NCBI GenBank assembly: GCA_015655585.1
Contig: JAATEV010000050.1
Span: 1 to 64,000 of the forward strand
Length of the DNA stretch: 64,000 nt
Reading direction: 5' to 3'
Origin: Terriglobales bacterium
Lineage (GTDB): Bacteria; Acidobacteriota; Terriglobia; Terriglobales; Acidobacteriaceae
In this document: positions 1-64,000 of the stretch, piece by piece
Layout: every line of letters starts with the position of its first letter
How positions within the stretch are numbered: position 1 is the first letter of the stretch
Notes under the pieces: generated by a model
Told to the model about the DNA's origin: nothing
Seen by the model: only the letters and a program-made list of their open reading frames with translations
Databases searched by the model: none
Program-made: the position numbers and the translations under genes

Positions 1-860
1 ATAATAATCTCCACATCCACGCCGAACCCATCCGGCGGCCCCAGCACCTCGATCACGCGACCCCGCGCCGGTCTCCCCGGCCCCGGAAAGTCCGTAATCT
101 CCACATCCACCGCCAGCCCTTCCAGCGGCTTCAGCGGATCAACCTCTTCCGACCAGTGCCTCTGCTCCGCCTTGGCTTCCTCGCCCATCACCCGGTGCGG
201 CGACTCCACCGGCATCGCCGCCACCTCTGCGCCCTCCGGAATCACAATCGGCTGTGTCATCCGCTCATCCAGCGGAGTCACATAGTTCCCATCTATCAGC
301 GGAGCATTGTCCCACGCGCTCCGCCGATACGACCGAGCATAGTGAAAGATCCCCACCACCGTAGGATTCTTCCGATTCAGCACCCGAGCCACCCGCCCCG
401 ACCGCCGCCCATCCCGTCCCGGCGGAGCCTCGTCCACCAGAACCTCATCCCCTTGCATCGCGCCGTTCAGCTCATTCGGCGGAATAAAAAGATCGTCGTC
501 CCGGTCTACACTTCCATTCGGCCGGACGAACCCATACCCATCCCGATGCAGATCCAGCCGCCCCGCCACCAGCCTGTCCCGCGTCGCCCGATGCTCCACC
601 GGCATCTCAACCCCGCCGCGCTTCACCCGCTGTGTCTTCTCCGGAGTAGCCTGCGGCAAACTCCACTGCTCGCTGTCGATCTTCACCAGCTCGCCCCGGA
701 CCGTAATCCGCGCCAGTTGCTCCAGCAGCAGCCTGCGTTCTCGTCCGCCGCCCAGCCCCAGCTCACGAATCAGTTGCTTATACCCCGCCCGATGCCCCGG
801 CGAGCGCTCAATCAACCGGATCAACTCCCGGTCAGTCTGCGGATAAGGAGTGCGTGCCAT
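1..860 (-). CDS. rnr: Ribonuclease R, N-terminal part (cut by window edge)
   Basis: This 3'-5' exoribonuclease would degrade structured RNA; only the first 286 codons are present because the gene runs off the left edge. The protein starts MARTPYPQTDRELIRLIE, followed by a winged-helix RNA-binding domain (about residues 8-65) and a cold-shock OB domain (about 95-145, with GRLDLHRDGYGFVRP and DDLFIPPNEL). The visible part ends in the second OB region (GRVIEVLG, near 270). The catalytic RNB and S1 domains would lie outside the window. The ATG at 860 has a GGAG ribosome site about five bases before it. Domain order fits RNase R better than RNase II, which lacks the N-terminal winged helix. Confidence 0.85.
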   Translation of the reverse strand, partial: MARTPYPQTDRELIRLIERSPGHRAGYKQLIRELGLGGGRERRLLLEQLARITVRGELVKIDSEQWSLPQATPEKTQRVKRGGVEMPVEHRATRDRLVAGRLDLHRDGYGFVRPNGSVDRDDDLFIPPNELNGAMQGDEVLVDEAPPGRDGRRSGRVARVLNRKNPTVVGIFHYARSYRRSAWDNAPLIDGNYVTPLDERMTQPIVIPEGAEVAAMPVESPHRVMGEEAKAEQRHWSEEVDPLKPLEGLAVDVEITDFPGPGRPARGRVIEVLGPPDGFGVDVEII

Positions 861-904
861 CGTCTCCGAGCATACAGAGACCGCCGAAAAAAATCCCTGC
901 CTCT

Positions 905-1106
905 TTTGTTTGTCATTCCCAAAGGGAATGTGCGTTTGCTGTTGTTCTTGCTTTTGTCGTTGCTCTTGCTTTTTCTTCACACCACTACAAACACCGTCAT
1001 TTCGACCGGAGCAACGCAGCCTCATCGCGTTGCGTAGCGGAGAAATCCGCTTCTCTACCCATGTCTTTGCTTAGCCTATAAGTTGTTGCTTTTGCTGTTG
1101 TCTTTA
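905..1106. repeat. Composite intergenic repeat: TTG/GCTTTTG-rich tracts plus palindromic element A
   Basis: The gap between the RNase R and the next gene has no convincing gene. Two tracts rich in TTG, CTT and TTTTG (about 930-980 and 1082-1105) flank a 55-base element at 995-1049. This element starts CGTCATTTCGACC, ends GCGGAGAAATCC and has a 7-bp stem GCAACGC (1011-1017) / GCGTTGC (1027-1033). A second copy in the opposite orientation lies at 57103-57159, also next to a CAA-rich tract, so it is a dispersed repeat. Confidence 0.7.
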
Positions 1107-1976
1107 TCACTTCTGAGAAGTCTTCGACATCTCCGCCGCCTGCTCCAGCGTAGTCCCCGCCGGAACCCTCACAAACTCCGTCTGTACCTCGTCTTGTTCC
1201 TGCCCAATGTTTTTAAACAAAAGCGCCTTACCCGCAATATGCACATGCGTCTCCGTAATCTGCCAAAGCCCCGGAGCCACCTCGCGACGCTCCACCCGGA
1301 ACGTCCCGCCCTCATGCAACCTTCCCAGCAGCCCCCACCCAATCGTTACGTCTTCCATCAGCCTTCCGCTGATCGTCTCAATCCGGCTCTGCGCCTTGTT
1401 CACCACCATCTCGCCCTGCATCTCCCCCAACACCCGAGACTGCATGTCCGGCGGCCGAAATCCCGGATTTGGCTCAAAGTGCAGCCTGTACCGCTGCGGC
1501 TCCTCGCTCTCCAGCTTCCACACAAACGCCTCCGGCAGCATCCGCAGCAGCTCCTCCGCGTTCTTGCCATCCTGGGCCCCATCGCGAGCCTGCCGAGCCA
1601 CCTTAGCCGGATCATGAATAAATCCCAGCACCCTCTGGTCTTCCGCCGCGGCTTCATCCCCCGTAAGCGGCTGCCCACCCCGGGCAACCAACCGCTTCAC
1701 CGACCCATGGTCCGTCTCGACCACCACCCAGACGCTGTTATTCGCGGCCTTGTCCTCATCCCGATACCGCCACCGAGTCCGATCGTTCTTCGTAGCCGCC
1801 AGCTCGCTCTCCACCGCCGCCCGAACAATCGCCCTGGGGTCTTTCGAGTCCTTAGCCGCAGAGTCCTGCACCGCAGGACTCTGCCCCACCCCAGGCAGAA
1901 TCAACAGCAGACATCCCGTCCATCCAGCCAGGCGAGAAACGATCTTCAACCCCCGCGAAGCGATCTTCAGCCTCAT
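1107..1976 (-). CDS. Secreted hypothetical protein, possibly LolA-like fold
   Basis: A 289-residue protein with a signal peptide (hydrophobic WTGCLLLILPGVG, about residues 19-31). The mature part has alternating charged and aromatic strands (for example FVWKLESEEPQRYRLHFEP and TFRVERREVAPGLWQITETHVHIAG), as in outer-membrane lipoprotein-sorting (LolA/LppX-like) beta folds; that similarity is an inference. A GGAG ribosome site lies before the ATG. It sits between the rnr and tyrS genes on the same strand, with 51 bases to tyrS. I do not recognise a named family or catalytic motif. Confidence 0.7.
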   Translation of the reverse strand: MRLKIASRGLKIVSRLAGWTGCLLLILPGVGQSPAVQDSAAKDSKDPRAIVRAAVESELAATKNDRTRWRYRDEDKAANNSVWVVVETDHGSVKRLVARGGQPLTGDEAAAEDQRVLGFIHDPAKVARQARDGAQDGKNAEELLRMLPEAFVWKLESEEPQRYRLHFEPNPGFRPPDMQSRVLGEMQGEMVVNKAQSRIETISGRLMEDVTIGWGLLGRLHEGGTFRVERREVAPGLWQITETHVHIAGKALLFKNIGQEQDEVQTEFVRVPAGTTLEQAAEMSKTSQK

Positions 1977-2027
1977 AGTCCTACATCTCCGTAAGATGCA
2001 GATTTCACAACAAGGTGTGGCCTTGTA

Positions 2028-3284
2028 TTAGATAAACCACCTCACCCGCACGCTCTTCTTGCCCAGCCTCAGCGTATGCGAGTCGCCAGCCTTCACCCCG
2101 CCCAACGTCTTCCCACTGAACTTCTCTCCATCCACACTCACCGCATTCTCCGCAATCTTACGAGTAGCCTCGCCCGCCGACCCAGCCAGCCCAGCCAGAT
2201 GCAGCAGCTTCGCCACCCGAACCTCCGCGCCCGCATCGCCACTCACCGCCAACCCCTCGGCCCCCAGCGAAACCTCTACCACCGGAACGTCCTCGCTCAC
2301 CCCGCGCTGCTGAAACATCCGCGTCCAACCCTCAGCCGCCGCATCCGCCTCTTCCGTCGAATGAAAATCCCGAGTAATCGTCCACGCCAGATTCTTCTTG
2401 GCCTGCATCGGGTGCAACGCCCCGCTGGCCACATCCGCCTGCATCTGCGTAATCTCCGATCCACGCAGATCCGTCAGCATCGTCCAATACTTCCACATCA
2501 GCTCGTCCGAGACCGACATCACCTTCCCATACATCTCCCCCGCCGGTTCATGAATGCCAATCGCATTCCCCAGCGACTTCGACATCTTCTGCACCCCATC
2601 CAGCCCCTCCAGAATCGTCGTCATCAACACGATCTGCTGCGGCTGCCCAAAGTGCTTCTGCAAATCCCGCCCCCGCATCAGGTTGAACTTCTGGTCCGTC
2701 CCCCCCAGCTCTACATCGCACTCCAGCGCCACCGAGTCATACCCCTGCGCAATCGGATAGATCATCTCGTGCAGCGCAATCGGCAGCTCCTGGTCGAACC
2801 GCTTATGAAAATCCTCCCGCTCCAGCATCTGCGACACCGTGAACTGAGCCATCAGCTTCACCATGTCGTAGTAGCTCAACTTGTCCAGCCACTCGGAGTT
2901 GTACCGAACCTCCGTCTTCACCGGATCGAGAATCTTAAACACCTGCTCCTTATAAGTCTCCGCATTCAACGCAATCTGCTCCGGCGTCAACGGCTTCCGA
3001 GTAACGTTCCGCCCCGTAGGATCGCCGATCAGAGCCGTAGAGTCCCCGATCAGAAAAATAACCGTATGCCCCAGATCCTGAAAGTGCTTCAGCTTGCGAA
3101 TCAGCACAGTATGCCCCAGGTGCAAATCCGGAGCCGTAGGATCGAATCCCGCCTTGATCCGCATCGGCACGCCCGTAGCAATCGACTTCGTAATGCGCTC
3201 CTTCAGCGCCTCCAGCGGAACAATCTCCGCAGCACCCTTCGTAATCAAATCAAGCTGTTCATCCAGCGACGGAAACTTACTCAT
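2028..3284 (-). CDS. tyrS: Tyrosyl-tRNA synthetase
   Basis: This class I aminoacyl-tRNA synthetase charges tRNA-Tyr with tyrosine in the cytosol. The 418-residue length is normal. The Rossmann signature is HLGH at residues 55-58 and the KMSKS loop is at 233-237, followed by [15 protein letters not shown] and GDPTGR match the TyrZ-like subtype. The C-terminal 80 residues form an S4 RNA-binding domain ([15 protein letters not shown]). No Shine-Dalgarno is visible before the ATG. A TATACT hexamer (3294-3299, minus strand) ends nine bases before it, suggesting a leaderless or near-leaderless transcript. Confidence 0.97.
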
Positions 3285-3293
3285 ATCCCATCA

Positions 3294-3299
3294 AGTATA
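3294..3299 (-). promoter_or_regulatory. Putative -10 box directly before tyrS
   Basis: The minus strand reads TATACT nine bases before the tyrS ATG, and there is no ribosome site in between. A transcript from this box would start at, or one or two bases before, the start codon. The same arrangement occurs before the genes at 7191, 10949 and 53429. No good -35 hexamer is seen. Confidence 0.4.
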
Positions 3300-3360
3300 A
3301 AGAGTCCCACCGAATCCAACCCACACCAACCGGAGATAACGAAACAACCAACAACCCGGA

Positions 3361-3460
3361 TGTCCCATCTTCGCGACGGCGTCATCGTCGCCGGGTGCCG
3401 GGTGCCCCATGTCCGGACTTTCGGACATGGGCATTCGCGCAAAGCGCGAACCGCTCTCCT
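3361..3460. repeat. Dispersed palindromic repeat, element B (copy 1)
   Basis: The 200-base gap after the TIGR03435 gene contains stacked inverted repeats: CCCATGTCCG (3406-3415) with CGGACATGGG (3422-3431), and TTCGCGC-AAA-GCGCGAA (3434-3450). The segment around TGGGCATTCGCGC...GCGCGAACCGCT recurs in reverse orientation at 57183-57210, differing at 2 of 28 bases. The CCCATCTTCG edge also recurs there. It is a REP/BIME-like repeat, not a gene. Confidence 0.65.
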
Positions 3461-3487
3461 CCGAATGAGCCGGGAATCTACCCCTGA

Positions 3488-3808
3488 CTAATTGGCCGAA
3501 GGCGCCTCAATATGATCAACCACCAACACCCGTATCGGCCCTTTACCCGACTCCACCTTCAACCCAAGCTGATCCTGAATCGCCACATCCAGCGTAGGCA
3601 CCGGATTCGTATCGTCATCGGCTCTGTCGCGCGGCCAACGGTCAAGATAGCTCAACTTAAAGTCATACTTACCCGTCAGCCCCGTCTTATCCAGAACAGG
3701 CCGCCCGAACTGCCCCGCCAGCGTCTCGGTCAGACTATCCATCGAGCATCCATGCCCAACAAGATCAAATCCAGTGCGGCTGCTGCCTTTCTGGTAAATA
3801 TCAGGCAC
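3488..3808 (-). CDS. TIGR03435-type protein, C-terminal part after an in-frame amber
   Basis: This is the second half of the gene that begins at 4426. Reading from 4426, the frame is open to codon 196, meets TAG at 3836-3838, then stays open to TAG at 3488. No base is inserted or lost. The segment has the typical C-terminal signature of the family (FGRPVLDKTGLTGKYDF, then AIQDQLGLKVESGKGP and VLVVDHIEAPS), closely resembling the end of the neighbouring BlaR1 fusion. The first possible start is a GTG at 3808 without a ribosome site, so independent translation is doubtful. Confidence 0.6.
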   Translation of the reverse strand: MPDIYQKGSSRTGFDLVGHGCSMDSLTETLAGQFGRPVLDKTGLTGKYDFKLSYLDRWPRDRADDDTNPVPTLDVAIQDQLGLKVESGKGPIRVLVVDHIEAPSAN

Positions 3809-3835
3809 AGGCCTGTCGCCTAAGAATTTCTTATC

Positions 3836-4426
3836 CTACGCACTAGGTGGCGCACCGCTCGCAGGCTGCATCTTCAAGCCCTTCTTCGCCACCACCAGGT
3901 TCAAGACCTCGCTCTCCCGCGTCTCCCAGTGCGCCTTCAGCTTGAACCGGTCCGCCAGCAGCGCCTGCAACATATGCTGCTGCTCCAGACTCTCCTGTTC
4001 CTTGCTCAGCTTCGCCATCTTCTCATCGGTATCGCTGTCCGACTTCGCCTCGACATTGAACATCGCCCACGATCTCGGCAAGCCCGATATCTGGTATAGC
4101 TGAAGGCCGTACGCCTCCGCAACAAGGTTATAGTAAGCCCAGTTCGTAACCCGGAAGACACTGGTATGAGGCGTAAATCCACCGCTCACCATATAAGAAT
4201 TAGCCTCCGGACTCTGCCGCACCGAAGCCACATCAAACGTAAGCGTAGGCACATAAGCAGCCTTAGCCCCCTGCGATGAAGCCGCAGATTCACCCTGCCC
4301 CAATACCACCGGCACAGCAGCAACAAGCCAAACGGCAAAGAAAAGAGCTCTACGTTGAATCCTCACCCTCACGCACCTCCTCAGGCCCGTCAAGTATAAC
4401 GACCCAGAAGACCGAGCCAACTGCAT
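3836..4426 (-). CDS. TIGR03435-type secreted protein, N-terminal part ending at an in-frame amber
   Basis: TIGR03435 is a family of unknown function that is greatly expanded in Acidobacteria. This part has 196 residues: a basic N-terminus and hydrophobic export segment (about 27-43, FFAVWLVAAVPVVLG), then TFDVASVRQSPEANSY, the usual start of the domain, and an ALLADRFKLKAHWETRE segment. The full gene (3488-4426) would give about 312 residues, normal for the family. Codon 197 is TAG (GCG TAG GAT AAG). It starts 12 bases after the BlaR1 fusion and is probably the third gene of that operon. It is either a pseudogene or a readthrough product. Confidence 0.7.
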   Translation of the reverse strand: MQLARSSGSLYLTGLRRCVRVRIQRRALFFAVWLVAAVPVVLGQGESAASSQGAKAAYVPTLTFDVASVRQSPEANSYMVSGGFTPHTSVFRVTNWAYYNLVAEAYGLQLYQISGLPRSWAMFNVEAKSDSDTDEKMAKLSKEQESLEQQHMLQALLADRFKLKAHWETRESEVLNLVVAKKGLKMQPASGAPPSA

Positions 4427-4437
4427 AAATCCAACCC

Positions 4438-6270
4438 CTAGTTCTCCGAGGGCCTCTCGATATGGTCAATCACCAGCGTTTCTACCTGCCCTCTGGACGA
4501 TTCCAACTTCAATCCGATTTGCTCCGCCAGAGAAAACGGAGAGACTTCGGATTCAGGTGATTGCTGCTGACCATCGGCAGATGGAGGCGAGGGGGCTGGC
4601 TGTTGCCACGTGATATCGTATTTTCCTGTTAGACCGGTTCTGTCCTGAACCGTCCGTCCCCTTGAAAGCGACGACGCTATTTGACCGATCGATATCCCGA
4701 AGAAGTGCGATGTAATCTCACCATCTTTCCTCTCCTCGGACATCATCCCGCCTCCAGGAAATGGCCATGCGCCCGGATGAGGCTCGGCTGGGTTCGACTC
4801 CTTAAATTTGGGCCCATTCTTCCCCACGATGAGTAAATACACCGGCTCTTCCTTCATGCTGCGGTGTACCACCAGTTTCAGCCTGTCGGCCAGCATGGAT
4901 TGGAGCATGGCTCGCAGCATTCCAGTTTGTTTGCTCGGGTTTTGCCAATCGGCAATATCTGCCTCATCCACCTTCGCGCTGATGTCGTAGCGGTCTACAT
5001 CACTATCACTTACTGTCCATGAGGGAAGACCAAGGACGTGCTCATCCGAGTAATGCGATGCGCCACCAGTCTGCGGAACATATGCCGTAAAAATCGGTGC
5101 CGCCAGAAACATGTTCTTCATTGCGTACCCATCTGGAGTTGGCCTGCCGAAAATCTGCGGACCACCGGCTTTGTTCTGGCGTATGGAAACCACAGCAAAC
5201 TTCAGTCGTTTGCCATCCGTAGCAGAGTGATCGTCCTGAATACTGGCTGCGTGTACTACACCAAACCAAACCGGGACAATCAGTGATCCGAGTGCGACCG
5301 CTCCCAGCATCAGTCTGCGTAACGGAGTCAAGTTCTTCGCAACCCGCAAAGCCATAATCCGCACAATCCGCTTCTTCAAATCCGCCCCAGTAATCCCCGA
5401 AACACAAGCCAGCGGAGTCTCCACACAAAACTCACAAACCTTCAAAATGCTCTCCGCATAACTCACCGGCTGCATCCCTAGCCGCAGCACCTCCTCATCG
5501 CAAGCTCGCTCGCGCTCCTCCACCAGCCGCCCCTCCATCCACCACACCAGCGGATGAAACCAGAACAAAGCCTCCACCACCATATGCAGCAGGGAAGTAA
5601 GATTGTCCCGCCGCCGCACATGGCAAACCTCATGCGCCAGCACCGCCTCAAGCTGAGCATCATCCAGCCGCTGCGAAATCCCCTCCGGCCACAGCAGAGC
5701 AGGCCGCACCAGCCCAAACACTCCCGGCTCCATCGACTCCCGCGAAGCCAGCACTGCAATCGGCCCAAGCACCCCAGCCGCCCGCTCCACCCCACGCAAC
5801 GCCGCAACCTCACGCCCCTCCAGCAAAGGCTCCGCCCGCCGCATCACCCCCGCTATCCGCCGCCACTGCACCCACCAGAACACCAGCACCGCCAGCGATC
5901 CACACCCCCAAACCGCCGCCAGCAAAACCGGAGGCCAGGCGTGAGGCGCAGCCGAATGCATCTCCAAACTTACCGGCACATCCACCGCCCCGGCAAACGG
6001 TCGGCTCACCGTATCCAGCGCCACATAAACCTCACCCGCCGTCGCCCGATGGGACCATGCCAGATGGCTCCCCAGCCACACCAGCACTGAAAACGGCACC
6101 AGAAACTTACCGGAAGCCACCAGCCAAAGACCATACCGCACCCGCGCTGGATTCCGCCGCAGCATCCACGCCACCACCCACACCAAACCCGCAAACGCCG
6201 TGGACTGCCACAGATGGTCACCCACCGCCGGACCAGCCCCAGCCAGCACAGAAGACAAGGAATTCATCAT
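4438..6270 (-). CDS. BlaR1/M56-type membrane metalloprotease fused to a TIGR03435 domain
   Basis: A 610-residue membrane sensor protease. About four membrane segments (near residues 12-35, 45-68, 114-136 and 318-340) surround the M56 zinc site HEVCH (213-217), with the acidic ERERACDEE segment (about 252-260) downstream. In BlaR1 the extracytoplasmic C-terminus binds beta-lactams; here residues about 347-610 are a TIGR03435-type domain (KFAVVSIRQNKAG, LADRLKLVVHRSM, VQDRTGLTGKYDI, LVIDHIERPSEN). The signal sensed is therefore probably not a beta-lactam (inference). Its start overlaps the BlaI stop by four bases (translational coupling). It probably cleaves or otherwise inactivates that repressor on sensing a signal. 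Confidence 0.85.
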   Translation of the reverse strand: MMNSLSSVLAGAGPAVGDHLWQSTAFAGLVWVVAWMLRRNPARVRYGLWLVASGKFLVPFSVLVWLGSHLAWSHRATAGEVYVALDTVSRPFAGAVDVPVSLEMHSAAPHAWPPVLLAAVWGCGSLAVLVFWWVQWRRIAGVMRRAEPLLEGREVAALRGVERAAGVLGPIAVLASRESMEPGVFGLVRPALLWPEGISQRLDDAQLEAVLAHEVCHVRRRDNLTSLLHMVVEALFWFHPLVWWMEGRLVEERERACDEEVLRLGMQPVSYAESILKVCEFCVETPLACVSGITGADLKKRIVRIMALRVAKNLTPLRRLMLGAVALGSLIVPVWFGVVHAASIQDDHSATDGKRLKFAVVSIRQNKAGGPQIFGRPTPDGYAMKNMFLAAPIFTAYVPQTGGASHYSDEHVLGLPSWTVSDSDVDRYDISAKVDEADIADWQNPSKQTGMLRAMLQSMLADRLKLVVHRSMKEEPVYLLIVGKNGPKFKESNPAEPHPGAWPFPGGGMMSEERKDGEITSHFFGISIGQIASSLSRGRTVQDRTGLTGKYDITWQQPAPSPPSADGQQQSPESEVSPFSLAEQIGLKLESSRGQVETLVIDHIERPSEN

Positions 6271-6656
6271 TCGGAGACCTCCTCTTCACCCTTTAGCCGC
6301 GTCAGCTCCCGCTCCGCTTCCTTCACGTCCTCCAGCTTCAACTGCCCGGACTTCACCAGATGCATCATCACCAGTTGCGTCCGCCCCCCGAACATCGCCA
6401 CCAGCTCATCGATCAGCCTCCGCTGGGCCGCCTCCCGAGACACCATCGCCTCGAAGATATGGAAGTTCGCCACCTTCTTTACCCGGCGAACCACCTGCTT
6501 CGTCTCCAGCCGATACACCGTAGTCTGCACCGTCACATAAGCCGGTCTCTTCTTCTCCGGAAACCCCTCCAAAACCTCGCGAATCGAGCACTGCCCCTTC
6601 GCCCAAAGAATCTCCATGATCTGAAGCTCCAGCTTCGACAACTTCGGTCCGGTCAT
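6267..6656 (-). CDS. BlaI/MecI/CopY-family transcriptional repressor
   Basis: A 129-residue winged-helix repressor of the Penicillinase_R family. The N-terminus MTGPKLSKLELQIMEILW and the recognition region AYVTVQTTVYRLETKQVVRR (about 39-58) are typical. The C-terminal half is the helical dimerisation arm. It is the first gene of an operon with the M56 protease (ATGA-type overlap) and the TIGR03435 protein. Two perfect palindromes lie 10-43 bases upstream of its ATG, so autorepression is likely. Family members are released from DNA when the partner protease cleaves them. Confidence 0.92.
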   Translation of the reverse strand: MTGPKLSKLELQIMEILWAKGQCSIREVLEGFPEKKRPAYVTVQTTVYRLETKQVVRRVKKVANFHIFEAMVSREAAQRRLIDELVAMFGGRTQLVMMHLVKSGQLKLEDVKEAERELTRLKGEEEVSE

Positions 6657-6665
6657 GTATCACCT

Positions 6666-6699
6666 CATACAGATGTATGCGTTTCTAATACGCACGTAT
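6666..6699. promoter_or_regulatory. Twin BlaI-type operator upstream of the repressor operon
   Basis: CATAC-AGAT-GTATG (6666-6679) contains TACA-GA-TGTA, close to the known BlaI/MecI operator core TACA-NN-TGTA. A second perfect palindrome, ATACG-CA-CGTAT, lies at 6688-6699. The centres are about 21 bases apart, two helical turns. Placement just before the repressor ATG fits autoregulation; it could also affect the divergent gene at 6742. Confidence 0.75.
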
Positions 6700-6741
6700 G
6701 AGAATGTCAACATAAAACCAGCACTCTTTTAATTTCCATAA

Positions 6742-7170
6742 ATGCCCGACCCAAAACCCAGACACGACCGCCCCACCCCACGCAAAGAAAAGACCTGCAA
6801 AACCTGCGGCCGCCCCTTCGCCTACCGCCCCGAACACGCGCAGGACTGGGACATAGTCAAATTTTGCAGCGAATCCTGCCGCATCCAGAAGGCCCAGGCC
6901 TCACAGGAAGAGCTGGAACAGGCCATCCTGACCCTCTTAGCCGAGCGCGGCCCCAACCAGATCCTCTGCCCCTCCGAAGCCGCCAAATTCGTAGCCGGAG
7001 ACCCCCGCGACAAATCCAAAACCACCCGCCGGGACTGGGAGGCCCTCATGGAACCCGTCCGCACAGCCGCCCGCCACCTCGCCACCCGGAAAAAACTCCT
7101 CATCCTCCAGCACGACAAGCCAGCCAACCCCGCCACCGCCAAAGGCCCCATCCTCCTTCGCCTTCCCTGA
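6742..7170 (+). CDS. DUF2256-DUF3253 fusion protein
   Basis: A 142-residue protein of unknown function. Residues about 15-47 form a DUF2256 zinc-ribbon-like motif (CKTCGRPFAYR ... KFCSESCR, four cysteines). Residues about 55-140 match DUF3253 (AILTLLAERGPNQILCPSEAAKFVAGD, then WEALMEPVRTAARHLA and GPILLRLP), a predicted winged-helix-like domain. The two families are often separate; here they are fused. A role in nucleic acid binding is only an inference. It is divergent from the BlaI operon and 20 bases upstream of the next gene. Confidence 0.75.
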   Translation: MPDPKPRHDRPTPRKEKTCKTCGRPFAYRPEHAQDWDIVKFCSESCRIQKAQASQEELEQAILTLLAERGPNQILCPSEAAKFVAGDPRDKSKTTRRDWEALMEPVRTAARHLATRKKLLILQHDKPANPATAKGPILLRLP

Positions 7171-7190
7171 GCCCCGTTTATACTCCCCGC

Positions 7191-7646
7191 ATGAACATCG
7201 AACGCCTCCGCGCCTACCTCCACACTCTCCCCCACGTAGTCGAGACCGTCCAGTTCGGCGGCCTCGTCTTCTGGGTAGGAGACAAGGCATTAGGCGGCAA
7301 AATGTTCGCCTGGGCGCTTCTCGAACAGGACTCCACCCGCACCCGAGTCCTGGCCTACCCCGCCGGTCCCGAGCGCTACCACGAACTATTAGAGATCGAA
7401 GGCCTCATCCCCGCCCCCTACCTCGCCCGCATCTTCTGGGTAGCTGCCGAGCGCTGGGACGTCTTCCGCAACGCCGAATGGGAGCAGGAGTTGCAAACCG
7501 CTCACACCCTGACTTACGAGAAGCTCCCCGCCCGCACTCGAGCCACACTGGACCTGCCCGCCACCCAGCAAAAACGCCTCATAAACGAGCGTAAAAAACT
7601 CCTCGCATCCAAGGCAAAGAAGCCGCGGAGCCGCAAAAAAGTTTAG
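7191..7646 (+). CDS. MmcQ/YjbR family protein
   Basis: A 151-residue protein with the small alpha/beta MmcQ/YjbR (CyaY-like) fold: MNIERLRAYLHTLPHVVET at the start, GGKMFAWALL in the middle, RIFWVAAERWDV and the helix of TYEKLPARTRATLD near the end. Family members are described as possible DNA-binding proteins, function unproven. The ATG at 7191 was chosen because the family begins here; upstream residues in this frame belong to the shadow of the previous gene. TATACT (7179-7184) ends six bases before the ATG with no ribosome site, suggesting a leaderless transcript. A lysine-rich tail ends the protein. Confidence 0.8.
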   Translation: MNIERLRAYLHTLPHVVETVQFGGLVFWVGDKALGGKMFAWALLEQDSTRTRVLAYPAGPERYHELLEIEGLIPAPYLARIFWVAAERWDVFRNAEWEQELQTAHTLTYEKLPARTRATLDLPATQQKRLINERKKLLASKAKKPRSRKKV

Positions 7647-8029
7647 ACCCGCCGCCCGTCCGCGCTGAAGATACCCGCAAACGCAGGCCAGTACGCATAG
7701 ATCAGAAAGATCTCCAGAACCGCGCAGACCAGCCCCGGCCCAATCCCCTCCAGAGCCATCGTCAGGTGAAATAGCAGGATATTCACGAGGATCGGGCCCA
7801 AAAGCACCAGTCCCACCGGAACATACCGCCCAATCACCAGCAACAAACCGCCAACGATATACAGCACCCCAAAGAAGTGAAACCACCAATGCTGGAACAT
7901 CAGTCCCATCATCGTTCCCACGTCTCCCTGCGGAGGAGGCTGCGGAATAAAGTGAAGAAAGACATTAAACCCAAAGATCAGAAAGACCAGTCCCAGCAGA
8001 ACACGCGCAACGATCACGGCAATCTTCAT
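7643..8029 (-). CDS. DoxX-like small membrane protein
   Basis: A 128-residue protein with four predicted membrane helices (about residues 5-25, 47-67, 70-92 and 98-116). The start MKIAVIVARVLLGLVFLIFGF is typical of DoxX/DUF417-type proteins, which are poorly characterised and sometimes linked to quinone or thiosulfate oxidation. Its stop codon overlaps the stop of the convergent gene by three bases. I infer the family only, not the substrate. Confidence 0.75.
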   Translation of the reverse strand: MKIAVIVARVLLGLVFLIFGFNVFLHFIPQPPPQGDVGTMMGLMFQHWWFHFFGVLYIVGGLLLVIGRYVPVGLVLLGPILVNILLFHLTMALEGIGPGLVCAVLEIFLIYAYWPAFAGIFSADGRRV

Positions 8030-8121
8030 GCGGCAACGACCTCCCGAAGATATTTAGTGAGAAATTCTCCGCCTCTGCGCAACTTGCGTCAACCACTCTG
8101 TTTCGATAGCGTCGAAACTAT

Positions 8122-8928
8122 ATGTCGAACCCCACCCATTCCGGCGTCGTCCTCTCCCTCGAAGGCCGTGTAGCCCTTATTACCGGAGGCTCGCGCGGCA
8201 TCGGAGCCGCTACCGTCCGCCTCTTCCGCCAGGCTGGAGCCAAAGTCGTCTTCAACTACCGCTTTGCCGCCCAACAGGCTGAAGCCCTCGCCGCCGAGTG
8301 CGGCGGCCCCGACTTCTGCCGCGCCATCCACCAGCCCCTCACCACGCCGGAAGAGGGCCAAGCCCTCGTCGAGGCCGCTGTCTCCGCCTTCGGCCGCCTC
8401 GACTGCGCCATCCTCAATCACGGCATCTGGCCTGCCCATGACGCTCCCATCGCCACCCTCACCACCGAGCAGTGGCGCAACACCATGAGCATCAACCTCG
8501 ACAGCGTATACGGCACCATCCGCGCCTCCGTGGCCCAAATGCAATCCCAGCAGCCAGCCACCAGCAACGCCCGCGGCCACATAGTCCTCGTAAGCAGCAC
8601 CGCCGGTCAGCGCGGCGAGGCCTTCCACGCCGACTACGCCGCCACCAAGGGAGCCCTCATCAGCCTCACCAAGAGCCTCTCCAGCGAGCTCATCGGGCAG
8701 GGAATCTATTGCAACTGCGTGGCTCCCGGCTGGGTCGCCACCGAGGCCACCGTAGATGTTCTCAGCAACCCCGAGGTAGCGAAGCCGCTCCTCAGCCTGA
8801 TCCCCCTCGGCCGCCCCGCCCACGTCGAGGAGATCGCCGCTCCGATACTATTCCTCTGTACCCCCTACGCCGGGTTCGTTTCCGGGGAAATTTTTAATGT
8901 CAACGGCGGCGCGGTACTCGTAGGCTGA
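8122..8928 (+). CDS. Short-chain dehydrogenase/reductase (FabG-like)
   Basis: A 268-residue NAD(P)-dependent classical SDR. The cofactor motif is TGGSRGIG (residues 21-28), NHGIW replaces the usual NAG motif, and the catalytic Tyr-x3-Lys is YAATK (172-176). The C-terminus PYAGFVSGEIFNVNGGAVLVG is the usual FabG-like end. The substrate cannot be read from the sequence. It is followed after 12 bases by a secreted protein gene, so the two may be co-transcribed. Confidence 0.9.
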   Translation: MSNPTHSGVVLSLEGRVALITGGSRGIGAATVRLFRQAGAKVVFNYRFAAQQAEALAAECGGPDFCRAIHQPLTTPEEGQALVEAAVSAFGRLDCAILNHGIWPAHDAPIATLTTEQWRNTMSINLDSVYGTIRASVAQMQSQQPATSNARGHIVLVSSTAGQRGEAFHADYAATKGALISLTKSLSSELIGQGIYCNCVAPGWVATEATVDVLSNPEVAKPLLSLIPLGRPAHVEEIAAPILFLCTPYAGFVSGEIFNVNGGAVLVG

Positions 8929-8940
8929 ACGGAAGCAGCA

Positions 8941-9801
8941 ATGAACCCACTCGCTCAAAGCCGCAACCTCGCGCTGGCCCTCCTTCTCACTCTGGGCACG
9001 GCCCCACTCTGGGGACAGGCCAGCGCCATTCCCAGTGCTGCTCCCCAGCTTCCCGCTGGAGAGACCTCCGAGCAGCGCGGCAAAAAACTCATCGACCAGA
9101 TGGTCGAAGCTCTCGGCGGCGATGCCTGGCTCCATCGCCATAACGTGCAGCAGTACGGTCGCATCGCCCGCTTCTTCCGCGGCGCGCCCACCGGCATCGT
9201 CACCAACTTCGTCGCCATCCACCAGTTCGCAGGCGAGAACCGTCCCGAAGCCGAGCGCATCGGCTTTCTCACAGGCAAAGGCGCCCTCGTCCCCGGCAAG
9301 AAGGTCGATGTCGTCCAGATATGGAAGGACAACATCGGCTACGAGATCACCTATAAGGGCAAGAATCCGCTCCCCGCCGAGCAGGTTGCCGATTACTACC
9401 GCCGCCGCAACCACTCCATCGAGTCCGTCGTCACCGCCTGGCTCAAGGCTCCCGGCGTTATCGTGGTCTCAGAGGGCAATACGATGGTCGAGCGACGCCT
9501 CGCCGAGAAGGTTACCGTCCTCAGCGCCGATAACGATGCCGTCACCATCGATCTGGACGCCAGCACCCACCTTCCCCTCCGCCGCACCTTCAAGTCCCGC
9601 AACCAGACCTTCAAGGACGACGATGAGGACACCGAGGAGTACGACGGCTACCACACTATGCAGGGACTCCCCACCCCCCTCACCCTTACCCGCTACCGCA
9701 ACGGCGATATGACGAGCCAGACCTTCTTCACCAGCTCCGAGTACGACGTCAATCTGCCCCCCGATACCTTCACCCAGGAAATTCTCGTAAAGAAAAAGTA
9801 G
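8941..9801 (+). CDS. Secreted hypothetical protein, LolA-like
   Basis: A 286-residue exported protein with a signal peptide (LALALLLTLGTAPLWGQAS, about residues 10-28). The mature part contains KKLIDQMVEALGGDAWLHRHN, a start seen in acidobacterial proteins related to outer-membrane lipoprotein-sorting factors, followed by predicted beta strands and an acidic loop (KDDDEDTEEYDGY). It lies 12 bases after the SDR and 45 before cysK. The stop is a tandem TAG TAG. No catalytic motif is recognised. Confidence 0.75.
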   Translation: MNPLAQSRNLALALLLTLGTAPLWGQASAIPSAAPQLPAGETSEQRGKKLIDQMVEALGGDAWLHRHNVQQYGRIARFFRGAPTGIVTNFVAIHQFAGENRPEAERIGFLTGKGALVPGKKVDVVQIWKDNIGYEITYKGKNPLPAEQVADYYRRRNHSIESVVTAWLKAPGVIVVSEGNTMVERRLAEKVTVLSADNDAVTIDLDASTHLPLRRTFKSRNQTFKDDDEDTEEYDGYHTMQGLPTPLTLTRYRNGDMTSQTFFTSSEYDVNLPPDTFTQEILVKKK

Positions 9802-9846
9802 TAGCCTCTATCTGATCCCGATCTGCCCCATAGGAGTCTTTCGACG

Positions 9847-10899
9847 ATGAAACGGAAGTTCGACAACATCCTCCAGACCGTCGGCAACACGCCCGTCGTC
9901 CGCATCAATAAGCTCGCCCCCGCCGGTATCGATCTCTTCGTCAAGGTCGAGGCCTTCAACCCACTCGGCTCTGTCAAAGACCGTCTGGCCCTTGGCGTTA
10001 TCGAGGATGCCGAGCGTTCCGGCCAGCTTAAGCCCGGCCAGACCGTCGTCGAGGCCACCAGCGGCAACACCGGCATCGGCCTTGCCATGGTCTGCGCCCA
10101 GAAGGGCTACCCACTCGTCATCACCATGGCCGAGACCTTCTCGGTCGAACGCCGCAAGCTCATGCGTTTCCTCGGAGCCCGCGTGATCCTTACCCCGGCT
10201 GCCGGGCGCGGTCTCGGCATGGTGCAGAAGGCCAACGAGTTAGCCGAAAAGCATGGCTGGTTCCGTACACGCCAGTTTGAGAACGAGGCCAACGCCGACT
10301 TCCACTCCCGCACCACCGCGCAGGAGATCCTCCGCGACTTCGAGGGCGACCGTCTCGACTACTGGGTGACTGGTTTCGGCACCGGTGGAACGCTCAAAGG
10401 TGTGGCTCGCGTGCTGGCGGAAAAGCGTCCCGAGACCAAGGTCATCGTCTGCGAGCCCGACCCCGCACCCATGCTCTCCAGTGGCGTCGCCCAGCCCCGG
10501 AACGCCGACGGCAGCCCCTCAGGCAGCCATCCCTCCTGGACCCCGCACGCCCAACAGGGCTGGAGTCCCGACTTCATCTCCAAGCTCACGCAGGACACCG
10601 CGGACGCCCACAACATCGACAAGATTCTGCGTATCGAGAACGCCGAGGCCATGCGCTGGAGCCGCGAACTCGCCACCAAAGAGGGCATCTTCGTAGGCAT
10701 CACCTCCGGAGCCACCTTCGCAGGGGCCCTCCGTACCGCTGCTGAGGCTGCTCCCGGCTCCTCCATCCTCTGCATGTTGCCCGATACCGGCGAGCGCTAC
10801 CTCAGCACGCCGCTCTTCGCCGATGTCGCCGTGGATATGACCGCCGAAGAGCTGGAGATCGCCCGTTCTACTCCCGGTGCCCAGATTCAAGCCTCCTAG
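9847..10899 (+). CDS. cysK: Cysteine synthase A
   Basis: This PLP enzyme makes cysteine from O-acetylserine and sulfide. The PLP lysine is K44 in NPLGSVKDR, the substrate loop TSGNTG is at 71-76, and the phosphate-binding glycine loop GFGTGGT is near 179-185. It has 350 residues, about 30 more than the E. coli enzyme. The excess is mainly a loop after the CEPDPAPML segment (GVAQPRNADGSPSGSHPSW and following, about 219-245), reported in some bacterial CysK variants. An AGGAG site (9831-9835) precedes the ATG. Confidence 0.93.
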   Translation: MKRKFDNILQTVGNTPVVRINKLAPAGIDLFVKVEAFNPLGSVKDRLALGVIEDAERSGQLKPGQTVVEATSGNTGIGLAMVCAQKGYPLVITMAETFSVERRKLMRFLGARVILTPAAGRGLGMVQKANELAEKHGWFRTRQFENEANADFHSRTTAQEILRDFEGDRLDYWVTGFGTGGTLKGVARVLAEKRPETKVIVCEPDPAPMLSSGVAQPRNADGSPSGSHPSWTPHAQQGWSPDFISKLTQDTADAHNIDKILRIENAEAMRWSRELATKEGIFVGITSGATFAGALRTAAEAAPGSSILCMLPDTGERYLSTPLFADVAVDMTAEELEIARSTPGAQIQAS

Positions 10900-10906
10900 A
10901 GTTCCC

Positions 10907-10929
10907 GCCGGAGCCCCATAGGCTCCGGC
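10907..10929 (+). terminator. Hairpin between cysK and fabZ
   Basis: A perfect 9-bp stem GCCGGAGCC (10907-10915) / GGCTCCGGC (10921-10929) with loop CCATA follows the cysK stop by seven bases. Only a short AT stretch follows (ATTTAT), so it is a weak intrinsic terminator or an mRNA 3' end stabiliser. Confidence 0.5.
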
Positions 10930-10948
10930 ATTTATACTCACCATAGCC

Positions 10949-11467
10949 ATGACCGATATACAGACAGAGCCCAGCGTCGATACCCAGCCCGAGGCCGCAT
11001 CGCCGCACTCGCGCACGATGGACATTCAGGAGATCATGTCTCTCCTGCCGCACCGCTACCCCTTCCTCCTCATCGACCGAGTCATCGAGGTAGAGCCCCG
11101 GCAGCGCATCGTCGCCATCAAGAATGTCAGCATCAATGAGCAGTTCTTTCAGGGACACTTTCCCGGCTACCCCATCATGCCCGGCGTCCTCATGGTCGAG
11201 GCCATTGCCCAGGCCGGCGGCACGCTCCTCCTCAGCGAGTTCCCTGACCGCGACCAGCAGCTCATGGTCTTCACCAGCATCGAGAACGCGCGTTTCCGCC
11301 GCCCCGTTACCCCCGGCGACCAGCTCCGCATCGAGGTCCGCGTCCTCAACTGGCGTACCCGCGTCGTCAAGATGGGCGGCAGCATCACCGTCAACGGCAA
11401 GCTCGTCTGCGATGCCGTCGTCATGTGCCAGATGGTTCCCCGCGCCGCAAAGAAGGCCGAGGCATAG
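10949..11467 (+). CDS. fabZ: 3-hydroxyacyl-ACP dehydratase FabZ
   Basis: This enzyme dehydrates beta-hydroxyacyl-ACP in type II fatty acid synthesis. It has the hot-dog fold with the catalytic pair H70 (FFQGHFPGYPIMPG) and E84 (MVEAIAQAGG); SLLPHRYPFLLIDR (31-44) is the family start. The first 23 residues extend beyond the usual N-terminus, and a start at M24 (11018) is possible. Neither ATG has a ribosome site. TATACT (10933-10938) lies ten bases before the first ATG. It sits just upstream of lpxA, as in many bacteria. Confidence 0.95.
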   Translation: MTDIQTEPSVDTQPEAASPHSRTMDIQEIMSLLPHRYPFLLIDRVIEVEPRQRIVAIKNVSINEQFFQGHFPGYPIMPGVLMVEAIAQAGGTLLLSEFPDRDQQLMVFTSIENARFRRPVTPGDQLRIEVRVLNWRTRVVKMGGSITVNGKLVCDAVVMCQMVPRAAKKAEA

Positions 11468-11474
11468 GCAAAGA

Positions 11475-12260
11475 GTGAGCATCCACCCCACAGCCATCGT
11501 CGCAACCGGCGCTCAAATTCCCGCCAGTTGCACGATCGGCCCCTATTGCACGATCGGGCCCAACGTCGTCCTTAAAGAAAGCTGCGAGCTGGTCTCCCAC
11601 GTCGTCCTCGACGGCCACCTCACCCTGGGCAGCAATAACCGCATCTTCTCCTTCGCCTGTCTTGGAGTTTCTCCGCAGGACCTGAAGTATGCCGGAGAGC
11701 CCACCCGCGTTGAGATCGGCGACAACAACACCATCCGCGAGTACGTCACCATCTCGCGTGGCACCACCGGCGGCGGTGGTATTACCCGCGTCGGCTCCGG
11801 CTGTCTCATCATGGCCTACACCCACATCGGCCACGATTCCGTCATCGGCAACGGCTGCATTCTGGCCAACGCGGCGACTCTGGCTGGCCACGTCACGGTC
11901 GAGGACTACGCCGTCGTCGGCGCGCTCTGTCCTGTGCACCAGTTCTGCCGCATTGGCCGCTACTCTTACATCGGCGGCGGCACCACCATTACGCAGGACG
12001 TTCTGCCCTATTCGCTTACCAGTATCGAGCGCAATAATCACGCCTACGGTCTCAATAAAGTGGGTCTTGAGCGCCGCGGCTTCACCGCCCAGCAGCTCAA
12101 AGAACTCCGCTCCGCCTACCGCACTCTCCGGGCCTCAAAGCTCAATACCACCGATGCTCTTGCCGCCATCCGCGAGGCCATTGCCCAAGGCAACGCTGGC
12201 GAACACGTGGCTTATCTTGCTGACTTCATCGCGAATAGCGAGCGCGGCGTCATCAAGTAG
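11475..12260 (+). CDS. lpxA: UDP-N-acetylglucosamine acyltransferase LpxA
   Basis: LpxA catalyses the first step of lipid A synthesis, moving a 3-hydroxyacyl chain from ACP to UDP-GlcNAc. The 261-residue protein is a left-handed beta-helix of hexapeptide repeats (residues about 1-190), with the catalytic His in AYTHIGHD (H120, equivalent to E. coli H125), then a helical C-terminal domain. The GTG at 11475, eight bases after the fabZ stop, was chosen because VSIHPTAIVATGA is the family start. Lipid A synthesis shows a Gram-negative envelope. Confidence 0.95.
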   Translation: MSIHPTAIVATGAQIPASCTIGPYCTIGPNVVLKESCELVSHVVLDGHLTLGSNNRIFSFACLGVSPQDLKYAGEPTRVEIGDNNTIREYVTISRGTTGGGGITRVGSGCLIMAYTHIGHDSVIGNGCILANAATLAGHVTVEDYAVVGALCPVHQFCRIGRYSYIGGGTTITQDVLPYSLTSIERNNHAYGLNKVGLERRGFTAQQLKELRSAYRTLRASKLNTTDALAAIREAIAQGNAGEHVAYLADFIANSERGVIK

Positions 12261-12299
12261 AAATTTGTTTCGGTGATCTTGTAAGTATCTGCAAAGCCG

Positions 12300-12890
12300 T
12301 CACTTCTGGCTGATCGGTCTTGAGCCGGTGATGAGGATCTGCACGAGTCTTCTGGCGCTTTGCTGCCAGTCCGGCGCGGAAGCTACGTTGGAGACGCCTA
12401 TCAGGGCTCGAAGCAGGTCGAGCGGGTCGAGGTCGGGACGGATGTCGCCGCTTTTGATCGCGCGTTCCACTAACCCATTGATTGCATGGATGATACGGGA
12501 GCCTGATGCTTCAAATACCTTGCAGTCGTTTCCGATGAGGGTGTTCAGTGCAGGGGCGATGATCTGCTTGGTGGCGATGTAATCCACGAAGAGCAGCATC
12601 CAGGCTTGTAATGCCTCGATGGGTGGCATGGTTTCGGCAAATTTGCGTTCGGCGGCGGCCAATTTTTCTACTTCGGTGCTGTAGACCGCCTGAAGGAGCG
12701 CTTCGCGGGTGGGGAAGTGACGGTATAAAGTGCCGGCTCCGACGTCAGCTCGTTTGGCGATATCGTCCAGGCTTACGTTGGCTCCGGAGCGGGTAAATGC
12801 TTCTTTTGCAGTGTCTAAGAGGCGTTCGCGGTTGCGCTGGGCGTCGGCTCGGGGTTTTCTGGGGGCGGATTTTAAATGGTTTACGGGCAT
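12300..12890 (-). CDS. TetR-family transcriptional regulator
   Basis: A 196-residue repressor with an N-terminal HTH (RERLLDTAKEAFTRSG, then VSLDDIAKRADVGAGTLYRHF, about residues 22-60) and a helical ligand-binding domain. The C-terminal region resembles the TetR_C_33-like subgroup, but the ligand is unknown. It is divergent from two SDR genes. Two CGGAG-type palindromes lie 16 and 47 bases upstream of its ATG, so it probably regulates itself and the SDR at 13037. Confidence 0.9.
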   Translation of the reverse strand: MPVNHLKSAPRKPRADAQRNRERLLDTAKEAFTRSGANVSLDDIAKRADVGAGTLYRHFPTREALLQAVYSTEVEKLAAAERKFAETMPPIEALQAWMLLFVDYIATKQIIAPALNTLIGNDCKVFEASGSRIIHAINGLVERAIKSGDIRPDLDPLDLLRALIGVSNVASAPDWQQSARRLVQILITGSRPISQK

Positions 12891-12905
12891 CTGGGAGCTT
12901 GCAAG

Positions 12906-12951
12906 CGGAGATAGTCTCCGATTAGTATCTATCTTGCGGAGGCATTCTCCG
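12906..12951. promoter_or_regulatory. Tandem operator for the TetR regulator
   Basis: CGGAGA-TAG-TCTCCG (12906-12920) is a perfect inverted repeat. CGGAG-GCATT-CTCCG (12937-12951) is a second copy of the same pattern. The starts are 31 bases apart, about three helical turns, so both sites face the same side of the DNA. They lie in the gap between the divergent TetR and SDR genes. Confidence 0.7.
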
Positions 12952-13036
12952 TTTTATTCGTATTTGCGAAGCTAGTCAATCGATTTCAGGGCATTTTTGA
13001 GCATCTCAAGGTGTCAGGCAAGCGGGAGGAATAGGA

Positions 13037-14014
13037 ATGGCGAACGTATTTGGAGCGACTTCGACGACGGAAGAGGTTCTGTCGGGGGTGAATCTGCGGG
13101 GCAAGCGGGTTCTTGTTACTGGTGTTTCGGCTGGTATTGGTGTGGAAACTGCACGGTCACTTGTGGCTCATGGTGCGGTGGTTGTTGGCGCGGCGCGGGA
13201 CCTGACCAAGGCTGAGGCGGCGACCGCCGAGGTTCGGAAGGAGGCTGCGGCGAACGGCGGGAGCTTCGAGCTGGTCGCTCTCGACCTGGCCAGCCTGAAG
13301 AGTGTGCGAGCCTGCGCCGACGGGTTGCTGGCGAAGGGTGAGCCCTTCGATGTGGTGATTGCGAATGCGGGCGTGATGGCTACTCCCTTTGGTCAGACCG
13401 AGGACGGCTTTGAGACGCAGTTCGGCACGAATCACCTGGGCCACTTTGTTCTGGTCAACCGGATTGCTTCGCTGATTCGGGATGGTGGGCGGCTGGTGAA
13501 CCTGGCGTCCTCGGGGCACCGCTTTGCCAATGTGGATTTGGAAGACCCGAACTTCGAGCATAGGCCCTACGATTCGTTCGCGGCTTACGGGCAGTCGAAG
13601 ACGGCGAATATCCTGTTTGCGGTTGAGTTCGATCGGCGGCATCGCGGGCGCGGCGTTCGTGCAACGGCGGTGCATCCCGGCGGCATCCAGACCGAACTGG
13701 CGCGCCATATGGACCCGAGCCACATACAGGCGTGGGTCGAGCAGATCGATCAACAGCTTGCGGCAGAGGGCAAAGGGCCTTTCCAGTTCAAGACGGTCCC
13801 GCAGGGAGCCGCTACCTCGGTCTGGGCGGGAGTCGTTGCTTCGGCTGAGGAGGTTGGCGGGCAGTACTGCGAAAACTGCCATGTCGGCAAGGTCGTTTCT
13901 GACGATGCGGTGATCAGCGCTATCAGCGAGGGAGTGCGCGCATATGCGCTAGACCCGGTGAGTGCCGAGGCTCTCTGGAAGAAGAGCGAAGAGCTGGTGG
14001 GAGAGTCGTTCTAA
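13037..14014 (+). CDS. Short-chain dehydrogenase (WWOX/retinol dehydrogenase-like)
   Basis: A 325-residue NAD(P)-dependent SDR of the long retinol dehydrogenase/protochlorophyllide reductase-like type: TGVSAGIG cofactor motif (28-35), NAG motif (VVIANAGVM), FGTNHLGHFVL, and catalytic YGQSK (184-188). The C-terminal CENCHVGK segment with two cysteines is unusual but probably structural. It is the first gene divergent from the TetR regulator and likely under its control. Substrate unknown. Confidence 0.9.
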   Translation: MANVFGATSTTEEVLSGVNLRGKRVLVTGVSAGIGVETARSLVAHGAVVVGAARDLTKAEAATAEVRKEAAANGGSFELVALDLASLKSVRACADGLLAKGEPFDVVIANAGVMATPFGQTEDGFETQFGTNHLGHFVLVNRIASLIRDGGRLVNLASSGHRFANVDLEDPNFEHRPYDSFAAYGQSKTANILFAVEFDRRHRGRGVRATAVHPGGIQTELARHMDPSHIQAWVEQIDQQLAAEGKGPFQFKTVPQGAATSVWAGVVASAEEVGGQYCENCHVGKVVSDDAVISAISEGVRAYALDPVSAEALWKKSEELVGESF

Positions 14015-14032
14015 ACAAGACTTAGCGAAGAC

Positions 14033-14065
14033 ACAGCGGCTCTGCGAGAATCGCAGAGCCGCTGT
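14033..14065. terminator. Perfect 15-bp hairpin between the two SDR genes
   Basis: ACAGCGGCTCTGCGA (14033-14047) pairs perfectly with TCGCAGAGCCGCTGT (14051-14065) around a three-base GAA loop. It is followed by ATTTGT, which is a poor U tract. It may be a partial terminator, a processing site or an mRNA stabiliser setting the ratio of the two dehydrogenases. Confidence 0.6.
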
Positions 14066-14088
14066 ATTTGTAAGAGGGAGAATCACAA

Positions 14089-15012
14089 ATGACGCCTTGG
14101 ACAACAAAAGATATTCCTCCGCAGACCGGTCGGCTTGCGGTGGTTACCGGAGGGACTGGAGGGCTTGGCTTTGAGATCGCGCTGGCCCTGGCCTGTGCGG
14201 GGGCGGAGGTCGTGGTCGCCGGAAGAAACTCGGAGAAAGGCAGCGTCGCCGTGGAACGTATCCAGCGCGCGAAGCCGGACGGGGCAGTGTATTTCGAGCT
14301 GCTGGACCTTGCGAGTCTGGCTTCGGTCCATGCGTTTGCAGGCAGGTTGAATGGGAAGGGCAAGGCTCTGGATCTTCTGGTGAACAATGCCGGTGTCGCC
14401 GCATCGCCGACACGGCGCGTTACTGAGGACGGCTTTGAGCTTCAGTTCGGCACGAATCATCTTGGCCACTTCGCGCTTACGGGCCTGCTTCTGCCTTTGC
14501 TGCGAAGGGGAGCTTCCTCGCGTGTGGTGACGATGAGTAGCCTGGGACATCGCGGGGGCAAGATCAACTTCGACGATCTTCAGGGAGAGAAGGAGTACAA
14601 GCCCTTTGCTGCTTATCCTCAATCGAAGCTTGCCAACCTGCTCTTCGCACTGGAGCTACAGAGACGTAGCGACGCCGGTGGATGGGGGATCATGAGCCTT
14701 GCGGCGCATCCCGGATTTGCCCGCACGGAGCTGATGGCCAATGCGGGGACTAGCGGGATTATGGCGATCCTGAATGATTTGCTTGCGCCCTTCGCGAGCC
14801 ATTCGGCGGCCGAGGGGGCTCTGCCGGCGCTGTTTGCGGCGACCTCGCCCGATGCTGTGCCGATGGGATACTACGGCCCGGGGAAAATGTTCGAGATGAA
14901 GGGGCCGGTCGCCCCTGCCGTAATTGCCAAACAGGCAAAAGACGAGGCGGTTGCGCGGCGGCTCTGGGAGGTTTCGGAGAAACTTACCGGCGTTTCCTTT
15001 CCTGCTGTTTGA
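14089..15012 (+). CDS. Short-chain dehydrogenase (WWOX/retinol dehydrogenase-like)
   Basis: A 307-residue SDR related to the one just upstream: TGGTGGLG (20-27), NNAGVAASP, FGTNHLGHFAL and catalytic YPQSK (176-180). The shared GTNHLGHF block and similar length suggest an old duplication. A good ribosome site (AGAGGGAG) precedes the ATG. It is separated from the upstream SDR by a strong hairpin. Substrate unknown; control by the TetR regulator is inferred from position. Confidence 0.9.
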   Translation: MTPWTTKDIPPQTGRLAVVTGGTGGLGFEIALALACAGAEVVVAGRNSEKGSVAVERIQRAKPDGAVYFELLDLASLASVHAFAGRLNGKGKALDLLVNNAGVAASPTRRVTEDGFELQFGTNHLGHFALTGLLLPLLRRGASSRVVTMSSLGHRGGKINFDDLQGEKEYKPFAAYPQSKLANLLFALELQRRSDAGGWGIMSLAAHPGFARTELMANAGTSGIMAILNDLLAPFASHSAAEGALPALFAATSPDAVPMGYYGPGKMFEMKGPVAPAVIAKQAKDEAVARRLWEVSEKLTGVSFPAV

Positions 15013-15244
15013 AGAAGAGGCGCTTGTGGGTGCAAGCCGAAGGCTGATGTGGTTCGCGTAGAATTCCTCCAAATATCTGCCTGCCTGGACTCCCTGGGGG
15101 TGTACAGTTGTTTACCAAACCCCAGAATGGAGATTTCCGCAGAGGAGCGGCATTGCGGCGCTTTGGCGAAGCTGGTGTCTCGCGGCGGGGCGTTGGTTAT
15201 TGGTCGTTGGTCATCATCACTATCACCTGGAGGAGAGGTTCATC

Positions 15245-17068
15245 ATGAGTACGCGGCGCGATTTTGTGAAAATGGTGGCGGGGGCATCGCTTGCCCCCTC
15301 TGGTCTTCGTATGGCTGAGGCATTGACCACGACTTCTTCGGCTGCGGCTGCGACTGGGCTGGTTGCCAAGACGTATCTGGAGCCGTTTGATTATCAGGGT
15401 GTTCGTCTGCTGGACAGCGTGTTCAAGAGCCAGTATGACCGGACGCGTGATTACTATTTCGGCGTCTCGAATGATGACATTTTGAAGGGCTTTCGCGACC
15501 GGGTGGGCTTGCCTGCTCCGGGGCAGGTGCTGGGTGGATGGGCGCAGGTGGACAGCTCGGGCATCTTTGGGCAGTTGATTAGCGGTATGGTTCGCATGTA
15601 CAAAGCTACCGGCGATACGGAGATGCGGGACAAGGCCGTTTTCCTGATGAATGGGTGGGGCGAGACCTTCAAGAAGGACGGGATTCCGGGGACTTCGCGG
15701 CGCAAGACGGGCGTGGAGCATACTCATTATGCGTTCGAGAAGACTATGTGCGGGCTGGTGGATGTGGCCAAGTACACCGATAACAAAGACGCGGTGCCGC
15801 TGATGGATAAGCTGGTGGACTGGGGTTCGACTACGCTGGTGCGGACGCGCATACCGTCGAAGGTGGGAGACCGTTCGTCCTACAGGCTGGGTAGCGAGTG
15901 GTACACGCTCTCGGAGAATCTGTATCGCGGGTATTTGTTGACGGGGAATCCGAAGTACAAGACGTTTGGGGATGTTTGGCGGTATGACTCGTACTGGGAC
16001 CTGTTTGTGAATGAGACGGACCCGGACACGCATGATCTGCACGCTTATAGTCATTTGAATACGTTCAGCAGCGCGGCGATGAGCTATGGCGTGACGGGAG
16101 ATGAGAAGTATCTGAAGACGCTTGTCAGAGCTCATGATTATTTCCAGCGGACGCAGTGTTATGCGACGGGTGGGTATGGGCCGGGCGAGAATCTGGTGAC
16201 GGTCGGCGGAGGGCTGGGGCAGTCGCTTGAGAAGGAGAGCGATACGTTTGAGACGCCTTGCGGGGCGTGGTCGATCTTCAAGATGAGCAAGTATCTGCTG
16301 CAATTTACGGGCGAGGCGAAGTACGGGGACTGGATGGAGAAGGCGGCGTATAACGGCATTCTTGCGACGTTGCCGATGGGGAATAGCGGCCGGACGTTTT
16401 ACTATTCGGACTATCTGCTTACGGGAGGGCGGAAGTCGTATTACGAGGCGGCCTGGCCTTGCTGCTCAGGAACTTATATTCAGGACGTGGTGGACTATCA
16501 CGACAATATCTACTTCAAGGGTGATCGGACCTTGTATGTGAATCTTTTTATCCCGTCGCAGGTGTCGTGGAAGGTGGAGGACAAGGCGGTGGAGGTGGAG
16601 CAGTCCACGAGCTTCCCGGAGTCCGACACGACCACGCTGACGGTGAAACCGGAGAAGCCGGTGAAGTTCAGCCTGAAGGTGCGCGTGCCGGGATGGACGG
16701 AGGGAGCTTCGGTGAGCGTTAACGGCACGAAGCAGAATGTCGAGTGCCGTCCGGGAACGTGGGCCGTGGTGGACCGCACGTGGAACTCGGGAGACCGGGT
16801 GGAGGTTCATCTGCCGATGAAGCTTGCGTTCGTGCCGGTTGATCGGCAGCATCCGCATAGGGTTGCGGCGGTTTATGGGCCTATCGTGCTGGTGCGGGAC
16901 CAGGAGACGGTGGTGGTGCCCGATGTCAATGATGTCTCCAAGTGGATCTCCAAAGGCAACGGGCTGGCGTTTCATGCTGCAAATCGCGTGACCGCAGGAT
17001 TTGTTCCTTTCTATCAAGTTCGGGGGCGCACGGGGTATCGTATGTACTTTGATTTGGAATCGGTGTAG
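15245..17068 (+). CDS. GH127-like glycoside hydrolase (DUF1680), Tat-exported
   Basis: A 607-residue enzyme of the beta-L-arabinofuranosidase family GH127 or a close relative such as GH146. The N-terminus has a twin-arginine signal (STRRDFVKMVAGASL). The metal/nucleophile site of the family is seen as ETPC (E336, C339) and WPCCSG (C406, C407). An alpha-barrel (about 50-450) is followed by beta-sandwich domains. ATG 15245 has a GGAGGAG site ten bases upstream. It probably releases arabinofuranose from plant glycans in the periplasm. A second, only distantly similar copy lies at 32854-35313. Confidence 0.85.
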   Translation: MSTRRDFVKMVAGASLAPSGLRMAEALTTTSSAAAATGLVAKTYLEPFDYQGVRLLDSVFKSQYDRTRDYYFGVSNDDILKGFRDRVGLPAPGQVLGGWAQVDSSGIFGQLISGMVRMYKATGDTEMRDKAVFLMNGWGETFKKDGIPGTSRRKTGVEHTHYAFEKTMCGLVDVAKYTDNKDAVPLMDKLVDWGSTTLVRTRIPSKVGDRSSYRLGSEWYTLSENLYRGYLLTGNPKYKTFGDVWRYDSYWDLFVNETDPDTHDLHAYSHLNTFSSAAMSYGVTGDEKYLKTLVRAHDYFQRTQCYATGGYGPGENLVTVGGGLGQSLEKESDTFETPCGAWSIFKMSKYLLQFTGEAKYGDWMEKAAYNGILATLPMGNSGRTFYYSDYLLTGGRKSYYEAAWPCCSGTYIQDVVDYHDNIYFKGDRTLYVNLFIPSQVSWKVEDKAVEVEQSTSFPESDTTTLTVKPEKPVKFSLKVRVPGWTEGASVSVNGTKQNVECRPGTWAVVDRTWNSGDRVEVHLPMKLAFVPVDRQHPHRVAAVYGPIVLVRDQETVVVPDVNDVSKWISKGNGLAFHAANRVTAGFVPFYQVRGRTGYRMYFDLESV

Positions 17069-17144
17069 GCGACACCAACGTGGCGGCTGCTTGAATCGAT
17101 TTTTGCGGGCGGGGCGTGTTACAGGGAATGATGCAGTCCTTTGC

Positions 17145-17215
17145 TATACTTTGGAAACTTTTACCGTGGTTTACGACCGCGGTTTAAGGATACGCAGGAA
17201 CGCTTGTTCCTGCGT
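17145..17215 (+). promoter_or_regulatory. Extended -10 promoter and leader hairpin of the 58-residue gene
   Basis: TGCTATACT (-10 hexamer 17145-17150 with extended TG) lies about 90 bases before the small gene. The leader holds a perfect 10-bp hairpin, ACGCAGGAAC (17192-17201) / GTTCCTGCGT (17206-17215), with loop GCTT. The hairpin ends 25 bases before the ATG, and AAGGAGAAG follows as ribosome site. Confidence 0.5.
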
Positions 17216-17239
17216 GCATGACAACCAAGGAGAAGCAGT

Positions 17240-17416
17240 ATGGGATTTCTGGAAGAAGCGGAGAAGATTGCGGGAGCCGTTGCTGCCGTAGAGGCAACCA
17301 AGAAGTTAGACCCCAATGCATCGATCCTGACGGAAGCTGCTGCAGCGATTGCAGGCTTTGAGGGTGTGGGAGCGGTAGAAGAGCACTTCGAAAAGAAGGA
17401 AGAAGAACAGAGCTAG
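17240..17416 (+). CDS. 58-residue Ala/Glu-rich hypothetical protein
   Basis: A short gene with a clear ribosome site (AAGGAGAAG, seven bases upstream). The product begins MGFLEEAEKIAGAVAAVEAT and ends HFEKKEEEQS. It is mostly amphipathic helix, acidic at the C-terminus, with no cysteine and no signal peptide. Codon bias and the ribosome site support translation. I do not recognise it. It lies 140 bases before the diguanylate cyclase gene. Confidence 0.65.
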   Translation: MGFLEEAEKIAGAVAAVEATKKLDPNASILTEAAAAIAGFEGVGAVEEHFEKKEEEQS

Positions 17417-17556
17417 AGGGAGTGGGACATCCTTCTTGTCAGGCAGCGGGTTGTGTTCTTCCAGCCCGCTGTTCGCATACATACTGGTGTTGTGGAGTGA
17501 GGAGATACGGCTGATGCCAGACCTCCTGCTCGCACAGGATTTCGAGGATTGGCTCT

Positions 17557-18918
17557 ATGTCGAATAGCGCGTCTCCCCAGAACTCGCAGGCTTTATGGAT
17601 TGCTCTGGATGCAATGCCGGTTGGGGTATCGTGGGCGACGCTCCACGACCAGAAGATTGTGTTTATGAACCGGATGTGTACGGAGATATTCGGCTATGTC
17701 GTCGAAGATTTTACGGACATTTCTAGCTGGGTTCAAAAATATCCGAATCCGGAGGAGCGGGAGCTGGCATGGACCCGATGGAGGGAGTACTTTGAGCACC
17801 CGGATGGTGATGAGTTCCCGATTGAGCCGATGGAGCTTTCCATCACGTGCAAGGACGGCACGGTAAAGACCGTGATTCACAGCGGCATTGTTCTGCCGGA
17901 CGCAGGATGGGCGCTGGCGACGTTTATCGATATTACGAAGCGTAAGCAGAATGAGCTGCTTCTGCGGCAGGCGGAGGAAAGAGCGCGTCAGAACGAAGCG
18001 ATCTACCGTACGCTGCTGGAGCACTCGCAGGATATGGTTTTGCTGATCTCTCTGGATGGTCTTCGGCGCGATGTCTCGCCGGCCGTTGAGCAGATTACGG
18101 GGTGGACAAAGGAAGAGTATCTGAAGCTGCCGATTCGCAGCCTTGTTTATCCAGACGACATGGCGTTGCTGGAGGAGGCAACGAGAGCAGTGAAGATGGG
18201 AATGCTGTCGAGCTGTTATCGAGGCCGCATCATGCATAAGGACGGAAGCTATCGCTGGGTCGAAGCTCTCTTGCAGACCTATGACGATCCGGTGACGAAG
18301 CAACCAGCCGGTTACACGGTAACGATGGACGACATCAGTGAACAGAAGCGGCAGGAGGAGATGCTGACGTCACTGAATCGCAAACTGTCGGAAGATGCAA
18401 CGCATGATGCACTGACCGGCCTGCCTAACAGGCGTCTCTTCAACGAAGCGTTTGCCAGAGAGATGCAGCAGCCGCTACGCAACTCATCCCAGATTGCGCT
18501 TCTGATGCTGGACATCGATCGCTTCAAACAATACAACGATTCGTATGGCCATCTTGCGGGCGATGAGTGCCTGAAGGCGGTTTCGTCTACCCTGGCGAAG
18601 TCTTTGCGGAAAGAGATGGATGTTGTAGCGCGCTTCGGCGGCGAAGAGTTCGTTATTCTGCTGCCTGCGACCGACTGCAATGGGGCCGAGATGGTTGCGA
18701 ATAACATTCTTCAGGCTATCCGCTCGCTTGAGATACCTCACATAGGAAGCTCGCGGGGGATATTGACTCTGAGTATCGGGGTTGCGTGCGGGGAGGTTAC
18801 AAGCACTGCTGATCCGGAACAGTTGTTGAGTCAGGCGGACACGGCGCTGTATCACTCCAAGGAATCGGGACGCGACAGATACAGCATCTTCCAAGGCGGC
18901 CCCGAGATGTCGACTTAG
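17557..18918 (+). CDS. PAS-PAS-GGDEF diguanylate cyclase
   Basis: This 453-residue cytosolic enzyme should make cyclic di-GMP. Two PAS domains (about 14-130 and 147-262; DISEQKRQEEM links to the next) precede a GGDEF domain (about 280-445; DALTGLPNRRLFNE). The active-site motif is intact as GGEEF (361-365). The inhibitory I-site reads KEMD (352-355) with Arg one place too early, so product inhibition may be weak (inference). Its neighbours are an EAL-domain protein and the cellulose operon, whose BcsA has a c-di-GMP-binding PilZ domain. Confidence 0.93.
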   Translation: MSNSASPQNSQALWIALDAMPVGVSWATLHDQKIVFMNRMCTEIFGYVVEDFTDISSWVQKYPNPEERELAWTRWREYFEHPDGDEFPIEPMELSITCKDGTVKTVIHSGIVLPDAGWALATFIDITKRKQNELLLRQAEERARQNEAIYRTLLEHSQDMVLLISLDGLRRDVSPAVEQITGWTKEEYLKLPIRSLVYPDDMALLEEATRAVKMGMLSSCYRGRIMHKDGSYRWVEALLQTYDDPVTKQPAGYTVTMDDISEQKRQEEMLTSLNRKLSEDATHDALTGLPNRRLFNEAFAREMQQPLRNSSQIALLMLDIDRFKQYNDSYGHLAGDECLKAVSSTLAKSLRKEMDVVARFGGEEFVILLPATDCNGAEMVANNILQAIRSLEIPHIGSSRGILTLSIGVACGEVTSTADPEQLLSQADTALYHSKESGRDRYSIFQGGPEMST

Positions 18919-18930
18919 AGGATTCCCGCG

Positions 18931-21309
18931 CTACCGAGAGTCAAAATGGGCTACGGCATCGCCCAGGTCATTTTGTGGATCGCGGTCGTCTTCCTGCTGC
19001 AGGACGACGCGGCTGTTGGAGAGAGCCCATTGCTCCAGCTCATGAGCGGGCATCGGCTTGGCGTAGAAGAATCCCTGAGCAACATCGCAGCCAAGTCCCA
19101 GTAAGAACCGAGCCTGCTCCTTTGTCTCGACGCCTTCGGAGACGATGGTCATCTTCAGGCTCTGGCCGATACGAATGACCGCCGTTACGAGCGCGCGCGC
19201 GTTCTCGTCGTTCTCCAGATCCGAGATGAAGCTGCGGTCGAGCTTCAACTCATCGATGGGGAATCGAGTGAGCCTGGCGAGGCTGGAGAAGCCTGTGCCG
19301 AAGTCGTCCACGGACATACGCAGACCCAGTGCGTGAAGAGCCTTGATGTGATCGAGGCTTTGCGGGTCCTTGGCCATCATGTCGTTTTCCGTGATTTCAA
19401 TAGTGAGATAGCGGGGAGGCAGGTTGTATTGCTTGAGCAGGTCTGTGACGTAGGGAAGGAGCGACTGATTTCTGAAGTGCAGCGGCGAGAGATTGACGGA
19501 GACGGCGGGGATGGGGATCGCCCGCTTTCTCCACTGGGCAATCTGGCTACATGACTGCTGCAAGGCCCAGCGACCGAACTCTTCGATCAACCCTGCCTCT
19601 TCCGCGAGAGGGATAAACCTTACAGGAGGGACTTCGCCAAATCGCTCGTCGTTCCAGCGCATGAGGGCTTCCACTCCGGTCAGCTCTCCGGTGGCGATGC
19701 GGACCTGTGGCTGGTAGTAAAGATGCAGGGTGCCTTTTTCGATAGCAGAGCTGAGAGCGGCACCAAGAATCAGGCGATCCTGAGCGAGCTGGTTCATCTC
19801 GGCGCGGTAGAAACGGTATGCATCCTGATCGGAGGGATCGTCGCGGAAGGTCGCGGTGATTGCCTGCTCGACGTGGATGCGGGGATCCTGGTTCGCGGCG
19901 TCCGTAATGCTGATGCCTATGCGAGCGGAGATGGAGAGAGAGGTCTCCTTCAGTTGAATGGGGGCCTTGAGGCTTTCGATGATACTGTCGGCGATCATTG
20001 CGGCCTTGGCCACGCTGGAGCCGGGGAGGGCGAGGATGAAGGAGTCTCCCTCTGTGCGGCTGATGATGCCGCTGGGCTGGGTCAACTTCTGCAGACGGTA
20101 GGCGGCTTCCACCAGGACGCGGTCGCCGACGGAGTAGCCGAGAGTGTTGTTGACGTCATTGAACCGATTCAGATCGACGGCGAAGAAGATGATGTTTTCG
20201 CCGTAAGTCTCGCGCATTAACTCGGCGGCCATCTCGTAAAAGGAGGTTCGATTCGGCAGGCCGGTCAGGGAGTCGAAGTGAGAGAGCTCCGCTATCTTTT
20301 GCCTTGCATCCTCATTCTCGATGGCCAGCATACAGAGGTGAACACAGGCGGACACCAGCCTTTTATGAAGAGCGCTGGGCGCTCTTTTCTCGCGATAGTA
20401 GAAGGCAAAGGTTCCTACGACGTGGCCGTCGCGCCGCTGGATTGGGGAAGACCAGCAGGCGTGCAGGCCCATGGGCAGGACGAGCGATTTATAGTTTGTC
20501 CATAAGGGATCGGTTTCAATATCAATGACAGAGACAGGTCTGCCGAGATAAGCCGCGGTGCCGCATGAGCCGGCAGTTTCACCGATGGGTTGGCCTTCGA
20601 GGGCGGCCGTGTATGCTTCGGGAAGCCTGGGGCCTGCAAGGTGATGCATCTTTCCTTCATCATCGACGGAGACGATGGAAGAGATGACCTCAGGGGCGAT
20701 CAGCTCCACCTGATGGCATATCAGATCGGCGACTTCTGCCAGAGGCAAACCGCTTGCTACGGCCTCGAGTACTACGCGTTGCAGGTCCTGGATTCGCTTG
20801 ATCTCGGTGATATCGACCAGAACAACGATGATGTTTGTGACGACTCCATGCGCGTCATGGACTGGCTTTACGTTTGCCGAGACCCAGACCTCACGCCCGT
20901 TTTTCCCATAGAGAAGAACTTCGTGATGAAAGCCTTCGTTCTCCCAGGCTCGATGTCTTGCAGTATGCCGTTCGGCGAGGTCCGTGTCCTTCTCCGTCAG
21001 GACATCCGCCGGATAGTGCCCGACGATTTCTTCCGGAGTGTATTGAAACAGCTCAAAGAAGGCGTGGTTGGCATACAGGATCACCCTGTGTCGATCGAGA
21101 ATCAGAACAGGGGGAGCCATTTCGTTGACGGCGAGGAAGAACAGACGCTGATTCTCGTCGGAGGTCTGAAGTGCTTCCTTCGTGTCAGGCATCAGGTCCA
21201 TAGTTATTCTGCTCTCGACCACTTTTTTCTTCGAAAAAGCGGAGTCATTTTTCTCTACGGTAATGACACGGGATCTGGGATATTCCCCTTGGTTTCCAAG
21301 CTTACCCAA
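18931..21309 (-). CDS. PAS-GAF-GGDEF-EAL cyclic di-GMP phosphodiesterase
   Basis: A 792-residue protein. Domains in order: PAS (about 55-165), GAF (about 180-330), GGDEF (about 340-510) and EAL (about 520-775). The GGDEF motif is degenerate, EGDSF at 420-424, so cyclase activity is unlikely. The EAL domain keeps its key motifs: EAL (547-549), ITEND, VDDFGTG and KLDRSF, so it is probably an active phosphodiesterase, perhaps with the GGDEF domain as GTP sensor. It converges on the cyclase gene with 12 bases between the stops and is divergent from bcsQ. Confidence 0.93.
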   Translation of the reverse strand: MGKLGNQGEYPRSRVITVEKNDSAFSKKKVVESRITMDLMPDTKEALQTSDENQRLFFLAVNEMAPPVLILDRHRVILYANHAFFELFQYTPEEIVGHYPADVLTEKDTDLAERHTARHRAWENEGFHHEVLLYGKNGREVWVSANVKPVHDAHGVVTNIIVVLVDITEIKRIQDLQRVVLEAVASGLPLAEVADLICHQVELIAPEVISSIVSVDDEGKMHHLAGPRLPEAYTAALEGQPIGETAGSCGTAAYLGRPVSVIDIETDPLWTNYKSLVLPMGLHACWSSPIQRRDGHVVGTFAFYYREKRAPSALHKRLVSACVHLCMLAIENEDARQKIAELSHFDSLTGLPNRTSFYEMAAELMRETYGENIIFFAVDLNRFNDVNNTLGYSVGDRVLVEAAYRLQKLTQPSGIISRTEGDSFILALPGSSVAKAAMIADSIIESLKAPIQLKETSLSISARIGISITDAANQDPRIHVEQAITATFRDDPSDQDAYRFYRAEMNQLAQDRLILGAALSSAIEKGTLHLYYQPQVRIATGELTGVEALMRWNDERFGEVPPVRFIPLAEEAGLIEEFGRWALQQSCSQIAQWRKRAIPIPAVSVNLSPLHFRNQSLLPYVTDLLKQYNLPPRYLTIEITENDMMAKDPQSLDHIKALHALGLRMSVDDFGTGFSSLARLTRFPIDELKLDRSFISDLENDENARALVTAVIRIGQSLKMTIVSEGVETKEQARFLLGLGCDVAQGFFYAKPMPAHELEQWALSNSRVVLQQEDDRDPQNDLGDAVAHFDSR

Positions 21310-21669
21310 TAGCTAAATAATCATTTCGAAACAGGGCCTGTATAAATCTTGACTTATACTTCAAGCGTACAGTAGATTGCAAGAATCAGATGCTTTTTCG
21401 CGTTTCCGCGCGTCGCGGTTTACGGGAAGGAGCGTTTACCTGTTGTGCTAACATGTTGGCATTGTTATAGAAGCAAGAAGTAAAGCGGGAGCCAATACCT
21501 ATGGTATTCCCGAAAAAAGATGAGAATACCTGCATCACTTTCTTCATTTGTTTCAATCATTCCTCGTCCAGATCACATTGTTGTTACTCGTTGTGTTGAG
21601 TCCTGATTCTTTTGTACGCAAGAGAATTACTGTACCTCCTGACGGCCAGAATGTGGGGTAGCTTGAGCC
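21310..21669. promoter_or_regulatory. Intergenic control region between the EAL gene and bcsQ
   Basis: A 360-base AT-richer gap without a gene. It holds an inverted repeat AATACC-TAT-GGTATT (21494-21508), with a third half-site GAATACC near 21531; a near-palindrome GCTAACATGTTGGC (21447-21460, 8-bp perfect core AACATGTT); and a possible promoter TTGTGC (21443-21448) / TTATAG (21465-21470). These could bind a regulator of cellulose synthesis. No ribosome site is strong before bcsQ. Confidence 0.45.
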
Positions 21670-22764
21670 ATGGAAGCAGGCGAGCAGAAGCATAGGAATC
21701 AAGAGAATTTAGCGGAAGATGTCGCGCACCTGTACACGCTAGAGCATGTTGAAGACATGCCATACCGTACTTTTTCCCGGACACATCCATCGGAGTCGCA
21801 CCCTTCCACGTTGAAGGAGATAGCTCAGACTGTTCCAGAGCTTGTACGACCTGCCGAGCCGATCCCAAAACGGGACGAACCTGTTGCAGCTTCTCCCGGC
21901 GATGTTCCGGCTGGCAATACCAATCCTCAGGCCCCTTCGATACCGCTCCCGGTAACGCTTCTTCCCGAGGTGGCTCCTCCTCCATCCATTGCCTCTCCGC
22001 AGAAGCCTGAGTTGCCGCAGGAAGACCGGAACGCTCCAACCGCGATAGCGATCTATTCGCTTGCCGGTGGAGTAGGAAAGACAACGATCACGGCAAATCT
22101 TGGGCGCATCCTCTGCTCGCTCGGCGAAGATGTGGTTCTGGTGGATGCCTCGGGAGGAGGGTTGCTGCCGTTTTACTTTGGCGCCAGCGACCTCCGCTGC
22201 GGTCTTCGCACCTTTATCGCTCCGGGCGGAAGCTGCCGCCCGATGTATGTTCTGGGTACGGAAGACGTGACAGAGACATGGCTCCATACGGATGTGCCAA
22301 AGGCCATGGAGCTTGGCCGGAGAACTATCTTCGATTGTGGCCCGGCCACCACGGCGTTGCTTCCCCATGTGCTTCAGAAGTGCGCCATCCTGCTGGTGCC
22401 TTTGCTCTCCGATCTGAACTCCTTTCTGACGGTTCCTCGTATTGAGGCGTCGATTGCGGCAATGCGCAGCAAGGGAAGCAAGGTTCCGCTGCCGCTCTAT
22501 GTCTTCAATAAGGTCGATGCAAACAGCCTGATGGACCAGAAGGCGCGCGATCTGGCCATCCGGCAGATTGGCGACCGGCTGCTTTCAAACACAATTCGTC
22601 GAAGTCCAGATATCCCCGCGGCGATTGTCGACCGGATGACGGTTGCCGATCATGCTCCGGGAGCCGCGGTTTCGGGTGACTTCAGAGAACTCGCGCTCCA
22701 GTTACGCACAATCGCCCCGCTGCAAGAGACGGCTCGACCCTATGGCCGATGGAGCGAACAATGA
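21670..22764 (+). CDS. bcsQ: Cellulose biosynthesis ATPase BcsQ (MinD/ParA type)
   Basis: A 364-residue cytosolic ATPase of the YhjQ/BcsQ family, thought to place or assist the cellulose synthase complex. Residues about 1-120 are a proline-rich, low-complexity extension. The deviant Walker A is AGGVGKTT (132-139, K137) and FDCGPAT is the Walker B region. DASGGGLLPFYFG replaces the usual D-x-D switch. The gene is the first of the operon, and its TGA overlaps the start of bcsA by four bases (ATGA). Confidence 0.88.
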   Translation: MEAGEQKHRNQENLAEDVAHLYTLEHVEDMPYRTFSRTHPSESHPSTLKEIAQTVPELVRPAEPIPKRDEPVAASPGDVPAGNTNPQAPSIPLPVTLLPEVAPPPSIASPQKPELPQEDRNAPTAIAIYSLAGGVGKTTITANLGRILCSLGEDVVLVDASGGGLLPFYFGASDLRCGLRTFIAPGGSCRPMYVLGTEDVTETWLHTDVPKAMELGRRTIFDCGPATTALLPHVLQKCAILLVPLLSDLNSFLTVPRIEASIAAMRSKGSKVPLPLYVFNKVDANSLMDQKARDLAIRQIGDRLLSNTIRRSPDIPAAIVDRMTVADHAPGAAVSGDFRELALQLRTIAPLQETARPYGRWSEQ

Positions 22765-23435
22765 CAGAGCTTATTACTCGCTGGGGCTCCTTTGGAGCAA
22801 GCTCGGGGCGCTTGGCGGGCTTTATACGGTTTCTAATTTATTGTGTCCTGCTCTTTCTTGCATTTGAGTGCACGAGCGTGCAGTTCGATTGGCCGGAACA
22901 GGCTGCGCTGGCTGTTCTCACTATTCTGGTGGCATACATTCTTCATAGCGTTTCGCAGTCCAACATGGTGACTCTGGCGCTAATGTTTGCTTCGATGTTA
23001 TCTACGTCGCGTTATGCATACTGGAGAATCTCGGCGGTTGCTAAGGAACTTGGCGAGCATGGGAAGACGGTAGGGATCATCAATGCAGGCTTTATGCTCC
23101 TGCTGCTTTCGGCCGAGGCTTATGCCTTTCTGATCCTTTATCTGGGATACGTGCAAACGATTCGGCCACTTCGCCGGCCGCCGGCTCCTATGCCGAAGGA
23201 TATTGAAGAGTGGCCGCATGTCGACGTATTTATTCCCACCTACAACGAGCCCCTGTCCATCGTGCGGTCCACGATCTTTGGTGTGTTGAATCTGGATTAT
23301 CCGGCGGACAAGCTTCACGCCTATGTGCTCGACGATGGACGCAGGGAGGAGTTCCGCAAATTCAGCGAAAAGGTGGGGATCGGCTACATTACCCGTACCG
23401 ATAACAAACATGCCAAGGCTGGCAACATTAACTAG
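22761..23435 (+). CDS. bcsA: Cellulose synthase BcsA-BcsB fusion, N-terminal part ending at an in-frame amber
   Basis: This is the start of the membrane glycosyltransferase (GT2) that polymerises UDP-glucose. The 224 codons encode about four membrane helices (about 20-42, 45-63, 72-90, 106-128), then the GT domain up to the first aspartate motif VLDDG (D191-D192). In the conserved block HAKAGNIN-x-AL, codon 225 is TAG (23433-23435), and the same frame continues unbroken with ALTKVDSPF. ATG 22761 was chosen over 22749 because of the ATGA overlap with bcsQ. Alone this fragment lacks the DxD, TED and QxxRW catalytic motifs and would be inactive. Confidence 0.85.
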   Translation: MTELITRWGSFGASSGRLAGFIRFLIYCVLLFLAFECTSVQFDWPEQAALAVLTILVAYILHSVSQSNMVTLALMFASMLSTSRYAYWRISAVAKELGEHGKTVGIINAGFMLLLLSAEAYAFLILYLGYVQTIRPLRRPPAPMPKDIEEWPHVDVFIPTYNEPLSIVRSTIFGVLNLDYPADKLHAYVLDDGRREEFRKFSEKVGIGYITRTDNKHAKAGNIN

Positions 23436-23438
23436 GCC

Positions 23439-26400
23439 TTGACGAAGGTCGACTCCCCTTTCGTCGTCATCTTCGATTGCGACCACATCCCGACCCGTAG
23501 CTTTCTCCAGATGAGCTTGGGCTGGTTCAAAAGGGATGAGAAGCTGGGGATTTTGCAGACGCCGCACTACTTCTACTCTCCGGACCCATTCGAGCGCAAT
23601 CTGAATCAGTTCATGTCGATTCCGAACGAAGGCGAGTTATTTTATGGCGTGTTGCAGGATGGGAACGACCTATGGAACGCGACCTTCTTTTGCGGTTCCT
23701 GCGCAGCGATTCGCCGCACGGCCCTCGATGAGATTGGAGGAATCGCCGTCGAGACGGTGACGGAAGATGCGCATACGTCGCTGCGCACCCAGATGCGGGG
23801 CTGGAATACGGCGTACATCAATTTTCCTCAGGCCGCGGGTCTGGCTACAGAGAGCCTGTCCGGGCATATCGGTCAGCGCGTACGCTGGGCGCGCGGCATG
23901 ATCCAGATTCTTCGCGTCGACAACCCACTCTTTGCCAAAGGGCTGAAGTGGCCGCAGCGGCTCTGCTATTTCAATGCGATGATTCACTTTCTGTATGCCA
24001 TGCCGCGCCTGATCTTTCTTACGGCGCCGCTGGTGTTCATGTTGCTGGGGTGCCTCAATATCCCCGGCTTCTGGGGAGCCATTCTGGTTTATTCTGCGCC
24101 GCACCTGTTCCTCTCCAACGTGACGAACCTCCGTATCCAGGGCAAGTACCGCTACTCCTTCTGGAATGAGGTCTATGAGACCGTTCTGGCTCCTTATATC
24201 CTGTGGCCCACCATCATGGCCCTGATTAATCCGAAGCTTGGCAAGTTCAACGTAACCGCCAAAGGAGGGCTTATTGAAAAGGGATACTTCGATGCGCATA
24301 TTGCAAGACCCTACATCATATTGATCCTGCTGAATGTGCTGGGGTTGGTTGTGGCTCCCATCCGCTTCTTCTATTGGAATCCGCATCAGGGCGGAACGCT
24401 TGCGATGAATGTTTTCTGGATCTTCTTCAACCTGGTGATTCTTGGCACGGCCAATGCGGTTGCTTACGAGGCGCGTCAGCGTCGTGAGGAGGTTCGCATT
24501 AACGTGCGGCGGTCTGTGGAGGTACATCTGCCGGATGGCCGGAGCGTCTTCGGAGAGTCCATCGATCTATCGCTTGGCGGAGCGATGCTCTCGCTCGAAG
24601 AATCGCTTTCGCTGCCGCAGGGAAGTGAGATTGGTGTGACCTATGCAGTGAGTGGAAAGCAGGTACCTTTGCCGGCAAAGGTCGTGAAGGTCGAGGGGAC
24701 AACTCTTCGACTCAATTACGAACCGTTGTCTCTGGAAGAAGAAGAGAACCTGACTCTGGCTCTTTATTCAAGCGCCGATTCGTGGCTTAGCCGCAATGAG
24801 CGCCGCCAGCCAGACAGGCCGCTGCGTAGCTTCCTTCGCCTCGTTCATCTCTCCGTGAAAGGGAACTGGTACGCACTGACGGGATGGATTCCTAAAAAGA
24901 AAGCCCCTGTGATGTCTGCTGCGGCCCCTACGGGAGCGGATATTCTGCTTGTGATGCTGCTCTGCGGGCTGCCCTCGATGCAGGCGCAGAAGAAGCAAAC
25001 GGCTCCGGCGGCCTCGGCGGCCCCGAATGGCGGAAGTTTCAATACGACCTTTGCCCTGCGGGACATCGGGATTCCTGAAGAGATTGTCTTTCACGGAGTA
25101 GCTGCGTCGCGGAAGATTCCGTTCTCGCTGCCACAGAATGAGCTTGTGCAGCAGGCCTCGCTCAATCTGCACTATGCCTTTTCTCCTGGGCTGATTCCTC
25201 AGATGAGTCATCTGAGTGTGATCCTGAATGGAACGCTGATCGCCACACTGCCGGTTCCGGGAGACAACGGCAAGATGCAGAATGCTCTTTCTGCCAACAT
25301 TGTGTTGCCAGAGACGCTCCTCGTTCGCGACAACGTGCTGGAGTTCGAGTTTATCGGGCACTATACGCAGCAGTGCGAAGACCCGGCCAATACGGTACTG
25401 TGGGGGCGTGTCGAGAATACAAGCACAGTTCAGTTGTCGGGCTCGCTGTTGCCTCTTGCCGACGACCTCAAGATTCTGCCTCTGCCTTTTTACGATGGAG
25501 CTGTCAGCAGTCAGAATGTGACGATTCCGTTTGTTTTTGCAGCTCCGCCCAAAGGCGAGGCTCTTACGGCAGCCGGTGTGATTGCCTCATGGTTCGGGGC
25601 AACTGCGAAGTCCAGGCCGCTGTACTTTCCTGTGACAGTCGCGACTCTGCCGAAAGGCAACATCGTTCTGTTCTCGGAGAACGATTCTTCGCTTCCGCCA
25701 GGTCTGAATCTACAGACGCATGGTTCCAGCATCTCTGTTCGAACGAATCCGGCTGATCCTTATGGCAAAGTTCTGATTATTGCCGGAGACAGCCCGGAGC
25801 ATCTGCTTGCCGCTGCCAGAGCGCTTGCTATCGGCAGCGCGGTTTTGCAGGGGGCGACCTCGCAGATCGGCAATCTTCAGTTGCCGGCGCCTCGCGCAGC
25901 GGACGATGCTCCTTTGTGGATCAAGACGGACCGCATCGTTCCTTTCTCGGATTATCCGGGGCTTACTCAATTGCAGAGCGATGGTTCTGGGCCGCTTCCT
26001 GTCTATCTGCGTGTTCCCCCGGACCTCTATTACGGGGACAAAGAGAATCTCAAGCTGCATATGGACTATTGGTACAACGCCATCTCGCTGGCGAATGCGT
26101 CGACGCTTCGCGTCAATGCGAATTCTTCTGTGGTGAACGACCTTCCTTTGCCTCACGCGGATGCGCCGAAGAAAGAGCTGTCCTATGACATCCCTGTTCC
26201 GGTGGTCTCGATGCGTCCCTTCGCGAACACGCTTCTCTTCAACTTCTATTTCCAGATCGCGAAGATGGGCAATTGCCAGGACTCGGCCCCGATCAATCTG
26301 CAGGGAGCCGTTCTGAAGAGTTCCTACCTCGATGTGCGCGGGCTGCATCACTGGGCTGCAATGCCTAATCTGGAGTTGTTTTCCAATGCAGGTTTCCCAT

Positions 26401-27158
26401 TCACCCGCTTTGCGGATTTCGCGCAGACCAAGGTTATTCTGCCTCCATCTCCGGCGCCGGAGGCGATTGCTCTCTATCTCAGCCTGATGGCTTATTTCGG
26501 AGAGCAGACGGGGTATCCCGCGCTACGGGTCCAGGCTGGGGACCCGTCCCTGCTGGGACAGGATGCGGACTATCTAATTCTTGGAACGCCTCGTGAGCAA
26601 CCCGCATTCGACAGGCTGAAAGAGGACCTTCCAGTTGCAGTCGGAGGTCAAAGCGTCTCTGTTCGCGATAGCGGAGGTTTTTTCGCGATGGTGCAACATG
26701 CCTGGTGGCAGATTGCCGAACTGCGTCCGAACTGGTGGCAGGGACTGAAGCAGGAAGAGCAGAGAAAAGGCCTTGTCGAAAGCCTGGGAGAGATTCCGGA
26801 CGCCCTGATTCAGGGAATCCAGTCGCCGTGGGGCAAAGATCGCTCCATCGTTGCGATCTCGTATAAAGACGATAGCAAGACGTCTCCGTTCGCTGCCGCC
26901 TTCTGGAAAGCATCCACGTCAGGGGATATCAGCCAGTCGGTGAGCGTTCTTCATGGGGCGACGTTCAACTCGTATCGCCTTGGAGACCGTTACTATCATG
27001 TCGGCCATCTGCCGATCTGGGCGCAGGTTCGTTCTTGGCTGCGTGAGTATCCGTGGCTGATCGTTATGCTGACGTTTGTGCTTGGCCTGGTTGTTGTGCC
27101 GTGGGTCAAGATCAGGCTTGATCGTCATGCTAAAGCCCGTCTGGAGCACTCAGCATGA
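23439..27158 (+). CDS. bcsA-bcsB: BcsA C-terminal part fused to BcsB, after the in-frame amber
   Basis: This segment continues the cellulose synthase frame. Numbering from 22761, it has the GT motifs DCD (239-241), TED (334-336) and QRVRW (372-376), further membrane helices (about 400-560), and a PilZ domain (about 572-680; RREEVR and DLSLGGA bind c-di-GMP). BcsB follows in the same frame from about 717: a signal-like helix ILLVMLLCGLPSMQA, periplasmic carbohydrate-binding domains and a C-terminal membrane anchor (WLIVMLTFVLGLVVVPW). A BcsA-BcsB fusion is known as AcsAB in Komagataeibacter. The only possible early starts are TTG/GTG codons without a ribosome site. It needs readthrough or reversion to be functional. 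Confidence 0.85.
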   Translation: MTKVDSPFVVIFDCDHIPTRSFLQMSLGWFKRDEKLGILQTPHYFYSPDPFERNLNQFMSIPNEGELFYGVLQDGNDLWNATFFCGSCAAIRRTALDEIGGIAVETVTEDAHTSLRTQMRGWNTAYINFPQAAGLATESLSGHIGQRVRWARGMIQILRVDNPLFAKGLKWPQRLCYFNAMIHFLYAMPRLIFLTAPLVFMLLGCLNIPGFWGAILVYSAPHLFLSNVTNLRIQGKYRYSFWNEVYETVLAPYILWPTIMALINPKLGKFNVTAKGGLIEKGYFDAHIARPYIILILLNVLGLVVAPIRFFYWNPHQGGTLAMNVFWIFFNLVILGTANAVAYEARQRREEVRINVRRSVEVHLPDGRSVFGESIDLSLGGAMLSLEESLSLPQGSEIGVTYAVSGKQVPLPAKVVKVEGTTLRLNYEPLSLEEEENLTLALYSSADSWLSRNERRQPDRPLRSFLRLVHLSVKGNWYALTGWIPKKKAPVMSAAAPTGADILLVMLLCGLPSMQAQKKQTAPAASAAPNGGSFNTTFALRDIGIPEEIVFHGVAASRKIPFSLPQNELVQQASLNLHYAFSPGLIPQMSHLSVILNGTLIATLPVPGDNGKMQNALSANIVLPETLLVRDNVLEFEFIGHYTQQCEDPANTVLWGRVENTSTVQLSGSLLPLADDLKILPLPFYDGAVSSQNVTIPFVFAAPPKGEALTAAGVIASWFGATAKSRPLYFPVTVATLPKGNIVLFSENDSSLPPGLNLQTHGSSISVRTNPADPYGKVLIIAGDSPEHLLAAARALAIGSAVLQGATSQIGNLQLPAPRAADDAPLWIKTDRIVPFSDYPGLTQLQSDGSGPLPVYLRVPPDLYYGDKENLKLHMDYWYNAISLANASTLRVNANSSVVNDLPLPHADAPKKELSYDIPVPVVSMRPFANTLLFNFYFQIAKMGNCQDSAPINLQGAVLKSSYLDVRGLHHWAAMPNLELFSNAGFPFTRFADFAQTKVILPPSPAPEAIALYLSLMAYFGEQTGYPALRVQAGDPSLLGQDADYLILGTPREQPAFDRLKEDLPVAVGGQSVSVRDSGGFFAMVQHAWWQIAELRPNWWQGLKQEEQRKGLVESLGEIPDALIQGIQSPWGKDRSIVAISYKDDSKTSPFAAAFWKASTSGDISQSVSVLHGATFNSYRLGDRYYHVGHLPIWAQVRSWLREYPWLIVMLTFVLGLVVVPWVKIRLDRHAKARLEHSA

Positions 27159-28291
27159 TGAAGAAGTCCTGGATGTTGTCCGTTGCCATGCTTATGGGAT
27201 TTCTTACGCCATCGTCGTGGGCAAAGAGCTCGTGGCCTTTCTGGGACCACTATGCGGAGCGCTTTGTCAGGCCCGAAGGACGCGTCATCGACCCCGATCG
27301 CAATGACATGACGACATCGGAGGGGCAGAGCTACGCGCTGTTTTTTTCTCTTGTCGCGAACGACAAAAATACATTCCAAAAGATGCTGACGTGGACGGAA
27401 GAGAATCTCGCCAAGGGGGATCTTTCGAAGACGCTTCCAGCCTGGAGTTGGGGGAAGAACGGCAGTAATCAATGGGGGGTGCTCGATGCGAACTCCGCAT
27501 CCGACTCCGATCTATGGATCGCTTATAGCCTGATTCAGGCAGGGACTCTTTGGAAGAGAGCAGATTATTCGGCCAAGGGAAAGAGTCTTCTGCTTCGTAT
27601 CGCACAGGAAGAAGTGGCAGAGGTTCCGCGTGTTGGCTCCGTGCTTCTGCCGGGGAAGAACGGTTTTCAGAACTCCGGCAAATGGACGCTCAATCCCAGC
27701 TATTTCCCGTTGCCGCTGCTATGGAGCGCCAGTACGGTTGACCCTCATGGTCCGTGGAAACAGATGGCCTCCAGCCTGCCAGATTGGCTGGGACAGATCA
27801 GCCGGAGCGGCTTTGCCATGAACTGGGTGCAATGCGACGCGACAAGCTGCCATCCGGCCTCAGACGTGGGAGAGACGTCGAGCCCGCATGGCAGCTACGA
27901 TGCTATTCGCGTTTATTTATGGGCGGGAATTGCGGATAAAGATACACGGGGGAATGCGAAGATCCTGAAGACATTCCAGCCCATGTTGTCTTATGTGAAG
28001 GCACATTCTCTGCCTCCTGAATCTGTAGCGGCCAATGGAGAGGTACTGAGCGCTCCGGGGCCTGTTTCCTTTGCCGCCGCGTTGATTCCGTTCGCATTCA
28101 GCTCCGGGGAATATGCAGTGGCTAACAAGCTGCAACAAAGCGTTACGCAAGCGATATCGGGGACGACAGAACTGCTCGGGAGTCCAGCCCGCTATTATGA
28201 CCAGAATCTTGCGCTTTTTGCGCTTGGCTGGGAACAGCGATATTTCCGGTTTGCCCCTGATGGGACGTTGAGGGTTCCATGGAAAATATAA
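27155..28291 (+). CDS. bcsZ: Periplasmic endo-beta-1,4-glucanase BcsZ (GH8)
   Basis: This 378-residue cellulase trims nascent cellulose chains in the periplasm. A signal peptide (about 1-23, ending WAKS) precedes the GH8 (alpha/alpha)6 barrel. The proton donor is E56 in TTSEGQSYAL. The conserved base segment is DANSASDSDLW (D117/D119). FPLPLLW and the AIRVYLW block fit the bcsZ/CMCax group. Its ATG overlaps the bcsB stop (ATGA) and its end overlaps bcsC by 13 bases, so the operon is tightly coupled. Confidence 0.92.
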   Translation: MMKKSWMLSVAMLMGFLTPSSWAKSSWPFWDHYAERFVRPEGRVIDPDRNDMTTSEGQSYALFFSLVANDKNTFQKMLTWTEENLAKGDLSKTLPAWSWGKNGSNQWGVLDANSASDSDLWIAYSLIQAGTLWKRADYSAKGKSLLLRIAQEEVAEVPRVGSVLLPGKNGFQNSGKWTLNPSYFPLPLLWSASTVDPHGPWKQMASSLPDWLGQISRSGFAMNWVQCDATSCHPASDVGETSSPHGSYDAIRVYLWAGIADKDTRGNAKILKTFQPMLSYVKAHSLPPESVAANGEVLSAPGPVSFAAALIPFAFSSGEYAVANKLQQSVTQAISGTTELLGSPARYYDQNLALFALGWEQRYFRFAPDGTLRVPWKI

Positions 28292-31200
28292 TCCGTCATG
28301 CTCGCAAAGTGATTTTCCAGGCGGCTGTTTGCGCCCTGTTGATCGTCCCCTGTGTGGACATGCAGGCGCAGTCCGCGGTGGAGAAGGCGCTGTTCACGAA
28401 GGCGCATTCGCTTGAAAGCTCAGGACATCTCGATATGGCCGCGCAGACATGGGAGCAGATTCTGCTGATGGATGCGAGCAATAAGGAAGCGCTGCTGGGG
28501 GTTGCCAGAGCAGATATGCGTCTGGGCAAGAAGCAGGAGGCGCAGAGGTATCTGGATCGCCTGCGAGCGGCGGGAGGAAGTTCGGCAGATATCGCGAGCG
28601 TTGAAGCGATGGCGAATCAGCAGCCGCAGGCGGCTCGCCTGAAAGAGGCTGTTCGACTCTCGCAACAAGGCAAGTATGACGATGCCATGCGGATCTACCG
28701 GGACGTCTTTGGCAGCAATCCTCCCGCGGGAGATTACGCGCTCTCGTACTACGACACGGAGGCAGCGATTCCTTCCGCTCGTGCTCATGCGATTGCGGGA
28801 CTGCGTCAACTGTCAAATCAGTTTCCTGCTGACTCGCGCTATGCCGTGACCCTGGGACGAGTGCTGACATACGATCCTAAGACCCGGGAAGAGGGCATCG
28901 CGATTCTGAGTCAATATGGGAGTGTTGCAGCGGCGAAGAGCGCTCTCGAACAGGCGCAGACCTGGAACAAGAAGCCTTCGCCTGCGGTGGCGACGGATTC
29001 GACTGAGGCTCGCACTGGGGCTCAGTCCGCGACAGTGACTTCTCCTGAGAGTCTGGCCTATCGAGCGTTGAACAGCGGCCGTATCGATGATGCGAAGAAG
29101 CAGTTTCAGGACATCCTCAATCGACAGCCCAACAACCGCGATGGTCTTGCGGGAATGGGATATGTCGCCATGAAAGAACAGAACTTCTCCGCAGCGGCCG
29201 ATTACTTTGAACGCGCGCGCGCGGCCGGTTCCAAAGGGGTTGCGAGCGCGTTGAGCTCTGCGCAGTTCTGGGTGAAGATGTCGGCGGCGGCGAACGAGCT
29301 TAAGGCAGGCAACGCCGATACGGCTGTGGAAGGGTATCGCGCTGCGTTGGAGCTAAAGCCGAATGATCCAGATGGCCTTGAAGGACTAGGTGGCGCGCTG
29401 GGGCAGGCGGGAAAAAACGAAGAGGCCGTCACGGCCTTTGAACAGGCTGTGAGCGCAGATGGCCAGAGAGCCTCTGCCTGGAAGGGACTCTTTTTAGCGC
29501 AATCGGCGGCTGCGGATGTGCCGGCTGCCCTGGATACCAACGCACATATACCGAAGAGCGTTATCGACAAACTGGCAAAAGACCCCGATTATCTGCGCGT
29601 ACTCGCTCAGGACTATATTGCCGCAGGGAAGAAAGAAGATGCAGACCGAGCTTTGGCACGGGCTCTTGCGTTGCCGTTTCCGAACGAAGGGCGCGATCTG
29701 CCGGTGCAGGCGCAACTCCAGTATGCGTCCTTGCTTGTAACTGCGAAGAAGTACGATCCTGCGATCCGGTTGTACCGGCAGGTTTTGGCAAAAGAGCCCG
29801 AAAGCCGCGAGGCGTGGATCGCTCTTGTCGCGGCGCAGCATCAGATGAATGCGGATGATGAGGCCTTGACTACAGTCGGCCAGATGCCGCAGCCGGTATT
29901 TGAAAAAGAGCAGAGTGACCCAGCGTTTCTTGCACTGGTTGGTTCCATTTATCAATCGCGTCATGATCTCAGCCACGCGCAGAAATATCTTGAGCGGGCG
30001 GCTACTCTCTCTCCAGCCCGCTCCTCAACGCAGATGCAGCTTGCGGATATCTACGCGGCGCAAGGGAATGCGGCGAAGGCTTATGCGATCTATGTCCGGG
30101 AACATGATCGCGATCCATCCGGCCTTCAGGCGTGGCGTGGAATGTTGAACTCACTGCATCTGTTGAACCGCGACCGCGATGCGCTTCGACAGATAGCGTC
30201 GATGCCGGAGTTTGTGCGTCTTCGCCTCGAAGAAGATGTGGACTACCTACAGGTTCTGGCGTCCATTCAATCGTCGACCGGACAGCCCCGCGCTGCGATC
30301 AAGACGTTCGAGCAGGTATCGCAGATCTATGCGCGGCAGAATAAAGAGGAGCCAGTGGAAGTGCAGATCCAGTATGGATGGATTCTGCTGAAGTCAGGAG
30401 ACGATCGCAGGCTTTACACGTTGATCTCCAACCTATCCAGCTCTTCTGCCATTACGGATGAACAGCAGACAGCACTGAATTCTCTGTGGGCCTCATGGAG
30501 CACGCAACGTGCAAATGCCGCGCTTGCGGCGGGCGATCAACGTCGCGCACTGGCGATTCTGACGGCCGCGGCCCAGGCGTTTCCGCAGAATGAAGATGTC
30601 TACAGCTCGCTTGCCGGAGCTTATATGAAGAGTGGTCAGCCGAAGCAGGCGCTGGCGATCTATTCTTCGCGCAACATGGACCAGGCGAATCTTCAGCAAT
30701 ACGAGGGAGCGATTGGTTCGGCGATGGCTGCCAACAATCTGAATATCGCACATAAGTGGCTTGAGATGGCTCTTGATCGGTTCAAGGATAATCCAACCAT
30801 TTTGAAGATGGCGGCCCAGTATGAGCAGGCGCGTGGCAACAGTGAAGGAGCCACAGCCTATTATCGTGCCGCTCTGAACGCATCAGGTCCAGCCCCGGCT
30901 GGAGGAGGATTGCTTCCGCAGCCCGGTGAGCCTGGCTACAGTCCAAGTCCTGCACAGCAGTTGATGCATCTCCTCGCGCCTCCGGGATCTTCAGCTCGGT
31001 TGAACGACATGAATCTTCCGGATGCCGATACGTCTGCCGACTCTTTGCGTGAGTCTGCCGAGATGCAGGCGCCGACTCTGGGAGATTATGCGAACACAAT
31101 CGCTCCTGGAAATGATTCTCTTTCCGCGAGAAACGACGACAGCCTTGCTGCGCGAGCGGAAGCGCGTGATCGTCTTCCCATGCTGGAAGCATCCAACCGC

Positions 31201-31896
31201 GATATCGTGTCTGTCGGGGAACCGATCCGGCGGGAACCTGCCCCGGCGCGAAGACTCTCCGTTGTGCGTCCAGCTTCTGCTCCAGTGGCTCCGGTCGCGC
31301 TTGAAACGCCCTTGGTATACATCAAGTCGATTCCTGCTCCTGTTGCTCCATTGCCTCAGAGGCAGCGTGAGCTAACGACTGCTGCCGCAAGTTATGCGGG
31401 GATGGAATATCCGGCGGGGGGCAAGTCTTACACCGAAGTGCATGAGATCACCTCGCAACCGGTCGTTGCACAGGATTACATTCCTCAAGATCCGGCGAGA
31501 CCCTCGACTCGGCAACAGGATCTCCCGAATGCCTCATCTCCGGCATCCTCCCTTCCTATACTCGATGGACTTCCCTCCAGTACTGAGCAGTTGGAGGGGC
31601 CTCAACTGCCGTTGCCTCGGCTTTCCGGCTCTACGAAACTTCCTGTTCGTCCTAAGAGCGAGCGGGAGCAGATCGAGGAGCAGCTTGAGATTCTCGAAGG
31701 GGCATCGAGTAATTGGATTGGCGCTTCAGCAGTGGTTGACTATCGCAGCGGGCAGCCGGGGTACGACCGTCTCAGCATCTTCTCTACGCCGATTGAGGCC
31801 TCGACCTCTCTCAGTCATGATGTTCGCGCCACTTTTGTCGTCAAGCCCGTACTGCTCGATGCCGGGCAGGCAGACAGCCAGGCTACAGTGCAGTAG
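28279..31896 (+). CDS. bcsC: Cellulose export protein BcsC, TPR part ending at an in-frame amber
   Basis: BcsC carries cellulose through the periplasm and outer membrane. This part, 1205 residues, has a signal peptide (about 12-34), an array of TPR repeats (about 36-880) and a proline- and serine-rich linker (about 890-1130). The first strands of the BCSC_C barrel follow (WIGASAVVDYRSGQPGYDRL). Codon 1206 is TAG (31894-31896, CAG TAG GGA ACT), after which the same frame continues into the rest of the barrel. Without readthrough the outer membrane pore would be missing. Confidence 0.85.
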   Translation: MENIIRHARKVIFQAAVCALLIVPCVDMQAQSAVEKALFTKAHSLESSGHLDMAAQTWEQILLMDASNKEALLGVARADMRLGKKQEAQRYLDRLRAAGGSSADIASVEAMANQQPQAARLKEAVRLSQQGKYDDAMRIYRDVFGSNPPAGDYALSYYDTEAAIPSARAHAIAGLRQLSNQFPADSRYAVTLGRVLTYDPKTREEGIAILSQYGSVAAAKSALEQAQTWNKKPSPAVATDSTEARTGAQSATVTSPESLAYRALNSGRIDDAKKQFQDILNRQPNNRDGLAGMGYVAMKEQNFSAAADYFERARAAGSKGVASALSSAQFWVKMSAAANELKAGNADTAVEGYRAALELKPNDPDGLEGLGGALGQAGKNEEAVTAFEQAVSADGQRASAWKGLFLAQSAAADVPAALDTNAHIPKSVIDKLAKDPDYLRVLAQDYIAAGKKEDADRALARALALPFPNEGRDLPVQAQLQYASLLVTAKKYDPAIRLYRQVLAKEPESREAWIALVAAQHQMNADDEALTTVGQMPQPVFEKEQSDPAFLALVGSIYQSRHDLSHAQKYLERAATLSPARSSTQMQLADIYAAQGNAAKAYAIYVREHDRDPSGLQAWRGMLNSLHLLNRDRDALRQIASMPEFVRLRLEEDVDYLQVLASIQSSTGQPRAAIKTFEQVSQIYARQNKEEPVEVQIQYGWILLKSGDDRRLYTLISNLSSSSAITDEQQTALNSLWASWSTQRANAALAAGDQRRALAILTAAAQAFPQNEDVYSSLAGAYMKSGQPKQALAIYSSRNMDQANLQQYEGAIGSAMAANNLNIAHKWLEMALDRFKDNPTILKMAAQYEQARGNSEGATAYYRAALNASGPAPAGGGLLPQPGEPGYSPSPAQQLMHLLAPPGSSARLNDMNLPDADTSADSLRESAEMQAPTLGDYANTIAPGNDSLSARNDDSLAARAEARDRLPMLEASNRDIVSVGEPIRREPAPARRLSVVRPASAPVAPVALETPLVYIKSIPAPVAPLPQRQRELTTAAASYAGMEYPAGGKSYTEVHEITSQPVVAQDYIPQDPARPSTRQQDLPNASSPASSLPILDGLPSSTEQLEGPQLPLPRLSGSTKLPVRPKSEREQIEEQLEILEGASSNWIGASAVVDYRSGQPGYDRLSIFSTPIEASTSLSHDVRATFVVKPVLLDAGQADSQATVQ

Positions 31897-31905
31897 GGAA
31901 CTCTG

Positions 31906-32832
31906 ATGGCTACGGTTGTGCCCGATCCTCAGACGGCATCGGGAGTCGGCGGGGAGGTCCAACTCCGCACACCCTCGTTTGCGGCGATGCTTGGATATTC
32001 TCCATACGGATTTCTGGTACAGAATGTAATCGGCGGACTCTATATCCATCCGCCGTCCTCGCATTTCACGCTTACCTTCGGACGCGATTCCATCGTCGAT
32101 ACGCAGTTGTCGTACTCTGGGCTGCGGGATATGGGCAGCCGCAGTCCAACCTATGTGGGAAATTACTGGGGCGGTGTCGTTACGAACTCCGGGGAGCTGC
32201 AACTTTCATTCGGCAATGAGAAGTCTGGATGGTATATCCAGGGCGGCGGGCAGTATCTTACTGGAAGGCACGTGCAATCGAACAAGCGCATCGATGGCGA
32301 TGCCGGAGCGTACTGGGCCGTATGGCATCGTCCTGAATATGGAAGCCTGACTCTGGGGCTGAACTTCTTCGGGATGCACTACGACAACAACGTGAGATAT
32401 TTCACCTACGGGCATGGCGGCTACTTCAGCCCTCAAGCCTACATGCTTGCCGGTATTCCATTTACCTTCAATGGACATCATGGCACCAAGTTTCGTTATC
32501 GCATTACTGGGAGTCTTGGGATGCAGGCATTTGAGGAAGATTCCGTTCCTTACTATCCGCTTGATCTGGCTCTTCAGTCTGCCAGGAAAAATCCCTGGTA
32601 TCCCTCACAGACCAGCGTAGGAGGGAACTACAGTCTGGATGCGGAAGGGTCATACGCGATTGCGGAGCACTGGTATGTTGGCGGGGATCTGAACTTCAAT
32701 AACTCCAGAAACTACGCCAGCAGCAACGTCAACTTTTTCGTGCGGTATCTGTTCCGCCCACAGCCGCAGGTAGAGAACGGGCCGACAGGCCTCTTCCCGG
32801 TTCAAGGCCTGCGTCCCCTGCGTGTTCCCTAG
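31906..32832 (+). CDS. bcsC: BcsC C-terminal beta-barrel, after the in-frame amber
   Basis: This 308-residue segment is the BCSC_C outer-membrane barrel in the same frame as the TPR part; three codons (GGA ACT CTG) separate the TAG from its ATG. Family features are SASGVGGEVQLRT-like TASGVGGEVQLRT, SYSGLRDMGS, WGGVVTNSGE and the C-terminal strand NVNFFVRYLF. The combined gene (28279-32832) would encode about 1517 residues, long for BcsC but consistent with its linker. The ATG has no signal peptide or ribosome site, so this part cannot work alone. Confidence 0.82.
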   Translation: MATVVPDPQTASGVGGEVQLRTPSFAAMLGYSPYGFLVQNVIGGLYIHPPSSHFTLTFGRDSIVDTQLSYSGLRDMGSRSPTYVGNYWGGVVTNSGELQLSFGNEKSGWYIQGGGQYLTGRHVQSNKRIDGDAGAYWAVWHRPEYGSLTLGLNFFGMHYDNNVRYFTYGHGGYFSPQAYMLAGIPFTFNGHHGTKFRYRITGSLGMQAFEEDSVPYYPLDLALQSARKNPWYPSQTSVGGNYSLDAEGSYAIAEHWYVGGDLNFNNSRNYASSNVNFFVRYLFRPQPQVENGPTGLFPVQGLRPLRVP

Positions 32833-32853
32833 CCCTTCCAGCTTGTTGGCTTT

Positions 32854-35313
32854 TCATCCATTGACTCGCCACTCGATGATGCCGCCTTCATACCAGGCAG
32901 TATCCTCTTTCATGTAGTCGGCATCCGGTGGACCCAGGTCACCCTTTTTGTAGATGGCCTTCTGCAACTGAATTTCAATGCGTAGACCAGAGGCGATGAC
33001 AGGCTCAAATGCGGCGGTCACGTATCTGTCGCGAGCCACTGGAAATCCATCGGCAGACCGAACCGGCTTCCAGGTTGAACCATCGTTATAGAGCAATCTC
33101 CAGCTTTGGGGCAGGAGGCAGAATTGCTTGTCATCTTTCCAATAGATGTCTACGGAGGAGACACGTGCGTGCTCCGGGAAGTCGTACTGCACCCACGCCT
33201 GGCTTCCTGTCTGCGGACGCAGGCGGAGGAATCGTCCTGATCCATCTTCAGAGCTGGCTGGTTCCACCTGGTCAGAGATCGCACGTATATCGCCGCTTCC
33301 ATCCTGCGAACTGGGATACATGCGCCGCGCAACTGTCGGAGGCGTGTGCCCTGGATAGTTGTCGGCAACCGTGCCGTTGCCACAGGAGGAAGTTGCTTTG
33401 CTTCGTGCTGCGAGCGTTGACGCGGGAGGAAGAAATGCCTTTGCAGGTGTAGCAGCCAGCCAGACGGACATCTCGCTCTTGCCTCGATTTCCGAAGGCAT
33501 AGAACGGAATTGCAACAATCTTGCCTGTATGCGTTGTAATGGTTTTGTTGGGACCTCGTTGAGCGCGAAGGACGGTTCCTTGAATTGTGCCAATGCCGTT
33601 CAGCAGATCCGTCTTGAAGACATACTGTAGCTTTGACCGGCTATCGACGACGAGATCGCAGATGTTCCCCTCGTTGTCGATGGCTTCGGCGCAAAATACC
33701 AGTGGGCCGCGCTCCAGGGCGATGTGGCCTTTGTTTTCGATGACGAGATCATGCGCTCGAACCTGCCGCACGCGCATAGGCAGCGAAAGCTCTACGGAAT
33801 CGCCTGCTTCCCACTCACGCTCGATACGCGCATAGCCTTTGTTCAGGACGTAAGTGGTCTTCTTGCCATTCACGAGAAGAGAGAAGTTCGCAGAAGCTGC
33901 GGCCTCGTAGCGGTACAGCGATCCGGGGACGGGCTTGTCCTGCGCCCAGCCGGGGATTCTTACGTGCAGAGCAAACTCCGTCTTCTGTTTGGGATTGATG
34001 CTGATACGGACTTGTCCGTCTAAGGGATAGTTGGTCTTCTGCGCAATCGCAACAGGAACCTTACGGATCTCGGTGTGAGTCCGATTGCCCATGAATAGAT
34101 TGATGTAAAGGTTGCTGTCATTGACGGCGTAGATGAGAGAGCCCAACTGAGCCACAAGCCGCGTAATGTTTGGCGGGCAGCAGTTCGGACCGAACCACGG
34201 TTGCCTTTCGAACTCCGCCGTTGTCTTCAGCGGAGTCTGATAGAGGAACTTATCCCCGCTGAGAGAGACACCCGCCAGCATACCGTTATAGAGAATCCTC
34301 TCCATCACATCGATGCACTGAGCATCCTGCGTGAGAAGAAACATCCGGTGGTTCCACAAAACATTGCCGACGGCGGCACAGATCTCATTCCAGCAGCTAA
34401 GGTTGGGCAGGTCGTAGTCATCGCCGTAATTTTCGTGTTGGCGATAGCTTCCAATGCCGCCCGTAAGGTATGTTCTCTTCTCGATGGCGTCGCGCCATAT
34501 ACGCCGCGAGGCTGCGTCGTATCCTGCGTCGTTGGTAAGCGCGGCGAGATCGGCCACGGCGTTATAGAGATAGGTGGCTCGCACACAATGGCCGATCGCG
34601 CGTTGCTGCTCTTTGACGGGCCGATCGTCCTGCGCATACCATCCGGTCAGTTCGCGGCCGCCAGCGCGGGTACCGCGAGTATCGACGAGAAACTTCGACA
34701 GCGCAACATAGCGGTGATCTCCTGTAACGCGGTAAAGCTTTACCAGAGCAAGCTCAAGCTCTTCGTGGTTTGAGATGTCGTAGCGCTTGCCCGGACCAAA
34801 TACCGAGTCCAGATTGTTGGACACTTCAATGGCTGCGTTCAGAAGCTTGCGATCGCCTGTTGCCTGGTAGTACGCGACAGCGCCTTCGATGAAGTGACCC
34901 GCACCGAAGAACGATCCGTCGCCATTGCTCGGCCAGACGTTTTCGCGAGCGCGAGCGGAATGGATTGCCGCATCGGACAGATCTTCCACCTGCTTTTGCA
35001 GAGCAGCATCCGGACGCTTGGCGAGAAAATATGCCGCGGCTTCAAATAATCTTCCGTCGGTTGCTCTTTGTGCGGTCCCTGCATGTTGCAACAGGTAGGG
35101 AAGTGTGACTTCACGCGTGGTGCGGATTCTAGGCGACCAGAAGGCATCATCGATATCCACGTTGACCAGCGGAACAGGAGCGACAAGATAATCGGAGCCA
35201 GATGCGTGGCTTTGCGCGGAGCCGGAGAAGGGATACAGAACCGTGATGCCTGCTCCAGCAAGCGAGACCAGAAAGCTGCGGCGCGAGATGTCTGAATCGA
35301 TAGGATGACTCAT
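32854..35313 (-). CDS. GH127 beta-L-arabinofuranosidase-like enzyme with C-terminal discoidin-like domain
   Basis: An 819-residue Tat-exported enzyme (SRRSFLVSLAGAG at 11-23). The GH127 site is complete: WNEIC (E310, C312) and NCCPPN (C378, C379), in an (alpha/alpha)6 barrel (about 60-430) followed by beta-sandwich domains. Residues about 655-819 resemble an F5/8 type C (CBM32-like) module (WVQYDFPEHARVSSVDIYW, LRIEIQLQ), which probably binds sugar. It is the last gene of an operon with the CBM9-like and GH42-like genes (gaps 17 and 18 bases). Likely role: arabinose release from plant polysaccharides. Confidence 0.88.
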   Translation of the reverse strand: MSHPIDSDISRRSFLVSLAGAGITVLYPFSGSAQSHASGSDYLVAPVPLVNVDIDDAFWSPRIRTTREVTLPYLLQHAGTAQRATDGRLFEAAAYFLAKRPDAALQKQVEDLSDAAIHSARARENVWPSNGDGSFFGAGHFIEGAVAYYQATGDRKLLNAAIEVSNNLDSVFGPGKRYDISNHEELELALVKLYRVTGDHRYVALSKFLVDTRGTRAGGRELTGWYAQDDRPVKEQQRAIGHCVRATYLYNAVADLAALTNDAGYDAASRRIWRDAIEKRTYLTGGIGSYRQHENYGDDYDLPNLSCWNEICAAVGNVLWNHRMFLLTQDAQCIDVMERILYNGMLAGVSLSGDKFLYQTPLKTTAEFERQPWFGPNCCPPNITRLVAQLGSLIYAVNDSNLYINLFMGNRTHTEIRKVPVAIAQKTNYPLDGQVRISINPKQKTEFALHVRIPGWAQDKPVPGSLYRYEAAASANFSLLVNGKKTTYVLNKGYARIEREWEAGDSVELSLPMRVRQVRAHDLVIENKGHIALERGPLVFCAEAIDNEGNICDLVVDSRSKLQYVFKTDLLNGIGTIQGTVLRAQRGPNKTITTHTGKIVAIPFYAFGNRGKSEMSVWLAATPAKAFLPPASTLAARSKATSSCGNGTVADNYPGHTPPTVARRMYPSSQDGSGDIRAISDQVEPASSEDGSGRFLRLRPQTGSQAWVQYDFPEHARVSSVDIYWKDDKQFCLLPQSWRLLYNDGSTWKPVRSADGFPVARDRYVTAAFEPVIASGLRIEIQLQKAIYKKGDLGPPDADYMKEDTAWYEGGIIEWRVNG

Positions 35314-35330
35314 AGTGTGTGATGTCCTGC

Positions 35331-36050
35331 TTATTCCTTGTGGTCTGGATCGACAAGTTTGAGTGTGCCGAACTTCTCCGGTTTATGCGGATTCCATACT
35401 CCGGTCGGCTGCCACGCGATGAAGTGACGCTTCGATTCATTGGGCATAGTATGCAGACGGTAGAAGTTGACGCGAAAGAGATTGCCAGCCTTGGCCGGTC
35501 TCTTATCGAGCGCAACAATCGGGACCGACATCTCGCCGTACCATATCTTCTTCTCTGCATCGATACGAGCCTTCACCTTCATGCCTGAGCTCCACAGACG
35601 CTCATCGTTCCAGCCGGGTTTCGCTTTCGTGGCGTCAATGCCGAGATCGGCGAACTCTCCCTGCGGCGACATCTGAAATTCACCGTAGAGGTTGATATTG
35701 TCGAAGTTCGCTCCAAGGTCCATCTCGAACACATCGTGAAACCAGAGCTTATAGGTTTCATTCACGGTGTCGGGATTCGGTTGGAGATCGAGCACGTCGT
35801 AGGGCCCGATGAACAGAAAGTACAGCTTGTCCTTCGTCCACCGTGAGCGAACCATCTCCTTCACCTCGGTATCGGGCTCACCGGTAATGACTTTATCCAT
35901 GGTGATCTGCGGCGCATTTTTCCAGAAGGCAGAGTCGGGATCGGCGTTCAACTCATGATCTTGTGCCGCACGGGTGCTCTGGAAGACAGCCGGTTCCTGT
36001 GCTCGTGCGATGCCGGCAATCAGGAGGAAAGCGATAAGAAGAAAACGCAT
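35331..36050 (-). CDS. Secreted CBM9-like carbohydrate-binding protein
   Basis: A 239-residue exported protein (signal peptide about 1-17, ending ARAQ). The rest is one CBM9-like beta-sandwich domain: DSAFWKNAPQ, WTKDKLYFLFIG, VFEMDLGANFDNINLYGEFQ and NLFRVNFYRL are family features. It has no catalytic motif. Between the GH42-like and GH127 genes, it probably helps bind the shared substrate. Confidence 0.8.
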   Translation of the reverse strand: MRFLLIAFLLIAGIARAQEPAVFQSTRAAQDHELNADPDSAFWKNAPQITMDKVITGEPDTEVKEMVRSRWTKDKLYFLFIGPYDVLDLQPNPDTVNETYKLWFHDVFEMDLGANFDNINLYGEFQMSPQGEFADLGIDATKAKPGWNDERLWSSGMKVKARIDAEKKIWYGEMSVPIVALDKRPAKAGNLFRVNFYRLHTMPNESKRHFIAWQPTGVWNPHKPEKFGTLKLVDPDHKE

Positions 36051-36068
36051 GATAGTTCTCCGAACAAA

Positions 36069-38390
36069 TTAGTGAGCACTACGAGAAGTATTGTGTGTGC
36101 TGTCTGCTCTCTCAATACCAAGCAGTACAGTCGTATTCGGTTTGAAGTTCAGCGAGAGGTCCTTTACTCCTGTCGCGATCGTCTTCTTTTCCAGAAGGTC
36201 CATGACGTTCGAACGCTCGGGCAGATGAAGAGTACGATCTCCGCCCGCCGGGGAATAGACGGACAGCATGTTGCGATTGGCATAGACAACATCGTTGCTG
36301 TCGTCATAAACATGGCAGCCCGCTGCACGCGCAATGTTGCGCAGCAGCTCCGCAGGCAGAATGGGAGCGCTGGAATAAATGGACGTCCAGTTGGCAACCT
36401 TCTTCACCACGAGGCCAGGCTTGTTGATCTCCTGCAAAGTGCCAAGAACCCGGGCCTTGGGGTCGTCGCTCCAGAATCGCGGGTTGATGCGGAAGCCGGG
36501 AAGATCGCGCTCCAGTGCGGGATCGCGTGGGTCTTTCAGATAGAGCTGGTGGTCGTAGGTGCGGGTTATCTTCTGCACATCGACCGTTGTGCCGTATCGG
36601 AAGCCTTGAGTAAGGTTCTTCGTATAGGGGTGGTCGAACGATGTGACGTTTACGGTCAACTCGCCCGGAGTATCGTCTTCGACGAGATGGATTCCGGTAA
36701 GCCCCTGCATGTCTTTGGTCGAGAGCGAGGAGTCGTTGATATAGCCTGGTGCATAGACCCAGATGGCCGTGGCTCCGTTGCGCTGAAGTCTGGCATGAAT
36801 GGCCGCTCGCTGTTCCGGCGTCACGTGGAACGTGTTGAGGAAGATATAGAGCTTGTAGTCGCGAAGATTGGGATTGCCCATATCGGAGAGCAGTTGCGGG
36901 TCCCAGGACGCTCCAAGGTAGGCAAGCTGCCACTGACGCTGCGCGGTGAGCACCGCATTGAACAGCGGATCGCCGTCTCCGGTATAGGTGAAGCTCTTTG
37001 TGTCGAGCACGACGGCGATATCGGCATTCGATCTCTTGTCGTCCGTGAGCGATGCATTGCTCAGATCTTGAAATTGATGGAGCAGGTCAACGATCTTCGC
37101 ATCGTGATAGTCACCGCCATGCAGATCGGTCCACCACATGCCGAATCCGTTGGTCGCGGCATAAGCATAGTCCCTCGTGAGAAGGGCCTTGGTCTCCTCC
37201 CAGTTCATCGGGTTGATGAGTGAGTTGCCCCAACGCCATTGCCGATGATTGAGATGCGTCTCTGTATCGACTTCATTGAAGTACAGCTTGCCATGCAGTT
37301 GCACAGCAGCGGGCAGTGTCTGCGAATAGTTGGGGCCGCCGATCTGTTTGTTGTCGTAGCTGTAGGGGCTCGCGATAAAGTCAACGTCCTTCGATTGCAG
37401 CACCCGGTCCAACGCAAGGCCACCCGAATGAACATTGCTCAGATTGGGAAAGTTGATCCAGAGATACCCGTAAAAGGCGCCCACGATCTTTTTGCGCTGC
37501 GTCAGCTCTTTAGCCCAGGCTGCGTTTTCAAGCAGCGTGTTCCCAACCATGTCGTTGAAGAAGGAAAAATAATCGGGCACGCGGCGGCTTATCGCGGGGT
37601 CGAAGAAGATGCCATGCGTCGAGGTGTACCGCTCTTTCTCGTTCGGAGGTTCGGCCGTCTCAAAGGTAACGGCGATGTCCTTCCACGCACTGCGAAGCTC
37701 GGCCTCGTGGTCGTGATAGCGATGCCGCAACCATTCCCGGAACGCGGCCTTCGCCGGAGGGCTGTAGTCTTCCACGCCGAACTTCGTCGGAGGCTTGCTG
37801 CCTGGGCGCGCCTCCCAGAACGAATTGAAGGGCAGCCACTCTCCGCCAAAGCCATTGCCTACCTGGTAGCCGAGAATGTGGTTCCCGTACTTGCTTTCAA
37901 CGTGATGAATGAACGCAATCATCGCCTTGTGGGAGAGTTGGCGATACACATCGGAGGCCATGGACGGATGGCACGGCTGACCGAACATCCCCGCAGGAGA
38001 ACCATCGTCGCGCATCGTAATCTCGTTCGGATACGCCTTGCACCACCATGCGCCCGGACTCAGCAGGACGCGTGGGAGAAACATGGCATTGGGCTTGATG
38101 CCGAGAAAGCGGTCGAGCTTTTCATCGACTGGGCGGAAGTCATATTCCTCAGGGCCAGTCCACGGAAAGCGGAGATAGATATCGAAGATAGAAATTCCAG
38201 CATTCGCGAAATCGGTGAAGTCTGAGGGGCCTGGCTGGTAGGGAGCCGCTAAAATCTGCGATGTTATTTTTCCATCGACATATAAGGTGGGCACACCCTT
38301 ATAAGGGCGGACTTCGCTTGTAAGATTTGTCTGCGACTGCATCGCCATCGATGACATGACGACTGCCAGAAGCAAGAGATGCTTAACCAT
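36069..38390 (-). CDS. Secreted glycoside hydrolase, GH42-like (clan GH-A)
   Basis: A 773-residue exported protein (signal peptide about 1-18). Residues about 40-420 look like a TIM-barrel GH-A hydrolase related to beta-galactosidase family GH42, with candidate acid/base region GYQVGNGFGGEW and candidate nucleophile FNEVDTETH. A flavodoxin-like trimerisation domain (about 450-620; ADIAVVLDTKSF) and a small beta domain follow. The exact GH family is uncertain. It is the first gene of a three-gene operon with a promoter region shared with the divergent gene at 38635. Confidence 0.65.
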   Translation of the reverse strand: MVKHLLLLAVVMSSMAMQSQTNLTSEVRPYKGVPTLYVDGKITSQILAAPYQPGPSDFTDFANAGISIFDIYLRFPWTGPEEYDFRPVDEKLDRFLGIKPNAMFLPRVLLSPGAWWCKAYPNEITMRDDGSPAGMFGQPCHPSMASDVYRQLSHKAMIAFIHHVESKYGNHILGYQVGNGFGGEWLPFNSFWEARPGSKPPTKFGVEDYSPPAKAAFREWLRHRYHDHEAELRSAWKDIAVTFETAEPPNEKERYTSTHGIFFDPAISRRVPDYFSFFNDMVGNTLLENAAWAKELTQRKKIVGAFYGYLWINFPNLSNVHSGGLALDRVLQSKDVDFIASPYSYDNKQIGGPNYSQTLPAAVQLHGKLYFNEVDTETHLNHRQWRWGNSLINPMNWEETKALLTRDYAYAATNGFGMWWTDLHGGDYHDAKIVDLLHQFQDLSNASLTDDKRSNADIAVVLDTKSFTYTGDGDPLFNAVLTAQRQWQLAYLGASWDPQLLSDMGNPNLRDYKLYIFLNTFHVTPEQRAAIHARLQRNGATAIWVYAPGYINDSSLSTKDMQGLTGIHLVEDDTPGELTVNVTSFDHPYTKNLTQGFRYGTTVDVQKITRTYDHQLYLKDPRDPALERDLPGFRINPRFWSDDPKARVLGTLQEINKPGLVVKKVANWTSIYSSAPILPAELLRNIARAAGCHVYDDSNDVVYANRNMLSVYSPAGGDRTLHLPERSNVMDLLEKKTIATGVKDLSLNFKPNTTVLLGIERADSTHNTSRSAH

Positions 38391-38575
38391 GGAGCGCGTT
38401 CCTTAGACCAGATTTCTGTTTTCGCTGGCTGAAAGAGTCTACAGGAATGGGTCCACGTTCGTTTAGTGCAGCACGAGCTATTTTGCTTCTGGAATCACGC
38501 CCGTTCCTGAGACTGTTTTACATGCTTCGACGTCTGTAACAGTTGAGTGTGTCTGGCTTCTCTGCTGCTTTTACA

Positions 38576-38611
38576 TTGACAGGGATTCCGGCATCGAATA
38601 CATATTTGTAT
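38576..38611 (+). promoter_or_regulatory. Sigma-70-like promoter overlapped by a palindrome
   Basis: TTGACA (38576-38581) and TACATA (38599-38604) are spaced by 17 bases, a good sigma-70 promoter for the gene at 38635. The -10 box lies within a perfect palindrome ATACA-TATT-TGTAT (38598-38611), so a repressor could block polymerase there. The 232-base gap is shared with the divergent GH operon. Confidence 0.65.
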
Positions 38612-38634
38612 ACATCCATAATGTGAGGTGGCCG

Positions 38635-41373
38635 ATGGCCGCGAACCGCCGTGAGTTCTTGCTGGGGGCTGCCACTTTAGCGGCCAATACTTCTCTTCCT
38701 TCTCTTGCCCTGGGGGAGAACCCTGCCAAGACCGCCGATGCTGCTTCAACGTTTCTTCTTGAGAGAGATGGAATCGCTCTGACGAGTCTCCGTTTCGCAG
38801 GCGATGCTTTTCCGACGAACTACGTGGCGACGGGGCAGAAACTCGGCCATGTTGAAGTCACTTGGCGACGTTCCAGTGGCGCGTGGCAGAAGTTCGACTC
38901 GGCCACTGCTACGGCAGCTTCTGCGGGCGTATATCATGCCGCGGACGACCATGGTGATGCGCTCAGTGTGACGGTTCACCTGGAGCCGCAGGGCGACGTG
39001 CTTCGCTGGTCGATCGCTCTGGCGAACCTGTCCTCTGATCCCATAGAGATCGGCGACCTGTCGGTTCCGCTGGCAATGCACTCCAGCTTCAACGGCAAGG
39101 AGCCGCCCACCGCCTCGGTTCTCAAGCATAGCTTCGTCTCGGGCCACGGTTCGTTCCTTTTCTGGATGCGTTCCAACAGCGTTGGCCCGTATCTGGTGAT
39201 GACTCCGGAGAGGAATACATCGCTGGAGTACTGGGACCATGTTCCGCCTGTGCGGGGTGCCGGGAACACGGGAGGAGGACGGCCTGCGTATCGTGCCTAT
39301 GTTCACTCCGTGGCTGTAGGCGAGGCGGTGAAGGCCGCAGGTGGCCGCTGGCGTCAGCCGCGCACGAGCGTCACGCTCGCTCCCGCAGGCAAGGCCGGAG
39401 CCAGCCATGAGTACGGCTTCCAGTTGGCATGGGCGCAGGATTATGCCGCCGTGCGTCAGCGGTTGGTAGATGCAGGAGGAGTCGATGTCGAGGTTGCTCC
39501 GGGAATGACGGTGCCCTCCGATCTCTCCACCACGGTCGCCATCCGGTCGAAAGATCCGGTAAGCCTTGTCGCCGAGCATCCGCAGCAGACGACGATTGAA
39601 TCTCTCGGCGAACGCGAGGGACGCAAGTTCTACCGCGTAAAGTTTGCTCGGCTCGGCGAGAACATCCTGACGGTGAACCACGGCGCAGGTCGCACCACGC
39701 GGCTGGAGTTCTTCTCCGCCGAACCTATGGAGACGCTGATTCAGAAGCGTGCCGCGTTCATCGCGAAGCATCAGGTCCGCGACGGGAGCAAGTGGTACAA
39801 CGGACTGCTCGCGGAGTGGGCGATGGATACTCACGTCCAACTGGGGCCGGACAACTACGACCGCATCAAGAGCTGGCGCGTTTACGAGGTCACCTGCGAC
39901 GACCCCGGCCTGAGCAAGCCTGCCTATCTGGCCAGCAAGAACGCGGAGTTCCCCAACCCCGCCGAGGTCGAAGCGATGGACTACTACATCGAGCACTTCG
40001 TCTGGGGTGGATTGCAGCGCACCACGGAGGAGACCGATAGCTATGGCATCTACGGCATCCTCGACTGGAAGCAGAACCGCGACAGCCCCGACCCCGGCAA
40101 CAAGGGCAAGCGTCACATCTGGCGGTGCTACGACTATCCGCACATCATCGTCATGTACTTCAACATGTACAAGATCGCCCGCGACTTCCCGGGGTTGAAG
40201 ATGAAGATGGACAAGGCGGGCTATCTGGAGCGCGCCTACGGCACGGCGCTCGGCATGTTCACCATCCCCATGCTCGTCGCCCACTGGTCTCCATACAAGA
40301 CGGGCTACTACAACGAGGTCGTGATCCCGCAGCTCATTGAGGAGCTCGATCTGGCGGGCAAGCACGACCAGGCGGCAACGCTCCGCGGACATTGGGAGAA
40401 GAAGGTGGCATACTTCGTCAGCGGCGGACCGAATCTGTTCGGTTCGGAGTACGCCTTTGACTCCACCGGTTTCGAGTCGACGCAGGCGCTTGCGCGTTAT
40501 GCGCTCGATCATCCGGCAACTCCGGGCACCACGCCGGAGGCAACCAAGGCGTTTGCCTCCACGCAGATCAAGGCCAATCTCTTCTGCCGCGGCGTTCTGG
40601 AGAAGGCGTATTACTACTACGGCAGCGACTATCGCGGCGGAGCAGGCGACGCGTTCACGCTGACCTACATGTCGCCGATGGGCGGCTGGGGCGTGCTGAA
40701 TCATGCGCTGCATGATCGCATGGAGTCCGAGGCCACGATTCGCCTTGGATACGCCTCGTACCTGAGTGCGTGGTCTCTGATGAACACAGGTACAAAGGAG
40801 AGCGGCTTCGGCTACTGGTTCCCCGGTGAGGAGAACGACGGCGGAACCGGTGGAGGCTTCGAGCCGGCGGCCTACGGCATGACCTGGCTGGGGCAGCCGC
40901 ATCACCGCGGCCCCTGGTATTACTCCTCCGAGACGGACTTGGGCTACTGCGGTGCTCTTCGTACCGCCGCGACGATCGTTGCAGACGATGCCGTCTTCGG
41001 ACGTTTCTGCTTCGGCGGCGAGATGCACGCCGAGAAATCGACGCTGCACATCGTTCCGCGAGATGGTGTACGGCGGCGCCTGCATCTGCGTACAGCCGGG
41101 CAGCAGATTGATCTCGAACTGCGCGGCTCGCGCTTTGCGAAGGAACAGCCGATCCAGTGGACGACCGACCAGCAGAGGTTCCTCTTCACGCTGGAGACCG
41201 AGACCACGGGAAGCGGTGAGGCGCAGCTTTTGATTACGGGCCTGCCGGAGCACGGTTACAAGATTATTTGTGGCCAGGAGACGAACGAATTCCATCCAGA
41301 TGGAACGAAACCTCTCAGTCTCCGCGTCCCGGCTGGAAGCTCAAAGGTCAAAGTCGAGATTGTTCGCAGCTAA
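38635..41373 (+). CDS. Tat-exported DUF5695-like protein, putative glycan enzyme
   Basis: A 912-residue protein. The Tat signal is NRREFLLGAATLAAN near the start. An N-terminal beta-sandwich (about 30-330) is followed by a long helical region (about 360-760; GKRHIWRCYDYPHIIVMYFNMYK in pieces) like an (alpha/alpha)6 barrel, then a C-terminal beta domain. This matches what I know of DUF5695, found with polysaccharide-use genes; catalytic activity is not established. ATG 38635 was preferred over 38623 because GAGGTGG lies five bases upstream of it. Confidence 0.6.
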   Translation: MAANRREFLLGAATLAANTSLPSLALGENPAKTADAASTFLLERDGIALTSLRFAGDAFPTNYVATGQKLGHVEVTWRRSSGAWQKFDSATATAASAGVYHAADDHGDALSVTVHLEPQGDVLRWSIALANLSSDPIEIGDLSVPLAMHSSFNGKEPPTASVLKHSFVSGHGSFLFWMRSNSVGPYLVMTPERNTSLEYWDHVPPVRGAGNTGGGRPAYRAYVHSVAVGEAVKAAGGRWRQPRTSVTLAPAGKAGASHEYGFQLAWAQDYAAVRQRLVDAGGVDVEVAPGMTVPSDLSTTVAIRSKDPVSLVAEHPQQTTIESLGEREGRKFYRVKFARLGENILTVNHGAGRTTRLEFFSAEPMETLIQKRAAFIAKHQVRDGSKWYNGLLAEWAMDTHVQLGPDNYDRIKSWRVYEVTCDDPGLSKPAYLASKNAEFPNPAEVEAMDYYIEHFVWGGLQRTTEETDSYGIYGILDWKQNRDSPDPGNKGKRHIWRCYDYPHIIVMYFNMYKIARDFPGLKMKMDKAGYLERAYGTALGMFTIPMLVAHWSPYKTGYYNEVVIPQLIEELDLAGKHDQAATLRGHWEKKVAYFVSGGPNLFGSEYAFDSTGFESTQALARYALDHPATPGTTPEATKAFASTQIKANLFCRGVLEKAYYYYGSDYRGGAGDAFTLTYMSPMGGWGVLNHALHDRMESEATIRLGYASYLSAWSLMNTGTKESGFGYWFPGEENDGGTGGGFEPAAYGMTWLGQPHHRGPWYYSSETDLGYCGALRTAATIVADDAVFGRFCFGGEMHAEKSTLHIVPRDGVRRRLHLRTAGQQIDLELRGSRFAKEQPIQWTTDQQRFLFTLETETTGSGEAQLLITGLPEHGYKIICGQETNEFHPDGTKPLSLRVPAGSSKVKVEIVRS

Positions 41374-41400
41374 TTCGCAAAGAATCTTCATCAGTTTCAA

Positions 41401-41444
41401 GCAAATAGGCGCTCGTCGTTTCTACGATGAGCGCCTATTTGTTT
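41401..41444. terminator. Rho-independent terminator between convergent genes
   Basis: CAAATAGGCGCTCGTCG (41401-41417) pairs with CGATGAGCGCCTATTTG (41424-41440) over 17 positions with one G-U pair, loop TTTCTA, followed by TTTT. It lies 28 bases after the DUF5695-like gene and before the end of the Wzi-like gene; it could serve both strands. Confidence 0.85.
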
Positions 41445-41498
41445 TGGAAGATGTAAGTTAGCTCGCCCCACGTACCTGTGGAAGCGTTCGACGCGCCT

Positions 41499-43400
41499 TT
41501 ACTGCGCTCCCGCTCTCGCTTTCGGAAATATCCGGACTTCGAAAGAGGTCGTGAAGTTGGACTTCGCATCTGCTCCCAGCAGAGGAAACTTCCAGCGTTC
41601 ATACTGGCCCATCGCCGATAGCTCAATCCCCGGTCGAATCATCCAGGTTGCATTGCCGGAGAAATCGCTTATATTCCCGCCCTCAAGAAACGATTTGTCT
41701 GCCGTCATCTTCCGATAGTTGAGGCCGACCTTGTTGCGCGCCGAGAACCAATAGGTCGTGGAGGCCTGTCCCCCATTGCCCTGGCGTCCTATCCAGCTAC
41801 CAAGGATCTGCCCATAGTTTGTGTACCCCTGAGGGTAATGCGCATTGTCATAGAAATAGGCTTGGTAGAGGAGCTTCGGAAGATTCGTATAGGCGCCCTC
41901 CATGCGGAGGTCCATTTTTTTCAACCGAGGCAGCCGCGGGATATAAATCCCGGGAGACATGGCATAGCGAGCCACGAACTTTCCTTGGATCGGATCGTCC
42001 CAGGCGAGTGCTTCGGTGTACAGAACGACGCTTTTTCTGAAGATGGGAGGATGGTAGGTGAAGTTGAACTCTGTCGCCCGCTTGCCCGGATCGACATCCT
42101 GCCCGTTCCCCAGTACGGAGAAGGTATGCCAGAAGGTTGCAAAGGTCAGCGGACGGCCATAGCCGGCAAAAAGGGTGGTATGGGCGAACCCCATCTCAAG
42201 GTTCGGTGTGGGCTTGATGGAAAGAGTGAGACCCCACAAATAGGGAGGAGGTGTCAGAGGCTGGCTGGCGTTTCCATAGAGAATGAAGTTGGGACCAAGA
42301 CCGACGTAATGGATTCCACCCTGCCTTGCGAAGAAGCCGTCGAGGTGTACTGGGCCGAATATGCCAAGGAAGCCCGGCATTCTGGCCGGTTTCACCCTGC
42401 TCACCCGAAACATAGGCATTGGAGCTGCGTTGTTGGAGAGGATCAGCGACGTGCTTCTGTCCGGCCCCCACCAAAGGCTCTGCTGGCCAAAACTGAACTG
42501 CCAGTTCGCCACGTTCAGAGCGGCATAAAGCTCAAGTGGACGAACCCTGCTAGTCGTTCCGGAGCGCAGGTTCCAGCCAAAGGGCAAGCCATCTTCAGCG
42601 GAGATGGCCTGCTGGGCTTGCGGGTTGTAGTCCGGTATCGCGGAGGCATATTGGTATTCGCCCTGGGCGTAGAACGCCAGTGGCCCGAATTCTCCGCGTC
42701 CGGAGACTCCGGTAATCGTGTTCGCGCCTTTGCCGTAGGGTCTGCCGAAATCATCCACCAGCGTCTGGCCAAAGTGGAATCCATCGCGTATCGGCGTGCC
42801 TGCGATGCCCGTAAACCGCTCGTAAACGTTGTCTGCCTGAATGCCCGTATTCCTGCTTGTCCCGTCGATCACGTTGGTCTCGTGGGCAAATTCACGATCA
42901 AGGGCGGTGAACAGGGAGACTGTCGTCTCATCTTCATCTGCGACATCTTCAATGCCTGCGTGCGCTTCCGCCAGCATCCTCGCGCACTCGATCCTGGTCC
43001 AGGGACGCATGGTTGCGGTGGCAGTATCCTGATAACCCATCGCTGCCAGCCGGTCGAACGCCGCATAGATCCAGCTATCCAGCGGTACATAGCTGGAGGC
43101 CTTATAGCCGGTTCGAGAGGAGTCCTTTCTGCGTTCCTCTCTCTGGATCGCATCGAGTTGGCGCAAAACTGGGTTCACCTCAGCAGGTTGGGACTGCCCG
43201 GCCTGCGGGGAGCCGCCATCATCCATATGCGAGCCACGCAGAAACCAGCCACGATCCACGAAGTGGACCACACTTTTTCCACCAGCAACCTCGCTTTGCG
43301 CCTCAGGAGCAGCGTCAATGCTTGAAGGCGAAGTCTGTGCCCGGGCAGATGAAGCGATTCCTGCCATCAATGCTATTGCTATCCAACCGTGCACTCTCAC
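41499..43400 (-). CDS. Capsule assembly Wzi-family outer membrane protein
   Basis: A 633-residue exported protein (signal peptide about 1-21, ending ARAQ). After a linker, an SLH-like helical segment (VPLDSWIYAAFDRLAAMGY, WTRIECARMLAEA) precedes a Wzi-like beta-barrel (about 190-633; SFGQQSLWWGPD is the family hallmark). Wzi in E. coli anchors capsular polysaccharide. Here it may display or export a surface glycan. It ends convergently with the DUF5695-like gene and is divergent from the TonB receptor. Confidence 0.85.
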   Translation of the reverse strand: MRVHGWIAIALMAGIASSARAQTSPSSIDAAPEAQSEVAGGKSVVHFVDRGWFLRGSHMDDGGSPQAGQSQPAEVNPVLRQLDAIQREERRKDSSRTGYKASSYVPLDSWIYAAFDRLAAMGYQDTATATMRPWTRIECARMLAEAHAGIEDVADEDETTVSLFTALDREFAHETNVIDGTSRNTGIQADNVYERFTGIAGTPIRDGFHFGQTLVDDFGRPYGKGANTITGVSGRGEFGPLAFYAQGEYQYASAIPDYNPQAQQAISAEDGLPFGWNLRSGTTSRVRPLELYAALNVANWQFSFGQQSLWWGPDRSTSLILSNNAAPMPMFRVSRVKPARMPGFLGIFGPVHLDGFFARQGGIHYVGLGPNFILYGNASQPLTPPPYLWGLTLSIKPTPNLEMGFAHTTLFAGYGRPLTFATFWHTFSVLGNGQDVDPGKRATEFNFTYHPPIFRKSVVLYTEALAWDDPIQGKFVARYAMSPGIYIPRLPRLKKMDLRMEGAYTNLPKLLYQAYFYDNAHYPQGYTNYGQILGSWIGRQGNGGQASTTYWFSARNKVGLNYRKMTADKSFLEGGNISDFSGNATWMIRPGIELSAMGQYERWKFPLLGADAKSNFTTSFEVRIFPKARAGAQ

Positions 43401-43636
43401 CCGCCTGAAAAAATAAAGCTAAGGACTTTGCGTCTTCTTCCTATACTAAACCCGCATCTTGCGTGATTTGCCCTCTCGTTTGTAGGGGGAAACTTCATAG
43501 TAGCGCAGCACTTAGCCGAGACAAAACGATCAGAAAGAATACATCTGCGGAGCCTTGGAGCGGGTATATGCCGCAGGACGCTTCTTCGAAACTCGATTTT
43601 TAGCACTATCTATATATAGATACCCATACTTCATGC

Positions 43637-43679
43637 GGGTCGCCTATTCCATTTTTTGTAGGAATAGGCGGCTTGACCC
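43637..43679 (+). promoter_or_regulatory. Strong hairpin in the gap before the TonB receptor
   Basis: CGCCTATTCC (43641-43650) pairs perfectly with GGAATAGGCG (43661-43670) around the loop ATTTTTTGTA. Outer bases GGGTC (43637-43641) and GACCC (43675-43679) can extend it with a bulge. No T tract follows on either strand, so it is not a normal terminator. It may be a protein-binding site or structured RNA. Confidence 0.45.
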
Positions 43680-43963
43680 CTTGGTGGACGTAATGAAGTT
43701 CTGTCCAGAGTCGCAAAATCCTGCCACGAATGGAAGTCTCACGACTGCTTACAGAGGGCATACCGAGGAAACTATTGAAGAGCTATGGCCGAACTCCTGC
43801 GAGAGCGTCCAGCCTTTCAATCCGGGACTGTGTTTCATCCATGAGGCGGGAAAATGTTTTCTCGATGAAAGTTGGCTTCTACACGGCATTTTTTGTAAGT
43901 CCTTGAATGTCAATAGAAAAGCCTCCGATATCCGGCATGTTTTTAAGAAAATATAAATAACAA

Positions 43964-43992
43964 TTGACACGCAGTACGTTATTGAATACAAA
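43964..43992 (+). promoter_or_regulatory. Promoter of the TonB-dependent receptor gene
   Basis: TTGACA (43964-43969), 17-base spacer, TACAAA (43987-43992): a near-consensus sigma-70 promoter in AT-rich sequence, leaving a leader of about 120 bases before the ATG at 44123. Confidence 0.6.
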
Positions 43993-44122
43993 TTGATCTC
44001 CATAGACATCATGAAAAGGTTTTCAGACCGCGCTGCGATTCTTCGCAGCTCATAGGATTGATGTCTTAGTGTGCATTTTCGAGTTGAGTTGTTGGTTTTG
44101 CAGTCATTATTCGGAGGATTTT

Positions 44123-47100
44123 ATGAAAGACAGAATTTCCCGCCTGGTCTGTTTTACGGCCGCCCTGGCAATGGTTCTCTGCATGGTCCCGGCAGCGTTG
44201 TGGGGACAATCGGGCAACCAGGGTACGGTTGTCATTACGGTTCAGGATTCCAGCGGCGCAGCCGTTCCTGACGCATCCCTTGAGCTGCTTGAAGAAACCT
44301 CGAACAGCGTTCGTAAAGCGCAGACCGATAGCCATGGTCTGCATAGCTTTGTGAACTTGAACATCGGCACATACAAGCTGACGGTGACACACGCCGGCTT
44401 CCAGACGAGCATCTTCAGCCAGGTGCTGGTGCAGTCCTCGACGGTAACTCCTCTGACGGTCAGCATGGAAGTCGGTCAGGTTACCGAGACGGTACGCGTC
44501 ACGGGTGAAGCAACGGCTGTCCTGCAGACCAGTTCCACCGAAATCGGTACGGTCATCAACACGACCGACATCGAAAATCTTCCGATCTCCGGTCGTACCA
44601 TCAGCGGCTTGACACAGCTCACGGCCGGATACAACGGTACATGGAACGGCTTGCCGGAGGGAACGCAGGGAACCAACATCGACGGCGCCATCGGAAACAA
44701 TGGTCGTACTAAGTATCAGGGCACAATCAGCACTTCGATCTCTCCTCGTATCGAGTCGTTCGAGCAGGTTAGCGTCGTCAGCGATGGTCTGAACTTGGGC
44801 AACGGCTTCGGCACAGCTACTACGCAGCTCAACTACGTCTCTCGTCGCGGTAGCAACCAGTTTCATGGACGCGCTTACTACGACTTCCGTAACAGCGGTC
44901 TGAACGCAAACTCCTGGGCGAATGATACGGCTGTCAACTCGGCTGGACAGTGGGCTCCAGTACGCAAGGCGAAGCTGATTCAACACGACTTCGGCGTCAG
45001 CGTGGGCGGCCCAATCCTCCATGACAAGCTCTTCTTCTTCGGCACATACGCGGAGTTCAAGCAGCCTGGAACTGTCATTCAGACCAACAACATCTTTGCC
45101 CCCTCTGCGCTCCAGGGTAATTTCACTTATATCGGAACGGACAAGCAGCCTCACACTGTCAATGTTCTCCAGCTAGGCCAGGCCTATAATCCAAACGCTT
45201 CTCAGCCAGGCCAGCTAAACCCGGATGTCTTACGTCTCGAGCAGACTGCGATCAATTCGACCAACGGGCAAGGTCTAACAACTCTTACAGACCCAACGAT
45301 TCTGCAGACATCCTTCAATGCTCCGGGTACACAGACCAATTATTACCCTGTCGCCCGTCTCGACTACAACGCGACGGACAAGCTCCGTATGTACCTGTCC
45401 TGGATCATGCAAGAGAGCAAGCCCGTTGGCAGTTATCCCGCTCCGTTCGCTGGAGCGGCGTATGCGGACCAGGCTGGTAATAACTTCACACGGAACTTCA
45501 ACATGAACTATGGTTTGGACTACATTATCAGCCCCAGCCTGATCAACCAATTCAAAATCGGTTTCATGTACAGCAAGCAGCAGTTCGCGAATGGAGTAAA
45601 CGATCAGAATTATCTGACCAAGCCTCTTGTTTACTTCCAGATGACAGGTGCGAACTCTGCAATGTCAGGCCAGACTTATGTCACAGAGACTGGCTATGAA
45701 TATCCTCTCTTCAGCCTATCCGATGGTATGACTTATCAGAAGGGCGCTCATAACTTCAACTTTGGCTTCCAGGGCTATCGGGAGCAGGACCACTACTACA
45801 ACTCGCCCCAGGGCTACTCGCAGATTTACTTCGGGGTGAATGCTGGTGCAGGAGACCCGGTTGCCAATGCCTTCCCGCTTCCGGATAAGAATGGCAACGG
45901 GCCATTGCCCTTCGCCAACTCAACAAGTCAGGGCGAAGCAGAACAGCTATTTGCGGTACTGACTGGTCGCATCTCGAGCGTTGCCGCTACATACGGTTAC
46001 GATCAGAAGAGCAACAGCTACGGCCCTCATTCTTTCAACCTTGACGAAGTTGCCTTGGCGTCCGGCGTGTGGTTCCAGGATTCCTGGAAGGTATTCCCCA
46101 CGCTGACACTGAACTACGGTCTGCGGTGGGACTTCACGGTAGACCCGCACGATATCAAGGGTTCCTATCACAATGTTCCGTATACCAGCATCTGGGGGCC
46201 GACGGCTCCTGGCGACCTTTTCAAGCCCGGTGTTTTGAACGGCAATCAGAATCCTGCCTTTGCCCTTAACCCGCGTCCAATCAAAGGTTGGTACAAGACC
46301 CCTCAGCCTCAGGTTGCTCTGAACTGGAATCCTAAGCCTAAGGATGGATTCCTGAGCAAGCTTCTGGGCGACGGTGCAACCGTTATCCGCGCAAGCTTCG
46401 GTCTGCGTAACTTCACTGAGCCTTACCAGTTCTACTGGGACAACGCTTCTGCTTCCGGCTCTCTGTACAACCAGAACCGCGCTATGACTGCAAATACGAC
46501 TGGAGCTACGGGAACCTTTACCCCCGGTTCCTTCAACTACGTTGCCAGCCAGTGGGGTGGACCTGGTGTCATTCCTTCTGGAACGGCATTTTCTCTTAGC
46601 CCTGCAACCTTCCCCGATTCGGCGCCTCTTAGCGGGTTCACCTTTATCGGTGGCGGTGGAAGCATCTACGGTATCGATCCGCACATCCGCCTTCCATATA
46701 CAGAGTCTTGGTCGTTGGGTGTGCAGCGTGCACTCTCCCGCGCCACGGTTCTTGAGGTTCGCTACAACGGCAACCGGACGGTGCATCAGTGGATGACCTT
46801 CAACTATAACGAAGTGAATATTTTCGAGAACAAGTTCCTTACGGACTTCCAGAATGCTCAGAAGAATCTAGCATCTAATGGCGGTAAGTCGTTCTCGGAT
46901 GCGGGTCTGATCAAGACACCGATCATTGATGCTGCGTTCGCGAACACACCCGGTAACTTCACCTCATCGACGTTCATCAACTACCTCACCAATGGGCAGG
47001 CCGGTACCTTTGCCTACTCGCTTGCTGGTAATGGTACGCCTAACTACTTCTGCGCCCTGGTTGGATCAAGCTTCGGTCCTTGCAAGACGAACGCGAACTT

Positions 47101-47977
47101 CACCGGAGCCGGTGCTGGCTATGCAACCAACTTCTTCCAGGCAAACCCGTATGCTCCTGGAAAGAGCACCAGCTACATGACGGATGGTGCCTACTCCAAC
47201 TACAACGGCCTTCAGATCGACCTTCGCCAGGCTGCATGGCATGGTCTGCAGGGCGACATCAACTACACCTGGAGCCACACTCTGGGGCTCCAGACCTCCA
47301 ACAACGACTACCTGGCTACTTCCGACAACTTCTATACGCTGCGTAACATGCACCTTGGATATCAGCCTGGAACCTTTGATATCCGTCAGGTGACCAATGC
47401 CTACGGCACGTATGATCTTCCGTTTGGCAAAGGCCGTGCGTTTCTGAACCACAGCACCCTGCTCAATGAGATTGTGGGTGGAATCAACATCGGAACCGTT
47501 ATCACCTTCAAGACCGGATCTCCCTTCTTGCTTACGGGTGGATATTCGACCTTCAATACGGCTGATGGCGGCGTTCGATTGAACGGTGTAACGAAGAGCG
47601 ATCTGCAGAAGGCAGTTGGTGTCCATCACATTTCTGGGCATACCACGTCGCTTGGTTTCGATCCGAAGTTCTACTCCGGTGGAGCTGCTGGTGGAACCGC
47701 AAACTACGCTCTGGTTGGTCCGAACACGACGCCGGGAACGATTGGAAGCATCGTCTGGCTGCACGGACCGCACGCGTTCACCCAGAACCTTGCAGTCTCG
47801 AAGCAGATTCCAATCAAGGACCGTTATGCTCTGAGCCTTCAGGGTGAGTTCATCAACGTCTGGAACCATCCGACGTGGGGAACTCCTTCCGGCGGGCTTC
47901 AGTCCACCTCGTTTGGAACAATGGGTATCTCTACTGGGGCTCGTCAGATCGAGCTTCGTGGAAACTTCACCTTCTAA
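44123..47977 (+). CDS. Oar-like TonB-dependent receptor with carboxypeptidase-regulatory domain
   Basis: A 1284-residue outer membrane transporter. A signal peptide (about 1-30, ending LWGQ) precedes a carboxypeptidase regulatory-like domain (about 33-115; VVITVQDSSGAAVPDASLEL), a plug domain (about 125-245; ENLPISGRTISGLTQL) and a large barrel. The protein ends in aromatic IELRGNFTF, typical of barrel assembly signals. ATG 44123 has GGAGG six bases upstream. Such receptors are amplified in Acidobacteria and import sugars or peptides; neighbours suggest a glycan ligand, an inference. A terminator follows. Confidence 0.92.
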   Translation: MKDRISRLVCFTAALAMVLCMVPAALWGQSGNQGTVVITVQDSSGAAVPDASLELLEETSNSVRKAQTDSHGLHSFVNLNIGTYKLTVTHAGFQTSIFSQVLVQSSTVTPLTVSMEVGQVTETVRVTGEATAVLQTSSTEIGTVINTTDIENLPISGRTISGLTQLTAGYNGTWNGLPEGTQGTNIDGAIGNNGRTKYQGTISTSISPRIESFEQVSVVSDGLNLGNGFGTATTQLNYVSRRGSNQFHGRAYYDFRNSGLNANSWANDTAVNSAGQWAPVRKAKLIQHDFGVSVGGPILHDKLFFFGTYAEFKQPGTVIQTNNIFAPSALQGNFTYIGTDKQPHTVNVLQLGQAYNPNASQPGQLNPDVLRLEQTAINSTNGQGLTTLTDPTILQTSFNAPGTQTNYYPVARLDYNATDKLRMYLSWIMQESKPVGSYPAPFAGAAYADQAGNNFTRNFNMNYGLDYIISPSLINQFKIGFMYSKQQFANGVNDQNYLTKPLVYFQMTGANSAMSGQTYVTETGYEYPLFSLSDGMTYQKGAHNFNFGFQGYREQDHYYNSPQGYSQIYFGVNAGAGDPVANAFPLPDKNGNGPLPFANSTSQGEAEQLFAVLTGRISSVAATYGYDQKSNSYGPHSFNLDEVALASGVWFQDSWKVFPTLTLNYGLRWDFTVDPHDIKGSYHNVPYTSIWGPTAPGDLFKPGVLNGNQNPAFALNPRPIKGWYKTPQPQVALNWNPKPKDGFLSKLLGDGATVIRASFGLRNFTEPYQFYWDNASASGSLYNQNRAMTANTTGATGTFTPGSFNYVASQWGGPGVIPSGTAFSLSPATFPDSAPLSGFTFIGGGGSIYGIDPHIRLPYTESWSLGVQRALSRATVLEVRYNGNRTVHQWMTFNYNEVNIFENKFLTDFQNAQKNLASNGGKSFSDAGLIKTPIIDAAFANTPGNFTSSTFINYLTNGQAGTFAYSLAGNGTPNYFCALVGSSFGPCKTNANFTGAGAGYATNFFQANPYAPGKSTSYMTDGAYSNYNGLQIDLRQAAWHGLQGDINYTWSHTLGLQTSNNDYLATSDNFYTLRNMHLGYQPGTFDIRQVTNAYGTYDLPFGKGRAFLNHSTLLNEIVGGINIGTVITFKTGSPFLLTGGYSTFNTADGGVRLNGVTKSDLQKAVGVHHISGHTTSLGFDPKFYSGGAAGGTANYALVGPNTTPGTIGSIVWLHGPHAFTQNLAVSKQIPIKDRYALSLQGEFINVWNHPTWGTPSGGLQSTSFGTMGISTGARQIELRGNFTF

Positions 47978-47993
47978 CAACAGAACAAACCTG

Positions 47994-48034
47994 AACCGGG
48001 TGCGGCGATCTTTCGTCGCACCCGGTTTTTTATT
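47994..48034 (+). terminator. Rho-independent terminator after the TonB receptor
   Basis: AACCGGGTGCGGCGA (47994-48008) pairs with TCGTCGCACCCGGTT (48013-48027) with one G-U pair and loop TCTT, followed by TTTT and ATTT. It lies 17 bases after the stop codon. Confidence 0.92.
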
Positions 48035-48134
48035 TGAGCAAATGGTTATCTGAGTGGAATTGAGCTGCGGATAACGGCCATTTATAACAGTGGAACAGTA
48101 GAAAGATAGATTCTCGATCTAAAGGAGATTCCCC

Positions 48135-49085
48135 ATGCCACTACCCAACGACGAAAAGCTTCTTGCGTTGAGCCACGACTTGATCCAGCAGTTCGACACG
48201 ATCTTTGGCCTGAACCCTGGTTTCCGTCCTGCTCATGCGAAGGGCACGATGCTATCGGGAACATTTACGCCTGCCGTGGCTGCTGCTGCCTTGACGCGTG
48301 CGCCGCACATTCTGCGGGAGTCGACCCCGGTGACGGTACGGTTCTCGAACTCGACGGGGATTCCGCTGCTGCCGGATAACGATCCGAACGCAAATCCGCG
48401 TGGACTGGCGATCCGGTTTTCCATGGCGGAGCACGTTCATACGGATATCGTCAGCCACTCGGCGGACGGATTTCCTACGAGGACCGGGCGGGAGTTTCTT
48501 GAGTTCCTGAGGGCGTTGGCGGCAAGCGATCCCGCAAATCTGAAGGGCTCTCCTCTGGAGTCGTATCTGGGGACGCATCCCAGCGCGCTTGCGTTCGTAC
48601 AAACACCGAAGCCCGCTCCGTCGAGTTTTGCGCGGGAGAACTACTTTGGAGTGACTGCGATGAAGTTTACGAACCAGGATGGCCTGAGCCGCTTTGGGAG
48701 GTATCGCATTGTTCCTGAAGCGGGCGTCGAGCATCTCGATGATGCGGCGGTTGCGGCAAAGGGAGCTAATTACTTGTTCGAGGAGATCTCCGAGCGGGTA
48801 GCGAAGGAGCCGGTCAGGTTTCGGGTGCTGGTTCAGGTGGCTGAGGATGGAGACGTGGTGGACGACGCGACGATACACTGGCCGGAGGATCGCGAACAGG
48901 TGGAGTTGGGCACGATCTCGTTGACGGAGATGGTCGCTGACAATGCTCACGAGCAGCAGAAAATCATCTTCGACCCGATCCCGCGTGTCGATGGCATTGA
49001 GCCTTCGGACGATCCTCTGCTGGAGCTTCGGGCGGCTATCTATTTGATAAGCGGTCGACGGCGGAGGGCGGCTCCCGCACAGTAG
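48135..49085 (+). CDS. Catalase-like heme protein (SrpA/mini-catalase family)
   Basis: A 316-residue protein of the catalase superfamily, much shorter than a full catalase. The active-site His is H34 (RPAHAKG). TPVTVRFSNSTG and NPRGLAIRFSM form the core barrel. The proximal heme tyrosine is Y303 in RAAIYLISG, with R299 four residues before it. Relatives act as peroxidases with small organic peroxides. An AAAGGAG ribosome site precedes the ATG. It has no signal peptide and appears to be a single gene. Confidence 0.88.
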   Translation: MPLPNDEKLLALSHDLIQQFDTIFGLNPGFRPAHAKGTMLSGTFTPAVAAAALTRAPHILRESTPVTVRFSNSTGIPLLPDNDPNANPRGLAIRFSMAEHVHTDIVSHSADGFPTRTGREFLEFLRALAASDPANLKGSPLESYLGTHPSALAFVQTPKPAPSSFARENYFGVTAMKFTNQDGLSRFGRYRIVPEAGVEHLDDAAVAAKGANYLFEEISERVAKEPVRFRVLVQVAEDGDVVDDATIHWPEDREQVELGTISLTEMVADNAHEQQKIIFDPIPRVDGIEPSDDPLLELRAAIYLISGRRRRAAPAQ

Positions 49086-49161
49086 AATCTTTTGCCCATT
49101 CCGGAGGGAGGGGTCTGGGATGGGCACTTGATCTGTGGCTGGAACCTGCTAACGTTAATAC

Positions 49162-49719
49162 GTGCTCATTACTCCGCTTCAACTCATGGATGAGCCTCTA
49201 GAGTTCGATGAGGCCATCGCGCCCGGAACCCTCGACTATGTTGTCGACATACGCCAGGTAGGGCCGCTTCCGGTCAAAGGTGTTGCCGATCTGCTCGTCG
49301 AGCATCGCAGTTCTTCCATTCATATCAACGACATCCGGATACGTGCTCACTTCGAGGGAGACTTCGAGATTCTCTGTGCGCGGTGTGTCAATCCGGTCGC
49401 GGTGCCGCTTTCCGGAGATTTTGACCTCATCTTTCGACCAGAAAATGCAGATGCAGAGGCTGGAGAGCGTTCTATTACTGCGGACGAGACAGAAATCGGT
49501 TATTATCAGGAGAGCGGTCTTTTGCTGGAGGATGTGGTGCGCGAGCAGGTGTTACTCTCCCTGCCGGCTCGTACCCTCTGTTCAGCAGGCTGTAAAGGGC
49601 TTTGCCCGCGCTGTGGTCAGAACCTGAATCAAGCAAAATGCTCCTGCGACGAGGCTCCGGCCGACCCGCGATGGAATGCGCTTGCGGCTCTGGCGGACAA
49701 GCTCAAGGTCAAGCACTAA
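49162..49719 (+). CDS. yceD: YceD/DUF177 family protein
   Basis: A 185-residue protein of the DUF177 family, usually just upstream of rpmF and linked to ribosomal or 23S rRNA metabolism. It has EILCARCVNPVAVPL and a C-terminal cysteine cluster (LCSAGCKGLCPRCG, KCSC) that may bind zinc. The GTG start at 49162 fits the family's length; no ribosome site is seen, but TAACGT ends six bases upstream. It is followed by rpmF and plsX, the conserved order. Confidence 0.88.
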   Translation: MLITPLQLMDEPLEFDEAIAPGTLDYVVDIRQVGPLPVKGVADLLVEHRSSSIHINDIRIRAHFEGDFEILCARCVNPVAVPLSGDFDLIFRPENADAEAGERSITADETEIGYYQESGLLLEDVVREQVLLSLPARTLCSAGCKGLCPRCGQNLNQAKCSCDEAPADPRWNALAALADKLKVKH

Positions 49720-49789
49720 AAAATAAGTTTTTGCCTCGTCGACCGCGACGTTTCGATGGTCACCGCGGCCGATTGAAAGGGACACTGCA

Positions 49790-49975
49790 ATGCCTAATCC
49801 GAAACGGCGCCACTCCAAGCAACGGACTGCCAAGCGCCGCAGCCACGATTTTTTGACTCCTACCGGCCTCTCCGAGTGCCCCAACTGCCACGAGCGCAAG
49901 CTGCCGCACCGTGCCTGCCGTAAGTGCGGCGAGTATAAAGGCCGCGCCGTGCTTGCTACCAAAGAAGCAAGCTAA
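49790..49975 (+). CDS. rpmF: 50S ribosomal protein L32
   Basis: The 61-residue ribosomal protein begins MPNPKRRHSKQRTAKRR and has the zinc-binding pattern CPNCHERKLPHRACRKCG. Length and sequence are typical, with a basic N-terminal tail that enters the ribosome. It sits between yceD and plsX, as in many bacteria, and is probably co-transcribed. Confidence 0.97.
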   Translation: MPNPKRRHSKQRTAKRRSHDFLTPTGLSECPNCHERKLPHRACRKCGEYKGRAVLATKEAS

Positions 49976-50008
49976 TAGACACGCCTAAGACCCTTCTTCT
50001 TCCTACTG

Positions 50009-51016
50009 ATGCCGATTGACATCGTTGTAGACGCGATGGGTTCCGACCGGGCCCCCGAACCAGAAGTTCGCGGGGCCGTGCTTGCTGCACGCCAATATGA
50101 CGTGCGCGTTCACTTGGTCGGGCCGGAGGAACGTCTGCGTCCCGTGCTGCGCCAAACCCTTAAGGGTCAGCGACTTCCGGTCTTTATCGTTCCCGCCAGC
50201 GAGTGGATCACGATGGAAGACAAGGCCGCGCAGGCGGTTCGGACCAAGCGTGATTCGTCGATGCGCGTGGGTCTGAAGATGGTTCGCGAAGGACGTGCTG
50301 CGGCCTTTTTTACGGCTGGCAATACGGGCGCGGCGATGGCCACGGCGAAGATGGTGCTGGGAATGCTCGCGGGGGTGGATCGTCCTGCGTTGGCTACAGT
50401 GCTTCCGACGCTCAAGAGCACGCCTTCGCTGCTGCTCGACGTAGGGGCGAACGTGGATTGCGACCCGGACAATCTGGTGCAGTTTGCGGTGATGGGGCAT
50501 ATGTACGCCAAGAATGTGCTGAAGATGCCGAATCCTCGGGTGGGGCTGCTCTCGATCGGCGAAGAGGACATGAAGGGCAATTCGCTGACGCACGATACGC
50601 TGCCGCTGCTTCGGGCGTTGCAAGTTATTCATTTTATTGGCAATGTCGAAGGGAGGGACCTCTTCAACGGGGGCACCGACGTGGCGGTGTGCGACGGGTT
50701 TGTGGGGAACGTTGCTCTGAAGTCGATGGAGGGGATCGCGCAGTTGATCAGCGTGTCGCTGCGGGAGTCGTTGAAGTCGACTGTGACCTCGCAGGTGGGC
50801 GCGCTGCTCTCGCGCAGGGCGTTCAACGAGTTCAAGAAGCGGATGGACTACTCAGAGTATGGTGGTGCGCCGCTGCTGGGAGTGCGGGGGGTGTGCATTG
50901 TGGGGCATGGATCGTCGAATGAGAAGGCGATTATGAATGGAATTCGTGTGGCTGCCGAGTTTGCCCAGACAGATGTAAACTCCGGGATCGAGGCCGCGTT
51001 GCGGCCTGCGCTGTAG
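50009..51016 (+). CDS. plsX: Phosphate acyltransferase PlsX
   Basis: PlsX makes acyl-phosphate from acyl-ACP for phospholipid synthesis, working with PlsY. The 335-residue protein starts MPIDIVVDAMGSDRAP, with TGNTGAAM-like AGNTGAAMATAKMVLG, DVGANVDCDPDNLVQFAVMGHMYA in the core, NVEGRDLFNGGTDVAVCDGFVGN and the C-terminal helix. Its start is 33 bases after rpmF. An intrinsic terminator lies 56 bases after the stop. Confidence 0.96.
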   Translation: MPIDIVVDAMGSDRAPEPEVRGAVLAARQYDVRVHLVGPEERLRPVLRQTLKGQRLPVFIVPASEWITMEDKAAQAVRTKRDSSMRVGLKMVREGRAAAFFTAGNTGAAMATAKMVLGMLAGVDRPALATVLPTLKSTPSLLLDVGANVDCDPDNLVQFAVMGHMYAKNVLKMPNPRVGLLSIGEEDMKGNSLTHDTLPLLRALQVIHFIGNVEGRDLFNGGTDVAVCDGFVGNVALKSMEGIAQLISVSLRESLKSTVTSQVGALLSRRAFNEFKKRMDYSEYGGAPLLGVRGVCIVGHGSSNEKAIMNGIRVAAEFAQTDVNSGIEAALRPAL

Positions 51017-51071
51017 TACGACAATCCGTGCTGAATCAATGAGATAAGAGGATGATTAGAGTTTAGGATGG

Positions 51072-51096
51072 GCGCCTTGGGGAGGCGCTTGTTTTG
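51072..51096 (+). terminator. Terminator after plsX
   Basis: GCGCCT (51072-51077) pairs with AGGCGC (51083-51088), loop TGGGG, followed by TTGTTTTG. It probably ends the yceD-rpmF-plsX transcript. Confidence 0.7.
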
Positions 51097-51134
51097 GTTT
51101 AAGGCTCTTTTTTGGATTTAAATTTTTACCGTGG

Positions 51135-51548
51135 TTAGTGGAGCAGGCCGAAGATCAGGACGGCTAAGACGATCAGGCTGATGGCTACATAGAAGCGGTC
51201 GCGTTCGAGCGCGAAGGCTATTACGGCGGCTATTACGCGGGCTATGGGGGTTGCGATCAGCAGGAGGACGCCTAGTTGAATGATGGCTGAGGCGTCTCCC
51301 TGGGCCAGCAGATGGAGAAGCTGGATGGGATTTTGCAGGTCAGATGGCTGGTGGTGGAAGGTTCGGTAGCTGGTTTGGGGATGGTGGGAGGTGAGGTAGA
51401 GGATGCCGCCGACGAGGACTACGGTGGAGGCCAGCAGGACTCCGCCTTGCAGGAGGCGACCCATCATGGTCTCCATCTGCTGGTCATTGAAGCGGCTGCG
51501 GAAGCGTTTTTGGGTGGTGGTGGGATGGTTCATGGGTGGCTCATCCAT
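51135..51548 (-). CDS. DUF1634 membrane protein
   Basis: A 137-residue protein with three membrane helices (about 36-53, 89-107, 116-135) and a polar N-terminus with a histidine-rich loop (SHHPQTSYRTFHHQP). The segment METMMGRLLQGGVLLASTVVLVGG fits DUF1634, which often stands next to TauE/SafE transporters. Its start overlaps the TauE end by 19 bases, so they form an operon and may act together. Function unknown. Confidence 0.8.
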   Translation of the reverse strand: MDEPPMNHPTTTQKRFRSRFNDQQMETMMGRLLQGGVLLASTVVLVGGILYLTSHHPQTSYRTFHHQPSDLQNPIQLLHLLAQGDASAIIQLGVLLLIATPIARVIAAVIAFALERDRFYVAISLIVLAVLIFGLLH

Positions 51549-52372
51549 CCGGTGACGATCATCTCGACGCCGAGCGCGAGGATGACGAGGGTGAAGATGC
51601 CGCGGAGCAGGCTTACGCGGGCGTGGACGAGGTAGCGTGCGCCGAGGAGGGAGCCTCCGAGGACGCCGAGCATGACGGGAAAGGCGAGGCCGGGGTCGAT
51701 GTAGCCACGGCGCAGGTAGATTCCGGCGCTGGCGGCGGCGGTGACGCCGATCATGAAGTTGCTGGTCGTGGTCGAGACCTTGAAGGGAATGCCCATGATG
51801 CGGTCCATGGCGAGGACTTTGACGGCTCCGGAGCCGATGCCGAGCAGTCCGGAGAGGATTCCGGCGCCGAACATGGTGGCGAAGCCGGCGGAGATGTGGT
51901 CGACCTTGTAGGCGGTCTGGCCTCCGTTGCCGTCGGGGAAGGAACCGGAGAGGCGGAGCTTGTCGGACCAGGGGTTTTCCCGGTGTGGAGGGGTTTCGTC
52001 GTGGTGGCTCTGCTGCCAGGAGAGATAGGCCGAGTAGAGGAGGACGGCTCCGAAGATAATGGAGAGGGCGTGGGTAGGGACTCGGGTGGCGAGGAAGGCT
52101 CCGAAGACGGCTCCGATGGTGGTGGCGACCTCAAGGAACATGCCGATGCGGACGCTGGAGAAGCCTTCGCGCACGTAGGCGGCGGCTGCGCCGGAGCTGG
52201 TGGCGATGACGGAGATCAGGGAGGCTCCGATGGCGTAGCGGATATCGACGTGGAAGGCGATGGTGAGCAGGGGGACGAGCACGACGCCTCCTCCCAGACC
52301 GGTGAGAGCACCGAGAAGACCGGCCGCGATGGAGCCTGCGAAGATCAGGGCGGTGAAGAGAATCGAGGGCAT
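51530..52372 (-). CDS. TauE/SafE-family sulfite/organosulfur exporter
   Basis: A 280-residue inner membrane protein with about eight membrane helices. The repeated family motif is seen twice: GLLGALTGLGGGVVLVPLLT (residues 18-37) and GILSGLLGIGSGAVKVLAMD (about 174-193), the expected two inverted halves. Family members export sulfite, sulfoacetate or related anions; the substrate here is unknown. It is coupled to the DUF1634 gene. Confidence 0.88.
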   Translation of the reverse strand: MPSILFTALIFAGSIAAGLLGALTGLGGGVVLVPLLTIAFHVDIRYAIGASLISVIATSSGAAAAYVREGFSSVRIGMFLEVATTIGAVFGAFLATRVPTHALSIIFGAVLLYSAYLSWQQSHHDETPPHRENPWSDKLRLSGSFPDGNGGQTAYKVDHISAGFATMFGAGILSGLLGIGSGAVKVLAMDRIMGIPFKVSTTTSNFMIGVTAAASAGIYLRRGYIDPGLAFPVMLGVLGGSLLGARYLVHARVSLLRGIFTLVILALGVEMIVTGWMSHP

Positions 52373-52432
52373 CGGCTGGGGAGATTATGGCATGGTTTGT
52401 TTGTCGATGCGATGCGGTTGGGCTTCGGGCTT

Positions 52433-52600
52433 AGGAAAAGCAAAAGCAAGAACAACAGCAACAGCAAAAACAAAGGCAATAGATCAGTCGCTTCGGCTTC
52501 GCCTTTGCTCCGGCCTTCGGCAGAGCGGTGGTCGCTTTGCGACGGCTTTTTGTGTCCGGGCTGAGATTTGGCCCTATCTCAAAAGCAAGTGCAAGGAGAA
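52433..52600. repeat. Intergenic CAA/GCAAAAGC-rich tract with small palindromes
   Basis: The 394-base gap before the TauE gene holds a GCAAAAGCAAGAACAACAGC-type tract (about 52437-52484), matching in reverse the tracts near 940 and 57065. Further on are GTCGC-TTT-GCGAC (52531-52543) and GGGC/GCCC around 52559-52575. AGCGGTGGTCGC resembles a worn copy of element B. I see no gene in 52373-52766. Confidence 0.5.
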
Positions 52601-52766
52601 CAGACGAGTGGTGGGGCGGTTCGGATCCATTGCTTCGATTCATCAACAAAAATTGGAGTGGAGTGACGGGAACGGCGTTTATCGAGACTGATCTACGGGA
52701 CAAACAAGACAGCGTCGTTGCTAGAGGTCCGCCATTGTCTCGGAACTTCTCCTTTGTGGGGCTGGC

Positions 52767-53348
52767 TTACAGGCCGGGGATAACGCTCCGCGACACGCAT
52801 TTGCAGCCTGCGCCACGTCCGGGGAGGGTCCATTCGCCATTTATCTTCAGTCCCTTTGCAATTTCAAATTTCTTGCCATTCGCTGCCTGGTGCGCTGCAT
52901 CCTGTTTTAGATCGGCGTCAGTAGGGGCACCGGGATTCATTATGCAAGGAGCATTCGCATACATCCATACTGCGTGAGTTATACCAAGCCTCATTCGACT
53001 TTCTTGCTCGGTGAACGCCTTAGCTCTGAAAAGCAGTAACCGTGTGATTTCCCCAGCTCGGCTAGTGGACATTCCAGCCAGCTTTAAAAGGGGGTTGTAC
53101 AACAACGGCATGTTGCCGCCTGCCTCAATCATGGATAAGGCCGCATCGTAGATCGAACGGCGGTCTTTTTTCGGGATGTCTTCAAGCTGGTCGATATTCT
53201 CGCGTAGATCAGCCTTCACTTTTTTTGTGACCAGTGAAGCATCAAACTTCACAGTAGGCATTTGAGGCCACTTCTTGTCGCTAGCACGTTGTGGTGTTGT
53301 TTCTGGCTGTTGAGCATCCAGCTTCAAAACGCGGCGTAACCATGACAT
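52767..53348 (-). CDS. Hypothetical protein with phage head-morphogenesis-like C-terminus
   Basis: A 193-residue protein. The N-terminal half is charged and helical, and the middle resembles a helical bundle. The C-terminus DAAHQAANGKKFEIAKG ... WTLPGRGAGCKCVSRSVIPGL resembles the end of Mu gpF/SPP1 gp7-type head proteins, where a Cys-x-Cys pair follows a His/Gly region. No other phage gene is nearby, so it may be a relic or a domesticated toxin-like domain. I cannot assign a function. Confidence 0.5.
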   Translation of the reverse strand: MSWLRRVLKLDAQQPETTPQRASDKKWPQMPTVKFDASLVTKKVKADLRENIDQLEDIPKKDRRSIYDAALSMIEAGGNMPLLYNPLLKLAGMSTSRAGEITRLLLFRAKAFTEQESRMRLGITHAVWMYANAPCIMNPGAPTDADLKQDAAHQAANGKKFEIAKGLKINGEWTLPGRGAGCKCVSRSVIPGL

Positions 53349-53428
53349 ACGGCGGTCCTCACTGTATTTAGGATTGCAGCTTACCCTTTATGAGACACGA
53401 GGGCCACCGTCGCTTCTATAATCTCGCC

Positions 53429-53671
53429 ATGCCCTGCGAAGAACACGACCGGCTGCACAAAGATTGGCAGGACAAAGAGCGCGCCTCCCACAGATTGAGC
53501 ATGGGCGGATATGGAACCTCCATCAAAAAAACCCTTGCCGAACGGGATAACGCTAATACTCAGCGAATTGCCGCTGAGACGCTTTGGATGAGACATATCA
53601 AGTCTTGCTCGGTATGCCAGAGCGAAGGGAAAAAGACGTGGGAAGTGGACCCCCATCCCCCCAACTTCTAG
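53429..53671 (+). CDS. Small hypothetical protein
   Basis: An 80-residue protein starting MPCEEHDRLHKDWQDKERASH, helical and highly charged, with a C-terminal CSVCQSEG motif (a single Cys-x2-Cys). An upstream ATG at 53390 is possible, but TATAAT at 53417-53422 ends six bases before 53429, suggesting a leaderless transcript from the later start. It is divergent from the previous gene and overlaps the next gene's end by four bases. Not recognised. Confidence 0.5.
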   Translation: MPCEEHDRLHKDWQDKERASHRLSMGGYGTSIKKTLAERDNANTQRIAAETLWMRHIKSCSVCQSEGKKTWEVDPHPPNF

Positions 53672-53871
53672 CCTTGATCGGGCAATAACTGAACCTTGCT
53701 CCCGATGTCAGGCTGAGTAGCTTCTAGGCGACCCCAAGAATTCAACGCCACTTCGAGCGACGTACCGTCTGACCCGCTGAGAGTGACCGCGCCTCTAGAT
53801 TTATCTATCGCGGTCACCGTATGCACTGGGAGCCGCTTGGTGAAGGCTTCCGGATTTGTCTGGATGATCAT
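53668..53871 (-). CDS. Small hypothetical protein
   Basis: A 67-residue protein (MIIQTNPEAFTKRLPVHTVT...) with alternating beta strands and a likely SH3-like or OB-like small barrel (VTAIDKSRGAVTLSG, LEVALNSWGRLEA). The frame could start upstream at 53919, but the first residues there look unnatural. It is convergent with the gene at 53429. No family recognised. Confidence 0.4.
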   Translation of the reverse strand: MIIQTNPEAFTKRLPVHTVTAIDKSRGAVTLSGSDGTSLEVALNSWGRLEATQPDIGSKVQLLPDQG

Positions 53872-53931
53872 GGCGCAAATTATATCGTCCCAAAATCCTC
53901 CCTTTTCGAGACATTTCACAATTTGCGAAAC

Positions 53932-54204
53932 CTAGCGTACTGCTTCATCGGCGACCTCAATAAGTAACGACAAGTCGATTTGTGTTGATCTATGCCGCTC
54001 GATGAGCGCATTGGCGATGCATTCCCATTGGCAAACGGTTTTGGGGGCAGTTCCGGGAAGCGCGTTTGTCGTCACTTCGGAGGGCGGCTTGTTGCCATCC
54101 GATGGGGTGGATATTCCGTGAGGCGCAGTCGCTAAGTCGTAAGAGCGATACGCGAGGACTGAAACCGAGAGCGCCGCCGAAGCTCCTTCATATTCCGCTG
54201 TCAC
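53932..54204 (-). CDS. Small hypothetical protein
   Basis: A 90-residue protein starting MTAEYEGASAALSVSVLAYR, with a proline/threonine-rich middle and a C-terminal helix (CIANALIERHRSTQIDLSLL, then IEVADEAVR). It has no signal peptide or recognised domain. It belongs to the small-gene islet between the TauE and DUF2975 genes. It may not be expressed. Confidence 0.35.
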   Translation of the reverse strand: MTAEYEGASAALSVSVLAYRSYDLATAPHGISTPSDGNKPPSEVTTNALPGTAPKTVCQWECIANALIERHRSTQIDLSLLIEVADEAVR

Positions 54205-54274
54205 TTACCTTGGGCAAAGATTCTTTATAGTGCTGTTATGCAATGTTTAATTACTGATAAACGATAAAAATATA

Positions 54275-54303
54275 TTGACAATAGCGATTGTTTCCGAGAT
54301 ATT
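54275..54303 (+). promoter_or_regulatory. Promoter of the DUF2975-XRE pair
   Basis: TTGACA (54275-54280), 17-base spacer, GATATT (54298-54303), in AT-rich sequence before the DUF2975 gene; CAAGGAG follows as ribosome site. ATTGACAATA and ATTGTT half-sites overlap the -35 region and could be bound by the XRE protein (inference). Confidence 0.55.
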
Positions 54304-54338
54304 GAAGTGCATAAGGCATCTCAAGGAGATAATCACCG

Positions 54339-54881
54339 ATGCGACCTGAAAACGAAGCAAGACTAACCAAGGTCAGGAAAATCAGCGGCTTCCTGCAAGT
54401 TCTGTGCGTGCTTTATATGCTCAGTTGCGTGCTGGCGCTTTGGAACATCGCTCGAGGACCGATCTTCCTGCACGGACCCTACTGGGGCATTGGAACCGCC
54501 TGGTATAGCTACGGCGGAATCGGATTTAAGGTGTACAGCCTTACGGGGCGCGAACGTCTTATCGCAGCGGTTTTCTTCGCCCTGTACTGGGGAATTGCCA
54601 TCCTGTGCGGCCTTCAGCTCTTTCGTCTGCTCGGCTTCTACTCCCGCGGCGAAATCTTCACCAGAAAGTCTGCCGGCCAGATTCGCCTATGGGGTCTTGC
54701 CTGTGTGGCGTGGGGCATCGTCAAGTTGAGTTATTTCTTTCTGCCATTCCTGGTTACCAACTCCCGACACACGCAAGGCATAGAACTCAGCCTGATCATG
54801 AATGGACTCATCATCGTGGCGATCTCGTGGTTTATGGAGATGGCAGCCGAGATGCGGGAAGAAAACGAACTCACGGTCTGA
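54339..54881 (+). CDS. DUF2975 membrane protein
   Basis: A 180-residue protein with four membrane helices (about 17-37, 72-95, 115-137, 148-167) typical of DUF2975, including GLQLFRLLGFYSRGEIFTRKS in pieces between helices 2 and 3. Function unknown; such genes usually sit next to a small XRE regulator, as here, 11 bases upstream. It may be a membrane sensor or the target of that regulator. Confidence 0.8.
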   Translation: MRPENEARLTKVRKISGFLQVLCVLYMLSCVLALWNIARGPIFLHGPYWGIGTAWYSYGGIGFKVYSLTGRERLIAAVFFALYWGIAILCGLQLFRLLGFYSRGEIFTRKSAGQIRLWGLACVAWGIVKLSYFFLPFLVTNSRHTQGIELSLIMNGLIIVAISWFMEMAAEMREENELTV

Positions 54882-54892
54882 CGGAGAATCCA

Positions 54893-55144
54893 ATGCCAAT
54901 TGTCGTAAACGTGGACGTCATGCTCGCACGACGAAAAATGCGCTTGAATACGCTGGCAGACCTGGTCGGAATTACGGCGCAAAATCTTTCAGTACTGAAG
55001 ACAGGCCGCGCCAAGGCCATTCGCTTCAGCACGCTAGAACGCTTGTGCGAGGTGCTCGAGTGCGAACCGGGCGATTTGCTGGGGTATGAGCAAGGACCTG
55101 CTGCGAATTTGGCAAAAGACGACACTGAGTCGTCTCTCGCGTGA
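54893..55144 (+). CDS. Small XRE-family transcriptional regulator
   Basis: An 83-residue HTH_3/HTH_26-type protein of the YozG group: MPIVVNVDVMLARRKMRLNT then LADLVGITAQNLSVLKTGRA (HTH about 21-40) and TLERLCEVLECEPGDLLGY. ATG 54893 follows ACGGAG. It is the second gene of the DUF2975 operon and probably controls it. Confidence 0.88.
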   Translation: MPIVVNVDVMLARRKMRLNTLADLVGITAQNLSVLKTGRAKAIRFSTLERLCEVLECEPGDLLGYEQGPAANLAKDDTESSLA

Positions 55145-55210
55145 TCGCTCCAGGCTGGCTGGGACGATAGTTGTGGCGGAGATGATGGGTATTTGTGCGG
55201 TGGTGGGTGG

Positions 55211-56293
55211 TTATTGGGAGGGGACGGAGGGGGTGGTGTTTTTGGTGTCCCTGGTTTCCCTGGTGTCCAGGGTGGGTTTTGTGGTGGTGGGTTTTTCGGG
55301 GCCTGCCAGTTCCTGGAGAGGGGCTGCGGTGTGGTTTACCCAGGCTTCGGCGGTGACTACGGTGGCTCCTTTGCCTATGGGCCAGCGACCGTGGCCTAAG
55401 TAGGCTATGGCGCAGCCTATGGGGACCTCGGGCTGGAGGATGGAGAGGCTCAGGAGGTAGCGGGGGGATTTGACGCCAATCTCGCTTACGCCTCTTACCC
55501 GGTGGCTGCGGACGAGGGTGCCGGGGATCTGGGGGACTTCCCAGATGGTGAGGTGGGCCTCGGGGTGGGCCTCGCCGTATCTGGCTACGGAGCGGGCTAC
55601 CTGTTTGGGAGTCATAAGGCCGAAGTCGGCTAGTTTGTCGTGCCTGACGAGGCCGGGGTAGAGGAGGTTGACCATGTTGGCTACGAAGCCGGCGCAGTTG
55701 GCGGTGCGGAGCTTGTAGGCGCGGACGTTGGGGCGGTCGTTGAGGTATTCGATGAGGCGCTGGTCCTGCTCGGGGGTGGTGTCGATGCGGTAGCCCCAGA
55801 CCCTGCGGTCGTAGGCTACGCCGATGGTCTCGACCCACTCGTCTTTGGGGGCGGGGGAGCCGTTGGGCCCGTCGGGGATGATGTCGCGGAGGAAGCGGAG
55901 GCGGTACTGCTCGCGGATCTCGGCCTCGCGCTGGGCGGTCATGAACTGGGGGACGTCTTCGGGGCGGTCTACGCCGTAGAGGAAGGGGAGGACGGGGATG
56001 GCGAGCCAGTCGATGTTGGCTACTCGGTGGTAGCGGGCGAGGACGATGCCGGTTTCGCCGGGGCGGCAGAGGCGGAGGTGGGTTACGGAGTCGGCGCAGA
56101 CGTGATCGAGATAGAGGCCAGCGTGTCCGACGGGCATCATGACGCCGAAGGAGCCGAAGGGCTCGCCGATGAGGACCGTGACCGAGGCGTGGGCCTGTGG
56201 GGGAACAAGTCCAAGCAGAAGGGCCAACAGGGCGATTGCAGACGCGACGCGGCCTAGTCCATATGACACCGATTGGTTCTTGAAACGATGCAC
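55211..56293 (-). CDS. Secreted hypothetical protein with possible NlpC/P60-like (YiiX) fold
   Basis: A 360-residue exported protein with a GTG start and GGAGGCGG ribosome site. Signal peptide about 12-37 (ALLALLLGLVPPQAHAS). VGHAGLYLDHVC (about 55-66), then NCAGFVANMVNLLYPG (about 200-215), give a His-before-Cys order as in circularly permuted papain-like hydrolases (YiiX, LRAT). This is an inference from the motifs. The C-terminal 30 residues are a Thr/Pro-rich disordered tail. Substrate unknown. Confidence 0.6.
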   Translation of the reverse strand: MHRFKNQSVSYGLGRVASAIALLALLLGLVPPQAHASVTVLIGEPFGSFGVMMPVGHAGLYLDHVCADSVTHLRLCRPGETGIVLARYHRVANIDWLAIPVLPFLYGVDRPEDVPQFMTAQREAEIREQYRLRFLRDIIPDGPNGSPAPKDEWVETIGVAYDRRVWGYRIDTTPEQDQRLIEYLNDRPNVRAYKLRTANCAGFVANMVNLLYPGLVRHDKLADFGLMTPKQVARSVARYGEAHPEAHLTIWEVPQIPGTLVRSHRVRGVSEIGVKSPRYLLSLSILQPEVPIGCAIAYLGHGRWPIGKGATVVTAEAWVNHTAAPLQELAGPEKPTTTKPTLDTRETRDTKNTTPSVPSQ

Positions 56294-56434
56294 GCCAGAA
56301 TCCGCCTCCAGTAATTCAACATTTGATGCAATTCAGCTTGTAATTCGTTTGTTTGAACTCCTTTTTTACATAGAAGTTGCGGGGCGAACAACTCCGTTTA
56401 ATGAGGTATGCGTAGAGCACGGCGGATTTTTATT

Positions 56435-56474
56435 TTGACTGTTCTTTTTTGAAACTTATCTCGGTCTCGAGATA
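56435..56474 (+). promoter_or_regulatory. Promoter and MarR operator before the MarR gene
   Basis: A perfect inverted repeat TATCTCG-GTCT-CGAGATA (56457-56474) lies 35 bases before the MarR ATG and overlaps the expected -10 region of a promoter starting TTGACT (56435-56440). MarR proteins bind such 16-20-base palindromes, so autorepression is likely. Confidence 0.7.
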
Positions 56475-56508
56475 TCCTATGTCGTAGAAGTTTAGAGAGG
56501 AGCAGGGG

Positions 56509-56985
56509 ATGGCGACGGACCGGATTCCGGCGGCTCGGCTGTGGCTGGTGATGGCCAAGGCGTATGGGTCGATTGTCTCGTTCATCGAGGGCTCGTTCTC
56601 GTCGCAGGGGATAGGTCTGAGCGACTTTATGGTGCTGGAGGTTCTGCTGCATAAGGGGCCACTGACGATCTCGGTGATAGGGGAGAAGGTGCTGCTGGCG
56701 AGTGCGTCGATGACCTCGGCGATTGACCGGCTGGAGAAGCAGAAGCTGGTGAGGCGGAGGAGCTGCAACTCGGACCGGAGGATTCGGCTGGTGGAGCTGA
56801 CGGAGAAGGGGCGCGAGATGATTACGGAGATCTATGCGCGGCATGAGAAGGACCTGGAGGGGATTGCCGGGGGAATGTGCGAGGGCGAGCGCAAGGCTCT
56901 GTATGAGGGGTTGAAGAAGATGGGGAAGGCGGCGGAGGTGGCTGTGCCTTCGCAGTGTCCTAGTTTGAAGGGGAAGGTGCAGTGA
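56509..56985 (+). CDS. MarR-family transcriptional regulator
   Basis: A 158-residue winged-helix dimer. The HTH lies around residues 45-75 (LTISVIGEKVLLASASMTSAIDRLE), the wing at NSDRRIRLVELT, and dimer helices flank it. The CNSD segment has one cysteine near the wing and a second in the C-terminal helix (GGMCEG), so redox sensing is possible but unproven. GAGAGGAG precedes the ATG. The yceI gene downstream is a plausible target. Confidence 0.9.
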   Translation: MATDRIPAARLWLVMAKAYGSIVSFIEGSFSSQGIGLSDFMVLEVLLHKGPLTISVIGEKVLLASASMTSAIDRLEKQKLVRRRSCNSDRRIRLVELTEKGREMITEIYARHEKDLEGIAGGMCEGERKALYEGLKKMGKAAEVAVPSQCPSLKGKVQ

Positions 56986-57062
56986 AAGGGATGGTGTGTG
57001 TTGCGACGCGGGTTTTTCACGGCGCGACTCACGAGATGACAATGTTTTGGGTTGAGTGGAGT

Positions 57063-57270
57063 AGAAACAAAGGCAACAGCAACGACAAAGGCTAAATGCT
57101 GGGGTTTCTCCGCTTCGCCACAGACGATGAGACCGTTTGTGACTTCGGTCGAGATGACGTGAGTTTTGGGAGAGGGAAGGGTAAGCGGTTCGCGCTCTGC
57201 GCGAATGCCCACCTTAGTCGCGATAAAGCTGCGACGAAGATGGGGCACCCAGCCTGGGTTTGCCTGCGAG
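57063..57270. repeat. Composite repeat: CAA tract, element A copy 2 and element B copy 2
   Basis: In the 382-base gap before yceI, a CAA-rich tract (57066-57090) is followed by element A in reverse (57103-57159: GGTTTCTCCG ... GAGATGACG, stem CACAGACG/CGTTTGTG) and element B in reverse (57183-57270, with GGTTCGCGC...GCGCGAATGCCCACC). Both families thus occur together here but separately at 1 kb and 3.4 kb. No gene is seen. Confidence 0.65.
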
Positions 57271-57367
57271 TTTGCGAAATGTCATGGTGGCTGACTGGAT
57301 GAAGGAACGGCCACTGCAACCAGAACGAATTTACTTCAACATTTATGTAATGCAAGGAGATACGAAT

Positions 57368-57946
57368 ATGAACCGTCGCATGTTTGCCGCCACACTGTCT
57401 GCCCTGCTCCTCTCTGGAGTCAGCGCATTTGCCCAGAGCTCGACCTGGACGATCGATACGAACCACACGCAGGTGAACTTCCAGGTTCGCCACATGGGCG
57501 TGAGCACGGTGCGCGGTTCGTTGAGCGGCGTTACGGGTACGGTGGTGTGGGACCCGAGCGATCCTACGAAGTCGAGCGTGCAGGCTACGATTCCGGCTTC
57601 TACGGTTTCGACGAACAACACGCAGCGCGATACGCACCTGAAGTCTCCGGACTTCTTCGATGTGGCGAAGAACCCTACGCTGACGTTCAAGTCGACGAAG
57701 GTGACGGGAACTGCCGGTGATCTGAAGATTGTTGGCGACCTGACGCTGGCGGGCGTGACGAAGAGCGTAACGCTGAATGTAGACGGCCCGACGGCTCCGA
57801 TTCAGGGGCAGGGCGGTAAGACGGTGACGGGCTTCTCGGCTACGGGTACGCTGAAGCGCAGCGACTTCAACTTCGGCTCTAAGTTCCCCTCGGCGGTGCT
57901 GGGCGACGATGTGAAGTTCACGATCGACGTTGAGGCCAATAAGTAA
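57368..57946 (+). CDS. YceI-family periplasmic lipid-binding protein
   Basis: A 192-residue exported protein (signal peptide about 1-23, ending AFAQ). The lipocalin-like YceI barrel is clear: STWTIDTNHTQVNFQVRHM in pieces, STVRGSLSGVTGTV, DTHLKSPDFFDVAKNPTLTF and ALKRSDF-like TLKRSDFNFGSKFP. It binds isoprenoid-type lipids in homologues. CAAGGAG lies 12 bases before the ATG at 57368. Confidence 0.9.
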   Translation: MNRRMFAATLSALLLSGVSAFAQSSTWTIDTNHTQVNFQVRHMGVSTVRGSLSGVTGTVVWDPSDPTKSSVQATIPASTVSTNNTQRDTHLKSPDFFDVAKNPTLTFKSTKVTGTAGDLKIVGDLTLAGVTKSVTLNVDGPTAPIQGQGGKTVTGFSATGTLKRSDFNFGSKFPSAVLGDDVKFTIDVEANK

Positions 57947-58058
57947 GATCGGCTGAAAGATAAAGACTGGCGACCGCGGATTTTGCGGATAAAACGGATT
58001 AAAAGCTGAGGCTTTGATTCGTTTTTATCTGTGGGATTCGCGGTTGTTTTGTTGGAGG

Positions 58059-58967
58059 TTATTCGCTGTAGCTTCTTTGGATGCGATCTTTATTTTCGCG
58101 GACGAGGCGGAGGAAGCCCTGCTGGATGGGGTTCTCGTTCTGGGGGTTCCAGGCTACGGCGAGGCCGACGTGGGTGTTCTGCGGGACGAGGCGAGAGAAG
58201 ACGATGCCGGGAGTGCGGAGGTAGCGGACGCCGGAGGGGACGAGGGCCACGCCTTCTCCAGCTTCGACGAGGGTGAGGACTCCGGCCCAGGTGGTGGAGG
58301 TGTTGCCGATGTGGGGGGAGAAGCCGGCGGTGGAGCAGAGGGCGAGGATGCTGTCGAAGAGCGCGGGGGTGATGTGGCGCTCGCACATGACGAAGGATTC
58401 GGCGGCGAGGTCGCTGATGGAGATGCGCTTGCCAGCGAGGCGGTGGTCGCGGGGAAGGACGACGACGACGGGGTCGCGGAGGATAAGCTCGGAGCGTAGG
58501 ATGCGGTCGAAGGGCGGTTCGAGAGGGCGGGTGAAGGCGACGTCGATCTTGCCGGAGGTGAGGCCGTCCATCTGGGCGTGGGTGTGGCCTTCGTGGAGGG
58601 TGAGGCGGATTTCGGGATAGAGGCGCCGGTAGTCACGGACGAGGCGGGAGAAGAAGCTGCCCGCTCCCCAGAGAAAGAAGCCGATGGCGAGAGTGCCGAT
58701 CTGTCCGTGGAGCGAGCGTTGGGCGATGTCTACGGCGCGGTCGGCGGCGAGGAGGGTCTTGCGGGCTTCGGCGAGGAAGAGTTTGCCCTGCGGTGTGAGG
58801 CGGGTGCGGCCGGAGGTGCGGTCGAGGAGGGCGCCGCCGATCTCGCGCTCGAGGTCGGCTAGCTGCTCGCTGATGGCGGACTGGGAGACGTGGAGCTTGC
58901 GTCCGGCGGCGGAGAAGGTGCCGTAGTCGGCTACGGCGCAGAAGTAGCGAAGATGACGCAGTTCCAT
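58059..58967 (-). CDS. LysR-family transcriptional regulator
   Basis: A 302-residue regulator with HTH MELRHLRYFCAVADYGTFSAAGRKLHVSQSAISEQ in pieces (residues 1-60) and a LysR substrate-binding domain (about 90-300; GTLAIGFFLWGAG). It is divergent from the RND operon and probably controls it; ligand unknown. A perfect palindrome lies 25 bases upstream of its ATG. Confidence 0.93.
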   Translation of the reverse strand: MELRHLRYFCAVADYGTFSAAGRKLHVSQSAISEQLADLEREIGGALLDRTSGRTRLTPQGKLFLAEARKTLLAADRAVDIAQRSLHGQIGTLAIGFFLWGAGSFFSRLVRDYRRLYPEIRLTLHEGHTHAQMDGLTSGKIDVAFTRPLEPPFDRILRSELILRDPVVVVLPRDHRLAGKRISISDLAAESFVMCERHITPALFDSILALCSTAGFSPHIGNTSTTWAGVLTLVEAGEGVALVPSGVRYLRTPGIVFSRLVPQNTHVGLAVAWNPQNENPIQQGFLRLVRENKDRIQRSYSE

Positions 58968-58991
58968 AGCTTGTGAACCCCTGGGAACAGG

Positions 58992-59010
58992 TTATCGGTT
59001 TTTCCGATAA
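58992..59010. promoter_or_regulatory. LysR operator between the regulator and the RND operon
   Basis: TTATCGG (58992-58998) and CCGATAA (59004-59010) form a perfect inverted repeat around TTTTT. It contains the T-N11-A type half-site pattern of LysR regulators and lies between the divergent genes. Confidence 0.7.
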
Positions 59011-59104
59011 GGCGGTTCGGAAATAACTGCGAAACTTACAGATAACAAGGCGTGTCTTACTCTATAGATATGCGCTCCAGCCGGGCGCACGAGGCCTTTA
59101 GCGC

Positions 59105-62100
59105 ATGTGGATCGTAAAAATTGCTCTCAGCAGACCGTATACCTTCGTCGTGCTGGCGATTTTGATTCTGATTGCGGCTCCGGTGGAGATCATGCGGACG
59201 CCGACGGACATCTTTCCGAACATCGATATTCCGGTGATCTCGGTTGCGTGGCAGTACACGGGGATGAACCCGGAGGAGCTGGAAGGGCGTCTGACGACTC
59301 CGTATGAGAAGACGCTGACGACGCTGGTAGACAACATCGAGCATATGGAGTCGACGACGGTGACCGGGCAGGTGGTCATCAAGGTCTACTTGCAGGAGGG
59401 CGCGAGCCTGGATCGGGCGAACTCGCAGGTGTCGGCGGCGTCGGAGTTCGAGCTGCGGCAACTGCCTCCGGGAACGCTGCCTCCGCAGATTATCGACTTC
59501 AGCGCGTCTACGGTGCCGATTCTACAGTTGGGACTTTCGGGGCGAGGGTTGAGCGAGGCGCAACTGAATGACCTGGGGCTGAACTTTATTCGGCCGCAAC
59601 TGGTTACTATTCAGGGCGCGGTGGTGCCGAATGTGTATGGCGGCAAGCAGCGCTCGATCATGATTAACATCGATCCGAAGGCGTTGCAGGCGAAGGGGCT
59701 GGCTCCGAACGATGTGTTGAACGCGCTGGCCGCGCAGAATGTGGTGGAGCCGGGCGGCACGGCGAAGATTGGGCAGAATGAGTACGACATTCACATCAAC
59801 TCGGCGCCGATTACGTTGCAGGGGATTGCGAATCTGCCGCTGCGGCAGGTGAACGGCACGACGATCTACATGCATGACGTGGCCTCGGTGGCCGACGGGA
59901 ACACTCCGCAGACGAACATTGTGCGGCAGGACGGGCGGCGCGGCGTGCTGTTGACGGTGCTGAAGTCGGGCAATGCTTCGACGCTGAATGTGGTGAGCGG
60001 CATACGGGCTCTGCTGCCGCGTGTGAAGCTGACGGTGCCTCCGGAGCTGGTGATGACTCCGATTGGCGACCAGTCTATCTTTGTGCGGGCGTCGATTACG
60101 GGCGTGGTGCGCGAGGCGTTGATTGCGGCGGTGCTAACGGGGTTGATGATTCTGCTGTTCCTGGGAAGCTGGCGCAGCACGATCATTATTGCGGTTTCGA
60201 TTCCGCTGTCGATTCTGACCTCGATCATTGTGCTGGGGATGCTGGGGCAGACGATCAACATTATGACGCTGGGCGGGCTGGCGCTGGCGGTCGGCATCCT
60301 GGTGGACGACGCGACGGTTGAGATTGAGAACATCAACCGCAATCTGGAAGAAGGCAAGGAGATGCGGCAGGCGATTCTGGACGGCGCGGAGCAGATTGCG
60401 GTTCCGGCGCTGGTCTCGACGCTGTGCATCTGCATTGTGTTTCTGCCGATGTTCTTTTTGTCGGGCGTGTCGCGATACCTGTTCGTGCCGCTGGCGGAGG
60501 CGGTAGTCTTCGCGATGCTGGCCTCATACATTCTTTCGCGAACGATTGTGCCGACGATGGCTCTGTACCTGCTGAAGGTGCATGATGCCCATGGAGCGGT
60601 TTCGCAGAACATCTTTGCGCGGTTCCAGCGCGGGTTCGAGCGCATCTTCGAGAGAGTTCGGAGCGGATACGAAGACCTGCTGGAGCGGCTGGTGATGATG
60701 CGGATGGTGTTCATCCCGGTGTTCCTGCTGATTGGAACCTGCTCGTTCCTGCTGATTCCTTTCCTTGGCCAAAACTTCTTCCCGAGCAGCGATACGGGCT
60801 CGTTCATTCTGCATGTGCGGGCGAAGAGCGGCACGCGTATTGAAGAGACAGCGAGGCTGTGCGACCTGATTGAGCAGAGCATACGCAAGACGGTTCCGGC
60901 GCAAGAGATGGACAACATTCTGGACAACATCGGGCTTCCGTACAGTACGCTGAATTTGCAGCACGCTACCTCCGGCCTGATTGGCGCGGGTGATGCGGAC
61001 ATTCTGGTTTCGCTGAAGGAAGACCATCACCCGACGGCGGAGTACATGGCGACGCTGCGGACGAAGCTGGCGCGTGAGTTTCCGGGTGTGATTCTGTACT
61101 TTCTGCCTTCGGACATCGTGACGCAGATTCTGAACTTCGGACTTCCGGCTCCCATCGATGTGCAGTTCGAGGGATCGGACATTGCGTCGAACCGCAAGGT
61201 TGCGAACAAGGTGCTGGAGGAACTGCGGCACGTGCCGGGGCTGGTGGACCTGCGGATTCAGCAGCCGGATGATTATCCGGTGATGACGGTGAATGTGGAC
61301 CGCACGAAGGCGTCGCAGGGCGGCTACTCGGTGCGCGATGTGGGGGGCAGCATGTTGAACATTCTGAGCGGAAGCACGCAGTTGAATCCGCAGTTCTTCC
61401 TGAACTACAAGAATGGCGTGAACTACAACATGGTGGTGCAGAGCCCGCAGTACAACATTCAGTCGCTGAACGATCTGCAGAACATTCCGATGTCGTCGGC
61501 GACAGCGAAGCAGCCGGAGATTCTGGCGGACGTGGCGGAGATTACGCGGAGCACGGAGATGCCGGTGATTACGCACTACAACATCCGGCGCGTGGTCGAT
61601 ATTTACGGGAATGTGCAGGGCACGGACCTGGGCAAGGTGAATAAAGCGATCCAGAAGATTGTTGCGGCGAACGAGAAGTCACTGCCGCGCGGAAGCTTTG
61701 TGAGAGTGCGGGGACAGATTGAGACGATGCAGACCTCTTACCTGGGACTGCTGGGCGGACTGGTGTTCTCGATCATGCTGGTTTACCTGCTGATCGTGGT
61801 GAACTTCCAGTCGTGGCTCGATCCGTTCATCATCATTACCGCGCTGCCTGCGGCGTTGGCGGGGATTGTGCTGTTCCTGTTTGCTACGCATACGACGTTG
61901 AGCGTTCCGGCGCTGATGGGCGCGATTATGTGTATGGGCGTGGCGACGGCGAACAGTATTCTGGTGGTGTCGTTTGCGAAAGAGCGGCTGACTCACCATG
62001 GCGATGCGGCGCTGGCCGCGGTGGAGGCAGGAGCAACGCGCTTTCGGCCGGTAGCGATGACGGCGCTGGCGATGATTATCGGCATGGTGCCGATGGCACT

Positions 62101-62281
62101 GGGAGCGGGCGACGGCGGCGAGCAGAACGCTCCGCTGGGCCGCGCGGTGATTGGCGGACTGATGTTTGCGACGGTTGCGACTTTGATCTTTGTGCCCGCA
62201 GTCTTCAGTCTGCTGCATGGGTACAAGAAGCAGAATGCTTCGCTCCCGGCATCGGAGCAGCATACGACGGCAGGAGCGTAA
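59105..62281 (+). CDS. RND efflux transporter permease
   Basis: A 1058-residue inner membrane proton antiporter (AcrB/MdtB type). N-terminal helix about 9-30, large periplasmic loops, and the proton relay VDDATVEIEN (D401-D402) in helix 4, plus a second set of helices near 530-560 and 870-1040. The permease is the first gene of the operon; in most RND operons the adaptor comes first. The substrate cannot be told. The ATG lies about 40 bases after a possible -10 (TATAGAT). Confidence 0.95.
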   Translation: MWIVKIALSRPYTFVVLAILILIAAPVEIMRTPTDIFPNIDIPVISVAWQYTGMNPEELEGRLTTPYEKTLTTLVDNIEHMESTTVTGQVVIKVYLQEGASLDRANSQVSAASEFELRQLPPGTLPPQIIDFSASTVPILQLGLSGRGLSEAQLNDLGLNFIRPQLVTIQGAVVPNVYGGKQRSIMINIDPKALQAKGLAPNDVLNALAAQNVVEPGGTAKIGQNEYDIHINSAPITLQGIANLPLRQVNGTTIYMHDVASVADGNTPQTNIVRQDGRRGVLLTVLKSGNASTLNVVSGIRALLPRVKLTVPPELVMTPIGDQSIFVRASITGVVREALIAAVLTGLMILLFLGSWRSTIIIAVSIPLSILTSIIVLGMLGQTINIMTLGGLALAVGILVDDATVEIENINRNLEEGKEMRQAILDGAEQIAVPALVSTLCICIVFLPMFFLSGVSRYLFVPLAEAVVFAMLASYILSRTIVPTMALYLLKVHDAHGAVSQNIFARFQRGFERIFERVRSGYEDLLERLVMMRMVFIPVFLLIGTCSFLLIPFLGQNFFPSSDTGSFILHVRAKSGTRIEETARLCDLIEQSIRKTVPAQEMDNILDNIGLPYSTLNLQHATSGLIGAGDADILVSLKEDHHPTAEYMATLRTKLAREFPGVILYFLPSDIVTQILNFGLPAPIDVQFEGSDIASNRKVANKVLEELRHVPGLVDLRIQQPDDYPVMTVNVDRTKASQGGYSVRDVGGSMLNILSGSTQLNPQFFLNYKNGVNYNMVVQSPQYNIQSLNDLQNIPMSSATAKQPEILADVAEITRSTEMPVITHYNIRRVVDIYGNVQGTDLGKVNKAIQKIVAANEKSLPRGSFVRVRGQIETMQTSYLGLLGGLVFSIMLVYLLIVVNFQSWLDPFIIITALPAALAGIVLFLFATHTTLSVPALMGAIMCMGVATANSILVVSFAKERLTHHGDAALAAVEAGATRFRPVAMTALAMIIGMVPMALGAGDGGEQNAPLGRAVIGGLMFATVATLIFVPAVFSLLHGYKKQNASLPASEQHTTAGA

Positions 62282-62290
62282 TTAAAATCT

Positions 62291-63571
62291 ATGAGCGCTG
62301 AAGAGACGAACGTGACGACTGGAACAGAGAACAAGAGCGGCCATAGGGCGGAGGCCGGAGAGTTTCCGGTGGAGCCTGTACCGCCGATGCCGAAGGCGTC
62401 CGGACTGCCGAAGGCGATATGGATGATTCTGCTGGTGGCCGGGATTGTGATTGCGTATATCGTCGTCTCGGGACTGCTCTCTCGATATAAGGCGGAGCAT
62501 ACGCTGACGCAGGAGACGGAGATCAGTGCGATTCCTTCGGTGAACGTGGTGTATCCGGCACCGTCGTCGCTGGCGTCGGAGCTTTCGCTGCCGGGCAATA
62601 CTCAGGCGTTTACGGATACGCCGATCTACTCGCGCACGAGCGGGTATCTAAAGAACTGGTTCTTCGATATTGGTGCGCGGGTACGCAAGGGGCAGTTGAT
62701 GGCGTTGATTGAGACGCCGGAGCTGGATCAGCAATTGCAGGTATCACAGGCGAACCTGAAGAGCGCGCAGGCGAACCTGGACCTGGCGAAGGTGACTTCT
62801 GAGCGGTATCAGAACCTGCTGAAGACGAACTCGGTCTCGAAGCAGGAGACCGACGTGGCGGTGAGCGATGCGGCGGCGAAGCAGGCGGCGGTGGATGCTG
62901 CGATGGCGAATGTTCGCAGGCTGGAGCAGTTGCAGTCGTTCGAGAAGGTGTATGCGCCGTTCGATGGGATTGTGACGGCGCGCAATATCGACATTGGCGG
63001 GCTGATTCAGGCGGGGGAGAATACGACGCCGAAGGAGTTGTTCCACCTGGCGGCGATAGGGAAGATTCGCGTGTTTGTCTCGGTGCCGGAGTCGTATGCG
63101 CCGGCGATCAAGAATGGTGGCAAGGCTGCATTGACGCTGGATGAGTATCCGGGGCGGGAGTTCGAGGGTACGATTACACGCAATGCGAATGCGATCGACC
63201 AGACGACGAGGACGCTGAATGTTGAGGTGGACATCGACAACCCGAAGGGTGAGCTGCTGCCGGGCGCGTATGTGTTTGTGCACTTCAAGGTGCCAATGCA
63301 TGTGACGAGCATGACGCTGCCTTCGAACACACTGCTGTTCCGCTCGGAGGGGTTGCAGGTGGGTGTGGTGCGGGATGGCCGGGTTCAGTTGGTGCCAGTG
63401 AGGATTGCGAGAGATGCGGGCGCTACGGTGGAGATCGCCTCGGGGTTGTCGCAGAATGATGCGGTGATTCTTGATCCCTCGGACTCGCTGGCGGCTGGGC
63501 AGGAAGTGCTGATCGCGAACCATGCGAACGAGCCTGCGGCCAGGGCCGAGAAGAAGGCGGGGGCGCAATGA
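62291..63571 (+). CDS. RND efflux periplasmic adaptor subunit
   Basis: A 426-residue membrane fusion protein linking the permease to the outer membrane channel. A membrane helix (about 39-58) anchors it. A barrel-sandwich hybrid (about 86-215; YSRTSGYLKNWFFDIGARVRKG) encloses a coiled-coil hairpin (about 135-195), followed by beta-barrel and membrane-proximal domains. It lies nine bases after the permease gene, and its stop overlaps the next start (ATGA). Confidence 0.95.
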   Translation: MSAEETNVTTGTENKSGHRAEAGEFPVEPVPPMPKASGLPKAIWMILLVAGIVIAYIVVSGLLSRYKAEHTLTQETEISAIPSVNVVYPAPSSLASELSLPGNTQAFTDTPIYSRTSGYLKNWFFDIGARVRKGQLMALIETPELDQQLQVSQANLKSAQANLDLAKVTSERYQNLLKTNSVSKQETDVAVSDAAAKQAAVDAAMANVRRLEQLQSFEKVYAPFDGIVTARNIDIGGLIQAGENTTPKELFHLAAIGKIRVFVSVPESYAPAIKNGGKAALTLDEYPGREFEGTITRNANAIDQTTRTLNVEVDIDNPKGELLPGAYVFVHFKVPMHVTSMTLPSNTLLFRSEGLQVGVVRDGRVQLVPVRIARDAGATVEIASGLSQNDAVILDPSDSLAAGQEVLIANHANEPAARAEKKAGAQ

Positions 63572-64000
63572 CGCTTCGTTCTGCCTCTGTGGCCACCGTT
63601 GCGATGTTTGCACTGACGGGGTGCATGGTTGGGCCGAAGTACGTGAAGCCCACGACGCCGACTGCACCTGCGTTCAAAGAAGCGAGTCCGGATGCGTACA
63701 AGGAGAATGCCAACTGGCATGTTGCGCAGCCTGCGGACGCGGTGCAGCGTGGCGAGTGGTGGAAGATCTTCGGAGATGAAGAGCTGAATGCACTGGAGCC
63801 GCAGGTGGCGGCGAATAACCAGGATTTGAAGGCTGCCGATGCGCGGTTTCGCGAGGCCCGGGCGCTGATACGGTTCAACCATTCTTCGTTGTTTCCGACG
63901 GTGGGGGTTGCGCCTTATGTGGGCGGTACGCGAGATTCCTCGAATCAGCCTTACTTCAACCCGGCGACGAGGAACGGAAATGGACAGTCGGAGATTCTGC
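63568..64000 (+). CDS. Outer membrane efflux lipoprotein, NodT/TolC family (cut by window edge)
   Basis: The first 144 residues of the outer membrane channel of the operon. The lipobox LTGC puts the lipidated cysteine at residue 19, then MVGPKYVKPTTPTAP, typical of NodT-type lipoproteins, GEWWKIFGDEELNALE and the first TolC-like helix. The start overlaps the adaptor stop by four bases. The gene continues past the right edge. Confidence 0.93.
   Translation, partial: MTLRSASVATVAMFALTGCMVGPKYVKPTTPTAPAFKEASPDAYKENANWHVAQPADAVQRGEWWKIFGDEELNALEPQVAANNQDLKAADARFREARALIRFNHSSLFPTVGVAPYVGGTRDSSNQPYFNPATRNGNGQSEIL

Follow-up and report, generated by a model that had tools for sequence, protein, structure and literature searches.

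A putative BlaRI-like proteolytic switch with a TIGR03435/DUF3738 outer domain in Acidobacteriota

The stretch of DNA analysed here (the window, 64,000 nucleotides from the start of contig JAATEV010000050.1 of a draft Terriglobales genome) encodes an M56 protease that is fused, within one ORF, to a TIGR03435/DUF3738 domain (T for short) and that directly follows a gene for a BlaI-type repressor. We consider it fairly probable that this arrangement is a BlaRI-like proteolytic switch whose extracytoplasmic input differs and which would often control an outer-membrane receptor. The domains, their fusion, the conserved zinc-site residues, the operator-like dyads and the operon partners on which this reading is built can all be read from the sequence.

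The fusion operon and its resemblance to BlaR1-BlaI

The operon runs along the minus strand in the order blaI, M56-T fusion, separate T gene, and the ORFs upstream of blaI are oriented the opposite way. The blaI-type gene (6656-6267, minus strand) encodes a 129 aa repressor that matches Pfam Penicillinase_R at 80.2 bits (cut-off 22.6) and the solved penicillinase repressor 1sd4 at E 5.9e-7 (phmmer). The start of the fusion gene (6270-4438, minus strand, a single ORF of 610 aa) overlaps the end of blaI by 4 bp. Its Peptidase_M56 domain (residues 23-303, 5362..6204, minus strand; PF05569, 128.2 bits, cut-off 31) contains the motif HEVCH at residues 213-217 (5620..5634, minus strand) and is followed by a predicted last long helix (residues 316-347, 5230..5325, minus strand) that leads out to T. 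The T domain itself occupies residues 357-610 (4441..5202, minus strand) and scores above both curated cut-offs, at 142.5 bits for NCBIfam Soli_TIGR03435 (cut-off 40) and, over residues 409-604 on the same strand, at 126.7 bits for Pfam PF12543, DUF3738 (cut-off 22). The protease with its HEVCH motif, the C-terminal TIGR03435-type domain and the adjoining BlaI had all been claimed in the original prediction, and each was borne out; the domain was also rightly described as lacking a known function, since NCBIfam names it only "TIGR03435 family protein" and Pfam gives "unknown function". A second TIGR03435 gene had likewise been placed downstream, and a gene matching this profile is indeed found there (4426-3488, minus strand), but it is interrupted by an in-frame TAG at 3838-3836 that the prediction did not mention. 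Both halves around the TAG match TIGR03435 and DUF3738, each above the curated cut-off, and the stop could mark a pseudogene or be a draft error, for example a sequencing error. The next neighbour downstream (3284-2028) appears by eye to encode a tyrosyl-tRNA synthetase. Further along the window, large co-directional ORFs at 22749-32832 resemble, by eye, a cellulose synthesis cluster.

BlaR1 is an antibiotic-resistance sensor, and what the window shares with BlaR1-BlaI and MecR1-MecI of staphylococci (BlaR1 structures 8exp and 8exs) is the HEXXH motif, an aligned glutamate and an adjoining BlaI-type repressor. A profile built from the M56 parts of the fusions matches solved BlaR1 (8exs) at E 1.7e-15, and in our reading of the profile alignment Glu254 of the fusion, which we take from BlaR1 to be the third zinc ligand, falls opposite BlaR1 Glu242. 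His213, Glu214, His217 and Glu254 are each invariant in 71/71 fusions. In the full-length AlphaFold2 model (mean pLDDT 84.5, pTM 0.56), the long helices before T include residues 2-36, 42-55, 60-70, 112-145 and 316-347, a predicted layout compatible with an outer C-terminal domain as in BlaR1. The model sets T behind helix 316-347, the last of the M56 part, and this fits the extracytoplasmic placement that had been proposed for it.

Other features set the fusion apart from BlaR1, first among them the replacement of the BlaR1/MecR1 sensor by T. The fusion scores 89.4 bits against the NCBIfam BlaR1 equivalog NF000326, below its cut-off of 400. One study (PMC9834060) describes S. aureus BlaR1 as cleaving BlaI directly, undergoing autocleavage at Ser283-Phe284 and sensing by SXXK acylation. 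In the profile alignment, the BlaR1 autocleavage site corresponds to Val290-Ser291 of the fusion, within a conserved CVSG(I/V)TG segment; the receptor P1' position is Ser or Ala in 69/71 fusions, not Phe as in BlaR1, and the BlaI P1' position is Leu in 73/76 and Phe in 3/76 sequences. The fusions also differ from BlaR1 in having three near-invariant cysteines (window 5404-5502), namely Cys257 (71/71), Cys279 (68/71) and Cys289 (68/71), the latter two of which are missing, by eye, in three divergent M56 proteins of the same genome (C121, C90 and C11). A redox or metal input via these cysteines is possible. Two of the three flank the segment aligned with the BlaR1 autocleavage loop. At the level of the locus, no beta-lactamase or PBP gene was seen in the window operon, and an outer-membrane barrel gene is a frequent operon partner where fusions occur. 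Judged by its sequence, then, the anatomy would work like BlaR1-BlaI, and neither its sensor nor the curated cut-off would place it in the BlaR1 family.

Operator-like dyads upstream of blaI

The staphylococcal operator has TACA-like half-sites, and dyads with such half-sites also occur in the predicted promoter of the window's blaI, where an operator role is predicted. By eye, a -35-like hexamer TTGACA (6705..6710, minus strand) is paired with TAGAAA (6687-6682) across a 17-bp spacer. One operator-like dyad, ATACGTGCGTAT (6688..6699), lies within this spacer, and a second, ATACATCTGTAT (6667..6678), lies 21 bp from it, just before the blaI start. A search for sites of the TACA-NN-TGTA type had been suggested, and it succeeded in the operon and failed beyond it. 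The window holds one exact TACANNTGTA (6668-6677), immediately upstream of blaI; since 0.15 would be expected and 14/100 shuffles contain at least one, this site alone is weak evidence. Across the draft genome, TACANNTGTA occurs 9 times as against 17 in the reversed control, and ATACRNNYGTAT occurs 6 times as against 3, two of the six being the window pair and the other four lying inside ORFs of 286-698 aa, so a regulon beyond the operon found no backing. Genomic sites may have been missed, because the draft is 74.7% complete.

In a search open to any spacing, dyad pairs 21 bp apart were found upstream of 18/75 related blaI genes, which are not independent of one another, as against a mean of 0.55 and a maximum of 3 in 20 base-shuffled sets. 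Other spacings in the same upstream regions averaged 0.45, with none from 12 to 89 above 2; by the criterion used, 57/75 upstream regions lack a 21-bp pair, and a test on dyad score only was weaker (23/75 as against 6.0). The window's dyads share the 21-bp spacing of the family, and the recurrence of such pairs in relatives supports autoregulation.

The half-sites also appear to track the repressor. Where at least three of the four arms could be read and a class assigned (26/75), TAC half-sites go with Ala at BlaI residue 39 in 17/17 cases and GAC half-sites with Gly in 9/9, a rule seen post hoc in sequences that share ancestry. Within the source genome, the window (TAC/Ala) and the loci on contigs C27 and C51 (both GAC/Gly) fit this rule, and those on C55, C121 and C118 could not be classed. 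Among 12 further relatives, the four with at least three readable arms (L186, L187, L189 and L193) are all TAC/Ala, one (L183) has a mixed half-site with Gly, and the remainder had too few arms.

The T domain and its distribution

Structure prediction of T, which had been proposed as a check, gave a confident AlphaFold2 model (116 rows; mean pLDDT 90.1, pTM 0.82). No significant match to T was found in the PDB by sequence (best E 0.58), among solved structures by Foldseek (best E 0.66), among 951 chains by VIA (best Z 2.4) or among viral models, and such weak matches are no proof of a new fold. The N- and C-terminal halves of T do resemble each other. When the ranges were widened a little, the columns restricted to those of the window and match columns set by occupancy, hhalign aligned the N-terminal with the C-terminal half at probability 71 (P 3.7e-5, score 30.0, 89 columns), while 60 runs with shuffled N-half columns scored a mean of 11.2 (sd 2.2, maximum 17.1). 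The result depends on settings, since an earlier hhalign setting gave a far weaker alignment (probability 13.8, P 0.002, 26 columns). T is thus probably an old tandem duplication of two related halves, as judged from these profile alignments. Its strand-helix pattern had prompted a comparison with the STN (secretin/TonB short N-terminal) domain, which profile comparison did not support: the N and C halves scored 9.2 and 14.4 against STN, and shuffled columns reached 17.1 and 14.9. Gly586 is the sole invariant T residue in the 71 fusions, and the conserved polar positions Thr545 (70/71) and Asp543 (63/71) could mark a pocket.

Some same-genus fusions carry an insert of about 110 residues, without a Pfam match, between the last M56 helix and T. 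Such fusions of about 700 aa (L177:1471-3576, L167:409-2499 and similar) have an insert of W-x-G, beta-rich appearance, and a stretch like it stands ahead of T in one separate protein (L110:3151-4377). T-like domains also stand C-terminal to a WCxxC thioredoxin-type stretch in proteins of about 400-440 aa from seven genomes of the phylum (L153-L159, by eye); the one that was tested against Pfam matched AhpC-TSA, Redoxin and DUF3738, and two of the seven T matches fall below the cut-off (G147 and G059).

The draft source genome (3.12 Mb in 122 contigs) contains 31 T matches, 30 of them above the cut-off, together with 8 M56 genes and 8 BlaI genes. By coordinates and open frames, six of the eight M56 genes are fused to T (those on C90 and C11 are unfused), and five of the six fusions stand directly behind blaI, the sixth being a second copy behind another fusion on contig C55, where the order is blaI, fusion, fusion, T. 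On contig C27 the order is blaI, fusion, T, T. On contig C118 (L037:1832-3501), blaI and an Oar-like gene (see below) flank a 40-position scrap of T that scores 26.9 bits, below the cut-off, and this locus looks like the same operon minus its receptor protease.

The original prediction had staked itself on the fusion recurring unsplit in related genomes. A protein search at E <= 1e-60 returned matches in 16/62 genomes of the genus, the source genome included, and none in the other 46; one of the 15 relatives (G307) matched through T only. Among the 14 with an M56 match at that threshold, the fusion is intact in 12, and the other two are cut short: what remains is M56 with the first portion of the outer part in G322, and M56 with the first portion of T in G349, the latter 160 bases from a contig end. 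In a wider search based on the fusion, and therefore biased to fusions, we took the best 80 of 204 relatives. M56 and T form one ORF in 79 of these loci (L122 is split), a BlaI match is present in 78 (absent in L073 and L121), with its end at most 250 bp before the M56 domain in 76 of them, and two T domains stand behind one M56 in seven. By title, all of the best 80 belong to Acidobacteriota except one "Phycisphaerae" contig (L080), which is probably misplaced or misbinned because its gene lengths and scores mirror those of a Bryobacteraceae locus (L079). The culturable Terriglobus roseus DSM 18391 also has the fusion (L096). No record among 72,556 plasmids covers at least 80% of the fusion, and the 28 matches found are all below 60% identity. 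The intact fusion in 12 of those 14 same-genus relatives, together with the six fused M56 genes out of eight in the source genome, argues that it is no local accident.

Across the phylum, T was found in 32/297 genomes, in 28 of them above the cut-off. Eight T-rich relatives hold 190 T and 27 M56 matches, with at least four T in fusions (three in G139 and one in G241). T is mostly a separate protein, outside M56 proteins. Literature searches returned nothing on TIGR03435 or DUF3738 and nothing linking BlaR1 or peptidase M56 with Acidobacteria, and among the titles listed none was seen to describe the M56-T architecture. Searched by term, two acidobacterial genome papers (PMC3174227 and PMC5900883) gave no BlaR, M56 or penicillinase/penicillin, and PMC5900883 also gave no BlaI or TonB.

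Operon partners and the proposed switch

A second recurrent partner of the fusion is a gene for an Oar-like outer-membrane barrel, a protein usually of about 1030 aa that, where Pfam-tested, consists of CarboxypepD_reg and OMP_b-brl_4. With limits of the same strand and a start from 350 bp before to 600 bp after the end of the last T gene, and with a profile that was made from recurrent neighbours in the same loci, an Oar-like gene was found downstream in 24/73 testable loci and upstream in 1/71, which leaves 49/73 wider loci lacking a downstream one within these limits. The count omits L122 (no fusion ORF) and six loci short of downstream sequence, and the 24 include a 170-aa fragment (L102) and a gene that starts 539 bp away (L114). 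In the genus, an Oar-like gene follows 9/12 fusions, in two of them after a T gene; G323 and G340 lack it, and the G299 locus reaches the end of its contig. Separate T genes lie downstream on the same strand in 15/79 loci at more than 60 bits. Because the Oar-like gene is in the operon of many relatives, what the switch usually controls is probably a receptor in the outer membrane or an uptake function, a hint that its role is not antibiotic resistance.

We infer the repression, the proteolysis, the topology, the direction of signalling and the nature of what T senses as follows. Bound to both dyads of the blaI promoter, which lie 21 bp from each other, BlaI would repress its own operon. The M56 zinc protease would face the cytoplasm, with T outside the inner membrane where BlaR1 has its penicillin-binding sensor. 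On binding a ligand or a partner, T would change its state, and the last helix would relay this to the protease, which would remove BlaI and so derepress the operon. Against this proposed switch count the P1' Phe that is not kept, the prevalence of T as a separate protein, the window operon's lack of a receptor gene together with its broken T gene, the 46/62 same-genus genomes with no match at E <= 1e-60, the 49/73 wider loci with no downstream Oar-like gene within the limits and the 57/75 blaI upstream regions with no 21-bp pair by the criterion used. Taken as a whole, the interpretation given in the original prediction is partly supported, by the recurrence of the fusion and the modelled position of T, with ligand binding by T a putative role.

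FecA-FecR and PupB-PupR are cell-surface signalling systems that use an anti-sigma/ECF sigma pair, and FecR-type regulators read TonB-dependent receptors. By analogy, the fusion may likewise regulate from the inner membrane through a periplasmic domain, its gene standing next to one that resembles an outer-membrane receptor gene; unlike in those systems, an M56 protease and a BlaI repressor take the place of the anti-sigma/ECF sigma pair, and no STN similarity was found. One alternative, which we regard as a genuine if tentative possibility, is that T is a protein-docking module whose partner would be the outer-membrane receptor, a separate T protein or something else in the periplasm, and that the protease reads this contact in FecR-like fashion. 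The Oar-like genes in same-genus and wider operons, the downstream separate T genes and the apparent construction of T from two related halves would all agree with docking, whereas the absence of a sequence link to the STN signalling domain, the lack of a receptor gene in the window operon and the conserved polar positions of T, which may line a pocket, speak against it.

That lack also bears on the state of the window locus itself. No Oar-like gene is present in the window operon, the one such ORF elsewhere in the window (44069-47977, 231 bits to the Oar-like profile) lies about 37 kb from the switch, and the sole remaining non-regulatory gene of the operon is the separate T gene with its in-frame stop. 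With the receptor gene gone and the T gene stopped, the locus could be a decaying copy, a switch with no output, and contig C118 of the same genome, with BlaI, an Oar-like gene and only a T scrap, would be in keeping with such decay. We find this rather doubtful: blaI and the 610-aa fusion are intact, zinc-site residues included, both dyads fit the family spacing, and the single TAG in a 122-contig draft may be a sequencing error.

T has repeatedly switched between a place in the receptor and a gene of its own. In a tree of 155 T domains, made by a quick method with 61/152 inner branches weak, the label "fused" has to change at least 12 times on the starred branches. Some operon T genes retain the end of M56 at their N-terminus (the CVSGITG loop and the last helix); with a profile of this tail, 8 distinct T genes scored above 20 bits, seven beside a fusion and one (L025) elsewhere, in a test of 70 rows that repeat genes from overlapping loci, as against 0/350 shuffled and 0/139 hydrophobic N-termini above 10 bits. 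The remaining operon T genes have N-termini resembling ordinary signal peptides, and the window's separate T scores 14.7 bits. The idea that this separate T is a recent copy of the window's own sensor was rejected: the sensor shares 30% and 35% identity with the two pieces of the separate T and ranks 133/149 and 108/158 among their matches. The sensor itself is matched best by a separate T on contig C83 (41.7%), and in the tree it groups with C83 and C57. The forced changes in this quick tree, along with the 31 T matches in a 3.1 Mb draft, would suit a paralogous domain that recombines and is carried along on M56 proteins, hitchhiking with no sensing role. We judge this quite unlikely, since fusions stay together with blaI, and often also with a dyad pair and a barrel gene downstream, a pattern that free hitchhiking does not predict.

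It is very improbable that T is a diverged penicillin-binding fold and still a beta-lactam or cell-wall sensor, given that the shared M56-BlaI chassis and the listed VIA matches to S. aureus PBP4 (four of 11, Z 2.1-2.2) and to a YXKC-DACA model (Z 2.0), matches no stronger than background, are set against the Foldseek result, the lack of any Transpeptidase or Beta-lactamase Pfam match to the window fusion at E <= 1, and the lack of a conserved SxxK (absent in the window's T and present anywhere in T in 20/71 fusions), which makes BlaR1-like acylation unlikely.

Returning to the proteolytic switch, a bolder extension of it, which is speculative and on balance improbable, would make T a new class of extracytoplasmic signalling domain built of two tandem units, their fold having no solved relative among those found, which reads the state of an outer-membrane receptor or its import and drives the destruction of BlaI by M56. 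This would be a receptor-to-repressor route by proteolysis, parallel to the route from FecA through FecR to sigma, with each BlaI having its own operator and several loops running in one cell.

What our analysis adds is the operon that recurs with an outer-membrane barrel gene, the dyad pair at 21 bp whose half-sites go with a BlaI residue, and the duplication within an outer domain that has no significant match among solved structures. In Acidobacteriota the BlaR1-type chassis of protease and repressor recurs under another outer domain, and its operon often includes an outer-membrane receptor-like gene. If the proposed switch is real, it would give TIGR03435/DUF3738 its first testable role, and soil bacteria that are difficult to study would supply a natural series of switches working in parallel, with operators that can be told apart.
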